Source: Aphrocallistes beatrix (taxonomy: Eukaryota > Porifera > Hexactinellida > Sceptrulophora > Aphrocallistidae). From it: a stretch of 64,000 nt of DNA. The stretch is taken from positions 2,356,001 through 2,420,000 of the forward strand of contig OY725491.1 of the NCBI GenBank assembly GCA_963281255.1, written 5' to 3'. A program made the position numbers and the translations under genes. Position 1 is the stretch's first letter. Every line of letters begins with the position of its first letter. Below, one piece after another: positions 1-64,000 of the stretch. The notes beneath the pieces are model-generated. The model was not told where the DNA came from and did no database searches. It saw only the letters and a program-made list of their open reading frames with translations.

Positions 1-1502
1 CTACGAAGCATCATGAAACCTTTATTTACTTCGTTTATAATAGATTCATAAAATTCATACATTTATTAGAGATGGGCATCTTTCGCAGGGCAAGCGAGCT
101 AAGCGATCTTGTATGCACTAAACGGACCAACGTATTTCAACACCTCAATACTTTTAATTGTAACAAATGTTCGATAACTCTCTTTTTAGAGGGCGATTTA
201 CAACAATAAATTAAGTTTTTCATGTGCATCTTTGATATATCCACTTTGTCCACCTAACTTTGGGGCCATCTATCAAGTTCAATTCTAATGAATACAAAAG
301 CTACTAAGTTGACTAATTTATGGATAATAAATGAATTATTATCAATGTTTGAATCTCAATTTTTGTAAAAAATCTTTGATACTTTCTCTCAGGACCTGTG
401 CTACGTGTATCCTAGATAGTTACTTTATGGGTATTACTCGTAACTAAAATTGGCTCTAATCTTATTAAAAATTGATTAATTCATTATACTTCATCATTTT
501 TAAATCAATTGGGTCGGTTTTGTAGAAAAGCTGTTAAACTTTGATTTGCTGGTTTTTTTAAGAGGTGTCAAATATATTCGAACTTGTTTGTTTACTCACC
601 ATTTGATACCGACGTTCTACGGTGGTAGTTCGATCAATTTAAACAAAAATCTAGAGTTTTATTATCTAAAATATTATGACATGAAAGGTTAAAAACCCCA
701 GATCTGGACTATTAGTTACAATTGGATAATCCGATATTATTCTTCATCCCAAGAGCCTCGAACTACGCAAAATCTATTTCAGAATCCGATTTTTCTCATT
801 TCGAACAAGTATCAGATTATGCAGATTATACTATATAGACACTATTAGACAGTACGTGTATTGAATTTCAGATTCTTTTAGTTCTTAATTGTCTTTACAA
901 GATTTTTAAATCTTACTATTCATATGATAGCATCATTACTTATAAATTATTATGTTATCTAGCATGTGTTATACGTTTTCTCTCTTTTGTAATTGTACAA
1001 TTTATTGATCAAATTCTTTTTATCAAATTATTAGTGTTGTTAACATTACTTGTATATAAACTACAGTAATAATTTATTCTCAACTCAACTCAAGTAGAAA
1101 ACCAATGATTTCAAGACACTATCAAGTCTGTGAAAGGGATTCTAAAGAAATTATTATAGAATTAAATTAACTGAAAACAATGATTAAATATTTAGGGATG
1201 CTTGATTTCCGGGAAAGGATGTGCCCGTTCTCCAAATTAGGTATCTTGTCTCAACACATCACATCCAGTCCCGTAGTTTTAGTATGCTCATCACTTCGAT
1301 TTGAGGCAAATAGCTATTTCAACTAACTTGTATGTCAGTAATGGACTTTTATTTTTAGTTTGATCAAATAAAGGTACCTAAATCTCTGATATAGAACGAA
1401 GGTTTAAATTCATGGAACGGTTTAGTTTATTGCTGTAGTGCTTAAAGAATTTGTTCCCGAAGGAAAGGAATAATGTGAATATTTAACCAGTTTTAATTAG
1501 TA
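1..1502. other. Gene-free AT-rich stretch
   Basis: No gene, clear repeat or RNA gene recognised. Confidence 0.5.
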
Positions 1503-2236
1503 CAAGCGCGCTTCGCTTGCTTACGCTGCGCGGCTGGCAGACGCGCCCTTTGGCCTAGGCTCACATGGATTAATTTTATGGTGGTAACATTTCTAATTTT
1601 ATGGTGGTAACATTTCTAAACAGTAAGATAGATTTCTAAGTCTATCTTACTGTTATAATCGATATCAGTCGAAAATCACCAAATTTGTCAATTTTAAACA
1701 TTCGCTGAGTAATGATGACGTCATAACAGAGTGATGAGTCATTATTTTTTGATGGTAGTTATATCATATTTGAGATACAGTCGACTCCGCTTAATAGGGT
1801 CACATCGGTCAGAGGATATTTTGCCCCGATTAAGCGGAGAACCCTGTTAACCGAAAATATTATGTATTAGCTTCTACATGTGTGAGAGCTATTCCGGTCC
1901 TACCAAAAGTGGCCCGATTAAGCGGTTGACCCAATTAAACAGTGGCCCTATTAAAGCGGAGTCGACTGTATATTAATATACACATTCTATTAAATTTTCA
2001 GCCTTTTATCACCTAAAATGGCTGATTTATAGTCGAAAAACTGAAATTTCTAATTACATAAAAAGTGACAATGGCGTCATAATTCCATGATGAGTCGACA
2101 TTTTCATCTGAGCTCAGAACTTAGTAGAGCCATAGCCAAAAAGCCAAAAATCAGCTTTCTGTGCCTCGCAGTTTCTCCAATCAATTCGTTACAGTTTTCT
2201 GTGCCTCGCAGTTTCTCCAATCACTTCGTTATATAT
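1503..2236 (-). mobile_element. Helitron-like family A copy with MITE inserted
   Basis: Reversed copy starting with the shared GC-rich end (CAAGCGCGCTTCGC). Interrupted by a pogo-type MITE at 1778-1968. A 36-bp internal duplication (around 2158-2229) repeats the TCTGTGCCTCGCAGTTTCTC segment. The palindromic hairpin segment is partly deleted. Confidence 0.7.
1778..1968. mobile_element. pogo-type MITE, copy 1
   Basis: 191 bp, inverted ends CAGTCGACTCCGCTTAATAG and CGGAGTCGACTG, TA target duplication on both sides (1776-1777, 1969-1970). Inserted in a family-A Helitron-like copy. No coding capacity. Confidence 0.8.
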
Positions 2237-2239
2237 ATA

Positions 2240-2430
2240 TCCTTACTACGTAGTATTAAAACTAAGTTCTGACCTCAGACGAAAATGTCGACTCATCATG
2301 GAATTATGACGTCATTGTCACCTTTTTTTTAATAATTAGAAATTTCAGTTTTTCGACTATAACACTTTAGGTGATAGAAGGTTGAAATTTTAATAGAATG
2401 TGTATATTAATATATCTCAAATATTATATA
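2240..2430 (+). mobile_element. Helitron-like family A fragment
   Basis: Starts TCCTTACTA, lacks the next ~100 bp, then continues with GTCGACTCATCATGG and the AGGTGATAGAAGG segment before the foldback element at 2444. It lies head-to-head with the copy at 1503-2236. Confidence 0.6.
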
Positions 2431-2443
2431 TATATAATATATA

Positions 2444-3214
2444 CAGAGTGGGGAATAAGTTCTGCCACAAGCTTCATTAGGTATAAAATTTCTTATACTC
2501 AAACAATCTTAGTTATTATGGTCCTTAGAGATTGTAATTCGAATATTTTCAATGATTTTAAAAGATTTTTCGATTCTATGACTTAGAAATGTGTTTTGTA
2601 TGGTGAGTTTTGAGAGAAAAAAAATGTGTCCTGGTCCGCAGCGAAAATCGTGAATCAGGGCCCACTGCTTCTGTAAATAATGTCTTCATAATCGATGTCC
2701 CATGACGATTTAGCACCTGGTAGCTTTCATTCGCCATAGAAATATTTCATAAATCCACTGAATTCGTTATCAGAAACGAGAAAAAGTTATTCAGTCGCAG
2801 TTCAAATTAGGTACATTTTGCAAAATTCCCCAAAATGGCACTTTTTTTACATCACAAAGAAATCTGATCCAATTGGTCTTCAAAATGCACTGATCTGAAC
2901 ATCTTATATCTCTACAAATTTAGAGTGTTCGAGGAAAATGTGTGAGCTAATTTTTCCTAGAATTTGAAGACTCTGGGAAGATAACTTGAAAAGCAGTGGG
3001 CCCTGATTCACGATTTTCGTTGCGGACCAGGACACATTTTTTTTCTCAAAACTCACCATACAAAACACATTTCTAAGTCATAGAATCGAAAAATCTTTTA
3101 AAATCATTGAGGATATTCGAATTACAATCTCTAAGGACCATAATAACTAAGATTGTTTGAGTATAAGAAATTTATACCTAATGAAGCTTGTGGCAGAACT
3201 TATTCTCCACCCTG
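2444..3214. mobile_element. mariner-type foldback element
   Basis: 771 bp between TA dinucleotides. The two ~230-bp arms (2444-2675 and 2985-3214) are near-perfect inverted copies, starting CAGAGTGGGGAATAAG and ending in its complement. Central 310 bp without coding capacity. A second, partly deleted copy lies at 49316-50020. Confidence 0.75.
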
Positions 3215-3312
3215 TATATATTATATATATATATGTATATATGTATATAGTATATATATATACACATATACACACACATTAATCGTGTTTTAATAGTAAG
3301 GATATACATATA

Positions 3313-3785
3313 CACTATCCGGACAAAAGTATTTGCACACTTCATTATCTTACGTGCATTTAATACTAAAATGGGTCTATTCATGAAGATTCAAACTCCG
3401 AAACGGTAAGTGATACAACTAATCGGGTTTCAAATTCGAAATCTTCGCATTCGAATTAGTTATTGTAGGATATTTCTAATCAATTACTAATTCCCAATTA
3501 TTTCAAATTATCAATCACTGCCACCTTGTGCTACATATGTCCCTTTTATCACTATACATGATGGTGATGTACTACCCCTTGTGACACAGGTTGATAATTT
3601 TACTCATTGGGTTGAGCCATTTGTTAGAAATCTTCAACTATTACTAATTCGAATTTGAAGATTTCGAATCTTAAATCAGACTTTTAATAGCTCTTAGAGT
3701 TTGAATACTTTTCCCTTCAAGATCCAATTTAGTACTATTTGTATGGGGAATAATATAGTGTACAAATACTTTTGTCCGGTTAGTG
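3313..3785. mobile_element. Tc1/mariner-type MITE
   Basis: 473 bp with inverted ends CACTATCCGGACAAAAGTAT and ATACTTTTGTCCGG(TTAGTG), TA on each side. Its ends resemble those of the 482-bp MITE at 53432-53913 (AAAAGTATT core). Confidence 0.75.
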
Positions 3786-4213
3786 TATACATATTTCGAC
3801 ACATTTTGGTAAATTTTGCGTTTTAGTTAGAAGTGAGATCTCAACGGCTAATATAGATAGGGATTTCACTATGCAGAATATGACTTTGAACTTAATGACA
3901 ATGTGAATATTTAATAAGCTAAAGTGCACTATCGGGGCTGTTGACCGATATTTGCCGTATGGCATAATTGAGGGTTTTAGCTGGCTTGCTTGCTATACTC
4001 AGTATACTGCACTGTAGTATATTTTGCGCGCGAGTTTGTGGAAAAAATTGTGGTGGATTTGGGCCAGCTGTCAATATCGTTGTATTGTTGGGATTTGGTT
4101 GTGTGATAAGTTCTTATCTTGCATCTGTCTTATCAAGTAGGCGGTACACATCTGAGTTAGTTCCGGGGCTAAAGGTAATGGATACCTTTCCTCAATCCCC
4201 AAGGGGGTTTTAA

Positions 4214-5640
4214 AGGGGTCCAAAATCGTCACATGGAGCACAAATTTCAAATTGATCTTTTTGTCAAATTTCCAATCCCCAATCCTTTGTGGAGCATAAC
4301 TCAGCGAGTTTTCATGATGTCCTAATTTTGACGCAGAATTGTCTCTTTAGCCAAAGCTGCTCAGAATCGAGATACGCCTTTTAAAATTCAAACACCACGG
4401 AAATTGGGGAGACCTTTAACTTTAAGGCGCCATAACTCGGACCTTTGTTGGTCGGTTCCCGTCAAGAAAATTAGGATCGCATGAAAACTCGCTGAGTTAT
4501 GCTGCCACAAAGGATTGGAGGTTGGAAAAACCTCTTCGGGGCTTTTTGGGCCTTTTAGCTGGAGAATATAAAAGTTCCTTGTCCAAAACATTTTTGAAAA
4601 ATTTCAAAATCGACCCATTTTAACGAATGTTTTAATCTTGAAATGGGGAGGCAGGTATGTGCTCTGTCATCTGTCGTTCTGATGGAATTGGGTGGATTAA
4701 GCATTGTTTTCATGTGGTTGAAGGTGGTAGTGCAGTGATTTTGTTCTGCTGTGACTGGGTGACACATCACCTGTGTACCCAAAGATATTGTTGTATGCAG
4801 GGAGGTAGAGATGGCAAGAGCTCCCCTAACGAAAGGTTTCGCCGTTATCTCATCCATCAGTCTAATAATCTTGCCATTTTGATATTGTTATGTTGTTTTT
4901 GGTTGTTGTGTTTGTTTATGTTGTTGTTACTGTTGTGGTTCTTCTTCTTCTTCTTCTTATTATTATTGTTGTTGTTGTTGTTGTTGTTGTTGTTATGGTG
5001 TGTAGTTCTTTCATCTTCAGGGTGAAGGGGTTGTAATTATTATCGTCTTTATTATCACCATCATCATGTTGTTTATTTCCTCAAGTACGTGTATGTTTTT
5101 CTTGGTATATGGAGGCCTATCAGTTCATTTGTGTTCTTTGTATGGCAGTTTAAAATATTGAAGGCTGGGTAATTAATAGCAGAGTTGGAATCGGGTTCAG
5201 GCTTGGTCCCAACCGGACCACTTCAAATCCAGTGCTACAGCCTTGATATTGAATGCAAACTAGATCTATTTATGGTAAAGTTAAGTTTCCATAGAAATTG
5301 TGTTATTTTTAGGTCGAATCAAATATTATACACAATCTAATTATATTGAGTTTTGTCAATTCTCTTACAAGAAAACGTATACTCTGTTTTTACATGGTAT
5401 GGGAATTTGTCGACTTTGCTCAGAAACAGTTTGATTTATACCGAATTTTCAATTTATGGTGTAGATGTGAGAATGGCACATGTACATGCCCACACTGATT
5501 AGTGAGTGTCCATTCATAATTGTCAGACTATAGTATTGCGATCCCACCCAACAATCAGAATCTAGTAGCAACAGTCATTATGTATTGTAATAAAAGCAAC
5601 TTATGAGATTTAAATGATAATGCTGTTTATATTTAACTCG
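4214..5640. repeat. Gene-free stretch with inverted repeat and trinucleotide runs
   Basis: Arms of about 65 bp (about 4267-4330 and 4467-4530, CTTTGTGGAGCATAACTCAG against its complement) form a foldback. At 4939-4993 there is a TTC/TTA/TTG trinucleotide run, which accounts for the Phe/Leu-rich 122-residue open frame there. No gene seen. Confidence 0.6.
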
Positions 5641-5648
5641 GTTGCATT

Positions 5649-6062
5649 CAGGGATTCCAGAACTGGCAAAAAAAAAGTAGTACGGATTTTTTTTTGCCAA
5701 CCGTTTACTTGCTACTTTATTTTTTCCTCCATTTAGATTTAGTTTTACTCACTCACTACTTTTTTTACTTGTTACTTATTTTTTGACCGAAATTTAGTTG
5801 GCGTGAGGAGAAGAAATTATTGATTGTGCTGTATAAAACCGAAGCTAGGTCGCATCGAGCGATTTGCAGAAATATTTGAGCATTTCAGAATCAGAATTTT
5901 CTTAATTTAACCATGTCCATTTCATCAGGGTATCCGGGAAATTTACTTGCTACTTTTTTTTGCTGGCCATCCAGATTATTTACTTACTACCTTTTATTTT
6001 CATCCAAAAAAATAAAAAGGTAGTAAGTAGCAAGTGAAAAAAAAGTAGCAAGTAAATCCCTG
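5649..6062. mobile_element. hAT-type MITE
   Basis: 414 bp, ends CAGGGATT and AAATCCCTG, with a perfect 8-bp duplication GTTGCATT (5641-5648, 6063-6070). The interior has repeated CTTGCTACTTTTTTT and its complement. Confidence 0.82.
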
Positions 6063-6070
6063 GTTGCATT

Positions 6071-8128
6071 GAGATTATTCTTTGTTACCCACTCCTTTTG
6101 TCAAGTATGCATAGGTAATAAATTGTTCGATGGAGATAATATTCGCATTAATATTCAATGAATAATCTCGACATTTCAGATGAATTTATTCAATTATATG
6201 ATACGATGAGATTGTCCAAATGAAAGACAGAAGGTAGCGTCCCTAAGGCCCTTACAGGCACCCCCACTCCCAGAGCAAGCAGCGACAAATAGAATTGCAT
6301 ACTTAAAAAATTAACTAATAAATGTACACGCTCTGGAAAATCTAGAGACAATCCGCTACAAAATTTCAAAAGAACTTTTTCCAATTCTCTAGCTTAGACT
6401 CAAGTGATGTCACCATACACCAAGTAACAACTCAGTAGACAACGTAAAACCTACTGACTCCGTCATGAATTACGTGTGAGTGTAGCTCCATTACATTGCA
6501 ACATATTTAGATTGACAACTGAATCTAAGCGATTGTATTAGCAATCTACGTGTTTAGGTATGTATGAATAAGAGTATAAATACGGTGAAACAGAAATAGT
6601 TCTTGTTCTTATTAAACCTCGTTTACTCCAATTTTATTTGATAGAAAGATCATCATTCCAGGTATTAATTAAACATTTATTATTTTTCAGTTTTCGAATA
6701 AGGCCTGGCAGCTCTGGCTATGCACATGTTAATTTTTTAAATCGTCTGTAAAAACTTTATGTATAAATCCCCTTAATATATCAACTCAACTAATTATGCT
6801 GTTTTTCAAAATTTTTATGGCAAATGATTAGAATTCGATAGAATTCGAACATTTCTAAATATTTTGACCTCGAACTTCATTGTCCTAGAAATATATTTTA
6901 TCTTTGCACGTATTTATTTTATCTTTACATATCATAACTCTACACTCAACTGTTGATCATGGAACCTTTCAAACATTACGCAAGGCCGTAGGAAGCGATG
7001 CGGCTGGTAAAGCCATGGCCTTACCACTCATTTTTAACTGTATTAGTTCTATGGGAAATAAGGTAGATGTTCCTTACCACTTTGATTAACTTAATGGCAA
7101 GACCTTGCCACTTTGTGTGCTCCCGACGGCTAGGCCTACCCAGTGTACCCACTCCCATTCTCACTGCTCTATCTCAGACCGGCGTTTAATTAACATTCGT
7201 CTTATCTTGTAGCTAGTTCCATCCCACTATGTATATTCCGTCCGTTGGAAGCAAAACATAATTAATGTGTGGGCTATATTCTACGGCAGTAGTTTATCAG
7301 AGCCCTGCTGAAGGGCAATACCAGACAAATAATACGAATAATATCTCCAAAATGTTCCAACACTTTAGTTAAGCATTTTATATATTTCCACACCTCGGTG
7401 AGGTGTTTAAAATGGAAGAACTAGCTGTAATAACTGATTGAGATGGCAAACTGCTGGATTATTTCTTTGATTGCATACGCGTCTAAGCTAGCTAATGCAT
7501 TTTAATAATAAATGAATTAATATTATTTAGGTGTAACTCAAAAATGATAAAGAATATTTGCTATTTTCTCACAATTAAACAATGTTGAGGTGCATTAAAT
7601 TTTTAAACACTAGTGTTAATTCAATATCATTTCGATTCTTAACCAAATCAACTAACAATAAGTGGTATTAACAATTAAGTAATCAAATCTTCAAAAAAGT
7701 TTCACTATTCCGAGGTGTTCTTTTTCAATTTCTTTATTTCTGCTTTTCAGTCCATGGTATAACTTTCTGTTATCTTAATCGTAAATTTAGCCATACATGT
7801 TTTGATGCTTCTCGTAATTCTGTCAATGAGATGCTTCTTTGGATTTCTTAGTAGCATGTCCCATACAGTTACGATGGGATTTAGTCTGGTAACTGAGGAG
7901 ACCAGTATTTTCCTGACCTTATTTGGCCCAAACCACTTTTAACAATCTCTGTAGTATGCATTTTCAAGCATGAATAATCCCATTTGTTCTTCCTCTGAAA
8001 TTCCTCCTAAATCCGAAACGTTTCTAAAATTTTGGGATATTCTCTTGAGAGTTTAAATTTCCTCTAATTTTAAATGTGCGCATTCTATCATATGTAATTA
8101 CTACACCCCAAATCATAGTAGACCCCAT
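6071..8128. other. Gene-free stretch
   Basis: No supported gene. A 61-residue frame at 6904-7089 (with RKAVGSDAAGKAMALPL) is uninterrupted but matches nothing I know. A small palindrome ACACCTCGGTGAGGTGT lies near 7390. Confidence 0.45.
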
Positions 8129-8136
8129 GAGACACC

Positions 8137-8833
8137 CAGGGCCGGTCCTTGAGTCGGGTTCTAAATCCGCCGCCCTAGGCAAATTTTAAGCCTTGCCGCC
8201 CTCCAAATTTTCGAATACATGTCCTAAAAATAATATTTTGAAAAAAGACTAAATGAAGTGTAGGTAGTAAAGTTATAACAGTAATCTAAGTATCAAAATC
8301 TACTTTTCTAGCTTTAGTTTTAGCAAACTCAGTCACTAGTTTCTTAAGATCTAGCTTTTTCGCTATTTCATGTTCAACAGATATTGTTGACAAGCCCACA
8401 AGTCTTTCCTGTATCATTGAAGAACGAATATATGTTTTTATCAGTTTCAGCTTCGAAAAACTTCTCTCACCACTTGCAACAGAAACTGGGAGTGTTAACA
8501 GGGTACGTAGAGCGATAAAAGTACTTGGAAAACTCCTTGTAAGCTTATTTTCACAAATAAATTGTAGAACAGCTTTTGGTAAACTATGTTCTGGAATGCG
8601 TCGTGCAATTGCTTGCAATTCAATACACAAATCAGTTGCATCAATATCTTTAGACTCACCATGTTCTAACGCTAACTGTACTTTCAAACAATGTTCCAAT
8701 AATTCTTGTGAATTTAGATTTCGCAAAATATGGATATCATAGAGGAGTTCACTCAGTTTACAAATATGCCGCCCCCTAAATTGTGCCTCCCTAGGCGACT
8801 GCCTAGTTCGCCTAGTGGGAAGGACCGGCCCTG
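8137..8833 (-). mobile_element. Deleted hAT element with transposase C-terminal remnant
   Basis: 697-bp element with terminal inverted repeats CAGGGCCGGTCCTT and AAGGACCGGCCCTG and a perfect 8-bp target duplication GAGACACC (8129-8136, 8834-8841). On the minus strand it encodes about the last 170 residues of a hAT transposase (8286-8840), with the dimerisation block TLPVSVASGERSFSKLKLIK. The N-terminal and catalytic parts are missing, so it is non-autonomous. The frame is still open, which suggests fairly recent deletion. It resembles the hAT group related to ZMYM-type proteins. Confidence 0.88.
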
Positions 8834-9654
8834 GAGACACCTAGATCGTTTTTGCGTCCATCCTGGGAGATATCTTTCATGGGCTTTTCTCCTTTTACTC
8901 GGTCCTCAGAAGTAAGGTGGTAAAACTTTGACTCATTCAAAAAATTACTTTTTTACAATTATTAATTTTCCAGAACCTAGAGTTTTTATAATCATCTAAA
9001 CTTTTTCCTGTATTTTGCTAGTCTGCAAGTTTTAGAAGGTCTTCTAGCATAAAATCCCTGGTTTTTAAAACCGCGCCTCATAGTCTTTTCAGAAACCTCA
9101 AGACCTTTTTCCAGCGTTGAAAAGTTACGCTGACTGTTACGAGTCTGGTATTCCCCAGACATACTACTCCGCGGGTAGTTACTAGTAGCTAGTAGGTATA
9201 GTTAATTGGTATATATATAGTAGTTTGTTAAGCATAATTATTTCATGTGTTCGTATCCTGTTTAGTATTTCTTTGATAATAATCTTGTATATCTTCTGCA
9301 CTTATAACACGACCTCTAAGACAAGTAGTATGATATTTCTCCATGACGTTGTTTAATTGTTTGGCAGCCCAAGGTGAAAGCGACTTAAGCAGTCCTGTCC
9401 TTGGTAGGTTGGTCGTTGATCCTGTCTTTTGAAACTTCTTAAACTGCTTATGGATATGATTAGGGTTTGGAATCCGGATAGTAATATCCGGATACTATCC
9501 GGTTACCTAAACCATACAAATTATCCGCTATCCGGATATTAGCCTGACGGATATCCGGATTCATACAATTGATTCGTTTAAAATCGTTGTAACAAATCTG
9601 ATACAAATATTGATTCGTTGCTGTTGACAAGCTTTAAGCATAATACCAATAACA

Positions 9655-10617
9655 ATGAGATTGTTTTGCTATAACACATTTCTATACATACTACTCGACT
9701 ATCTGTCTGATTCTATCAGCTACAAGATGACTATAAGTATATTATATAAAATATTTCCTCCAATTATATTCTACATGTCCACAATTCAAGTAAAGAAATC
9801 TGAAGTTTGGCAACATTTTTCACGACAGGGCGATTTAGCAACATGCAATATATGTAATACACAAATTTGTTGTAAGGGCGGTTGTACTAGTGCTATGCGA
9901 AATCATTGCCGCTCGAAGCACAAAATTTGTTTTAATGAGTTCCCAGAAACGGCAAAGAAGAAATGTAATAATCAATCAGAAATTCTACAGTATTATACCA
10001 AGAAGGAGTCTTTAGCAGAAATTATCTCTAGACTTACTGCGGAAGATGGATTTAGCTTCCATGGAATAGTAAGAAGTCAATTCATTAGGAGATCTTTGAA
10101 TGAAAAAGGATATAGCCCACCTTTGTGCCCGAAAACTGCAGCAAGACTTGTCATTTCCTTCAGCAAAAGTATTAAAGAAAATTTGTCAGGACAAATATCA
10201 GGATTACTTCTCAAAGGAACAAGATTCAGTATTTCATTAGATGAGTATACCTCATGTCATAATCGCAGATTTATGAATATTAATTTGCATACCAAAGAAT
10301 GTTTTTGGAATTTGGGTATGCAAAGGATATCAGGAAGTATGCCAGCTGAGAAAGTAGTTGAGATGGTTAGCCATAAACTTTTGGAATATGGTTTAGTTCT
10401 AAGCAAACATATTGTAGCAACTGTTAATGATGGAGCCTCAGTTATGGTTAAGTATGGTAAACTGATCGAACCAGAACAACAGCTTTGTTATGCACACGGG
10501 ATTCATTTAGCCGTTTGTGATTTTTTATATTCACCTACCTCAAGCTTTGTTGAAAAGATGCCCCTTGATGAAGAGGAATTCAGTGATGATGCCATTACTG
10601 ATTTAGATAAACGTTGA
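9655..10617 (+). pseudogene. hAT transposase, N-terminal part (BED zinc finger)
   Basis: A BED-type zinc finger is visible: VWQHF, then CNIC and H-x4-H in RNHCRSKH. It is followed by a hAT N-terminal region with SISLDEYTS, which holds the probable first catalytic Asp, and CYAHGIHLAVCDF, a hAT signature. The frame stops at 10617. The family start is probably the Met of MSTIQVKK (~9775), since residues upstream are not BED-like. A second fragment follows 77 nt later in another frame. Confidence 0.85.
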
Positions 10618-10693
10618 AGGGATATTCGAGGAGAGTCATGCTGGTCAAGAAGCTCCTTGTGAAATTGTACACAACTTCACAAGCCCAGGTCTC

Positions 10694-10999
10694 ATGCAAC
10701 CTACTAACCTAATGCTGGTTGAACTTGAAAGTGCTATTCGCGAATCAACAACTACCACAAACGTCAAGATTCCCACTCAGACATTAGGTCAAATTATAAG
10801 TGATGAGTTGGATCTCTTCAGAAAGACTGGTACAAAGTCAAAAAATCTCACCTTAGTCTCGGAAGCTTTGGACACAATACCTTCAACTAGCATAAAGTCT
10901 GAAATCATAACAAAAATAACAAAAATATCTAGATTAGCTGATGATACTTTAGATAGTTTATGTTTCATCAGAAGTTATTTCAAGAATCAAAAGAATTAG
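10694..10999 (+). pseudogene. hAT transposase, C-terminal remnant
   Basis: Encodes LVSEALDTIPSTSIKSE and, further on, DDTLDSLCFIRSYFK, which matches the extreme C terminus of hAT transposases just after the dimerisation helix. The middle of the dimerisation block is missing. It is part of the same 1.7-kb element. Confidence 0.75.
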
Positions 11000-11485
11000 A
11001 CTAATATATTACACATCATTACTTATTTTGTCATTGGTTTAGATTAATAATTAATGTTCGTTGAATTAGTCAATTATCTTAGGTAATACATCTGAAAGAC
11101 AGAGGTATTATTTGTAGGCGGATATCCGGATATCCGGATACTCTGATGAAAAAGTATTCGGTATCCGGATATTTGTGAAAGACGGATAATTCCAAACCCT
11201 AGATATGATAGACTTGATCTATTCTTTGAGATTTTTTAAAATTGAATAATACATTATTCTTCACCATTTTTGGATGAATTAGTCAACTTAGATACGGGTA
11301 TCATTGGATTGAGTAAAATGGTCAAACATATCGATCCACTATTGTAACCCAGTTTTGGAGTTGGTTAATCGAGTTTGGGGTTCGGTTATCTTGGTTTATT
11401 CCAGGAAATTTACTGATGCAATATTAATTTGTAAAAATATGGACTTTTTGACGAAACTTGATCATTTTCAGTGATATCGAATATA

Positions 11486-12068
11486 CGAGGGGTGCTAGAT
11501 AAGTTTTGTCGTTTCGGATATTTCTACTAAACCTAGAACAGTGGTACTTAACCCTGCATATACCAGGAATGTGTTACGTCATTTCCTGTTTAAGCCATTT
11601 TGGGCGGGGAAGCCATATAAATTTGGGTCCAGACTATAAAATAGAAAAGACCCCAGGTAAAAGTGGCATTAAACTGATGGGGAATGGAGCTTCAAAGTAA
11701 AAAAATCAAACAAATTGAACCTTTGATCGGACTTGTGAAACAAAATAGATCACAGACACTTTTCCCAGCCATTTCTATGCGATTTTAATTTTAAGAATTT
11801 GAAATTCGAAAAAAAATTGCATAAAAAATGTAATTGGTTTGGTATCTTACTAAGAAATTTGAAAATTAATAAACAAAAACAGTAAAATTTTGCGTCATGT
11901 TTTCGTTCTTATGGAAATTATTATAAAAAGTAAATTGGAACTGTGAAAGAAGTTGGTTTGAAAACTTGACTGTCATCATCCACTGAGTATTTAAATATAA
12001 TCTGAAAAATGAAATAATCTAGCTATACTAGAAATGCCTCAACGACAAACCTTATCTAGCACCCCTCG
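11486..12068. mobile_element. mariner-type MITE
   Basis: 583 bp, inverted ends CGAGGGGTGCTAGATAAG and its complement, flanked by TA. A region around 11560-11680 reappears at 37325-37450, so the family had a longer member here. It contains no intact transposase. Immediately upstream (about 11335-11485) is a fragment related to the repeat at 38623-38990. Confidence 0.78.
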
Positions 12069-12231
12069 TACCTCTTCGTATATAGAGATTACATCACATC
12101 ATTAAACTTCTTAGAAGTAATGTAAATAAAGTGGAACCTGTCACAACTCCTGCAAGATTCATTAAATACAAACACGACACAACCATACAATAAACATATC
12201 AAGCAGGCACATTAAGTTAAATGCTTAATTA

Positions 12232-13371
12232 TCAGTAGGCAAGGCGAGATCTGAACGCCTGAATGAAAGGAGGTCGTCCTTGAGTTCTCTCACCTTCCAG
12301 AGTAGAGCGATACCTCTCCATCAGAGGACGAGTGATCCAATCATTCACGTGATTGAATCTCTTTCTTCTGAAAGAGAGTTTAAACAAAATACTCACCAAA
12401 ACAGAGAAGTAAGCTGAAATTATATACAAGTCTATTAATGCAGTGCTTACGTCAGTTACATATCTACTTATATCAAGTATTTTGTATGCGAATGCTCGCC
12501 AAGGAAGGTTGAATTTAGGAAAATAACCCGATGAAATAGTGCTATGGACACCAGAGTTATACAGAATAGATATTAGTGAAGTGAAGAATTCAGAAATGTT
12601 ATTCAATAATATTATGGCTATCAGCACATAAGTCAAAACTTGTGTGTAAAAGAAGCGATTAGTGATTATCTTCTTCTCCAAGTAATCCTTTCGAGAAGAA
12701 TGGTAGAATGCCTCATCTCTTCTCCCTTTCAACAGGACATAGAAAGCACGAGAAGTAGAGATGTAGACGTGAATATCGAACAGAGTCAATGGCAATTGGA
12801 AAATCTGCAAAATGTGAAATGCTTTGGTAATCAAAAACAATACAACGACAGTAATCAATCGAGCTAAGATATACAGAATGTATCTTCTCACCCAATGCTT
12901 ATATGGCAGATTGATAAAAACCCTCCTTAACACAATTAGGAATAGACAGAGGACAGGCAGTATTAGGCTCAACATTATGCCAGACAAGTTCCTGAGCAAT
13001 ACGAGAAAAGGATTTGCTAATATACTTGTGTTTCCATATGTTTCTAGAGTGCTATTATGTGCATCGTGATTGACGGACTCAATTGTTTCATTGATTATCA
13101 ACTGCATTCCCAAGGAAACATTCGCAGATATTTCTATTATCAGTATTAAGATTAGGAAATTATGTATCGTTGATTCTATCTCAAGATTCTTCTTCTCTTT
13201 TTTTAAGTCGATATTGAATATTGTGAAATGAGGCACATTCCTAATCCGTATTCTACCCTGATATTTCTGATACACCAAATATGTCAAAACGGGTAGCGTG
13301 ACAACAAGGAATGGAATCAGGACCAATATCGGCAGAAGGATACCAGCCAAGAGTTTGAAAGTGAACACCAT
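12232..13371 (-). CDS. Intronless seven-membrane-segment protein, family not recognised
   Basis: 379 residues without introns. Hydrophobic segments at about 5-33, 68-92, 127-151, 163-185, 188-208, 240-268 and 310-335. Basic loops fall after segments 1 (QKYQGRIRIR), 3 (RRVFINLPYKHWVRR) and 5 (KGRRDEAFYHSSRKDY), and in the tail (SFRRKRFN). The loop between segments 2 and 3 has several N-glycosylation sequons (NET, NST, NTS). By the positive-inside rule this gives an outside N terminus and inside C terminus, as in G-protein-coupled receptors. I see no DRY, NPxxY or conserved extracellular Cys pair, so the receptor idea rests on topology only. It is divergent from the megasynthase (ATGs 1.75 kb apart), with no sign of functional linkage. 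It could be a lineage-specific chemoreceptor or another polytopic protein. Confidence 0.72.
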   Translation of the reverse strand: MVFTFKLLAGILLPILVLIPFLVVTLPVLTYLVYQKYQGRIRIRNVPHFTIFNIDLKKEKKNLEIESTIHNFLILILIIEISANVSLGMQLIINETIESVNHDAHNSTLETYGNTSILANPFLVLLRNLSGIMLSLILPVLCLFLIVLRRVFINLPYKHWVRRYILYILARLITVVVLFLITKAFHILQIFQLPLTLFDIHVYISTSRAFYVLLKGRRDEAFYHSSRKDYLEKKIITNRFFYTQVLTYVLIAIILLNNISEFFTSLISILYNSGVHSTISSGYFPKFNLPWRAFAYKILDISRYVTDVSTALIDLYIISAYFSVLVSILFKLSFRRKRFNHVNDWITRPLMERYRSTLEGERTQGRPPFIQAFRSRLAY

Positions 13372-14689
13372 TTAGAACTTCTTTTAGAATAAAATATTAC
13401 CCGTAAATGTATATTGAGTAGCCACTGCCCATCTATTTATATCCAGAGTTGGTTGTTCAAGTAATAAAATTATCATATTATAATTATAATAAACGCTAGC
13501 ACTTGAATACTGTATTGTAGGCACTTTGTTGTAGCGCCATTGTGTAATGCATCACTAGTGTATTTCGTCTGCTTTCTAAACTATTATTAGATCAATGATC
13601 TAAACAGTTTTTGTCCAATTGATTTTATAGCCTACACGTAGGCGACAAAAAAATGATAGACAAAACCCCCAACTTTTTTGTAATTGAGTTACCACTACCA
13701 ATAAAACAATGCCTGCATATGCCTAGCGACAAAAAAAGACGGACAAAAAGCTCGACTTCTACTGTATAGAAAGCACACTACTAAACCACACTACTAAAAT
13801 GATATTGATGTCCGTCTGTCCTTCCTATCGCCGGCCATTCGTATTTCCTCCCCTAGCAGGAGTTGAAAATATAATAACAGAAAGTTTTGGTGAAGGTGGG
13901 CTGTTGTGTGAATTATGCTGCATTTTAATTAAATACTTTTGCTAATAGCTAGAGAATTATTCAACATACCAATTCAATATTTGTATCAAAGGTAGTTAGT
14001 AACCTGCGTCATCTGAGAGCTATTTCATTCTCAATTAAATCGGACACTGCTCAGCTGACTTGTTTACGTTTACAAATTCGGTTATAATTATTGCAGTAAC
14101 AAATTTTATATAACGTCTAACAAAATCGATGAAAAGACTGGCGAAATTAATCCAAAGTCTAACAAATTTAATTATGAATTTAGCGAAATCTCTCACGAAA
14201 TCATTAAACGAAAACAGAAAACTGATATTCAGTTGGCAACCATTCATTTTCAACCTTGATAGATAAATAGTGATCGAATTCTCGAACATTTTGAATTTTG
14301 AGCTGAGAAAATTATGTCTTTGCTACTTACTACTATTCGAGTGCAATACAAATAATTCAACAATCAGATCAATCATTATACTAATCAAAAGGTGAACGAA
14401 CTGAAAATAAATTGCCTTTTGAGATATAGAATTGGGTCTGGATTTTATTGAATGCTCTACCAATTGCTTACAAACGAATTGGATTTAACTAAAAGCTAAT
14501 GTAAGTCGAACAATTTTATCATATCAATTTTGTTAATATTTTTATTAATTTTGTTAGTCTTTTCACCAATATAAAAATTTTGTTAGAGTTATAACAAATT
14601 TTGGTAGACATTTAGCTAAATTTGTGAGTGCAATAATTAGAACCCTTAAATATTTTACACATCATCATCACCTAATTTCCTATTAAAAA
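13372..14689. other. Gene-free stretch between the 7TM gene and the megasynthase
   Basis: Intergenic, AT-rich; divergent promoters are expected here. No gene recognised; the 84-residue minus frame at 14035-14289 is low-complexity. Confidence 0.5.
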
Positions 14690-15124
14690 TATTACAATCG
14701 TGCTTCAACTTGATGTGTGCTCTTGATATGTAACACCCCAGTCAACCGTTAAAGCTAGTCTCTAGCATGCTTTTAAAAATTCTTCAAAAGATGTGAAAAT
14801 GTACGCATAATTTGTTTATGTTATGCATTATAAGAAAGCTAACGTATCTCTAAGTTATTCCTTTAAGTATTATTAACGACTACAGTTTAGTGTAGTTTAT
14901 TAATGATTTACTGTTGTGATAGTGAAACCATCATAATAGAAATCATTACACTAAACTGTAGTTGTTAACTTTTGAGGAGGTGTGAAAATTTCGCTTAGAC
15001 ATTCTAAAATTAAGTATGTATGTGTTTAAGAGGGAAGGGATTGAGTCAATTGAGGTGCTAAACTACTGAACCGGCCTCTGTAATTTATTCCCTTAGATTC
15101 ATTTACAGATCTCCAGGACTAACA
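14690..15124. promoter_or_regulatory. Megasynthase 5' flank, overlapping a decayed family-B repeat
   Basis: The 430 nt before the start codon are largely a decayed Helitron-like family-B fragment (GCTAGTCTCTAGCATG; GGTGTGAAAATTTCGCTTAGA). A 17-bp inverted repeat, ACTACAGTTTAGTGTA near 14880 and TACACTAAACTGTAGT near 14948, can form a hairpin with a loop of about 50 nt. TTTACAG at 15102-15108 would serve as a splice acceptor for a 5' UTR exon ending in AACAATGAG. No TATA box can be singled out in such AT-rich DNA. Any promoter role is inference. Confidence 0.35.
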
Positions 15125-18100
15125 ATGAGTTCTGATTCGCATCCCTACCAAGAATTTCTAGACTTGCTAAGCGAGCAGTTTACACGAAACAGTTCTGGCG
15201 TGGCTGTTATCAGCCATCAGAACTGCTATCACACTTACTCGGAGCTTGAAAAGGCTGCATTGCAGGTGCAGACATTCCTCTCACAAGCGGGGGCTAGTAG
15301 CAAGCATGTGATTGCAATTTGTACCCATCAAGATGTCAGTTACATAACTGCACTCATAGGTGTGATACTGCAGGGCTGCATCTTCCTAAACCTAGACATC
15401 AACTCAATTCCGAGTGCCATGAAGGAAACTCTGGGATTCAGACCCCCAGACCTACTAATAGTAGACCAGCACTTCCCCAATGAAAACCTAACTCAGGGAG
15501 ACATCTCATATCCGATCGTGTTCATTGAATCGATTATCAACGAGGATACTCCCACATTCAACTTACGTGTCACCCCCCAGGTCGCTTCAGAATTTGATCC
15601 TGATGTAATGTACCTAATTTACACTTCAGGATACACTGGCACTCCTAAGTGCGTGATGGGCAGCTACACTGCCATTCTGAACAGGTACTGCTGGAATTGG
15701 CAGCAATTCCCATTTGAGTCCAATGATTTATTGTGCTGTCAAACATCACCTGCATTCACTGACTTCCTATGGACATCCTTAGGTGGTCTGCTAGTAGGCA
15801 CGCCCACCATACTCATAGCTAAGCGTGTCTTCATGAACGTATCCCTATTCCTTCACCTCCTTCACTCATACTCAGTCACGCATGTCACTGTTGTCCCAAG
15901 CGTTCTAATGAATATGAATAAAATCTTGAGTAGAAAAGTGAAGTCCTCGTTTTCACTGAAATACCTCGTTTCGACAGGCGAATTGTTATACGATTTCATT
16001 GCGAAAGACTTCCTCACATACCTACCGTCTTGCTCTGTAATAAACCTGTACGGCAGTACTGAAGTAGCGAGTGACATAACCTTCCACATCGTGAACCCTG
16101 ACGGCATTAGCGACATTGACGAGCACCAGAGGATGCCGATAGGTAGAGCCATCACTGGCGTTAGCTGCTACATAGTAGACGGTGACGGAGAGGTAGTGAA
16201 GGAACCTTATGTGGTGGGGGAGCTACTTGCTGCTGGAGACTGTCTATCTCACGGGTACTATAAAAACCCGGAATTGACAAAGCTTAAGTTTGCTCCGCTC
16301 TTTCTATCGCCTGAGGAGGGAGCGGTGGTTTGTTTCAGGACTGGAGATCTCGTTTCTTGGCTGCCTAGTGGAGAGCTGGAGTTCGTAGGGAGGGTAGACG
16401 AGCAAGTTAAGATATCAGGGTACAGGTGTGATCTGAAAGAGGTTGAGACAGTTCTGCTTAAAATAGCTTTCGTTGAGAGAGTACTCGTACGAGTCACTGG
16501 ATTCTCAAAAGAAAATCCACAATTGGTGGCATTTATACAACTTGACCCCGCTTCTATGTCCATTTCAGACTGTCCTTCCTTTTGGAAGGATATCAGTAGG
16601 CAGAAACAGATCCGCTCGCTCATCGCTAGAACCCTCCCTTCCTACATGGTTCCTAGCATTTACATTTTTGTCAAACAATTTCCACTTCTCCATTCTGGTA
16701 AGATCGATATGAAATCTCTTCCAGATCCATCCAAGTTAAGCTTGGAAGATGAAACCGAAAATGTTCCATTACACATCGAGATCGGAGTTTTAAAGTTTGT
16801 GAAGGAATGTTTTTCCAAACACCTACATGTTGATCAGAACCAGATTAGTACGGGGGACAGTTTCATGGAATTGGGTGGCTATTCTTTGCTTGTCATGTCC
16901 CTGCTGGATGATATCGACTCTAAATATGGTGTTTGTATGCCTGTTTTTCTCTTCATTGAAGATCCGTCTATTCTCAATTTATGTAGATTTATACAGTCAA
17001 GTAACAGGAATACGCAACAAATTGGGAAAGCTTTGACATTGGATCGACAAACAAATTTCTCTGGAAAGATGCCGATTTCTTTCGCTCAAGAAGAAATATT
17101 TTATCTCCATGAATCGAATAGTCTTAAAAGTACTTACAACGAGTTTCTTGCAGTGGAGTTAGAGGGCAATTTCCATGTGCCTCTATTGCAGACTGCATTA
17201 GATGACCTAGTCAATGCTCATTTCATATTGAGAACGACTTTCCATTTAGAAAATAAGGAATTTTTTCAGAAACTCCACCCTTCTTTTCCCTGTAAGCTCC
17301 AAGTCCTGCAAACCTCTTCTAAAGATCTGAGAAATGCTCTGCTCCAGAATATACATCATGAATTCTCACTGAGTTCCCTCCCTCTATTCAGATTCAAGCT
17401 GTTCATCATGAATGAGAATACTAATTGCGTGAATTTCTCCAAGAACCTACAAGGGAAGCTAATCTTACTGCTAGTCACACATCATATTCTCATTGACGGA
17501 CTTTCTCTATATAAATTGGTTGTAGAGCTCCTTGATACTTACTGCACATACTCTGATACCTCAGCTAAGTTGAACACAGCCACACCCATTCAACATGTGA
17601 ACTTTGCAATGCAGGAGCGATCCCCAGAGTACCAAAGTACGTTCCGAGACCAGCTAGGATACTGGAGAGCACAGCTGGACAGTTTGGATCCGTTGCATAT
17701 AATGCCAGACATGGACGGTGGTTCAAACCAAACCAGTGCTGGGCAAGTCTTGTGTGCGATTAAACCGGAAATAAGGAGAAAACTCCTCGAAGTGTCACTT
17801 GCCCATAACACCTCCTTATTCACCACTCTCCTCGCCGCCTACGCTTTCCTCCTCTCCAAGTACTCGCAAGATCAGGACGACGTCACGGTTGCCACCCCGA
17901 TGAGTATACGCTCACACATCACGCAAGGAATGGATTTAATTGGTCCGCTGATGAATGTCACCTTGATTAGAACCAAGTTCGGTCTATTGAAGCCTCTCAC
18001 TCAACATAGTTTCAGTAGCTTCCTTGTCAGGATGCATCAGACTGTGAGAGAAGCTATGGACAATGTGCTAGTGCCTTTGCAACTGGTTGTGAGTGGACTC

Positions 18101-21100
18101 GATCTGGATGAGAACAGGGATGCACCATTTGAAGATAAGATGCAAGCTCTGTTCGTGTTTCACGAACATTCCAAGATGCTTTCGCACGTGAAGAGTGAAG
18201 AGTTCGTCATTAGAGAGTTTCCATTCTACCCTGAGCTTAACATGCAAGCGAAGAGCAACCTCGTTCTCTCCATAGACCTGCTAGAGACGGAAGGCCTGCA
18301 AGCTAGATTTGCTTACAAATCTTCTTTGTATAGTCAGTATTTCATGAGACAGCTCGCACAGGATTTCAAGCAGCTCCTTCAATTTGTGTCAGAGCGGCCT
18401 ACCGCCCTACTTTCTAAGTTCTCTCTTCTTTCTTCTGAAGAGTATAGAGACATAATGTCACTCAGTACCACCCCCATATCCAAACTTACCAACTTTTCCA
18501 TCCCACAAGTCTTCTATCAGCATGTTAAGAACTCGCCTCACTGCATAGCTTTAGAGATCGAGAATTGCATATACACATATTCACACCTCTGCCACCTCAT
18601 ATCTAATGTAGTTCCATCTATTACTAGCCTGACACGACACCAGGGCTCCATCATAGGTGTATGCATGCGGCAGTCAGTTAGTCTTGTAGCGGGGATTCTA
18701 GCCATCCTGTTTGCAGGGTTCGGTTATGTGTACCTAGACCCAGACCTGCCCACAGGCAGACTAGAGTACATGGTGCAAGACGCCAACATATCAACTGTGT
18801 TAACAGACTCCAGTACTGATATAGCATACACCATCTCACAACATGTTTCTACTATTATTGACATTGAACCGCTGGTTTACGCCGAGGCCTCAGTTCAAGA
18901 GGAATTAGTAATAAGGGACTCGAATGAGATATGCTACATCCTCTACACATCTGGGAGTACGGGAAGACCGAAAGGAGTGATTGTAAGTCAGAGTAACGTT
19001 ATCGCACGCTGCTGCCTCACACCAGAACTCGCTGGACAACCAGGATCGAGGTTTTGTCAGTTCAGCTCGTTTAGTTTTGACATCTACGCATACGAGTTCT
19101 ACTGCTCACTCCTGAACGGGGCAACTCTCTGCATGTACGATCGGAACAAGTTTTTGGCTCAGTTGGACTTATTCGCTTCTTTGATACAACGTCAATACAT
19201 CGACTGTTTGATGCTAGCTCCAGCTCTCGTCGACATCCTTTCCAAAGGCTATCCTCGAGTGTTTTCTTCACTGCAGGCTCTATTGGTCTCAGGGGATGTA
19301 CTCCCATCTATTGTGTCCAACAGAATACTAACTCAAGGTCCTCCTAACAGCTTCTATAATCTGCACGGCATAACGGAGATAACTGTAGTCGACACGATTT
19401 ACAAGATTAACGACCTCATCTATAATGACGTTCCCATTGGTCGTCCTCTCTCCAACAATTTTATATTTATAGTGGACAAGCATATGAATCTACTGCCGAA
19501 GGGTATTGTAGGAGAAATCATAGTGGGAGGTCTTAGTGTGGCACTTGGTTATCTCAACAACGCAGATAAAACGAAGGAAAAATTCAAAACATATCATTTC
19601 AAAGAGGACTCCAGGTCGAGGCTTTTCAAGTCAGGAGATCTAGGGTATCTGGACTTTACGAACAACTTCCGGTTTATAGGCCGGGGTGACTGGCAGATTA
19701 AACTGAGAGGCCAGAGGCTGGAGTTGGGGGAGATAGAGAGGGTGGGACTAGAGTGCCCGGGAGTGGATGACTTTATTGCTGTCTGTTTGAAAGAGCTGGG
19801 TGTACCTGTTTCTATTATCGGCTGTTGTACCACTGATCGACAAGATTATTCAGACCTCACATCAGAGTTAACCAATCATTTGCGAGACAAACTAGCTCCT
19901 TATATGCTCCCGAGTGACATCCACCTCCTTAAGGAGTTGCCATGGGGGAACACCGGAAAGGTGGACAGACAGAAACTGTTGAGCTGGCTAGAAAATGGGA
20001 AAATCTCAAATTATTTGTTAAGTCCTGAGTGTCAAATAACTGATCAGAAAGATAAGAGAAGTGAAGTGATTGCTTATATCGAACAAGTTTATAGGAATTA
20101 TTTTCCAAGTGTTCAAATTTCTATGACGTCAGATTTCTTCCACATAGGTGGTAATTCCATTGTAGCGTTGCAACTTGTTACTGAGATTAACTCGAGCCTC
20201 AAAATCAAAGTATCTCTGAGGGAATTCTTCCAGAATACAACCATCACTTCTCTCGCTAAGTTCATATGCGAGAACTTTGAACTTTCTACGATACCGTTAG
20301 AACGGAATCTTGGTGATGATAGTGTTGGTCTATCTAAGCAAGATATTTTAAAATTCTTAACCAAGCATTTCCCACTTCTGACTGGATCTGATTTATCCAA
20401 ACAAAACGATGAATTCTTAACAAGCATATGTTACCAAGTCAACACACACTTTGGAGTGAAACTTCTCTTGAGAGATTTGCGAGAAATAAATTCTATAAAT
20501 GATCTTTCCTCTCTCATTGTACAGCAGCTTAACTTTAATGAGGTTCCTGGTGAAATCCTGATTTCCAAGTCGTATCCTTTGATTTCCACACAAAAACAAT
20601 TCGCGCTTGCCTATCTATTGAATCCTAACCAAACTGCATATCAAATTCCAATCTGCATACTCACACAGCATCCCCTGGATTGGAAGATAGTTGAAGAGTT
20701 TTTTAATTATTTCATTCAAAGTCACGCAATATTAAGAACTGTCTACTCTCTAGCGACCGAATTCTCTCAGGAAATTATACAAACCAATTTCCCCTGCGTA
20801 CATAAGCAAATCATATTGCCATTTGACTGTGAAGAAAATGCACTAGAATGCGAGAAAGTTAAGGATTTTGTTTATTCTGAAATAAATGTGCCCTTTGACT
20901 TAGAGAATAACATCCCGGTCCGAGCTAGTCTTGTAGACTTGATATTTGGAGAGGGGAAATCTAAATCTTTGATAGTCCTAGTCCTCCATCACATAGCGGC
21001 GGATGGATGGTCCGTAAATCTGTTATTAGATGAACTTCAGAGTTTCATCAAATTATATCCAAACTATGCCCTCAAACAGACAAATTTTCTCGAACTTTCT

Positions 21101-23945
21101 AATGTCGAAGACAAGATTAATTTAGATTTTTGGAGAGAACACCTCTCTCAGTTTACTTGTCCGCAGTTTGCATCTTTTATGTTCCACCTGACACCTCCTG
21201 AATCCACTTCAGAACTTCCTAAAACCTTCAAAAGTTCCCTTGGACAGGATTCGGTGAGTTTGCTACAGCGTACAAGCAGAGATTGCGGCGTTACCAGCTT
21301 CATTACTCTCCTCTCTGCTTGTTTATATCTCTTTACGTTCTATTTGGAACCGGATCTAGCGACTACCATTCTCACCCCGGTATCTACTCGCTCCACGGTA
21401 GCCGAAAAGCAACACTTCGGTCCGAGTGTGAATCTCCTTCCCATCGCCTTAGGATTTGAAGACGAAAATATATTTTCCAAACTAACTTTCAGAGATCTAA
21501 CTAAGCTTACTCAATCAGCATTCTTCACTGCTCTAGATAATTCACCCGTAGCCTACGAAGAGATCCACCCGTTTCTAAAACCGAATTCCTTCGGTTGGAC
21601 TAGGATACCGATCATATTTAGTTTTGACTCAAATCAGTTACAAACCTCGCTTGATTTCGGAAAATTCGGTCGTGCGGAATGTTTTCCTGCTTTCGATTAC
21701 TTACCAAACTTCGTACAAGACTTTCTGTTGGAAGTCAACCTCACCGATAGTGCGATTGAGGAGACTTTAACTGTTAGTGAGACGAGGATTAAAGAAGAGA
21801 TTTCTGGTAATATTCTAGCTCAATACAATTCGCTATTGGAATCTCTCTGCACTTATCCTGATGTTCCACTGTCAAGATTGTCTGCTTTACCCAGTCCTTA
21901 TAAGGAATCATTAATTGGTCCCCAAATTCCATCTGAATATCAGAATGTTGTGAAGCTGGTATATGACATATCAAATGAATACGCTGGTCGTATAGCGTTT
22001 GAATTTGGAGAAGAGGAGATGACCTATGAGTTATTCTTCGCGAAATGTTACAGTTTTTCATTTGAAATTCGTAAATGCCTTCCCTCAAAATTGACCAAAA
22101 ATAGGGTTGTGTCTATAATCATGGATGTGACGATAGAACTCGTCATTTCAGTCATATCCGCCCTTATATGTGATTGTACATATGTCCTAGTAGATCCCAG
22201 TCTTCCTTCCAAACGCATCCAAGCCAGCTTTGAGACGTCTACCGTTATTATCACGACCAAACAATACAAGGCATTGTGTGGAGAATTATTAACATGCAGA
22301 TCTACAATTGTTATTGTTTTAGAGAGAGATATGCTGGAAAATATTGAAGTCCCAAAGAATCATAATTTTAAGCTGACAAACCCGACACTCTATATTATGC
22401 CTACTTCCGGCTCATCTGGAGAACCGAAATTTGTCGCGATTCCTCAACAATCCATTATTACACGTGTCCACGTCAAATCCCCCCCGTTTTACGTGCCTAA
22501 TGAGACAGTATTGATTTGCGGTAGCTTGTCATTTGACATTTTAACCCTTCAAGTGTACAGCTGTCTATTCAGTGCTTCTAAAGGTGTGATCCTACACCAG
22601 CAATGTCTCGGAATGCAGTTGAGCAAGCTTGCAGCCACAATCGTATCTAAGTCTATTACTTACATGACGCTACCTACGCCAGTTCTCCATATGCTAGTTG
22701 AGACCTTCATTCATGCCTTCAAGCAGGTCAGGTACGTGGACGTGGGAGGGGATGTAGCCTGTCCGTCTATTCTTCATAGACTCAAGCAGTCTTATCCACA
22801 TTTGCGATTGAGTAACTCATACGGACCTACGGAAGCTACCATCACATGTACGTTTGCTATGCTATCTCTAGAAGACTGTAGCAGGACTAATGTCACGATA
22901 GGATCTGCTAATCCTAATACTCGATTGCTTATCGTGGACAAACACTTACGTCCAACACCATTCGGTTTAGCAGGAGAGTTGTTAGTAAGCGGGGCTATCA
23001 TGTCCGGATATCTTAACCTCCCGGATGCGACCAGTGAGAAGTTTGCCTCACTGCCAGACGAAGTTGGGAATGTGAGATTGTACTTCAGGACAGGTGACAA
23101 AGTACAGCAGAGAATGGATGGAAAGATAGAATTCCTAGGTCGCTACGATTTTCAAGTAAAACTTAATGGTCAGCGAGTTGAACTTTTCGAAATTGAACAG
23201 ACACTTGCGAAGCATCCCGAAGTCCAGCAGGCCATCGTGTTTCTCAAAAAGAGAGAAAGCTCAAGCATAAAAACCTTAGTTGCTTGTGTTCTATGTCAGA
23301 ATTCCGTCGCACGTGAGGAGCTGGATACTCATGCTAGAAAGTATCTGACCTCTGTCATGATTCCTTCCAAATTCTACTTTTTCAAATCATTCCCTCTCAC
23401 AGTAAATGGAAAAATAGACAGGAATAGAATACTGAAAGATCTCCCAAAAGATGCGGATAAAATTGCTGAGAACATCCCCACTGAAAAAACTTCATTCGTG
23501 AGTCAACATTTGTTAGATGAAGTATGTGCAATCTGGAGACAGGTTCTGTCCTTGGAGGAAGTTCCCTTAACCCAGCCCTTCCACACACTCGGAGGCACCT
23601 CCTTGCTGTTAGTCCAGCTGCATTATAAACTTCAGCAAGAATTTCATGTGAATCTGAGCCTGCCTGAAATGATGACGCGTAATACCGTGTGGACGCAGGC
23701 TAATTGGATAGTGAACAAATCTGATAAGAAAGTGGTACATTCAAATGACAAGCAAGAAGAGTTGGAGGATTTGTCGTATTTGCGTACAAGCGTGCCTGTG
23801 CTTGCTGCAGTACAGCCGCCGCATCCAGAGTACCTTCCACTGGCCGTGGTAGGGATGTCCTGCAAGTTTCCTGGCTCCGAGAATAAGGAAGCATTCCACG
23901 ACACACTTCTACAGGGAAAGGATTGCATTGAAATACACGAGACAG
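15125..23945 (+). CDS. Megasynthase exon 1: A1-T1-C-A2-T2-(dead carrier)-C-A3-T3 and start of KS
   Basis: One 8,821-nt open exon. A1: core YTSGYTGTPK (~res 164), YGSTE (~307), FRTGDL (~404), lysine in SGKID (~525). T1: GGYSLL (~583). C1: HHILIDG (~784), intact HHxxxDG. A2: YTSGSTGRPKG (~1277), HGITE (~1415), TGKVD (~1611). T2: GGNSI (~1673). C2: HHIAADG (~1954), intact. A3: PTSGSSGEPK (~2425), YGPTE (~2565), NGKID (~2760). T3: GGTSLL (~2823). KS begins at LAVVGMSCKFPG (~2904). Specificity codes read by hand against GrsA positions: A1 TDWTVTLSDK, A2 DIYMLSLVVK, A3 DILTDGSITK. A1 lacks the usual first Asp and has Asp at the second position. A2 and A3 keep the first Asp, as alpha-amino-acid domains do; I cannot assign their substrates. 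The exon ends at a donor GTAAAG; the frame runs 149 nt into the intron before a stop, so the true protein continues in exon 2. Confidence 0.92.
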
Positions 23946-26900
23946 GTAAAGTTAGAAATTACCGATTATTATCAGGGCTTTTCATAATCATGAACTTTAG
24001 GTCTGAGTCATTGAGTCGTCTAATTTTGGAATATGAATACTGGAGTTACCACAACATCGTATCATCAGGCATCAGCTCTTTCGACCCGATTTAGTGAACT
24101 CTGTCATTTTAATTACGTACTTAGTCATCGAGCCGTCCCAATTACTCAATGAAAAGTTCTAAATCTTCCCTAGGCGTATTGAGTTGTCATGAATTGCTAG
24201 TAATATCTGGGAATTTTTGTTTCTCTATTCCTATACTGGGAAGTAAATAGTATATTCAAATTTCTTGGGTTGGGTTGGTTTGCGTTAGTATAATTTTATG
24301 CGCTTCTTACTAGAATCTGGATGGATTGTTTTGATTGACTAGATTTTCGAAAATTTGATATACTCTCAAGTGTATTTAGAGTTTCGTTTATTTTGCTTGT
24401 TGATTACTTCATTGAAATCTGCCCAAGCAAATACCATTTATGGGAAAAAAATCGTTACACCCCGTCTATTTTTCTTTGAAGGTGCTACATATCTTATCTG
24501 TATATGCCAAATTAAATTAATCTGATGTTATGCTAATTCCTAGTTCTTGTTTTTTTAAATAATGAAAATATCCATTTGTTGGTCCATGAACAATTACCGT
24601 ATATCCTCGGGGTGATATTAATATTTTAGATATAAGAGAGTGAATATTACTACACGAGTCAATCAAGAAATGGTAGAAGGGAAAATTGAGCGTTAATATT
24701 CTCCCTAAGGAGTAACAAATATTTAGCACCCTCTAGCTTGATTATCCGAGGGCCAGACCCCTCGTGTTCCTGGACTAAGTGAGCATAATTGATATTAACG
24801 CAAACTTAGTCTAAATGAAGGTAATCATACAAGTTGCAAAATATTCGTATAATTATGCGACAATTGAATATGAAAATTCCAGATATTCACACATAACTAC
24901 TTGTACCTTAAGCCGTAGCCTTGCATGTACAACCATTCCATGTCCATTATCTTGAAACTCATTATAGAAGAAGGATATATCTCAGCTGGAGGAAGTTTGA
25001 AAGACCCCGAACTGTTCGATGCTGATTATTTCAACATTTCTAAGTTCGACGCCGCACTGATGGACCCTCAATACAGACTAGCTCTGCAGCATTCTGTTAA
25101 TGCTATCCGAGACGCCGCTCTCTCTCTTGAGCAGGAGACGGTTGGTGTGTTTATAGGTAAGTACGTAGACGGAAGTCCGGTAACATTCTGACTGAATTAG
25201 TAGAAGGGATGCTAACTGAATTTAGAGTTGATTTGTATCGGTTTCAGTGTGCATTTTCAGTTTAATTTTTAATTTAATTAAGTGAGAATGTTTACTTGTC
25301 TGTTTCTGTTAAAAATATGGTTGAAACTCAATCAGAAGTCTTCGTTTGAGTTAACCATCTCGTGTTTAAGGTGCTAGTTAGAGTAAAATGGAGTTCCAAT
25401 TCGGTTTGATGACCATTTGTGTACTTTTCTAACTCTGCATTTTGAGAGTAACTACTCATCGCCATTAGAACACTATGATGGTCAGCGATTGAAATTTCAT
25501 TATTTTATTGTTATTTTTTCAGTTTTAAGAAGTTTTCAGCTGGCATTCCTATTCAATAGAAGTATAGCAAACCAGTATATCGAGTAATTAAGTGTATCCG
25601 TACTTGTATAATGTAAAATAATGATTCTTTGTTATACAGTCAACTCCACTTAATAGGGTCACTGTTTAATAGGGTCAACCGCTTAATCAGGCCACTTTTG
25701 GCAGGACCGGAATAGCTCTCACACATAGAAACTAATACAAAATATTTTCGGTTAATAGGGTTCTCCGCTTAATCGGTCCAAAATGTCCTCTGACCGATGT
25801 GACCCTATTAAGCTATTAAGCGGAGTCGACTGTACATGTGTAATAAAAATGTATGCAGTATGCCACTATTATATCCTTGCCCCTAAAGACACACTCAGTT
25901 CCTGTTGAAATAGTCTAATAGAGATGTAATTATGGATATTCTGCAGGCTGCGCTTCCAACACCTACCTCCCGCAGTCAGGAGCAGACCTCTGCTCGTACC
26001 GGAAGGACCCCGCTCTCTCCTTCTACCTAGAGAGGGTCCTCACCGATGAGACAGCAGCGAACTTCATATCTTACCACCTCGACCTAACCGGGCCGTCTCT
26101 GCTCGTGAAGACGACCTGTGTCTCCTCACTCACGGCCCTGCACCTGGCCTCCCACTCCATACGGGCTGGAGAATGCACTGCGGCTATTGTGGGGGGAGTT
26201 GATATCAGCTTTCCGCAGCTAACTCCGGTTAGGAAGCAGGAAGATATGATTTTCTCTCCTTCTGGTGAGGATAGTGTGCACTTTATTCATTTTGGAGTCT
26301 TGTTTGTGCTGCTTATATAGGGAAATGCTCTTACGGTCTGATCAGCGTACCATGTCTGTCCTTCAGAATAACATATAATTCCAAGGGATTATCTAGGAGC
26401 AAGAGACGCTCCTTTTTGCGTATGGTTTTGAGCCCGAAAGTGTTTAGGAGCGTGGAAATTCAGAATATTACCAATTTACTCTATATTATAATGCTATTTA
26501 GCGATTTAGGCGCATGAAAATTTATTGGTTTTAGACTAGGAGCGTATCTCTGGAGGGCTGTATAATTCTTACTACATTTGCTCTGTAGATTCCTTTGCAT
26601 TGTAAAGCGTACCTTGTTTGGTATTTTCGATTCAGGTCAATATGATGATATTCATATTAACACCTATAATGCACTGTACTCTAAGGTAGAAATGCAATGT
26701 TTGCTGCTAATTTCTGATGACTACATGAATCCTTTGTTCATTCAAAAACTAACAGATCAATAACGGAATTTCTTGGCGAATAACTCATTGCTTCATATTA
26801 ATCTTAACAAGTACATACAGCGATCTCACTAATTTCCTTCTGCAGGTCACTGCAAATCATTTGATCAGAATGCAGACGGCTTAGTTCCTGGGAGTGGAAT

Positions 26901-29900
26901 AGGTCTGCTGGTTGTCACATCTCTAGACAGAGCTCTACAGCAAGGCTATCCTATATACTGCGAGGTCAGAGGGAGTGTCATTAATAATGATGGAAAGAAC
27001 AAAGATACATATTTCTCCCCGAGCCTTGATAACATGACGAGTTGTATCAAGAAGTGCATCTCGTTAGCTGGTATAAGTGACTGTGAGGAAGTTGTGGGGA
27101 GTATTGAAGCACATGGGGCTGGCACTCAAGTGGGAGATCAGATTGAGTTAGAAGCACTACATAATGCCTATCAGTCAAATCAGGGAAAGATCTATTTAGG
27201 TTCAGTCAAGTCTAACATTGGACATCTGGGATACGCGTCGGGAGCTGCTGCTCTGTGCAAATCAGTGCTGCAGTTAGAGAAAGGTGTCTTCTACCCCAGC
27301 TTGCATTTCTCTGACTGGAATAAAGAGTACACGAGTAGGCACAGTTCGCTACCGTTCAAGGTCACTTCTAGGGTCGTGCCTTGGGTTGGCAGCGGAAAGA
27401 AGAGGCGAGTCGCTGTGAATGGCTTGGGCCAGGGAGGAAGTAATGTGCATATTATCTTAGAGGAACACACTCGGTCTCAAACACTTCCAGAGAATATAAG
27501 GTCAAATGCCGGATATATATGTCCGTTCTCAGCACATAGTGGAGATGCATTGAAGCAAAGTTGTAGTGAATTGGTTCATTTGATTGAAAGCCATTCTGAC
27601 ATGCATTTTGAGAGTTTCCTCGCCTCTGTTTACAACACCACGCGTGACTTCCCGTTCCGTAAATGCCTACTAACTGACAATATGTTCGATCTGCTAAGTC
27701 AGATGAAACAATGGTTGTCATTGAAACAAGAGAGAATCCCTGCTTCTAACAGTCCCCACAACCTAGTATTGATCCTTTCTGGACAAGGCACACACTTCCC
27801 TACGATGGGACTTGGACTATACTTAGATTCCCGCGTTTTTAGGAAATATTTTGACGAATGTGCACACGTATGCAATACTAAACTCAACTTTGAGTTGATT
27901 GACCTACTTTTCTCCCAGACTCTACACTCCTCATCTCCAGAACTCCAAGTGTATTTACTCTGTCTGCAAGTCAGTCTGGTCAGATTCCTCCGGGCTGTAG
28001 GCTTAACTCCTGCTGCCATAATAGGGCACAGTCTCGGCGAGCTCTCTGCTGCAACAGCCAATGGCGTATTCCTATTAGAGGAAGCAATCCAGTTAGTTTA
28101 TCACCGCAGTACACTTATCATGAAGATAGCAGGGCCGGAGTATGGAATGGCGGCTGTACAGGTTGGTCAGGATGCCGGGAAGATTTTAGCCTCCAGGTTT
28201 GATGTATCAGTCGGAGCGATAAATAGTCCTGAACAAGTTGTGTTGTCAGGAGAGAAGACTAAGCTAGAACTGCTCTACTCACACCTATCTGCTAGCAATA
28301 TTAAATTTAAACAGTTGCAGGTGCCGACAGCTTTCCATTCTAAAGTTCTCCAGCAAATCATTCCCGAGTATAGGCAGCTTCTAAACCAGTTTCCTCCGAA
28401 AAATACTACGAGTGCTCTCATTTCTACTGTCACGGGGGGATGGGTCAAGGGAGATAGTTTAGCTACTCTCGCACATTGGGAGAATCAGTTGGTCAGTTCC
28501 GTTTTGTTCTACTCAGCCCTGAAAACCGCATCTCAGATAGCTAATGCAGTCTTCGTAGAGGTTGGTCCTGGAAAAAGGTTGTCCTCCATTATAACGAAGC
28601 ACTTTTCAAATGTCAAACTCTTAACTCCGCTGTTAAAATCTGATTCACATTATCTAGAAACTATGAGGGAGGCTTGGGAGCATGGTCAACCTTTGAAATG
28701 GAATCTTTTTGGTTTCTTTGAAGATTCAACTCCCAAATTACGCATGTTTCCCTATCCTTTCCAACAACAGCTACACAGTGTGGGCGATGTTGAACGGGTT
28801 TTAAAGCATCACAAACCCCAACAATCTGCTCAGCAGTCCTACGTCATGGCTTCTAGCCCTCTCTCTAACGTTATTCCCAAACAAGCCCTTGTTGAATTAG
28901 ATCGAAATGTCTCAACCTCACTAGTTCGTCTATGTAAGAGTTTCTCCGCCAAGATTCTAGAAGGCGAACATTCTAACTTTGACATATCATTTGCAATTCA
29001 GTTTCCAGGTGGATCTGTTACATTTGAGCATTTACGAGACATCTCCCCTGCACCTGACACGATTTATCCTATTGGCTGTCTCTCCAGCATCTTCGTCTAC
29101 ATCATCTACAACATTTTCCTAGACTCAGGTAGGGTTTCCAACAGCACTAAACTAGCAGATCTCCTCCCACTTGACTTTTCAGTTTCAGAGTTACAGAAAT
29201 CGATCACTCTCTTTCAGCTCGCTACTCATTCCTCTGGTCTCCCTTTCCTGCCGTCCAAGCTTGAATGGGATGTGTCCTCCCTTTCCAGCTACTCCCTATC
29301 AGACCTGTTCTCCGATTTCACAACTTGCGAGCTATCTAGCAACCCAGGAGCTAAGTACTCGTACTCCGTATTTGGTACTGCGTTGCTTACGCACGCACTC
29401 ACTGCATTATCAGACCAGTCCTATGAAGAGCTGCTGCAATCCTACATCATACAGCCTCTAGGTCTGAAATCTACCTTCATAACTGCGTCCATGCGCACTC
29501 TTAGGCTGAAGCACTATCAAGGTCATGATGTTAAGGGTAAACGAGTGTGCAGTTGGAAGTGCGGGGAAGCTTTCAAATTCGCTGATGGGATATTCACAAA
29601 CTTGACAGATCTGATATCGCTCTCGCAATATCTAGTTGGACAGAACCGAAGTGATATACCCTTTAAACAAGTTCTCAACTTCATGTTTCAATCAGATCAG
29701 GATTCATACCGGTTCCTCTCTGGTATCACCAACGGTAGTTCGGTTTGGTTGGCGGTAAATAGAGAATGGAACACATCTCTAATCCTAGCTTGCAATACCA
29801 GTCTTGATACCTGCAAGAAGTTGGCCAAATTGACTGAGTTCGCTTTCAGCTCTATCGCATCCCTCTACACCAGCACCTACTCGAGCGGTATTGTGAGCAG

Positions 29901-32225
29901 TCCTCAATCGCTTCCCTCCTCTTTTGGTGAGAAACAGGTGGTTCTGTTGGGTGGTGGGAGCCTAGCAGCTTCTGATGCACCAATAGCGGCCCTCTCCGGA
30001 CGAAGCGATAGAATAACCACTGCAGTTACGGAACTTGCAACAGAACCAAAATCGAAGGTTGAAACTCAGATTTCAAACTCTGTATTGTCAGAGTTGGAGA
30101 CAAGAATTTTGGATCCATTATCTGCATTTGTAGGAGCTGACATACTGAACAGGAGCGACGTCCGAACTCTTCAATTCTCTGATATGGGACTGGATTCACT
30201 GCTAGCTATTTCGCTCGCTGAGCAGATCTCGCAGAGTTTAGGGAAGAAAGTTTCGTTTCATCTTATATCGGAATACCCCACTGTATCTGAGTTGGCCATT
30301 TATCTTCAATCGCAGCAGGAATATCTTCCTGATTATGTTGAATCGATAACCGAGAACTCCAGTCCTGTTTCTGTTAATATAGAAACGATTATTGAGCCGA
30401 GAAATACGAATATATCTTTCCAAACATTAGCGAATACTAGAATGTACTATTTATTTGAGGAAGATACATTTCCATTAGTGATTGAGCCTTCTTCACCGCA
30501 GATTAATACCGTCAAAGATTTGCGACATCTAATTTCCCAAAATCCTGAATCTATCAAATCATTTTTGCTCAAAAATGGCGCTCTTCTATTTAGAAATTTC
30601 AAACTTCATTCGGCAGAAGATTTTTCAGCAATTTCTCTAGAGTTAAGCGGGATCCTGGGTCCACAGGTTAACTACATAGACGGGATATCTCCCCGCACTC
30701 GTATCCTAGACAAGATCTACACCTCCACTGAGTACCCTTCAAGATACGACATGTCTCCTCATAACGAATTGTCCTATTCTCCTCTGTCCCCCTCACACAT
30801 TTCGTTCTTCTGCCTCACGCCCCCTAATTCTGGCTGCGGGGGGCAGACTCCGCTCATGAGTTCTAGAGATATCCTCCATAGGATTCCAGCGGAAATACTC
30901 GATAAATGGAAAGAGAAGGGACTGAAGTACTATTGGAACTTATCTAGTCGAGGGAAAGGGGCAGGGAAGTCATGGCAAGAAACCTATGGAACGGAAGATC
31001 CTAATTATGTAGAGAAATACCTTCAAGATCAGAACTTTCAGTTTGAGTGGAGAGGAGATACCCTCAGGACTGCACGGTAAGTTTAAGAGATATAGAAACT
31101 TGATAGCAACCTGTACATTTAAAAAAATATCATCTTAATTTCGATAATAGGCAACAAACATGCATAAGTAAACTCCAAAGTCCAAACACGATACAATGCA
31201 TGTTAAACTGTTAACCCGAGGATTACTTGGGGTCAAAGGTATAAATAGAAATGACCCAGCTTTCACTTTCATTTTCAGTTTACTTTCATTTTCAGTTTAC
31301 TTTCAATTAACTTTCACTTTCAATTCAACATTCCTGGACGTGCTCGGGTTAATTAAACACTGTTCTCCCAGGTCCATCATCGGCGCCTATGTCTTTCTAT
31401 GGTAAAATATTCATGGACTACTTGTATTATATTTTAAATATAACTACAGTCGAAACCGTTTTTTTCTTACTATTTCTTTACAGGTTCAAACAGTAAGAAA
31501 AAAACGATGTAAATTAATATAGATTTGGAATTTTTTACATAATTAAGATTCTGAAATAGTAAGAAAAAACCGATAAGTAAGGATAAACCGGAGTGAGAAA
31601 AAAACGGTTTCGGCTGTATTTGAACTACATACTTGTACATTCTAGTTATATCATTTGAAGGCTTCCATGTTTCCTTCTCTGTCAAATGTAATAAATCCTA
31701 AATCGACTAATTCATTGAAAATCGCAAAGAAAAATGAATAATTCATGAATGATTCAAAAGAATTATTAATTTTCGAAGAATAATAAATTATTCAATAATT
31801 GAAATACTCTTTGTTCATGAATTAGTCAACTTAGAATGCTACTAGATCCATGATTCGTATTTATTGTTTCTAATCATTCTTGTAGCAATGCTTCCGTAAC
31901 TCGGCGTCACCCGATCACTGGAGAAGAGGTTTGGTTTAACCACGCTATCCTGTTCCACCCTTCAGAACTGCCGGCACCGATAAGCACCTCTCTGAAATCA
32001 TTTTCAAGAAATGAATACCCAAAGCATTGTACTTTCAGTGACGGTAATGAAATACCAGACCTGGAAATAAGTCAAGTTAAAAACATGTGTCATTCAAGCC
32101 AGATCATGTTTGACTGGAGAAAAGGGGACCTGTTGCTACTGGATAATTTCCTGGTCGCACACGGAAGGAAAAGTTTTGAAGGAGACAGATCAATTTTGGT
32201 TGCAATGTTCAGATCTAAAGATTGA
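15125..32225 (+). CDS. Hybrid NRPS-PKS megasynthase (whole gene, 5 exons)
   Basis: Assembly-line enzyme predicted to join three amino-acid-type units and extend them once with malonate. Exons: 15125-23945, 24968-25156, 25947-26264, 26846-31076, 31886-32225. All introns are GT-AG (phases 1, 1, 1, 2); the joined frame is 13,899 nt, 4,632 residues. Order with rough residues: A1 5-540, T1 550-620, C1 650-1080, A2 1120-1625, T2 1640-1710, serine-less carrier 1735-1803, C2 1815-2235, A3 2260-2780, T3 2790-2855, KS 2903-3315, AT 3410-3715, beta-lactamase-like 3788-4120, ACP 4185-4265, TauD/TfdA 4310-4632. The start ATG directly precedes a normal A-domain N terminus, so module 1 has no condensation domain and should load the starter. 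There is no thioesterase, terminal condensation or reductase domain. A separate phosphopantetheinyl transferase would be needed. Product unknown; likely cytosolic, since no signal peptide is seen. Domain calls are confident, exon ends good, the start fairly good. Confidence 0.93.
23946..24967 (+). other. Megasynthase intron 1 (within KS)
   Basis: GT-AG intron, phase 1, donor GTAAAG and acceptor ATTATAG. It contains no gene I can recognise. The KS is about 18 residues shorter here than usual between its first motif and MDPQ, so a small missed exon inside this intron cannot be excluded; I found no convincing candidate. Confidence 0.75.
24968..25156 (+). CDS. Megasynthase exon 2: KS, dimer-interface region
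   Basis: Encodes the KS stretch with GGSLKDPELFDADYF and MDPQYRL, matching the GGFL..FDA.FF..MDPQ block of type I ketosynthases, up to VGVFIG. Acceptor ATTATAG, donor GTAAGT at 25157. Phase 1 at both ends (189 nt), so it joins exons 1 and 3 without a frame change. The upstream ATG at 24925 lies in intron 1 and is not a start. Confidence 0.88.
25157..25946 (+). other. Megasynthase intron 2, carrying a pogo-type MITE
   Basis: GT-AG intron, phase 1, acceptor TTCTGCAG. It carries a copy of the same 190-bp TA-flanked MITE that occurs in intergenic DNA at 1778 and 43706. This ties the megasynthase physically to the host nuclear genome. Confidence 0.88.
25637..25832. mobile_element. pogo-type MITE, copy 2 (in megasynthase intron 2)
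   Basis: About 196 bp, same family as 1778-1968, inverted ends CAGTCAACTCCACTTAATAG and CGGAGTCGACTG, TA on both sides. Confidence 0.8.
25947..26264 (+). CDS. Megasynthase exon 3: KS active-site cysteine
   Basis: Starts CASNTYLPQSG and carries VKTTCVSSL, the equivalent of the DTACSSSL nucleophile motif; the catalytic Cys is at nt 26117-26119, residue about 3061. It is followed by GECTAAIVGGVD. Acceptor CTGCAG, donor GTGAGG at 26265, phase 1 both ends. The exon looks more GC-rich than exon 1. KS catalysis appears intact, because both histidines are present in exon 4. Confidence 0.9.
26265..26845 (+). other. Megasynthase intron 3
   Basis: GT-AG intron, phase 1, pyrimidine-rich acceptor CCTTCTGCAG. 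No repeat or RNA gene recognised in it. The short reading frame at 26578-26763 is intronic and without family features. Confidence 0.85.
26846..31076 (+). CDS. Megasynthase exon 4: rest of KS, AT, beta-lactamase-like domain, ACP, first part of dioxygenase
   Basis: KS: EAHGAGT (His ~3198) and NIGHLG (His ~3235), both catalytic histidines. AT: GQGTHFPTMG (~3420), GHSLGE with the active serine (~3504), and TAFHS (~3604) where malonyl-specific domains have HAFH, so malonyl-CoA is likely. Next comes a domain of the serine beta-lactamase/PBP fold: DTIYPIG, THSSGLP, PGAKYSYSVFG, IIQPLGLKST in the usual order. The SxxK motif reads CLSS (~3851), YxN reads YSV (~3948), and no clear HTG/KTG is seen. ACP: MGLDSLLA (~4223), serine intact. 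The dioxygenase begins about 4312, with metal ligands in PHNELSYSP (~4415; an HxE pair). The exon ends CG|GTAAGT, phase 2. The ATG at 27034 is internal, not a separate gene. Confidence 0.9.
31077..31885 (+). other. Megasynthase intron 4, carrying a 170-bp MITE
   Basis: Donor GTAAGT, acceptor TTCTTGTAG, phase 2. Contains a run of related TTTCATTTTCAGTT units (about 31261-31326) and a TA-flanked MITE at 31447-31616. The 69-residue reading frame here (31196-31405) lies over that repeat and is not a gene. Confidence 0.87.
31447..31616. mobile_element. Small MITE (in megasynthase intron 4)
   Basis: 170 bp, ends CAGTCGAAACCGTTTTTTTC and ACGGTTTCGGCTG, TA duplication at both sides, interior with further AGTAAGAAAAAA repeats. 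Confidence 0.75.
31886..32225 (+). CDS. Megasynthase exon 5: C-terminal half of TauD/TfdA dioxygenase, stop
   Basis: Completes the 2-oxoglutarate/Fe(II) dioxygenase: VTRRHPITGEEVWFN, then LLLDNFLVAHGRKSF with the distal metal His (~4611), and GDRS with the Arg expected to bind 2-oxoglutarate (~4620). Together with the HxE pair in exon 4 the facial triad is complete. An acidic residue at the middle position favours hydroxylation or desaturation over halogenation, where Ala or Gly replaces it. The family is used in NRPS pathways to oxidise carrier-bound amino acids (SyrP-like). TGA at 32223-32225. Confidence 0.9.
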
Positions 32226-32904
32226 TATTGGCAATATTTTAGAGTTTTTTAGAGATTTTTAGAAATCGTTCCTGTTTATTTTGCATGATTAAAACATTCT
32301 GAAGTTTTAGACTTTTCTTCTCTTACAAATACTTGTACTCAGAAATATTCATTAATTCTTAATTTGAAAGAAAAGAACCAAATTTATAAAATAATAACAT
32401 TGATCAACATTAGTCTAGGCAAGGAAAATCCCAATGTTGATTGAATTTGGAATACTTAGAAAGGATACTTTTTGATAAGCCCGCACTTAACTACATTTAA
32501 CTAATTCTTTTTGAAATGTGCAAGCCCCTCATTTTTTGATGCAGTTCCTATAGGGAGATGCCTTTATCGCATGGTGTACCACGTCTGTCCTGTATATGTA
32601 GGCTCCGTTTATGGTGTACTTAGATAGATGGGCACAATCTATTTCTTTTTTCCAAATTCCATCATTTCAGGGTTTTACTTCCGAATATTCATATTTTGAC
32701 ACCACTATTGTAAAGTTGTATTTATAAAATAACAAGCACACTTGCATAGTTCGAGCACTCGTCTCCGCAGAGTAATCTTTGGGAGCCTGGGGCCACTTCC
32801 CAGCTTTCATATACACCTTTGCATACTACTATATACAAATATAAGAAGTTTACCAAATCGACGATCTTATGGCTCAAAGAGGTCATTCGATCCCATAGTC
32901 TCAG

Positions 32905-33655
32905 GTCAGTTAGTACTGTTGAGTGGTATTTTGAGATCCTAGTATTAACTAACCATGAATTAATTAATACCTTGGTATTTTGAGATGGGGACGCAGCATT
33001 TGTCCGAATTTCTAAGTTGTCATTTGTCCGAATTGCGTTAACTGTCACTTGTCCGAATCGATTCTTGGAATATTGCCATTTGTCCGAATTGTAATTTTTT
33101 TTAGAATGAGATTGAAAGTCAACATTTTGGAAATAAATTCAAATAATATATATCAGAGAAGTTTGAAAGGGAGCTTTTCAAGTTCGAAATATTGTCCAAT
33201 TGAGTGTAAAATTGGCATTTTAATTTTAATATTAAGTGACAATATTCCAAGAATCGATGCGGACAAGTGACAACTTAAAAATTCGGACAAATGCATGCGC
33301 ATCTTTGAGATATATCGTAGTATTCTGAGATTTTGTTTCAGATACTCAAATGGCCTTGTGGTTCATTCGATTTCATCGTAACTTGATAACCACCGCCACC
33401 AAATTGTGGCACATGACACAATTTGGGGGCATGCGACACAATTTACTATGGTAGAACCCCATATGGACCATGGATGAAGTATATTTTCATTCATGGTGCA
33501 TATGGGGTTCCACCATAGTAAATTGTGTCGCGTGCCCTCAAATTGTGTCATATGTACCCAACTTTACTTTTACATATCTCAAAATACCACAGTATTAATT
33601 AATCCATGGTTAGTTAATACTAGAATCTCAAACTACCACGCAACAGTACAAAGGC
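32905..33655. repeat. Nested foldback repeats
   Basis: Outer arms of about 75 bp (TACTGTTGAGTGGTATTTTG near 32913 and its complement near 33640). Inside, a second inverted pair carries CATTTGTCCGAATT units (32998-33290), and a third pair has ACACAATTTACTATGG (33437-33535). It looks like two foldback elements inserted in a third. No gene. Confidence 0.6.
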
Positions 33656-33764
33656 AACATTTTATATCTCATAAGAGCAAATTGAAAATTTCGATTTTTT
33701 CGAATAATCCTGGTTTTGGTTAAATATCACCTGGGTCCTTAATAATGACATTGATCAATTATAA

Positions 33765-34062
33765 CAGGGCTGTCCAACTATATTTACTTCGGGCCGCAAC
33801 TGCTTCATACCACTAACCATTTAGTGGCGGGCCGCAATACAGGGGCGTGCACTCGGGATGGGTATGGATAGAGGCATTTTGGACAATTTGTATTGTGAAC
33901 AATCAGCCCTATGTCCCTATGTCCCTACCAACGAGAAAACGAGATGCATGATATGGAAAAATTTGGAGAATTTGTCTAAAAGTGGGTAAAAAAGGGGGAG
34001 ATTGAAGCAAGCAACGCGGGCCGCACAAAGCAAGGCCACGGGCTGCCTGTTGGACAGCACTG
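33765..34062. mobile_element. hAT-type MITE
   Basis: 298 bp, ends CAGGGCTGTCCAAC and GTTGGACAGCACTG, exact 8-bp duplication AATTATAA (33757-33764, 34063-34070). Contains GGGCCGCAACTGC-like repeats. Confidence 0.85.
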
Positions 34063-34438
34063 AATTATAACATAGATAACATCTCTAAATACGTCTATCC
34101 TACTGTTATAATCGATTTCACTCGAAGTATTTGCTAAGTTTTAAATTTTTTTTTTGATATGTAATGATGACGTCATAGCAGAGTGATGAGTCATCATTTG
34201 TTCATATGTTTCATATGCGAAGAATATTCATATACACATTCTATTAAAATTTCAGCCTTCGTTATAGTCGAATAACAAATTTTTGAAATTTTTAATTATA
34301 AGTGACAATGACATTATAATTCCACGATGAGTCGACATTTTCGTCTGAAGTCAGAACTTAGTGGAGCTATAGCCAAAAGACACCCACATGCCAAAAATCA
34401 GTTTTCTGTGCCTGGCAGTTTCTTCAATCAACGTTACA

Positions 34439-35081
34439 TCTTATATATTAAAATGCTAGGATTTTTTGTTTTTGTTTTTTGTTTGTCCGAATTGATTGAA
34501 GAATTGGGAAGTCAGAGTTGTGAAAATTGGCATGTACTAGGTGTCAAATGATATGACTACGATTAAGTTCTAAGATCTAAGCGAAATTTTCACACCTCTA
34601 AAAAAATGGGAAACAATTTTTAACACCTTTTCTATACAAAATAAATGACTGCAGTATCACAATAGAAACCATTGTACTACTACAAAACTACAATAGATCG
34701 TCATTGTTATTATAAATTATTTCAAAGCCACAACTTATGTTCGATATCTTAAATGTATTATAGTGTATAGCAATAAAAAAGATTATGTGCATATTTTCAC
34801 ACCTCTATATACATATTTTCACACCATTTGACAAATTTTGAAAAATATGCTAGAGACTAGCTTCCAACGGGTGAAATGTAGTTTTTAGGGGTGTAGATTT
34901 CGAATATTACATTTTCAGATCGATATGATAAATTATTCGTTAACCTTTGTTCACAATATTTATATAAAGTAAATAATTCCCAATAATAGGTTAGAATAAG
35001 TAACTTCTAGGCGCCCGCAGGGCGACTCTGCGGACACACAGTGTCTGCAAGCCGCGTAGCGCAAGCAAGGAAGCGCGCTTG
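34439..35081 (+). mobile_element. Helitron-like family B, complete copy
   Basis: 643 bp, starts TCTTATATATTAAAATGC after an A and ends GCGCGCTTG before a T, with no target duplication. It lies inside a family-A copy, which shows the exact boundaries. Internal GTGTGAAAAT and TTCACACC motifs recur. The GC-rich 3' end is shared with family A. Confidence 0.72.
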
Positions 35082-35128
35082 TATATATAAATACTACACA
35101 CAAATTAATCGAGTTTTGATAGTAAGGA

Positions 35129-36028
35129 TTGAGGGGAGGGATATACCCTTGCTTGAATAATTTCAACTAGGTGAGGCGAAAGCTTCAAATACGTAATCTT
35201 TAACATCTTTATATCCTGTCTACAAAATCTACATATAAGTTGGCTGTTTATAAGACTATTAGCAGCATTTACTGAAACATGATTTTCTAAAACCGTGGCA
35301 CCAGCGCTGTTTTAATAAGTACGACGGTATCTTTCGAATTGACCCTGAATCCTCACAAAGTTGTCCAATCCTTACTGAATACGAACGAATGATGTAATCT
35401 AATTAGCATATTGCGCCAGTCTGATTCATAATATTGTGTTCTATAATTAAAATGGTGCTACACATCAACTGAGTAGCACTTTCTAAAAATAGAACTACTG
35501 CAGTTTTCTCTATGCTTAGATTGTTATATAAGTAAGGCATCTAAAATTAGTGCATAATTGTTTAGTGAATTTGATACTAATCTAGAAATAGGGGACATGG
35601 TCCTACTGGACTTTAATTTAGCTTGTGTCAAGTGCCGAATCTAATTACGCCTTCTTATTTCATCTTGTAGGCTGTCTCCCAGATTTTGATGGAGGATATT
35701 ATATTTTATTCACCAAGGTCTCTTTTTAGACTTAATTACGTCTTGATGAATTTTTGCTATCTAGGGCCTACAACTACCAAAGGCAGTCTATGTGCCGGTA
35801 AGAAGCTCTTGTTTATATTTTCAGAAAGGACATTCACTACCTATTCTCTAGGTATAATAAAATATAATAAAAAGGTATAATAAAGGCGGAATGATTTTAA
35901 AAGAATAACCAGGTCCTGGGGGATATTTATGTTGCAGTATTGAACACTTTGTATTATTATACATAGGAGTAATTTTATTTAGAAAATCTTAGATAGACAG
36001 CTTCATTAGATTATTGTTCTCTGCAATT
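35129..36028. other. Upstream region of eIF6
   Basis: No other gene seen. The promoter and any 5' UTR exon of eIF6 are expected here; TCTTGTAG at 35662-35669 is a possible acceptor. Confidence 0.4.
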
Positions 36029-36766
36029 ATGGCTTTCCGCATCCAGTTTGAAGGCAATAGTGAGGTAGGGGTATTTTCGAAACTTACCAATGGCTATTGC
36101 ATCACCGCTATCGGCCAATCCGAGAACTTCTATAGCGCATTCGATGCAGAGCTCTCAGACGTGATACCAGTCATCCATGCCAGCATAGCGAGCTGTAGCA
36201 TCATAGGACGTTTGTGCGTGGGAAACAAACACGGACTGTTGGTCCCCATGACCTGCAGCGATCCAGAGCTACAGCACCTGAGGAACTCCCTGCCCGACTC
36301 GGTCAAGGTGCAGCGAGTTGATGAGAAGCTCTCCGCGCTGGGAAATGTGATCGCTTGTAACGACTACTTGGCTCTCGCACACCCGGACCTGGACAAGGAA
36401 ACGGAAGAGATCATCCGGGACACCCTGAAAGTGGAGGTCTTCAGACAGACGATAGCCGGGCACCCTCTTGTCGGATCGTACTGCCAGTTCAACAACAGTG
36501 GAGGCCTCGTACACTCGAAGACGAGTAAACTGGCACTGGATGAGCTCTCCTCTTTGCTGCAGGTTCCGCTCGTCGCGGGGACGGTGAACAGGGGGAGTGA
36601 TGTGATCGGGGGTGGACTGGCAGTCAACGACTGGGCCGCATTCTGTGGGATGGTGACGACTGCCCCTGAATTGTCGGTCATAGAGGGTGTTTTCAAACTC
36701 AATATAAATGCTCCACCTACCATGGGCACCAAGATGCGCGCCACCATACTCGATTCTATCTCGTAA
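36029..36766 (+). CDS. eIF6: Eukaryotic translation initiation factor 6
   Basis: 245 residues, the usual animal length. eIF6 binds the 60S ribosomal subunit, blocks premature joining to 40S and is needed for 60S biogenesis in the nucleolus and cytoplasm. Family blocks in order: [123 protein letters not shown] and VFKLN. The frame is open 15 nt upstream, but ATG 36029 gives the conserved N terminus. The coding part has no intron and looks clearly more GC-rich than its surroundings. No poly(A) tract or target duplication was seen to prove retroposition. A 5' UTR intron ending near TCTTGTAG (35662-35669) is possible. The antisense frames at 36269-36790 are shadows. Confidence 0.97.
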
Positions 36767-37632
36767 ACCTTTCTCTTTCTTCTCTAACACAATGTAATCT
36801 CACTAGTATCTTATGGTTAACTTAATTCAAACTATCTCCATCATCTTAGTTATTCTAGGGTGGAACAGAATGCATATACGTAGTATTATATAGAATATTT
36901 TCCATATCTATACTAATGTATATTTTGTTATCTACGAACTAGAATAATTCATTATGTTAGTGTTCTCAATTAATGTGGGTATCATTTTCGCACTTAGTTA
37001 TCCTTTTTTGCAGGTGTGAATTTTTTTGCGATTTTGCAATTTTGACCTCTACACCGTACCGTGATTTAAGATGGAAATTAGTAAAATATTTCATCGGAAT
37101 GTTCACACATTCCTGCGTTGCTAGAGAAATGCATTTTGATAATTTGGGACAGGGCCTACTGAATTAAGGCCTGGTGGTATCAACCCCAAATTTTAGACTA
37201 GGGATGAAGTAGTGAAAGGAATTATTAATAAACCACAACTATTTAGTATGAATTTTGTATGATAGTATAAATTACTCCACAAACTATTTGGTTATTTATT
37301 TCATATCTCTTCTAAAATGCCAATTAACCCCGCAATGCCAGGAATGTGTTGCGTCATTTCTTGTTTAAAGTCATTTTGGGAGGGGAAGCCATATACATTT
37401 GGTGTCCAGACTATAAATAGAAAAGACCCCAGGTAAAAGTGGCATTAATGACCGTACATTGAAAATCCCTCCGAACTAATGACAGTTCAATGAGTTCATA
37501 AAATTCGAACTAATGAACCGTCCCCTATTGAGTAGGTTATGTTTGGGCTAATCTCTGAAATTTAAAATGTTAGATTATGGACACCAATAAATGTACCATA
37601 AGGCATATATATATATTCACTAATATATTTCA

Positions 37633-37828
37633 GGGTTGCATCTAGCCACCCAATTAGAGGGGGGGTTAGCCTCCCCCTGAAAATATTTTAGACCTTTACT
37701 CCCCTCTGAGATTCGGAAGTCTATCCAGCCCTGCAGTAGCCACTCCCGCAAGGGGGGCTAGCACCCCCTGGAAGATTTTTTATATCTTCTTGGCCCCCCT
37801 CTGAGATTCAGGGCTGGAGCCAACCCTG
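37633..37828. repeat. hAT-like short repeat with GGGGGGCTAG blocks
   Basis: Ends CAGGGTTGCATCTAGCC and GGAGCCAACCCTG are roughly complementary, and the interior repeats CCCCTCTGAGATTC twice. No target duplication could be matched, so its status is uncertain. Confidence 0.45.
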
Positions 37829-38350
37829 CTAATAATTCACTTTATTCGCCTTAATATAACAGTTTGCTTTGTTCTATTTTTAAATATAATACGACAATAC
37901 GTATTCATTACCTATGACATATTTTCTATAATAATATATAACTTATTCCTTGTTAGGAATTGGATAAACGATTTATAAATAGCCCCTGAAAAATGCTAGC
38001 CTGAATGGAACGGAAAGACCAGAGATTGACACGAGCAAACTGAACGGGCGTCAAGTTTAGTTAAACGGAATTGCGCTGTTTTCATTCCGTTTGCGAACAT
38101 TCCATTCCCTGGTATGCATACTAATATTGAATAATATATCTATAAATAAAGCGAAAATACAGTCTGTCAAGGTGAAATTGAGAATTTCGTGTATTTGAAT
38201 AAAAGTCAAATATTTCATTTTCTATGGTTAGATTTAACCCTCAACTAGTTTTCTTCATTTATAACCATAAAACTAATAACCAAAAGTATATTGGCTATAG
38301 TTCACAGGAACTACTTTTGTCATAAAACTTAGCTTACTCATAGCCTACTC

Positions 38351-39190
38351 CAGGGGTCTTCAACCTGCGGCTCGCGAGCCATTTGCGGCTCTTGACATGA
38401 AGTGTGCGGCTCGCGGGACATTTTTTATGAGTCATTATTTTGTTTAATTTGAAATTTGTTATATAAGGATTCTGTATGTATTTTATTCAACGGACATTGC
38501 GAATATACTAAAGTATTAGCACTTTATTGTCTCTAAATTCTGGAAACCTTAATGGTGTTTGAATTGTATAGAAGACTTATGTTGTCTTCAGAAATTAATT
38601 TATGCATTCTCAATATTCAAAACAGGGCTGGGGTTGGTTAACCGATTTTATGGTTCGGTTATTTTGGTTTCCTCCAGGGCGGTTAACCGGTTAACCGATA
38701 CTAGTATTAATTGGTTGAAATATGGATTTTGGACTAAGCTTTAACCTGATATTGAAAAAATTGATAATTTTCAGTGGTCTCGAAATATACTTTGTGGTTA
38801 GAAAATAGGAATTCTATTACATTTACAAATTTTTAGAAGTAATATTCTTGAATCTCCTTCGAAAAACAAAGAAATTAATGTGAATATTTAGAAAATAAAG
38901 CAGATCGGCTAACCGATCTAAGATTTCCTTAACCGTTAACCGAGATTGACGGCGGTTAGCCGGTTAACCGGTTAACCGAATCCAGCCTTGTTCAAAAGTA
39001 TAAATCAGAAGTATTCGACAATATACTATTTCATTTTCGGATATCGAATACTCTGCAATTACACATTTTCTTATTCATTAATTAGTTACGTATCCCCTAT
39101 GGCTACTTGATCGTAAACTTTCAATGCGGCTCGCAAATTTAATAGAGAACTAAAATTTGGCTCTCAGAAGAAAAAGGTTGAAGACCCCTG
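38351..39190. mobile_element. hAT-type MITE containing another MITE
   Basis: 840 bp, ends CAGGGGTCTTCAACC and GGTTGAAGACCCCTG, exact 8-bp duplication GCCTACTC (38343-38350, 39191-39198). It contains a second MITE at 38623-38990. Confidence 0.85.
38623..38990. mobile_element. Inner hAT-like MITE
   Basis: 368 bp, ends CAGGGCTGGGGTTGG and CCAGCCTTG, flanked by TTCAAAA on both sides (7 of 8 bp). The subterminal regions repeat CGGTTAACCGG. A fragment of the same family lies near 11335-11485. Confidence 0.7.
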
Positions 39191-40265
39191 GCCTACTCTA
39201 ATAATGCCTCACAATACACTGAAAATTATGGATTAGGGATGAAGTAGTAGCCGAATGGATTAATACACGATTAGCCTAAAATCGTTAACCATGCAGAATA
39301 GGCATTAAGAATGTATTACCAGCATATATAAACATGGTATCAAAGTACATATATCCGTTGGAAAAATTTCGATTAGTCATCACATCATTGCGCAACAGGT
39401 CATTCTAAGGCCAATTTTAGCGATTTTCTAAGCTGTTTTAACCCTATTTCTAAATTGTATTAAGGTACTATTTTTGTGTAGAACCAAGATTAGTACGAGT
39501 TGATTTGAAAAATTTAAAATTTTTCAATGGAATGCTGTTACATTCCTGCGTTGCTATGGTAAAGCATTTCGGTCAGTTTGGGCCATTTCGTGCAAACTGT
39601 AGCAACTAGATCTTCAAATTTGATCGTGTTTGATAGGCAATGGACTACTTACTATTAGGTGATAATACAACTTGAACTTCTAAATTCAACGAGTTTTGAG
39701 TTATGGTTTGATTTTAAGAATGTGACCAAAACATTAAATTGTCGCATAACTCTATAGTCTGTGAATTTAGAAGTTTAAATTGTATTATTACTTAATAGGA
39801 AGTATCCAATTGCCTATCAAATACGATCAAATTTGAAGACCCAGCTCTTACAGTTTACAGGATATGGCTCAAACTGATCAAAATGCTTTACCATAGCAAC
39901 GTAGGAATGTAACAAAATTCCATTGAAAAATTCGAAACTTTTCAAATCAACTCGTACTAATCTTAGTTCTGCACAAAAATTATACCTTAATAACATTTAG
40001 AAGTAGGCTTAAAACAGCTTAGAAAATTGCCAAAATCGTGCTTAAAATGACCTGTTGCGCAATGATATGATGACTAATCGAAATTTTGACGACGGATATA
40101 TGTGCTTTGATACCATGTTTATATATGCTGGTAATACATTCTTAATGCCTATTCTGCATGGTTAACGATTTTTGGCTAATCGTGTATTAATCCATTCGGC
40201 TATTACCGCATCCTTGGTTATTTTACAATGGTTATTTTTGTGAGGCATTATTAGAGTAGGCTATG

Positions 40266-40500
40266 GTCAATTTTTTATTTTTGATGTGTTATGGTCGAAA
40301 AACTGAAATTTCTAATTATAAAAAAAGGTGACAATGACGTCATAATTCCATGATGAGTCGACATTTCCATCTGAGGTCAGAACTTAGTGCAGCCATAGCC
40401 AAAAGACTCACATGCCAAAAATCAGCTTTCTGTGTCTGGCAGTTTCTTCAATCAATTCGTTACAGATATATATAGATTAATCGAGTTTTAATATTATTGA
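40266..40500 (-). mobile_element. Helitron-like family A, 5' fragment
   Basis: Reversed fragment with CCATGATGAGTCGACATTTC, the TGCCAAAAATCAGC block and ATTAATCGAGTTTTAATA at its end. It abuts the foldback element directly. Confidence 0.62.
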
Positions 40501-42245
40501 TGAATATGCATTTGGAGCATAGTCTTAAAACAAACTCCGTGTGAATCTAGGTTGCTCAAGCTCTTTTCCGTGCTACCTAGGTTCTTGTTAAACCTTTGCC
40601 TGAACTTTCCACGAAATTTTTCGCTTTCTATATTCCGCTGACACAGCAATGGATATTTGGTCTTGAGATCCTAAAGGTTGCAGAACATTCAGATGGAGTA
40701 TGATCTAGTTCTCAATTTATACATGCTAGCAGGTAATAATTATTGACTTGACATTATGATCATTTAGTTCATCTTTCATGCTTGCTGATCTATTGTGAAT
40801 TGATGTTTATAGCACAGTTCAATGTTTTAATGTATTTGTTGAAATCAGGAGGTCAAAATTTATTTAAATATTTAATTTTAAGCTCATGTTTGGTCAATTG
40901 TGTTGATTTTGAAATTTTCAAAAAAGCATTGTTTTGGACAAATACACCTAAAATCCCCAAAATCCCCACCCCCCAGGGACATTTGGGTGGAGAATATGAA
41001 AGTTTAACAAGTACTTTATCCAAAACAAGGCTTTTTCAGCACTTCTGGGGAGAAGTGTGTAGGATCTAGGATGCTAAAATATTTCTCAGAAAAAGTAGAC
41101 AGTAGTGATACTGATAGTAAAATGTAAAATTTCAGAATTACGGCAATTGTTCAGGAATGAAACCCTATTTTCAACCCCAGAATTACGAGCTGGTCAAGAA
41201 AAAACAGTGCTAAGTATCACACTAATATACTAATAGCGATTAAGTATTGTACTACATACATTTTCTGCATAGTATATCGTACTGTAGTAATTATACTAAA
41301 TATAGTGTGTTGGTAAAATAACATTGTTCATACAAAGTTCAATATTTTGGGATGCGTAGAAAAATCATGATTGGGTACCACGATGGGGGAAATCGTGCAA
41401 TTAAGGTTAAGAACCACTGGTATAGAAGATCACATTTAGGAAACACTAAACGTGTCATTTTGTAGAGGAGACAATTCTGCTCCTTTTTGGATGAGTATGA
41501 ATAACTCTGAATAACTTTTGAGTTAAAAAAGTGAATGTAAATGATTTAAAAAATTACTCTTCCAAATTGTGCGATCAGGTGGGATTTTTGGGTGAGATAA
41601 AGCCAAAGAAGGGCATCTGAAAGACTTTTTGGAATAGAATACCAATTTCAACATTCATCTTATTTCAAATGGGTGTTTTTTTACAATTTCCTACTTTTGA
41701 ATCGACTGGCTTTTTTTAACCTTGATGGAGGGCTTGTATATTGAAAACATCCACCAATTAAATATGTATGTAGTCTCAAGATGGAGATATCATCAATATA
41801 CAGTATAATCTTTCTAATCTGAAATCTAACCACACCAACTCCCCTTTCCTAAAATAGTTATTTATATAGTCCATTAAACTTCTCATATATCCTTGATACC
41901 TCGCATTCCATTCAATACAGTATCAGGTTCACATCTTGCTCTATCTTTCCTGTATAAATGCGTACTGATATAGGCAAGTATGTTTTTGAACTGTTTTGCT
42001 TTATTTTGTTGTTACACACCAGAAAAAGAGTTGGTTTGAGCGAAGTTTCCAAGTAAGTCATACAGTTATACGTATTTAAATTCGTAAACTCGTTTTTTTC
42101 ATTTTATATGTACGTATGTATTTATATATCTCCGTACTCGCACTAATACGAAATTTACCAGTCTGATTTTACTAAATATCGCATATAGGATCTCTAGGGT
42201 GTAAGTGTTTATCGTTAATATACTTCAGGTTTTTATAAACACAAT
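40500..42245. other. Gene-free stretch
   Basis: I see no gene. A segment at about 40905-41030 is related to 4540-4620 (TTTTGGACA, GGAGAATAT motifs), so it is another dispersed repeat. Confidence 0.5.
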
Positions 42246-42606
42246 CACGCTTCGTTTGCTTGCGCTGCGCGGCTGGCGGACACAAAGTGTCCGTCAGAAG
42301 CGCTCTTTAGCTGCTTAGGGTCATATAGGTAGACTAATTATAAAGTAGATAACATCTCTAAATACCTAGTTACAGTCAGGGTCGCTTAATATGAACATTC
42401 GTTTATTATGAACTAACCTCTTGGTCCCAATTTCATTTTTTAGATAGGATTTGTATTGAATCAAGTTCGCTTAATATGAAGTATCTCTATTATGAACAGA
42501 TTTTTTGGTCCCCTGGTGGTTCACAATAAGCGACCCTGACTGTACTAGTATAATCGATATCACTCGAAAAATCACCAAATTTATCAATTTTTCAGTTTTT
42601 GAAGCA
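42246..42606 (-). mobile_element. Helitron-like family A fragment with inserted MITE
   Basis: Reversed copy beginning at the GC-rich end (variant CACGCTTCGTTTGC), interrupted by a MITE at 42373-42542 and cut by the next family-A copy at 42607. Confidence 0.65.
42373..42542. mobile_element. Short TA-flanked MITE
   Basis: 170 bp, ends CAGTCAGGGTCGCTTAATAT and AAGCGACCCTGACTG. A second copy at 61525-61941 is itself interrupted. Confidence 0.78.
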
Positions 42607-43143
42607 TCCTTACTATTAAAACTCGATTAATGTTTGTATATATATATCTGTAACGAATTGATTGAAGAAACTGCCAGGCGTAGAAAGCTGATTTTTGGCA
42701 TGTGGGAGTCTTTTGGCTATGGCTCCAGTAAGTTCTGAGCTCAGACGAAAATGTCGACTCATCATGGAATTATGACGTCATTGTCACATTTTTAAAAGTT
42801 AAGCAACACAGTTATTCGGGCATAACTCAGCCATTATAGGAGATAGAAGGCTGACATTTTTTATAGAATCTGTATACTAACACGTCTCACATATGATGCA
42901 ACTATCATCAAAAAATGATGACTCATCACTTTGCTATGACGTCATCATTACTCATCAAAATTTTAAAAATTGACAAATTTGGTGTTTTTTCGAGTGATAT
43001 TGATTTTAAAACTAAGATGGACATATTTAGAGATGATGTCTCCCTTATAATGAACCAATGTCACCTCCAGACAACCGAAGGGAGCCTCCGGCGGACACAA
43101 AGTGTCCGCCAGCCGCGCAGCGCAAGCAAGCGAAGCGCGCTTG
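42607..43143 (+). mobile_element. Helitron-like family A, complete copy (first of tandem pair)
   Basis: 537 bp, A|TCCTTACTATTAAAACTCG at the start and GCGCTTG at the end. GC-rich tail with hairpin GGCGGACAC-AAA-GTGTCCGCC, then CAAGCGAAGCGCGCTTG. The next copy begins at the following base. Confidence 0.72.
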
Positions 43144-43697
43144 TCCTTACTATTAAAACTCGATTAATGTATATTTATATATATCTATATCTATATATCT
43201 GTAACGAATTGATTGAAGAAACTGCCGGTCATGGAAAGCTAATTTTTGGCATATGGGAGTCTTTTGGCTATGGCTCCAGTAAGTTCTGAGCTCAGACCAA
43301 AATGTCGGCTCATCATGGAATTATGACGTCATTGTCACATTTTTAAAAGTTAAGCAATACAGTTAATTCGAGCATAACTCAGCCATTATAGGAGATAGAA
43401 GACTGAAATTTTAAAAGAATCTCTATACTAACATACCTCTCATATGATGCAAATATCATCAAAAGATGATGACTCATCACTTTGTTATGACGTCATCATT
43501 ACTCATCAAAATTTTAAAAATTGGTAAATTTTGTGATTTTCGTGCGATATAGATTATAACAGTAGGACAGACGTATTTAGAGATGTTAGCTCCCTTATAA
43601 TTAACCAATGTGATCCCAGGCGACCGAAGGGAGCCTCCGGCGGACACAAAGTGTCCGCCAGCCGCGCAGCGCAAGCAAGCGAAGCGAAGCGCGCTTG
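43144..43697 (+). mobile_element. Helitron-like family A, complete copy (second of tandem pair)
   Basis: 554 bp, head-to-tail and without spacer behind the copy at 42607. Same ends; a five-base duplication (GAAGC) in the tail. Followed by T. Confidence 0.72.
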
Positions 43698-43705
43698 TAT
43701 ATATA

Positions 43706-43890
43706 TAGTCAATTCCGCTTAATAAGGGTCACTGTTTAATTGGCTCAACCGCTTAATAGGGTCATTTTGGCAGGACCGGAATAGCTCTCATACATAGAAA
43801 CTAACACAAAAAATTTTCGGTTAATAGGGTTCTCCGCTTAATCGGAGAAAAATATCCTCCGGCCGATGTGACCCTATTAAGCGGAGTCGA

Positions 43891-43893
<3 letters not shown>
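43706..43893. mobile_element. pogo-type MITE, copy 3
   Basis: 188 bp, left end AGTCAATTCCGCTTAAT, right end GCGGAGTCGACTG, in TA-rich DNA. Confidence 0.75.

Positions 43894-43933
<40 letters not shown>
43894..43933. repeat. TA dinucleotide run
   Basis: About 40 bp of uninterrupted TA repeat directly behind the MITE. Confidence 0.9.
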
Positions 43934-43934
<1 letters not shown>

Positions 43935-44614
43935 GTATATAGTACACTCCACTGCAAAGCTTTGTTTAGAGATATAAGTAAGAGCTCAACGGCTCATGTT
44001 GAGTATTTCACGATGCAGAATCTGATTTTCGCACTTTGAAAGTAATACAATATTTTTAGTGTGCTTCCTATATTATTATATTGGATCTATGATCCAATAT
44101 AATAATACGTATAGTAGCATAGTACTAAAATGATTGCTGGTGTCCGGCCGGCCGTAAATGGTGCACAGACCAGAGTTTAAAAGATATCGTCCTGAATTTT
44201 TTTTTTAAGCTGCAGACATATATGTAGATGTGCACCTCCTCATACGATTTTCAATGTATGCTAAATCATCATCATTACGTAGCATTTTGTGATTTAATTC
44301 TTTTGCTTATTGCACAAAAACTAGAAGAGCTAGAAACTTGAGATTGGTAACACTGGTGAATTATGAGGCCCTCTAAAACCAATTTCATTCCTAGATCCAT
44401 CGGACATAGGACCTCTGAGCAATTTGCGGTTAAAACTTTGTCGCGTCATCATCGCCTAATTTTAATGATAAATGCCTATTAGAGCTCAAATTTTAATAGT
44501 TTGAGATAAACAGTTGTTCAATAAAGTGTTCAATATAGATGTCTCAACAAAATTAATTAATTATGCTTACGTCATCATGATGACACAGCAATAATGATAA
44601 ATGGTTAATAGAAA

Positions 44615-44957
44615 CAAGCGCGCTTCGCTTGCTTGCGCTTGGCGGCTGGCGGACACTTTGTGTCCACCGGAGGCGCCCTTTGGACGCCTGTGGTCACCAT
44701 TGATTAATTATAAAAATACGTAAATAAGTCTGTCCTACTATTATAATCGATATCGCACGAAAAATCACCAAATTTATCAATTTAAAAATTTTTGATGCGT
44801 AATAACGACGTCATAACAGAGTGATGAGTCATCTTTTTTATAATAGTAGAATCATATGTGAGATATATTAATATACATATTCTATTAAAATTTCAGCCTT
44901 CTGTCGCCTAAAATGGCTGAGTTATATTCGAAAAACTGAAATTTATAATTATACAAA
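44615..44957 (-). mobile_element. Helitron-like family A, 3' part
   Basis: Reversed copy from CAAGCGCGCTTCGC to the CTGAAATTTATAATTATAC segment; the 5' third is missing. Confidence 0.66.
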
Positions 44958-44986
44958 AGTGTATATATAGTGTACATATATATATA

Positions 44987-45552
44987 CAACCGCGCTTCGC
45001 TTGCTTGCGTTGTGCGGCTGACGGACACAAATTGTCCGTCGGAGGAGGCTCCCTTTGGGCGCCTGGAGTCACATTGATTAATTATAAGTGAAATAACATC
45101 TCTAAATACGTCTGTCCTACTGTTATAATCGATTTCGCACGAAAAATCACCAAATTTGTCAATTTTAAAAATAAATTTTGATGAGTAATGATGACGTCAT
45201 AGCAAAGTGATGAGTCATCATTTTTTGATGATAGTTGCATCATATGTGAGGTATGTTTGTATACAGATTCTATTAAAATTTCAGCCTTCCCTCTCCTATA
45301 ATGGCTGAGTTATGCTCGAATAACTGTATTGCTTAACTTTTAAAAATGTGACATTGACGTCATAATTCCATGATGGGTTGACATTTTGCTCTGCGCTCAG
45401 AACTTAGTGGAGCCATGGCCAAAAGACTCCCACATGCCAAAAATCAGCTTTTTGTGCCGGGCAGTTTCTTCAATCAATTCGTTACAGATATATATATATA
45501 TATATATATAAATATATATACACACACATTAATCGAGTTTTAATAGTAAGGA
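44987..45552 (-). mobile_element. Helitron-like family A, complete copy
   Basis: 566 bp, reversed. Both ends present (CAACCGCGCTTCGC and ATAGTAAGGA), flanked by A and T as in the other copies. Includes a TA microsatellite near 45487-45520. Confidence 0.7.
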
Positions 45553-45799
45553 TAAAATGATAAGTTATAGAAATAAATATATATTGTATAAAGTGTTCAG
45601 AATAGATGATTATACAAAACTATGCTAATTAGTTATGCTGGCGTAATCATGATGACACAGCCAAAATTTACATCCTACAAACTTTAATTGTTACATCAAA
45701 TTTGTAGGATGAAAATTGTTATGGTACTAATTTCGGTTAAATCTTTTTATAAGCGAAGAAGAGCACATAATGATAATAAAATTTGACAAAATTCTCTTT

Positions 45800-45970
45800 T
45801 GACTTCAAAACAATTGGGGAGTCTGGGAGGCTTGCCCCCCAGAAAAAAAGCTCCTCACAGACGGGCTAGAAGTGTGCTTCCAAATTCCCAGGATGATATG
45901 TTTTGTGTCATCATCCAAGGAATGTGGAAGCACACTTCTAGCCCGTCTGTGAGGGACTTTTTTTTAGATA
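45800..45970. repeat. Inverted repeat
   Basis: Arms AGTCCCTCACAGACGGGC-like (about 45852-45890 and 45921-45960, sharing GGAAGCACACTTCTAGCC) form a hairpin with a ~35-bp loop. Single arms recur at 48290-48330 and 62197-62235, so this is a dispersed family. Confidence 0.6.
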
Positions 45971-46287
45971 TTAACATATGTATATAGTATGCATATTTTC
46001 ACACCTTTTAAGAAAATTTATATTAACCCCTTTAATGGGGGGGAGTGCTAAAAAGCGGTATTCTGGACACAATTTTCATTTCGTTTTAAGGTTGGATCTT
46101 AATTTGACCTGGCTTGAACTAGAAATAAATTTTCAGATCATCTTGGTTGACAATATTTTGACCCACTAATCAGAAAAAGAACGAAATACAGTCGACTCCG
46201 CTTAATAGGGTTACATCGATCAAAGGATATTTTGCCCCGTTTAAACGGAGATCCCTATTAACCTAAAATATTTTGTATTAACTTCTA

Positions 46288-47026
46288 CAAGCGCGCTTCG
46301 CTTGCTTGCGCTGCGCGGCTGGCGGACACTGTGTGTCCGCCGGAGGCTCCCTTCGGTCGCCTGGAGGTGACATTGGTTAATTATAAGGGAGATATAATCT
46401 CTAAATAGGGTCGACTCCGCTTAATAGGGTCACATCGGTCAGAGGACATTTTGCCCCGATTAAGCGGAGAACCCTATTAACCGAAAATATTTTGTATTAG
46501 CTTCTATTTGTGAGAGCTATTCCGGTCCTGCCAAAAGTGGCCCGATTAAGCGGTGGACCCGATTAAACAGTGGCCCTAATAAGCGGAGTCGACTGTATGT
46601 CTATCTTAGTTTTAAAATCGATATCACTCGAAAAATCACCAAATTTGTCAATTTTAAAATTTTGATGAGTAATGATGACGTCATAACAAAGTGATGAGTC
46701 ATCATTTTTTGATGATAGTTGCATCATATGTGAGGCGTGTTAGTATACAGATTCTATTAAAATTTCACCCTTCTATCTCCTATAATGGCTGAGTTATGCT
46801 CGAATTACTGTATTGCTTAACTTTTAAAAATGTGACAATGACGTCATAATTCCATGATGAGCCGACATTTTGGTCTGAGCTCAGAACTTACTGGAGCCAT
46901 AGCCAAAAGACTCCCACATGCCAAAAATCAGCTTTCTGTGCCTGGCAGTTTCTTCAATCAATTCGTTACAGATAGATATATAGATATATATACACACAAA
47001 CATTAATCGAGTTTTAATAATAAGGA
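46288..47026 (-). mobile_element. Helitron-like family A copy inside a MITE, itself holding a MITE
   Basis: Reversed copy, CAAGCGCG end at 46288 and TAAGGA end at 47026, inserted between A and T of the host MITE with no duplication. Contains its own pogo-type MITE at 46408-46595 (TA-flanked). Confidence 0.75.
46408..46595. mobile_element. pogo-type MITE, innermost copy
   Basis: 188 bp, left end changed to GGGTCGACTCCGC, right end GCGGAGTCGACTG, TA on both sides. Confidence 0.75.
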
Positions 47027-47249
47027 TGTGTGAGTGCTTTTCTGGTCCTAACAAAAGTGACCCGATTAAGTGGAGTCGACTGTATATATTGTAGACCTGT
47101 TGCATAGAATTTCCAGATGTATTATGAAACCATTGATTCATCTTTGATGTAGAATTCTCAGACATTCTATTTTCTATTTTCCTGAGGCTTATAATTCTGT
47201 AATGTTTTTTGAGCTATTTAGTAGGCAAATATCAATTTCATAATGTTTA

Positions 47250-47545
47250 TAAAATCGGGACGCAGCGTTGAATTTCGCTGGACATGGCGGGATGCAATAG
47301 AAAAGTATTATACATAGAATTTAACAAAAAACAGGACATATTGGGGGAATTTCATGTAAAAGCAGGACACTCGTGAAAATTAGCTAAATAGAAGAGTGAA
47401 AAACGCGGGACGTCCCGCCAAAAACGGGACATTTCGCATGATGTTATTAGCAACTAATTTTAAGTCTTATTAGCAACTTCGCTTATTAGCAACTTTTTGG
47501 TGAACAAAACCCGAGTTGCTAATAATATGCGAATTCCACTGGATA
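47250..47545. repeat. Two dispersed repeat fragments
   Basis: 47250-47440 (GGGACGCAGCGTTGAATTTC, GCGGGACGTCCCGCCAA) matches 59930-60080. 47430-47540 (TTATTAGCAACT units, GAATTCCACTGGA) matches the MITE at 52886-53036. Confidence 0.6.
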
Positions 47546-47679
47546 TAATATTGCGTGAGTTAGATAGCATCCTCTTGAGAAATCACAAATCCATATGCCT
47601 CATGAATTCGCAGTTAGAGTTGTACTTGAGTTTATATATGATACTTTTGATACTATTTAAATTGCTTACTTTTTATTAG

Positions 47680-50600
47680 ATGGAGAAAGATCCTCAAAGT
47701 TTAAAACACCTTTTGTTATCTGATGGTGAACAAACCCCGATCGATGCCATTCCAATGTCTACAATCACCAAAGCTGAATCTGCCTTCGAAAAACTTTGTT
47801 TTACGAATAATGAAGCGGGCGATAAGCAGTTGGCAATTTGTATGGAAGATATGGTTCCTTCTTCTGAAGGGAAAGAAGTCTCTGTGAAGATGCTAGAGGA
47901 TGGAGAAGTTAGAAAGCTCCCATTAGAAGAAGTTAAGGTAATGCCATTTTGTATTGATTTAAACGAAATAATGCTTTGTGCTCATTTTGTGTGCAGTTTT
48001 CGGTTTGCTTAACTTTCTTTCGATATTCTAATATATTCCTCTAATTTCGCATTTTTGTGTGCTTCCTATGCTAGTATCATATAGGACAGGGTTTCTTAAC
48101 GTTATGCTTCGATGCCCCATGGGGGTATCGAGATTCATTTTAGGGGGTATCCAATCAGCTGGTAAAACTAAAATGTACTTGATTATTTGAAATAATAATT
48201 ACGCCTTATAATATTTTGTTTTGAATGATTAATTTTTTGGGGGTATCGAGTGAGCCGCAGCAGAGCTTTGGGGGTATCGAGGTCTGAAAAGTTGGAAGCA
48301 CACTCCCATCCCGTCTGTGAGGGATTTTAAAATGTTAAATAAAATCGAAGACCGCAGACTATTTTTAAGAAGAATATTTTCAATATTTCAAGTGTAAATT
48401 ATTAAAGCATTTTTCTCATAATTTTGCCATATTGTGAACGGAAAGTGTGGTCAATTATGATTTGTAACGATCTTACGCGTCGGCAGTCTTCAAGACGCTA
48501 GCAATATGGATTGTGTTATAATATCGCTTCTTAAACTTTGTTGTTAACAGAAATGTAGTAAGTCATTTTCTTAAAATACTACGTCTATCTCAACTGGGGA
48601 AATAATGCCTCATTATGAGCAATATTTTTTCCAACTGCATGCACTTTGAGAGAGCTCAGACATTTAACATTATCTTTGTCAACACGATGATACAAGCGCA
48701 TCGTCTTTTGATTCCCCATTCTACCTTGTAAACTCGCTTAATCCATTTGATTTCATATTTCATTAGAGATTTCTCGAATTCTCTTGCCATCTGTTCTCTT
48801 GAGATAGTTAGTGATTTGTTTTAAATATTTTTCCTTTTAAGCTCTTCTTTCAGATTTTAAAGCGTCAGAGTATTTCCTTTCTTGAAGTACTTAAGCTTTG
48901 GTTACAATCATATTCTGAAGTTCTATGTAAATTCTTTTCCGTGCCCAAAACCACTATCGACTTCTTATCCAGGAACAAGGATTACGTCAAAAGTTTTCGG
49001 GAGAAAAAGAGGCGAGGAGCAAATGCAGAAAGAGAGAGAGAAGTGGAAAAGACCCGAAGTAGATGAAGCCTTAAATCATTGCTTCAAAATTGTCCTTCAT
49101 AAAGGTGTAAGAATTAGCGGATTGGTATTGAAGACCAAAGCAGGAGGAATTCGCAGACAATTTAGGCAGATCTGACATTATTGCAACGGAAGGATACCAG
49201 ATCAATCTAAGCATGTTCAAGGGGAGGAGGCTAGTGCAGACTTTGAGGGAGCAGAAAACTGGAAATTAACAGTACTCCCTGAGCTTTTAAGGGAATATGA
49301 TCCCTGCGGCTTGTAAGTTCTGTCCCAAGCTTTATTAGGTATAAAATTTCTTAAACTCAAACAATCTTAGTTATTATGGTCTTTAGATATTGTAATTCGA
49401 ATACAGTACACCCTCGCTAATCCGAACAGCTCTGTTCCAATCATCGAAAAAATCGTTCGGATTAGTGAATTTGTTCCGATTAGTGAAATAACACTAATTC
49501 AATGGGTCATTAATTATAATAAATTTGCATTGTTAGAATATCAAGGATATTATTCGCTATGATTGCTTATTTAACAAGGTTTCTCAATCTTATTGATAGA
49601 TTTAAGTTTATAAACGTTTATTAAAAGCATAGAGGTGAATACAATTATATTTTGGGTGTTCGGATTTTAAGAATGAAGTGTTCGGATTAGCGAGGGTTCG
49701 GATTGGCGAGGTTCGGACTATCGAGGGTGTACTGTATTTTCAATGATTTTAAAAGATTTTTCGATTCTATGACTGACGAAATATGTTTTGTATGGTGAGT
49801 TTTGAGAAAAAAAATGTGTCCTGGCACGCAGCGAAAATCTTGAATCAGGGCCCACTGCTTTTCAAGTTATCTTCCCAGAGTCTTCAAATCCTAGGAAAAA
49901 TTAGCTCACACATTTTCCTCGAAAACTATAAATGTGTAGAAATATAGAATGTTTAGATCAGTATATATTGAGAACCTTTTGGATCAGATTTTTGGTGTGT
50001 GAAAAAAGTAGCAAGATGGCAATGGAGCGTGTTACAGTCCTGTTGTGTGTAAATGCGTCTGGGAGTGACAAACTAAAGCCCTTTTTCCCACAATAGAGGG
50101 TAATGGTCGAATTCCATCTCCACCCAAAAGATGCCCCAGAAACTCGATTTTCTTATACCCGAAGTGGCATTTATCACGTCTTAGCTGGAGGTTCTCCTTC
50201 CGATAACAATCTAGGGTTCGTTTGAGATCTTGAAGATGGTCATCGAAAGTAGAAGAGTGAGTAAGCGTGTCGTCTATATATGGCAACGAGCAGGGAACTT
50301 CCTTTAGGGCCTGATCTATCAAACGCTGGTAGGTCGAGGGTGCGTTACAAAGACCAAATGGCATTACAAGGAACTCGTATTGTCCTCTGGGAGTGACAAA
50401 TGCAGTTTTTTCGACGTCGTTTCCGTTAATTGGTATACTCCAATATGCGCTGGCACCATCCAATGCGGAGTAGAACTGACTGCCCACCAGCTTGTCTAGG
50501 ATGTCACGTATGTCTGGCAGTGGGTAAGAATCCTTCTTTGTACAGTCATTAAGTGCCCGAAATTCTACAACGAAACGCTTTGCACCGTCCTTCTTTTCGA

Positions 50601-53600
50601 CCAAAATAACCCGACTCGCCCATGGAGAATTTGATTGCCGGATTATTCCATTTGCGAGCATCTGATCCACTTGCCTTTCAATCTCCTGCTCAGTCAATGG
50701 GTCAACTCTGTTATATTTCGCTTTGACAGGTCTTGACCTCCCTGTTTCGATGATATGTTCAGCCATATGTGTGACTTTGGGGCTTTTGGGATTCACTGCA
50801 AAGACATCAGAATACTCCATCAAAATATTTAAGATAGCCTGATGTTGTTTGTAGTCCAATTCTGAGTTTATGTCCCAGGTATGCTGACGTTCTCTGGATG
50901 ATTCTTCCAAAGCCACACTGTTCACAACTATCACGCGCGACAAAATCTGTCCCCCATGCAATGAGGCCTCAGTAGGGAGCCAATAATGACCGAGACGAAC
51001 CCTATAATTTGCCCAGTCAAATTCTGTCGAATTGAATTGAGATAAGAAATCTCTCCCAAAAATTATGGTGGATTCGGTAGAGTCCAGAACCAGAAACTTG
51101 TGATTAATTCGTTTATCCTGACCAATATCAACCTTTAGTTGGGCTGTTCCCAAAGTCACAACTGGAGTTGCTCCTACACCATGAATGCGACCTGGAGAAG
51201 CAGTAAGAATTTCTCCAAGGGATGCCAGAGTTCCTCTGTCCACTATACTAGGTTGTGCACCTGTGTCTATCATTGCCAAGAAAGGAGAATCATTCAATGT
51301 AATTTGCACTACCACTGCGGATTCGCTAATAGCTTGGGATTGGTCTTTGGAATCAACGATCATTACTTTATGTCTAGCTCTGCAGTCACGACGATCATGG
51401 CCTCTCCTTCCACATTGCTGACAAAACTGTTCAGGGCAGTTGCGAGCGAAATGTCCTTCCGTACCACAAATGAAACAGCCTGTTTTTCGACTTGTCCAGA
51501 CACTCGAGTTTCTAGCGCCTCGAGGTTGTCGATTCCACTTTCTTCCGCCCTGATATCGGACTGCATTCACTCGTTCATTGATAGGTTCTGCACATTGCTC
51601 ACGAGATTTTCCCCCAACGTATTCCTCATGAATTTCAACCGGTAATTCACCAAGCCCCTTTTCGCTCACTTTGTCCGCTGTCCCCTCGTCAAGTACTTTA
51701 CACACTCGAAAAATCCATATTCCCCTTGTCCAAAGCAATACCCCTTTCTGTTAGAGTCTCACGCACATACTCAACAAACGCGCGGGCTTGTCTTGAATCA
51801 ATTTCTTCCTTCGTTGCCAGCCATTCCTTAATAGGTGCTTGGACTGGAGTTGGTAGCTGGGCTATTAGAAGGGTACACACCATTCTCAAGGGAGCTTGAG
51901 CTCGTTCGTCGTCCACTTTCAACTGATAGAAGTAATCATCAACAAGTACCCCCGGTTCCCAGTCTTGACGACAGAGTGCAACCATGGCGCGGGTCCGATC
52001 GATCGGTGGGTCCAGTACTCTTAGTATCTCGAAAGCTTCATTCAATGTTGTCGCTTCTTTAACTACTTCGAGTACAACTTCTCGTTCAGCAGGTCTTCTA
52101 CAGACATATGCTGGAAGAATACTAATCGCGAACTTCTCCCCTCCGTCTTGAGTCAATAATGACACAACTGCAGCTCTGAAGAAATGTTCCCATTCGGTGA
52201 TTGTCTGATCCTTGAGGAGAGGTGGTATATTCAAATTACTAAAGCCGGTTGCAATCCAGGAGTTAAGAGTTTTTGTAACTTATGTGAAATAGTAAGGAAT
52301 ATCAACGAGACAATAATATAGTTAACTAGATAGCAAGTTACAAAAACTGGATTAACGTTGGTAACCTAAGCTATATACTAAATACTAATGCCTACTATAT
52401 GACTACTTAGGTGAAATTACTATTGCGACTCATAATTACATGACACAATATTCCAACAATGGGTTAGGGATTGCGGCTGGCGGACACAGTGTCCGCCAGC
52501 CGCGCAGCGCAAACAAGCGAAGCGCGCTTGTGGACATATACTAATTAGGACAAGTTTCATGATGATGTGTCAAATCTTACGGCAGAATAGAATTATTAAC
52601 TTTCTAAAAAATGCACAATACCCTTCATAGCAGTCTTCTTTTATATGACATCGAGTCTACTCGGGAAGCACTTTGTCACAATATAGTAGTAGTGGACATT
52701 TTAAGAGAAAATTCTCACTTTTAGATAAATGCGTTTCTGCTTCAGATAAACCCTTGCTAACCACGATCTCTTCTTAGCGGACTCTTAAACTTATCGATTG
52801 CCTAAATATCGATCGATTTGGATTGGATTGGATTGGCATCTCTGATCAGATGATTTGACGTATCTAATCTGTAATAGTTAATATTCAGTGGAATTCACTT
52901 ATTAGCAACTGCATTTTTAGCAATATTGCGCTATTAGCAACTAATTTTCAGGTCCCAGGTGAAGATTTTATGTTAATTCTGTTCCCTTATTAGCAACCAT
53001 TTTATGAGCAAAACTGCTAATAAGTGAATTCCACTGTAATTTCAATTGAAATGATTATTATCTCATGGATAAAGAAAGCTAAAATAAAACTTATGATTGA
53101 TATAATATAACTTCATAGTTCTGACATACGTATGTTGAAGGATACTTTTTCCTGGGGCTATAAATTTTAAAAGCTCGTTTTGATGAAGTTCGTGGATATT
53201 CGTTTACTCTATCACTAGACACCATATAATATTAAATCTAACTAGTTCCGTACAGGGTTGGCAGGTTTTGTCCATGTGGTAAAAACCGTCCTGTCCAAAA
53301 CCTCCTGGCTGGACAAAACTGGTCAAAACTGGTCAAAACCTAATTATTGTACTAAAGCATGCTACTTCTTACTTGTATATTTTAATAAGATGTATATAAA
53401 TATGCTGAATACATAATTGTTGAAGAATATACACTGCCCTACCAAAAGTATTCGTACACCCTAATAATTCCCATACAAATTGTATAAATCGTATCTATTT
53501 TGGGAGTCAATATTAATAAATCAGTAATAGTTCGACTAAATTTGGCTTAAAATTCAAATTCTACACACTCGATTTACTCATTTTATAGTCTTTCAACTCA

Positions 53601-56600
53601 ATTACTCTATTTTAAAGCTAAAATATTTCAACCCGTGACACCTAGTGCCACTAACGCCATCATATATAGTGGCATCAATTTATGGTATGTGGCACAATTA
53701 AGTAAATGTTCAAATATTTATGTTGGAAATAGAGTAATTGAGTTGAAAGACTATACTCGTACAATGAGTAAATCGAGTGTGTAGAATATGAATTTTAAGC
53801 CAAATTTAGTCAAACTGTTACTGATTTATTAATATTGACTCCCAAAATAGATATGATTTATACAATTTGTATGGGCATTATTGGGGTGTACGAATACTTT
53901 TGATAGGGCAGTGTATGTAGAAAGAAAAAATTTCCGCACTGAATCAATGGGCCTTCCTCCTTCCTCCTTCCTCCTTCCTCCTTCCTCCTTCCTCCTTCCT
54001 CCTTCCTCCTTCCTCCTTCCTCCTTCCTCCTCGCCATTTCAAATTGGTCAATTCAAGTAAGATAAACAATCTGCACGGATAGTATTCAATTTAAATAATA
54101 TCACAAATGCTTTCGATAATTATATTCCCGTAGAAGGAACATATGTATGTAAACTTTATTAGAATTTAATTGACTGAAACCACACATTGTATCACTTGAC
54201 TGTTCCATTTTAACCGGTTTCAATAGCATATTACCAACTCAAAATAAGATATCTTGACAAGTTATATACGTTTTCAGTTTCTTATTATCCAAGGATATAG
54301 TAGTATTGACCAGTATTGACTGGTATTGACCAGTTTTGACCGGTAAAAACCGGGTTTTTCCCACTGTCCGTCCAAAACCAGTTTTGGACAGGACAAAACC
54401 CAACCCTGGTTCCGTATAGTAATTCCGATTTCGGTGTAAAAACAAATATTTTTCTCTCTAGATATTTACTAATCTGGCTGCGGAAGAGTTAGAGGAAGAT
54501 TTGTAAGTTTTTGTGTATTCTATTGATTTATTTTTAAATAATTTTACGATTTGGATCAAATTAGTATATGAATACTTACTAACAAGACCTGACTGCTTTT
54601 TATTTGAAAAGTCATAGATACCATTAAAAAACATTTAAAGAATACTCTACGGTTTGGATTATGCAAGAAAGTGAAAAATATCAATGAAAAACACTGGAAC
54701 TAAAAAATAATGACGCTTTGGTTGTGTATTGGACGAGAGAAAGCTATTAAGATAGGAAATAGTTGGAACCTCGTACCACATTGTGAATTCTATGGATTCT
54801 TTACCTAAAAGTTTCAATGATGTTATATCATAAGACGTTTTATTGTACAAAATCGTTAATAATTATGTAATTTTTGCCAATTGAAATGAGATGTGAACAT
54901 CAAAACTGAGGCAATAGCTCACATTTTCGAAGGCTCTAAGTGTAAGGTATAGTCTGTATTTGATGTCATATGCAATAATAACTTTCAAGGTTTGATCGAC
55001 TGAATAGATACAGTGAATATTATTAATTTCTCCAGTGCCTTGAAACATTTTTTTTCATTTAGATTGGATATTGTAACACGATTGGTTAGCGTTAACGATT
55101 CAAATGCTTTGAGTTTGGCTTTGAAACAGAAAATAATCGATTTGGAGTCCCCACTCCCAGATGCAAATGGAGATACTTTGATACATCTTACCGCAAGGAC
55201 TGGTACAACTGAATGTTTGAAATATCTACTTTATGATGTTTCCGAAACATTTCCATATACTTTAAAGAATGATGACGATTACTCTATATTGCATTCTGCA
55301 ATAAAGGGGGTGACTGAAGAGAATGTAGAGATTATACTTGATCTGGTAAACAAATGTGAAGATGAAACAGGGGAAGGAGAGATAGCTGGATCTACAGAAA
55401 AATTTCTGAACTCACAGACTTCAAAAGGTTTGATTTAAAATATTTCTTGTGTGATACCTATACTATTATGATCATATATCCTATATAGCGTACGTAATTG
55501 TACTGTTGTATGACAGTTTTACTACCTTTATTACAGATACCATGGATGAACACATACTATGACAGATTTATTACCCATTGCAATTATATCATAGTTCAAA
55601 TTATTCAATTGACTCGCCATTCCACTCAATGACTTGTTTGGGTTAGGTGTTTCATTTTGACAGTTATACACAGTTGACTAAAATTTGAATTATCATAGCA
55701 CATGACACAACTTTTTGATGCAAAACATATTTTATTAACAGTGGAATGAATAGGTTATCCCAAACAAGTCATTGTGTGGAATGGCGAGTCAATTGAATAA
55801 TTTGAACTATGATATAATCGCTATGGTAGTAAATCTGTCATAGTATGTGTTCATCCATGGTATCAGTAATAAAGGTAGTAAAACTGTCATGCAACTGTAC
55901 TATACTATAAGTGCACAGTTCTAAATAAGTGTAGGTGTCCTGCCGGCCGTAATTCTTCCCATAGCAAGGGTTTTAGAGATAAGACTATAGATTTTTGTGA
56001 AGATAAAACAGGATACGTTAACTTGCACCTAACCCTAATCTGCAAAATCATCGTGATTACGCAGCATTTTGTGATCTTATTTTGCTTATAAGTGGAAAAT
56101 ATTCAACGAAGATAGCGATCTCATCTAAAACCTATTCAGTCCCTAATCAGTCCAACATTTTCCCGCTTTGTTATATGCGGTTAAAACCAGAGTTGGGTTC
56201 AAGTACAATTTTGTGAGTACTTGTACTTGTACTTAAGTATTTTGCTAAAATACTAAAAATTTCAAGTACTTCCATTGTACACTGGCCACATCAAAGGTAA
56301 CTTGCATATTCTTGCCGAATATTAATAAGTTAAGTAATGAATAGTATAGTCTAATAATTGAACCATGGAACGTACCTAGTAAGTGGTGACAATGACGTCA
56401 TAATTCCATGATGAGTCGACATTTTCTTCTGAGCTCAGAACTTAGTGGAGCTATAGCCAAAAGACTCCCGCATGCCAAAAATCAGCTTTCTGCGCCTGGC
56501 AGTTTCTTCAATCAATTCGTTATATATATATATACAAGCACGCTTCGCTTGCTTGCGCTGCGCGGCTTTTTTGTATAGAAAAGGTGCGAAAAATTGCTTT

Positions 56601-59600
56601 CCATTTTTTTTGCAGAGATGTGAAAATTTCGCTTAGATCTTAGAACTTAATCGTAGGCATATCATTTGACACCTACATGCCAATTTTCACACCTCTATGA
56701 CTTCCCAATTCTTCAATCAATTCGGACAAACACACAAAAAAAAAAATCCTAGCATTTTAATATATAAGATATATCGGACACCTATATAAACGGACGTGAC
56801 ACTCTCATATCACGGCAAAATACTAATGGGCCTAATTCGATCTACCATAACTTCTGTTCTACTTGGAATTTCTGCATAGCCTTGGCGTCTAAAAGCAATG
56901 AAATCTTTCAAAATATTATTATACAAGTACGCTTCGCTTGCTTGCGCTGCGCGGCTTGCGGACACTGCGTGTCCACAGAGTCACCCTGCGAGTGCCTGGA
57001 GTTACTCAATCTAACATATTTGGGGATTGGAAGCTAGTCTCTAGCCTATTTTTGTAATTTGTTAACTGTATGTATCTATTGTAAACAAAAGTGAACAAAT
57101 AATTTATCATATCGATCTGAAAATATGATATTCGAAATCTACACCCCTAAAACCCCATATCAACCGTTGGAAGCTAGTTTCTAGCATATGTTTTAGATTT
57201 GTTTACTTTATGTATCTATTGTGAACAAAAGTAAACAAATTGATCATCAAATTTACTCTAAAATATGATATTCGAAATCTACACCCCTGAAAACCCCATG
57301 TCAACCGTTGAAAGCAAGTTTCTAGCATATTTTTGAGATTTATTTACTTTATGTATCTAATGTAAACAAAAGTGAACAAATAATTTATCATATCGATCTG
57401 AAAATATGATATTCGAAATCTACACCCCTAAAACCCCATATCAACCGTTGGAAGCTAGTTTCTAGCATATTTTTGAGATTTGTTTACTTTATGTATCTAT
57501 TGTGAACAAAAGTAAACAAATTGATCATCAAATTTACTCTAAAATATGATATTCGAAATCTACACCCCTGAAAACCCCATGTCAACCGTTGAAAGCAAGT
57601 TTCTAGCATATTTTTGAGATTTATTTACTTTATGTATCTAATGTAAACAAAAGTAAACAAATAATTTATCATATAGATCTGAAAATATGATATTCGAAAT
57701 CTACACCCCTAAAAACCCCATGTCACCCGTTGGAAGCTAGTCTCTAGCATTATTTTAAAAATTCATCAAATGGTGTGAAAATATGTATATAAAGGTGTGA
57801 AAATATGCAGATAATCTTTTTTATTGCCAAATACTATAATACATTTAAGATATCAAACATAAGTTGTGGCTTTGAAATATTAATAACAATGACGATCTAT
57901 TGTAGTGTCGTACAATGGTTTCTATTGTGATAGTGTAGTCATTTATTTTGTATAGAAAAGGTGTGAAAAATTGTTTTCCATTTTTTTTGCAGAGGTGTGA
58001 AAATTTCGCTTAGATCTTAGAACTTAATCCTAGATTCATCATTTGACACCTATATGCCAATTTTCGTATCTCTACGACTTGCCAATTCTTCAATCAATTC
58101 GGACAAACAAACAAACAAACAAGCAAACAAACAAACAAACAAACAAAAAAATCCTAGCATTTTAATATATAAGATGCTCTCCCATTTCCAGTTTGAGACC
58201 ATTCAACGTCAATTTCGGTTATTTTTGTAAATTTCAAAATTCGCCGATTTTTAGTGGATTGTGAACTTGTATATAATATGTTTCTTGGATGCACAATTGC
58301 ATATATTCACTTTTCCGGAGTTTCTAAGCATTGTAATTGTTGAATCCGAGTCGTAGGAATCCTAAAAATAATCAAATCATAGACTACTCAATACTATGGA
58401 CTGTCGACTCTCCTACTCGGGTATTTAAAATCGGGTCCATTGTTATTATTGATATCTCGTAATCCACTCAAGTTAGACATGAGAAATGTATTTTTGTTAA
58501 ATAGGAAGTCATATTTTTGGAATCCATTGGTCATGTTGGCTGACCTCAACTATGTGTGGAATCTGAGTTATGTGGTTTTCACACCTGTTTTTCACAGATT
58601 TAAGATACATTTTGTCGATATTCTGATTCATAAATTATATTGCACCATATCTCGGAAACCTTAAGATTTAATACAACAAAATGTATTGGAAGCTAATAGA
58701 AAGTAGCCTATTATCTATCGAATACAGTCAAATTTGAATGTATAGCTAAAACGGTTTTCAAGATATAGGCTCAAATGGTCAAAATGCGTTTCCATAGCAA
58801 CGATGGAATGTAACAACATTCCTTTAGAAAAGATCAATTTTTTCGAATCAACCCGTCCCCACCTTGATTATGTTTTAAAATCATACATTAATAACGCTTT
58901 AAAATGTGCTTAAAACAGGTCAGAATATCGCCACATAACTCACGAAAACCACATAACTCAGATTCCACACATAGTTGAGGTCAGCCAACATGACCAATGG
59001 ATTCCAAAAATATGACTTCCTATTTAACAATAATACATTTCTCATGTCTAACTTGAGTGGATTACGAGATATCAATAATAGTATTTACATTTTGATAAAC
59101 CCCAGGCCTGTCCTAGTCTGTATATATTATTTTCTTTTTCACTACATTTTATTAATTCATTTTACTTTGTGATTACATAACTAGGTAATACGGCTCTCCA
59201 CTTATGTGCTACCTTCAATAAAAAAGATTTAATTCGTCCTCTCCTGAAAGCTGGCGTCAAACTGAATATAACAGACAAGAGTGGAAGCAGCCTACTTCAT
59301 ATTGCTGCAACGAAAAACCTGATCGAGTTTTTTAAAATAATTGCTAATTATCACATCACTGATCGAGCAGATAAAGCTGATGCTAGGAGTAAGTATGAAC
59401 TACAATTCATTATTTAAAATGGGTAAATCTATCGAGGATTCCTCTGTATTCAGAAGGGTTGTTTGAATCAAATTACACTAATCATTGGTTACTTTCCGAT
59501 ATACAATCAATTCTATAGTGTGAACCTGTGAGGTGCTGTGATTGCTTAGCAACCTTCAACATTCCTTTTCTAATTACAAATTCGAACATATATATTACTA

Positions 59601-62600
59601 CCTACGTAAGTATATGTATTTTGAGAGGACTTCCTTGGATAAGAGAGACTTTTCAATGAACATAATCACCCAGTAATTATAATTAGGAAGAGGCATACAA
59701 TTTCTATGCACGTTCATTATTAGTCGTCCTCATGACCATGAGTTCAATGTTAAATGCTAAAGTGATAAAGAGAGAATGTTAACGGATCATCTTCTTCATG
59801 TTTCTTGATTTACGGGTGACTTCCAAGCTTCCATCTGAACACAGGTACTGTCCTCTAAACTCCCTCTGCCCGAACGTGATCTTGCACCCAGCAAGATAGT
59901 GGCCTCATCATACCTGCCAACTTGAGATATGGTAAAAGCGGGACGCAGCGTTGAATTTCTCGGGACATGACGAAACGCAATAGAAAAGTATTATATACAT
60001 GGAATAAAAAAAAACGGGAATAATTGGTAAATTTAATGCAAATGCGGGACGTCCCGCCAAGAACGGGACGGTTGGCATGTATGCATCATCTAAAGTCTAG
60101 ACCTATTTCAGCCCCAATTCAATCGGAAATTGGGCCGCTTATTTATTTGCGATTAAAAATTTGAACGCGTCACCATCACCTAATAAGATTAATCTCTCAC
60201 GAATAAGAACTTAAGATTGATAAAATATTCAGGATGGATGGCTCTCTAAATATTATTTTTAACATCATTCAGTTAACATCATTATGATAATACAAGTACT
60301 TGACGATAAAACATGATTTGGCCAAAAACTAAATCCACGTTTTATCGTAAAATATATCATGCACAAATTAGTAGCAAAATGCCCCCCACGAACGGGGTGG
60401 GGGGTGTAGTATCCAAGGCGTAGTAACCACGCACAATATAGCTTAGGAAGGTATTACTACCAGCATATATAAAGATGGTATCAAAGTACACACATCCGTT
60501 GTTAAAATTTAGATTAGTCATTATATGATTGCGCAATAGGTTATCTTGAGACAAATTTAGTGATTTTCAGAGGCCGTTTAAGGGCGTGTTTTTATTATTC
60601 GCATAGAACTGAACAATGAATTGGTTGTTGCGAAAAATTGATTTTTCATGGTATGCTATGGAAAGGTATTTTGGTCAGTTGGGATCATATCTTGAAAACC
60701 GCAAGAGATATACATTCAAATTAATTCCAATTGATGGCCAATAGACTATTTCTTATTAAGCGATAATACAATTTCTATGTCTAAATTCAATGGTTTACGA
60801 GTTATTAGTCAATTTATCATATTAGTCACATTTGGTAATTTGTCGAATATCTCTTAAACCAATGAATTTAGACATAGAAAGATTATTGCTTAATAGGAAG
60901 TAGTCCATTCGCAATCAAATGGAATTAAATTTGAAAGTATAGCTCTTGCGGTTTTCAAGATATGACCCCAACTGACCAAAGCACGTTCCCATAGCAACAC
61001 TGGAATGTAGTAACATTCCATGAAAAAATCCAAATGTTTCACATTCACCATTCATTGCTCAGTTCTATGCAAAAAACTTTATAATAAAACACTTAGAAGT
61101 GCCCTTAAACTGCCTTTGAAAATCACTGAATTTTATCAACGGATATGTGTACTTTGACACCATATTTATATATACACTAAGTCCTCTCTAATTGTCCACC
61201 ATTGGGTAATGGAATCCTAAGTGGACAATTTGAGAACACTGGACAATTAGAGAATTCGAAGTGTGTGTGCACATTGTACTCCTATTCTGGCAAGTGGAAA
61301 AATGGAGAACCTGGACAATTACAGAAGTGGACGATTAGAGAGGACTGACTGTACGTACTGGTAATACATTTCTAATCTCTATCGTGCGTGGTTAATTATT
61401 TAAGACATCTCATGCATTAGTTCAACCATCTTCTACCGCATCCCTAGTCCATAATCCGCAAGTTACTGTGAGGCCTTATATGTAGTAGGCTATGCTACAT
61501 CCTTGTAAGCCTTTCTTTTTATTACAGTCAGGGTCGCTTATTGTGAACCACCATGGGACCAAAAAATCTGTTCATAATAGAGATACTTCATATTAAGCGA
61601 ACTTGATTCAATACAAATCCATAGCCTACTGTATATAAGGCCTCACAGTAACTTGTGGATTTGGGACTAGGGATGCGATAGAAGATGGTTGAACTAATAC
61701 ATGAGCTGCCTTAAATCATTAACAAAGCTCTATTGTGCTTTGTTAATGATTTAAGGCAGCTCATGTATTTGTTCAACCATCTTCTACCGCATCCCTAGTC
61801 CCAAATCCGCAAGTTACTGTGAGACCTAATATAGAGTAGGCTATGGCAATTCCTATCTAAAAAATGAAATTGGGACCAGGAGGTTAGTTCATACTAAACG
61901 ATTTTCATATTAAGCTGGTTCATAATAAGCGACCCTGACTGCGCGTGTTACTGGGTCCCAGATTATTTTTCACTTTTTGATGCGTAATGATGACGTCATA
62001 ATAAAATGATAAGTCATCATTTTTTGATGATAGTTATGTTAATATTCATAGTTTATTAAAATTTCAGCCTTCTATCACCTAAAATGGTTGAATTATAGTC
62101 GAAAACTGAAATTTCGAATAATATAAAAAGTGATAATCTAATTTGAGGTACACTGACTCAATAACATAACCGTTAACATGTGTATTCTCACAATAAGTTG
62201 GAAGCACACGCCCATCCAGTCTGCAGGGGAGTTTTCATAATTAGAAAATAAGGCATGTGATAATAAAAGTGTTGAATTTGAGATACAAATATATCCTAAC
62301 ATTCTACACATTTTTCATAATTTTTCTTGTAGAGGAGCTCAAAACTGGTTTTCTACAACAAAATAAAGAAAAGAAAATTCCAATCTTCCTTGCTACAGAT
62401 CGTGCTGTTATTGAAATTATTTTGAAATATTCAGATGTTGAAGCAGTTGTTGACAAAGATATCGGTAGACTTATTCACTTTGCTGCCGCGGATAATCTCA
62501 TAACTCTAGCAGAATGTTTGACCGGTATGAAGGTCGAGTTAGATATCGTGAATAGTAAAGGATTTTCGCCATTAAAAGTAGCTTCTAAACGTGGTAACGA

Positions 62601-63492
62601 GAAGATAGTTGAAATATTGCTTGATAGAGCGAATCCTAATTTTATTGGAAAAAAAGTGCCAGGGTTTACCCCCCTAAACAATGCTGTGCAATTTGGTCAA
62701 CTAGCCTGTGCTAAGTTGTTGATTGACCATGGTGCTGATTTAGTTCATAAAAATATGACGAATACGGCACTCCATTCGGCCGCTTTCGGTGGACATGCAA
62801 ACATAGTAGAGTACTTAATCAAAGATATCGGAATGGATGTGAATCAGTTGAATAATGCAAAGAAGACAGCACTTTTTCAGAGTATCACTCAGGGTCACAA
62901 TTCTGTGGCTAAAGTACTACTACGTTATGGTGCTGATCCTAACACATTTCTCAACCTAGATAATGAGACACTCGTGCACATTGCTGTAACCAACGGTAGA
63001 AAAGAAATACTCAAGATGCTTTTAAATGCCAAAGGAAAGCCAGACGAGCCACTGAAAAAGAGTGGAGAAACTCCCCTTATGTTATCTGCTATCGATGACC
63101 GAGCTGAGTTCATTCCCTTATTGATGTCACGTGGAATTACTCTTGCGAAGAAAGATGAAGAAGGGAACACACTTCTACATCATATCGCTAAATATGATTC
63201 TTGTGCTAGTGCCAGGTACATTTTAAAAAGAATTGGAACAATGAAGGGCATATCACAAGAATTTCAGTTATTTAAAAACAAAAACAAAGCCGATAAGTCT
63301 GCTTATGATATTGCTGTCGAGTGTAAGAATGAGAATGTTCTCAAGATTTTTATCGGATACGCGCCTAGCGACTATTTTAAAGAAAATCCGAAACGTTTAC
63401 ATGAACTATATGATTTAAAGTTATATCCTACATTGAAGACAGTTTTTGATAATCTGATCAAAGTGGATGAGGCTCTTGGTAAGGCTATGTAA
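47680..63492 (+). CDS. Ankyrin-repeat protein (5 exons)
   Basis: Proposed exons: 47680-47937, 54462-54502, 55063-55427, 59185-59388, 62333-63492; joined 2,028 nt, 675 residues, in phase throughout (phases 0, 2, 1, 1). Most acceptors are pyrimidine-rich (TTTCTCTCTAG, TTTCATTTAG, TTTTTCTTGTAG) and most donors good (GTAATG, GTAAGT, GTTTGA weak, GTAAGT). The first ~90 residues (MEKDPQSLKHLLLSDGEQ onward) match no domain I know. From DANGDTLIHLTARTG to the end there are roughly eleven ankyrin repeats, e.g. GNTALHLCATFNKKDLIRPLL. No membrane segment, kinase or death domain is seen. The role is presumably protein binding; the partner is unknown. ATG 47680 follows TTTTTATTAG directly, so it may be an internal Met behind a splice acceptor, with more exons upstream. 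The first two exons are the least certain. Confidence 0.75.
48880..49315 (+). pseudogene. pogo/Tigger-type transposase relic (CENP-B HTH region)
   Basis: A fragment in two frames: KRPEVDEALNHCFKIVLHKG, then VRISGLVLKTKA, matches the CENP-B-type DNA-binding helix-turn-helix of Tigger/pogo transposases. After a stop at 49172, GEEASADFEGAENWKLTVLP continues the family pattern that leads to the first DDE Asp. The sequence is then cut by the foldback element beginning about 49316. Catalytic domain not present. Confidence 0.72.
49316..50020. mobile_element. mariner-type foldback, damaged copy with inner pogo-type MITE
   Basis: Partial copy of the element at 2444-3214, starting GTAAGTTCTGTCCCAAGC. 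Interrupted at about 49405-49735 by a TA-flanked MITE with ends CAGTACACCCTCGCTAATCC and CGAGGGTGTACTG. The right arm is replaced by the Ty3-type relic. Confidence 0.68.
50032..51738 (-). pseudogene. Ty3-type retrotransposon: nucleocapsid, protease and part of reverse transcriptase
   Basis: 568 residues. Two CCHC zinc knuckles (CFICGTEGHFARNC, CQQCGRRGHDRRDC), an aspartic protease with MIDTGAQPS, then reverse transcriptase blocks SPWASRVILVEKKDG, FYSALDGASAYWSIPI, VMPFGLCNAPSTYQRL and the catalytic YIDD. The frame degrades after FLGHLLGGDGIRPLP. RNase H and integrase are absent and no paired LTR was found, so this is a 3'-truncated relic, antisense within ankyrin intron 1. Confidence 0.85.
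51698..52260 (-). pseudogene. Ty3-type retrotransposon gag (capsid region)
   Basis: About 178 residues beginning NIPPLLKDQTITEWEHFF and ending just past the start of the next frame. The pattern (a helical capsid-like region, then Cys-knuckles in the next frame) fits a Ty3/gypsy-type gag. The frame is open upstream of the annotated start, but I see no clear ATG. The following frame is shifted by +1, with about 40 nt of overlap: either a programmed shift or an inactivating lesion. Confidence 0.65.
52475..52530 (+). repeat. Solo GC-rich Helitron-like 3' end
   Basis: Only the terminal ~56 bp of the Helitron-like families (hairpin GGCGGACAC-AGTGTCCGCC type, then AAGCGCGCTTG) followed by T. Confidence 0.6.
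52886..53036. mobile_element. Short MITE
   Basis: 151 bp, perfect inverted ends CAGTGGAATTCACTTATTAG, interior with ATTAGCAAC units. Confidence 0.75.
53432..53913. mobile_element. Tc1/mariner-type MITE with long arms
   Basis: 482 bp between TA dinucleotides, ends CACTGCCCTACCAAAAGTAT and complement. Near-perfect inverted arms of about 190 bp each. Confidence 0.8.
53953..54031. repeat. TTCCTCC minisatellite
   Basis: About eleven tandem copies of a 7-bp unit TTCCTCC, pure pyrimidine on this strand (pure purine on the other). Confidence 0.92.
55496..55908. repeat. Foldback repeat in ankyrin intron 3
   Basis: Arms of about 150 bp, with CAATTGACTCGCCATTCCAC in the left and its complement in the right; loop about 100 bp. 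No coding capacity. Confidence 0.68.
56535..56769 (-). mobile_element. Helitron-like family B, short deletion copy
   Basis: 235 bp. Keeps the GC-rich 3' end (CAAGCACGCTTCGC) and the 5' end (GCATTTTAATATATAAGA) but has lost most of the middle. Sits beside a family-A fragment (56383-56534). Confidence 0.7.
57032..57733. repeat. Five tandem ~140-bp units
   Basis: Each unit contains GCTAGTTTCTAGCAT, TATGTATCTA and GATATTCGAAATCTACACCC. Units 1, 3 and 5 share AATAATTTATCATAT, while units 2 and 4 share AATTGATCATCAAATTTAC, so the true period is a ~280-bp dimer. Confidence 0.82.
58102..58148. repeat. AAAC tetranucleotide run
   Basis: About eleven CAAA units with one substitution (CAAG), then a short A run. 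Confidence 0.88.
58438..59085. repeat. Foldback repeat
   Basis: Near-perfect inverted arms of about 140 bp (58438-58580, 58950-59085), e.g. CCAATGGATTCC on the right against its complement on the left. This explains the matching open frames seen on both halves. Confidence 0.72.
60450..61497. mobile_element. Foldback element, relative of 38339-40265, with inserted MITE
   Basis: Two inverted arms around a centre near 60820, right end GTAGTAGGCTATG. A TA-flanked MITE is inserted at 61175-61351 (ends CACTAAGTCCTCTCTAATTG and TTAGAGAGGACTGACTG). Left tip truncated. Confidence 0.68.
61525..61941. mobile_element. Short MITE split by an inverted-repeat element
   Basis: Parts 61525-61620 and 61854-61941 match the MITE at 42373-42542. 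Between them is a ~230-bp nearly perfect palindrome (ATAGCCTACTGTATATAAGG to its complement), with a possible short duplication CAAATCC/CAATTCC. Confidence 0.72.
62333..63492 (+). CDS. Ankyrin gene, terminal exon
   Basis: Largest exon, 387 codons including stop. It carries about eight ankyrin repeats: GRLIHFAAADN, GFSPLKVASKRGNEKIVEIL, GFTPLNNAVQFGQLACAKLL, NTALHSAAFGGHANIVEYL, KTALFQSITQGHNSVAKVLL, ETLVHIAVTNGRKEILKML, GETPLMLSAIDDRAEFIPLL, GNTLLHHIAKYDSCASARYI, followed by a Lys-rich, less regular tail. Spacing near 33 residues fits the family. The reading frame is open further upstream, but the preceding codons are intronic. Confidence 0.88.
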
Positions 63493-63704
63493 ATATTTCA
63501 ATAATATTCTTTTAAGCTAGTATATCATGTGTTCCCAACTTTTTTTCACTCGTTTTTTTGTTTTTTTCGCTATAAACTATCCATGTTAGTATAAGGATGT
63601 ATTCTGTGAGAGCAGATACATACTCACTGATCGCTCTAGTTGAGCTAATGTTATTTTCTCGCCTAAACTTAGTAAAATTCCATATACATACTCTGTATTT
63701 TTAT

Positions 63705-64000
63705 ATATAACCATAGCTTACTGTATATAAGGCCTCACAGTAACTTGCGGATTTGGGACTATGGATGCGGTAGAAGATGGTTGAACTAATACAAATTTTC
63801 CGTATTAACCCATTCACATCCCAGTTCTATGCTAAAAATTTTAGGATAAAAACACTTAGAAGTGCCCCTAAACGGCCTCTGAAAATGACCAAATTTGTCA
63901 CAAATATAACCTAAATATAACCTATTGCGCAACCATATGGTGACTAATCTAAAATTTAACAACGGATATGGGTACTTTGACACCATATTTATACACTGCC
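63705..64000. repeat. Foldback element arm, continues past the window
   Basis: Begins CATAGCTTACTGTATATAAGG, the same end as the element at 61621, and continues into sequence shared with the right arm of 60450-61497. Cut by the window edge. Confidence 0.65.

Follow-up and report, generated by a model that had tools for sequence, protein, structure and literature searches.

A five-exon hybrid gene in the window

The window, by which we mean the whole 64-kb stretch of DNA that was analysed, contains a large gene on the forward strand between positions 15125 and 32225. Its five exons join into one frame of 4,632 amino acids and a stop codon (13,899 nt), which has no internal stop. Open frames of 2,989 and 1,348 codons occur in the window and cannot be chance. 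The exons are as follows.

15125-23945 (+): exon 1, encoding A1-T1-C1-A2-T2-(possible carrier remnant)-C2-A3-T3 and the start of the KS; Pfam matches in a 2,989-codon frame, donor CAG/GTAAAG
24968-25156 (+): exon 2, part of the KS (PF00109 positions 58-122); alternative starts 3, 6 or 18 nt later
25947-26264 (+): exon 3, part of the KS with the active-site Cys (PF00109 positions 116-208, E 4e-17)
26846-31076 (+): exon 4, C-terminal half of the KS, AT, a predicted beta-lactamase-fold domain, ACP and the first two thirds of TauD; 1,415-codon stop-to-stop frame
31886-32225 (+): exon 5, C-terminal third of TauD and the stop codon; unbroken alignment

The four introns (581-1,022 bp) are all of the GT-AG type, and the phases of the exons are compatible. 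When the whole genome was searched with the PF00109 profile, exons 1, 2, 3 and 4 were matched in order (profile positions 3-36, 58-122, 116-208 and 214-251, respectively). This order supports the first three junctions; the last falls within TauD, and the two parts of this domain align to bacterial enzymes without a break. Since the exon 2 acceptor can be any one of four in-phase AGs, the protein is 4,632 residues long or at most six residues shorter.

A Pfam search of the joined frame returned three A, two C and three carrier domains, a KS, an AT, a PF00144 match (the domain that the initial annotation called X), a fourth carrier and TauD, all in a single protein with the order A-T-C-A-T-C-A-T-KS-AT-X-ACP-TauD. 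The E-values were 1e-147 (A), 3e-86 (C), 3e-31 (T), 5e-49 (AT), 2e-30 (C-terminal half of the KS), 2e-19 (PF00144), 7e-16 (TauD) and 8e-10 (ACP). The initial annotation had described a spliced NRPS-PKS hybrid of 4,632 residues; the length, the in-phase frame, the GT-AG borders at all four junctions and the Pfam domains bear this out. The hybrid gene is real and, judging by its sequence, is probably working.

Nuclear location, host and copy number

The assembly comprises 100.5 Mb; the scaffold that carries the gene is 6.1 Mb long, and eIF6 (36026-36763) lies about 4 kb from the gene. The G+C content of introns and flanks is 30-36%, that of the exons 43-57%. Intron 2 carries a repeat found elsewhere in the genome; it was counted by scoring 40 of 2,118 first-look candidates.

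25633-25837 (+): dispersed repeat with inverted-repeat ends, in intron 2; on at least 16 scaffolds, mostly at 87-96% identity

Sponges harbour microbes rich in NRPS and PKS genes, and the 2,989-codon frame of exon 1 taken alone could pass as bacterial, both of which would fit a symbiont gene joined to host DNA by contamination or misassembly. This explanation has to contend with four GT-AG introns in a domain-continuous protein, with an intronic repeat present on at least 16 host scaffolds, with the nearby eIF6 and with introns whose G+C content is that of the flanks. Moreover, plasmids gave distant matches only, and pattern scans of viral and genome contigs gave none. A symbiont contig is ruled out by the repeat-bearing intron, eIF6, the scaffold and the G+C content of introns and flanks, and we consider contamination or misassembly extremely improbable.

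The mitochondrial genome of the assembly is contig C28 (17,996 bp). Its COX1, when AGA is translated as serine and TGA as tryptophan, scored 752.6 bits against PDB chain 8ugh_4A and contains 14 TGA codons and no TGG. Pfam identified atp9 (ATP synthase subunit c, PF00137, E 5e-14), nad3 and nad4L; inspection of the frames brought out further genes, and all that were noticed share one strand. The contig has 71.3% A+T, an AT skew of +0.173 and a GC skew of -0.289, and the corresponding values reported for Aphrocallistes vastus are 70.7%, 0.18 and -0.28 (PMC2267718). In its accessible text the same paper lists genes on one strand, atp9, rare TGG and AGR as serine among the traits of hexactinellid mitochondrial genomes, the last being unseen in demosponges or other lower metazoans (PMC2267718). 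The AGA serine codons, atp9 and the hexactinellid skews identify the host as a glass sponge. The earlier assignment of the gene to an animal nuclear genome, and its linkage to eIF6 and to host repeats, are thus upheld by the assembly: the 6.1-Mb scaffold joins the gene to eIF6, the host-wide repeat (at least 16 scaffolds) sits inside intron 2, and the accompanying mitochondrial genome is hexactinellid.

The hybrid gene is single-copy. Both C-domain matches of the genome (2/2, PF00668 profile search) lie within it, and the PF00109 search gave five matches, four of which are its exons. The fifth (C6:3597363-3598103; L017, L130) is also the sole other match of the KS-to-TauD part, which has no second copy. 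This C6 locus encodes a mitochondrial-type ketoacyl synthase (NCBIfam fabF score 494.1, cut-off 493.75; best PDB match a mitochondrial synthase, 434 bits) and is not a FAS. No type I FAS ketosynthase was found in the PF00109 genome search; the sponge may lack animal FAS, or the FAS exons may have been missed. One phosphopantetheinyl transferase was matched in the genome. Comparison of A1-A3 with seven other host A loci (of 12 other A matches) gave no match of at least 60% coverage at E 1e-10. Four intact PF00501 frames of about 670-714 aa occur at C18:3152845-3240718 (three within 90 kb) and C1:10168942.

No further biosynthetic genes were seen in the 64-kb window, of which five further frames were scanned with Pfam and the others by eye. 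The surroundings include a BED zinc finger frame (9655-10614, +; Pfam), the C-terminal part of a hAT-type transposase (8286-8840, -; by eye) and a retroelement frame (50035-51738, -) whose domains are a zinc knuckle, an aspartyl protease and a reverse transcriptase. A 379-aa frame at 12232-13371 (-) has no Pfam match and by eye resembles a multi-pass membrane protein. Ankyrin-repeat exons, possibly of one gene, extend over 55004-63492 (+), with Pfam matches at 62257-63489 and the part near 55 kb recognised by eye. The intron 2 repeat itself is about 200 bp long, has inverted ends of about 30 bp and resembles a DNA transposon of a short, non-autonomous kind.

The NRPS half

The NRPS half is made up of the following domains; carriers were scored with an HMM built on 177 carrier-like sequences from bacterial loci.

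15173-16261 (+): A1 adenylation core (PF00501, E 8e-46), code TDWTVTLSD(K)
16814-16987 (+): T1 carrier, GGYSL (carrier HMM, 21.5 bits)
17063-18454 (+): C1 condensation domain, HHILIDG (PF00668, E 6e-57)
18515-19555 (+): A2 adenylation core (PF00501, E 7e-58), code DIYMLSLVV(K)
20048-20260 (+): T2 carrier, GGNSI (carrier HMM, 47.3 bits)
20420-20509 (+): possible decayed carrier without the GGxS serine, between T2 and C2 (weak, 0.1 bits)
20567-21913 (+): C2 condensation domain, HHIAADG (PF00668, E 9e-28)
21974-23014 (+): A3 adenylation core (PF00501, E 4e-41), code DILTDGSIT(K)
23516-23701 (+): T3 carrier, GGTSL (carrier HMM, 48.1 bits)

The A, T and C domains follow one another as in a type I modular NRPS, HHxxxDG is present in both C domains, and T1-T3 have the serine of GGxS. 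The motifs were read by eye in this protein. Such reading agrees with the initial annotation in finding the catalytic motifs intact in both C domains, in T1-T3 and, in the PKS half, in the KS (Cys and two His), AT and ACP.

By alignment, the A1 pocket has Thr235 and Asp236, with Asp236 in place of Asp235. As a control we took 196 bacterial A-domain rows from 89 loci, in which 16 neighbouring row pairs overlap. Among the 195 complete codes, Asp235 was found in 186 and Asp236 in none. Asp236 is presumably typical of beta-alanine A-domain codes. A1 thus looks specific for a beta-amino acid, most likely beta-alanine, a tentative assignment made by applying this code rule to the sequence. The code string was absent from the five papers that a literature search listed. 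The A2 code, DIYMLSLVV, appears nearest to codes for small or polar residues, an uncertain assignment given its poor fit, and the A3 code, DILTDGSIT, had no good match to codes.

The PKS half and the terminal dioxygenase

The remainder of the protein consists of a PKS module, domain X and TauD.

23837-27660 (+): KS with C-terminal extension, split over exons 1-4 (PF00109, PF02801, PF16197, bacterial KS alignment)
27772-28644 (+): AT, GHSLGE and TAFHS (PF00698, E 5e-49)
28885-29877 (+): X, predicted serine beta-lactamase-fold domain (PF00144, E 2e-19; alignments)
30139-30306 (+): ACP, GLDSL (PF00550, E 8e-10)
30415-32222 (+): TauD Fe(II)/2-oxoglutarate dioxygenase, exons 4 and 5 (PF02668 and alignment)

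KS (Cys-His-His), AT (GHSxG) and ACP occur in the same chain, as in a cis-AT type I PKS module. The catalytic residues of the KS are kept, the Cys in exon 3 and both His in exon 4. At junction 1 the KS is shorter than most bacterial KSs by about 14-20 residues of a variable stretch, which is either a real deletion or the trace of a missed micro-exon. The TAFHS motif of the AT we take to be of the malonyl type. The earlier proposal of a single two-carbon extension agrees with the presence of KS, AT and ACP and with the absence of KR, DH and ER from the Pfam matches.

In an alignment of TauD with bacterial enzymes, the HxE...H iron ligands and the 2-oxoglutarate Arg are invariant, as in the TauD/TfdA family. 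No TE or reductase domain was among the Pfam matches of the full protein.

Domain X

The fold of X is predicted from two kinds of sequence match, those to Pfam and those to PDB chains; the best of the latter were serine beta-lactamase-type proteins and ClbP (E 1e-8 to 1e-7; ClbP 1e-7). A single-sequence AlphaFold model of the region reached a mean pLDDT of only 37. The motifs are altered: SxxK has become CxxS, YxN has become YxV and the His motif is gone, the Tyr being retained. X therefore lacks the SxxK, YxN and HxG-type motifs of an active PF00144 serine hydrolase. SxxK is also missing in two relatives of X, in Myxococcus sp. RHSTA-1-4 (L135) and Corallococcus praedator (L138), and is kept in three others. 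The two myxobacterial sequences suggest that a non-hydrolytic branch of the fold exists; both are bacterial PF00144-like proteins among the better matches of X. None of the matches listed, which came from 10/15 bacterial and 112/195 Myxococcota genomes, showed fusion of X to a megasynthase, and the largest frame among them had 1,305 aa.

Bacterial PF00144 serine hydrolases and ClbP belong by sequence to the same fold family as X, and PBP-type thioesterases share the PF00144 fold. X differs from all of these by the replacement of Ser and Lys, by the loss of the Asn and of the His motif and by its embedding between AT and ACP. The same features bear on the idea that X is a cysteine-based release or acyl-transfer domain, an in-chain beta-lactamase-fold cyclase akin to PBP-type thioesterases. 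No TE or reductase is found elsewhere in the protein, a Cys occupies the position of the catalytic Ser with the Tyr kept, and bacterial PBP-type thioesterases are described as closing peptide rings (PMC11735501). However, the Lys, Asn and His partners of such a Cys are gone, and X precedes the ACP instead of being C-terminal. PBP-type thioesterases, in the accessible part of the same report, are stand-alone Ser/Lys enzymes with a lipocalin-like second domain (PMC11735501), whereas X is embedded and Pfam shows no such domain here. Considering also the two myxobacterial relatives, we regard a cyclase function as unlikely. X probably serves as a non-hydrolytic element for structure or docking, in the position that a ketoreductase would usually occupy.

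The gap of 14-20 residues in the KS, the loss of SxxK, YxN and the His motif from X and the possible carrier remnant without its serine might together mark the onset of decay in a gene whose former product is no longer made. Neutral decay is disfavoured because the losses are confined to auxiliary parts: the essential domains keep their core catalytic residues, and 4,632 codons are free of stops and frameshifts. We consider this explanation improbable.

Relationship to bacterial and animal sequences

Searches of plasmids gave 2,449 records with a match to the NRPS part, of which 363 cover 80% of it, reflecting general NRPS/PKS similarity only; identity in the best rows was about 26-27%, and 27-32% for KS-AT. 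Coverage of 80% was reached for KS-AT-X-ACP-TauD in none of 1,068 matching plasmid records and for X-ACP-TauD in none of 146. In a local search of the retrieved loci the top identities were 38% (KS), 34% (A2), 27% (C1), 26% (C2) and 42% (TauD). Pattern scans with the protein alone found no relatives in viral contigs (exon 1) or genome contigs (exon 4). Bacterial NRPS/PKS parts being only about 24-42% identical, no donor is visible.

When KS-AT of exon 4 was compared with PDB chains, bacterial-type PKSs came first (8xjy, 295 bits; CurL, 263 bits), ahead of the best fatty acid synthase chain (171.5 bits), EcPKS2 (163 bits) and EcPKS1 (131 bits). By this similarity rank, the KS tree having been built without FAS rows, animal FAS and FAS-like PKS are not the nearest matches of KS-AT, and derivation of the KS from animal FAS is not favoured. 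In a 24-row KS tree the KS of the window groups with 17 bacterial rows at 92/81, under the tool's 95/80 mark. This placement is unsure because the branch is very long (2.65) and lies outside every starred set, and because the sole animal row is the mitochondrial ketoacyl synthase.

TauD was compared with 79 loci taken from the best 80 matches of a longer list. In this sample it falls among NRPS-linked dioxygenases, with a C domain in 68/79 and an A domain in 74/79 loci. The TauD frame exceeded 420 aa in 11 of the 79, one frame (L077) had a carrier domain, with a further domain before TauD, and BLAST revealed no beta-lactamase fold in any of the 79 loci. For X, descent from a host PF00144 gene was rejected, since BLAST at E<=10 aligned it with none of the four further PF00144 matches of the host.

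The hybrid could also be an old animal inheritance, common to the other animal NRPS-PKS genes and lost in most lineages, with no transfer into sponges. Scattered animal NRPS genes are so interpreted in the accessible text of Suring et al. (PMC10531068), and the absence of a close bacterial donor (about 24-42% identity) would fit. The same text, however, considers the C. elegans NRPS-PKS to be most likely FAS-derived by its PKS domains (PMC10531068), whereas the sponge KS-AT is nearer to bacterial-type PKS than to FAS chains, and the domain order differs. We therefore see such inheritance as possible but not likely. The reading that we prefer, and think fairly likely, is that of a working single-copy multimodular NRPS-PKS, nuclear-encoded in a glass sponge, made of old bacterial-type parts and not derived from animal FAS. 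As a more tentative variant, to which we give only a small chance, the NRPS-PKS was inherited within glass sponges and X was rebuilt as a cysteine-based or non-hydrolytic element of release or control; if true, some peptide-polyketides now assigned to sponge symbionts would be animal-made.

Proposed assembly line

From the domain anatomy we infer the following substrates and order of steps. The host phosphopantetheinyl transferase would charge T1-T3 and the ACP. A1, which has no C domain upstream, would load a beta-amino acid, most likely beta-alanine. Two alpha-amino acids would follow through C1 and C2: one chosen by A2, tentatively a small or polar residue, and one chosen by A3. The KS would accept the tripeptide, the AT would provide malonyl, and a single Claisen step would give a tripeptidyl beta-keto thioester, which would form on the ACP and stay unreduced. 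The C-terminal TauD would then hydroxylate the carrier-bound chain. The steps up to the carrier-bound product are those to be expected from known families. Because no TE or reductase domain was found, the chain may be released through ring closure or with the help of a separate enzyme in trans. In one such closure the nitrogen of the last amide would attack the thioester and yield a tetramic acid, which is chemically conceivable but not a finding of this analysis. A role of the product in defence or signalling is a guess.

Peptides and polyketides of sponges are generally attributed to microbes. With a complete assembly line in sponge nuclear DNA, it becomes directly testable who makes this class of compounds; the gene suggests that a glass sponge is able to make such natural products itself, without microbes. 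Animal NRPS-PKS genes would thereby extend to an early-branching phylum.

Comparison with known systems

The initial annotation had called animal NRPS-PKS hybrids few and the domain order unlike any known. The former statement needs correction, as such hybrids are reported from many nematodes and from bdelloid rotifers (PMC10531068; PMC11258130). The latter stands: no match to the domain order was found in the literature or in the collections searched, and in the open-access literature searched neither a nuclear NRPS-PKS of sponges nor such an order was reported. In a screen of 1,059 animal genomes, Suring et al. count NRPSs in 7/19 phyla in the abstract and name 13 in the results; sponges do not figure among the NRPS-bearing phyla, and neither "sponge" nor "Porifera" is used in the main text (PMC10531068). 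The main texts of the genome papers on A. vastus (PMC10282587) and O. minuta (PMC10280926), as far as accessible, do not mention NRPS, polyketide or ribosomal peptide. Animal NRPS-PKS hybrids are thus known, and what appears new against the collections searched is the sponge as an animal group and the unmatched domain order, with a beta-lactamase fold inside a PKS module.

The nemamide synthetases PKS-1/NRPS-1 of C. elegans and the sponge gene are both animal nuclear PKS/NRPS hybrid systems, and in the nemamide system an A domain of NRPS-1 is described as loading beta-alanine (PMC8363725). The nemamide system comprises two proteins, with the PKS first and with TE domains, and its PKS domains are most likely of animal FAS origin according to the text consulted (PMC10531068). 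In contrast, the sponge gene encodes one protein with the NRPS first, bacterial-type KS-AT, an additional beta-lactamase-fold domain and TauD, and no TE in the Pfam matches.

The NRPS/PKS genes of bdelloid rotifers are likewise animal nuclear genes, described as being of non-metazoan origin and including some hybrids; beta-lactamase and TauD are unmentioned in the accessible main text (PMC11258130). Rotifers are reported to have many clusters per genome (PMC10531068), whereas the sponge has a single gene.

Bacterial NRPS-PKS modules (Chroococcidiopsis, Brasilonema, Sinorhizobium) have the same domain types, with a KS and an AT in cis at loci linked to NRPSs, and their KSs are up to 38% identical to that of the sponge. 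The Nostoc C-TauD protein and PtcB of Halomonas have 34-38% identity to the sponge TauD, with the iron ligands and the Arg invariant. An NRPS-fused TauD domain is already known and is expected, in the part of the report drawn on here, to hydroxylate carrier-bound Asp (PMC7100376); the sponge TauD differs from it in being fused behind the ACP of a PKS.
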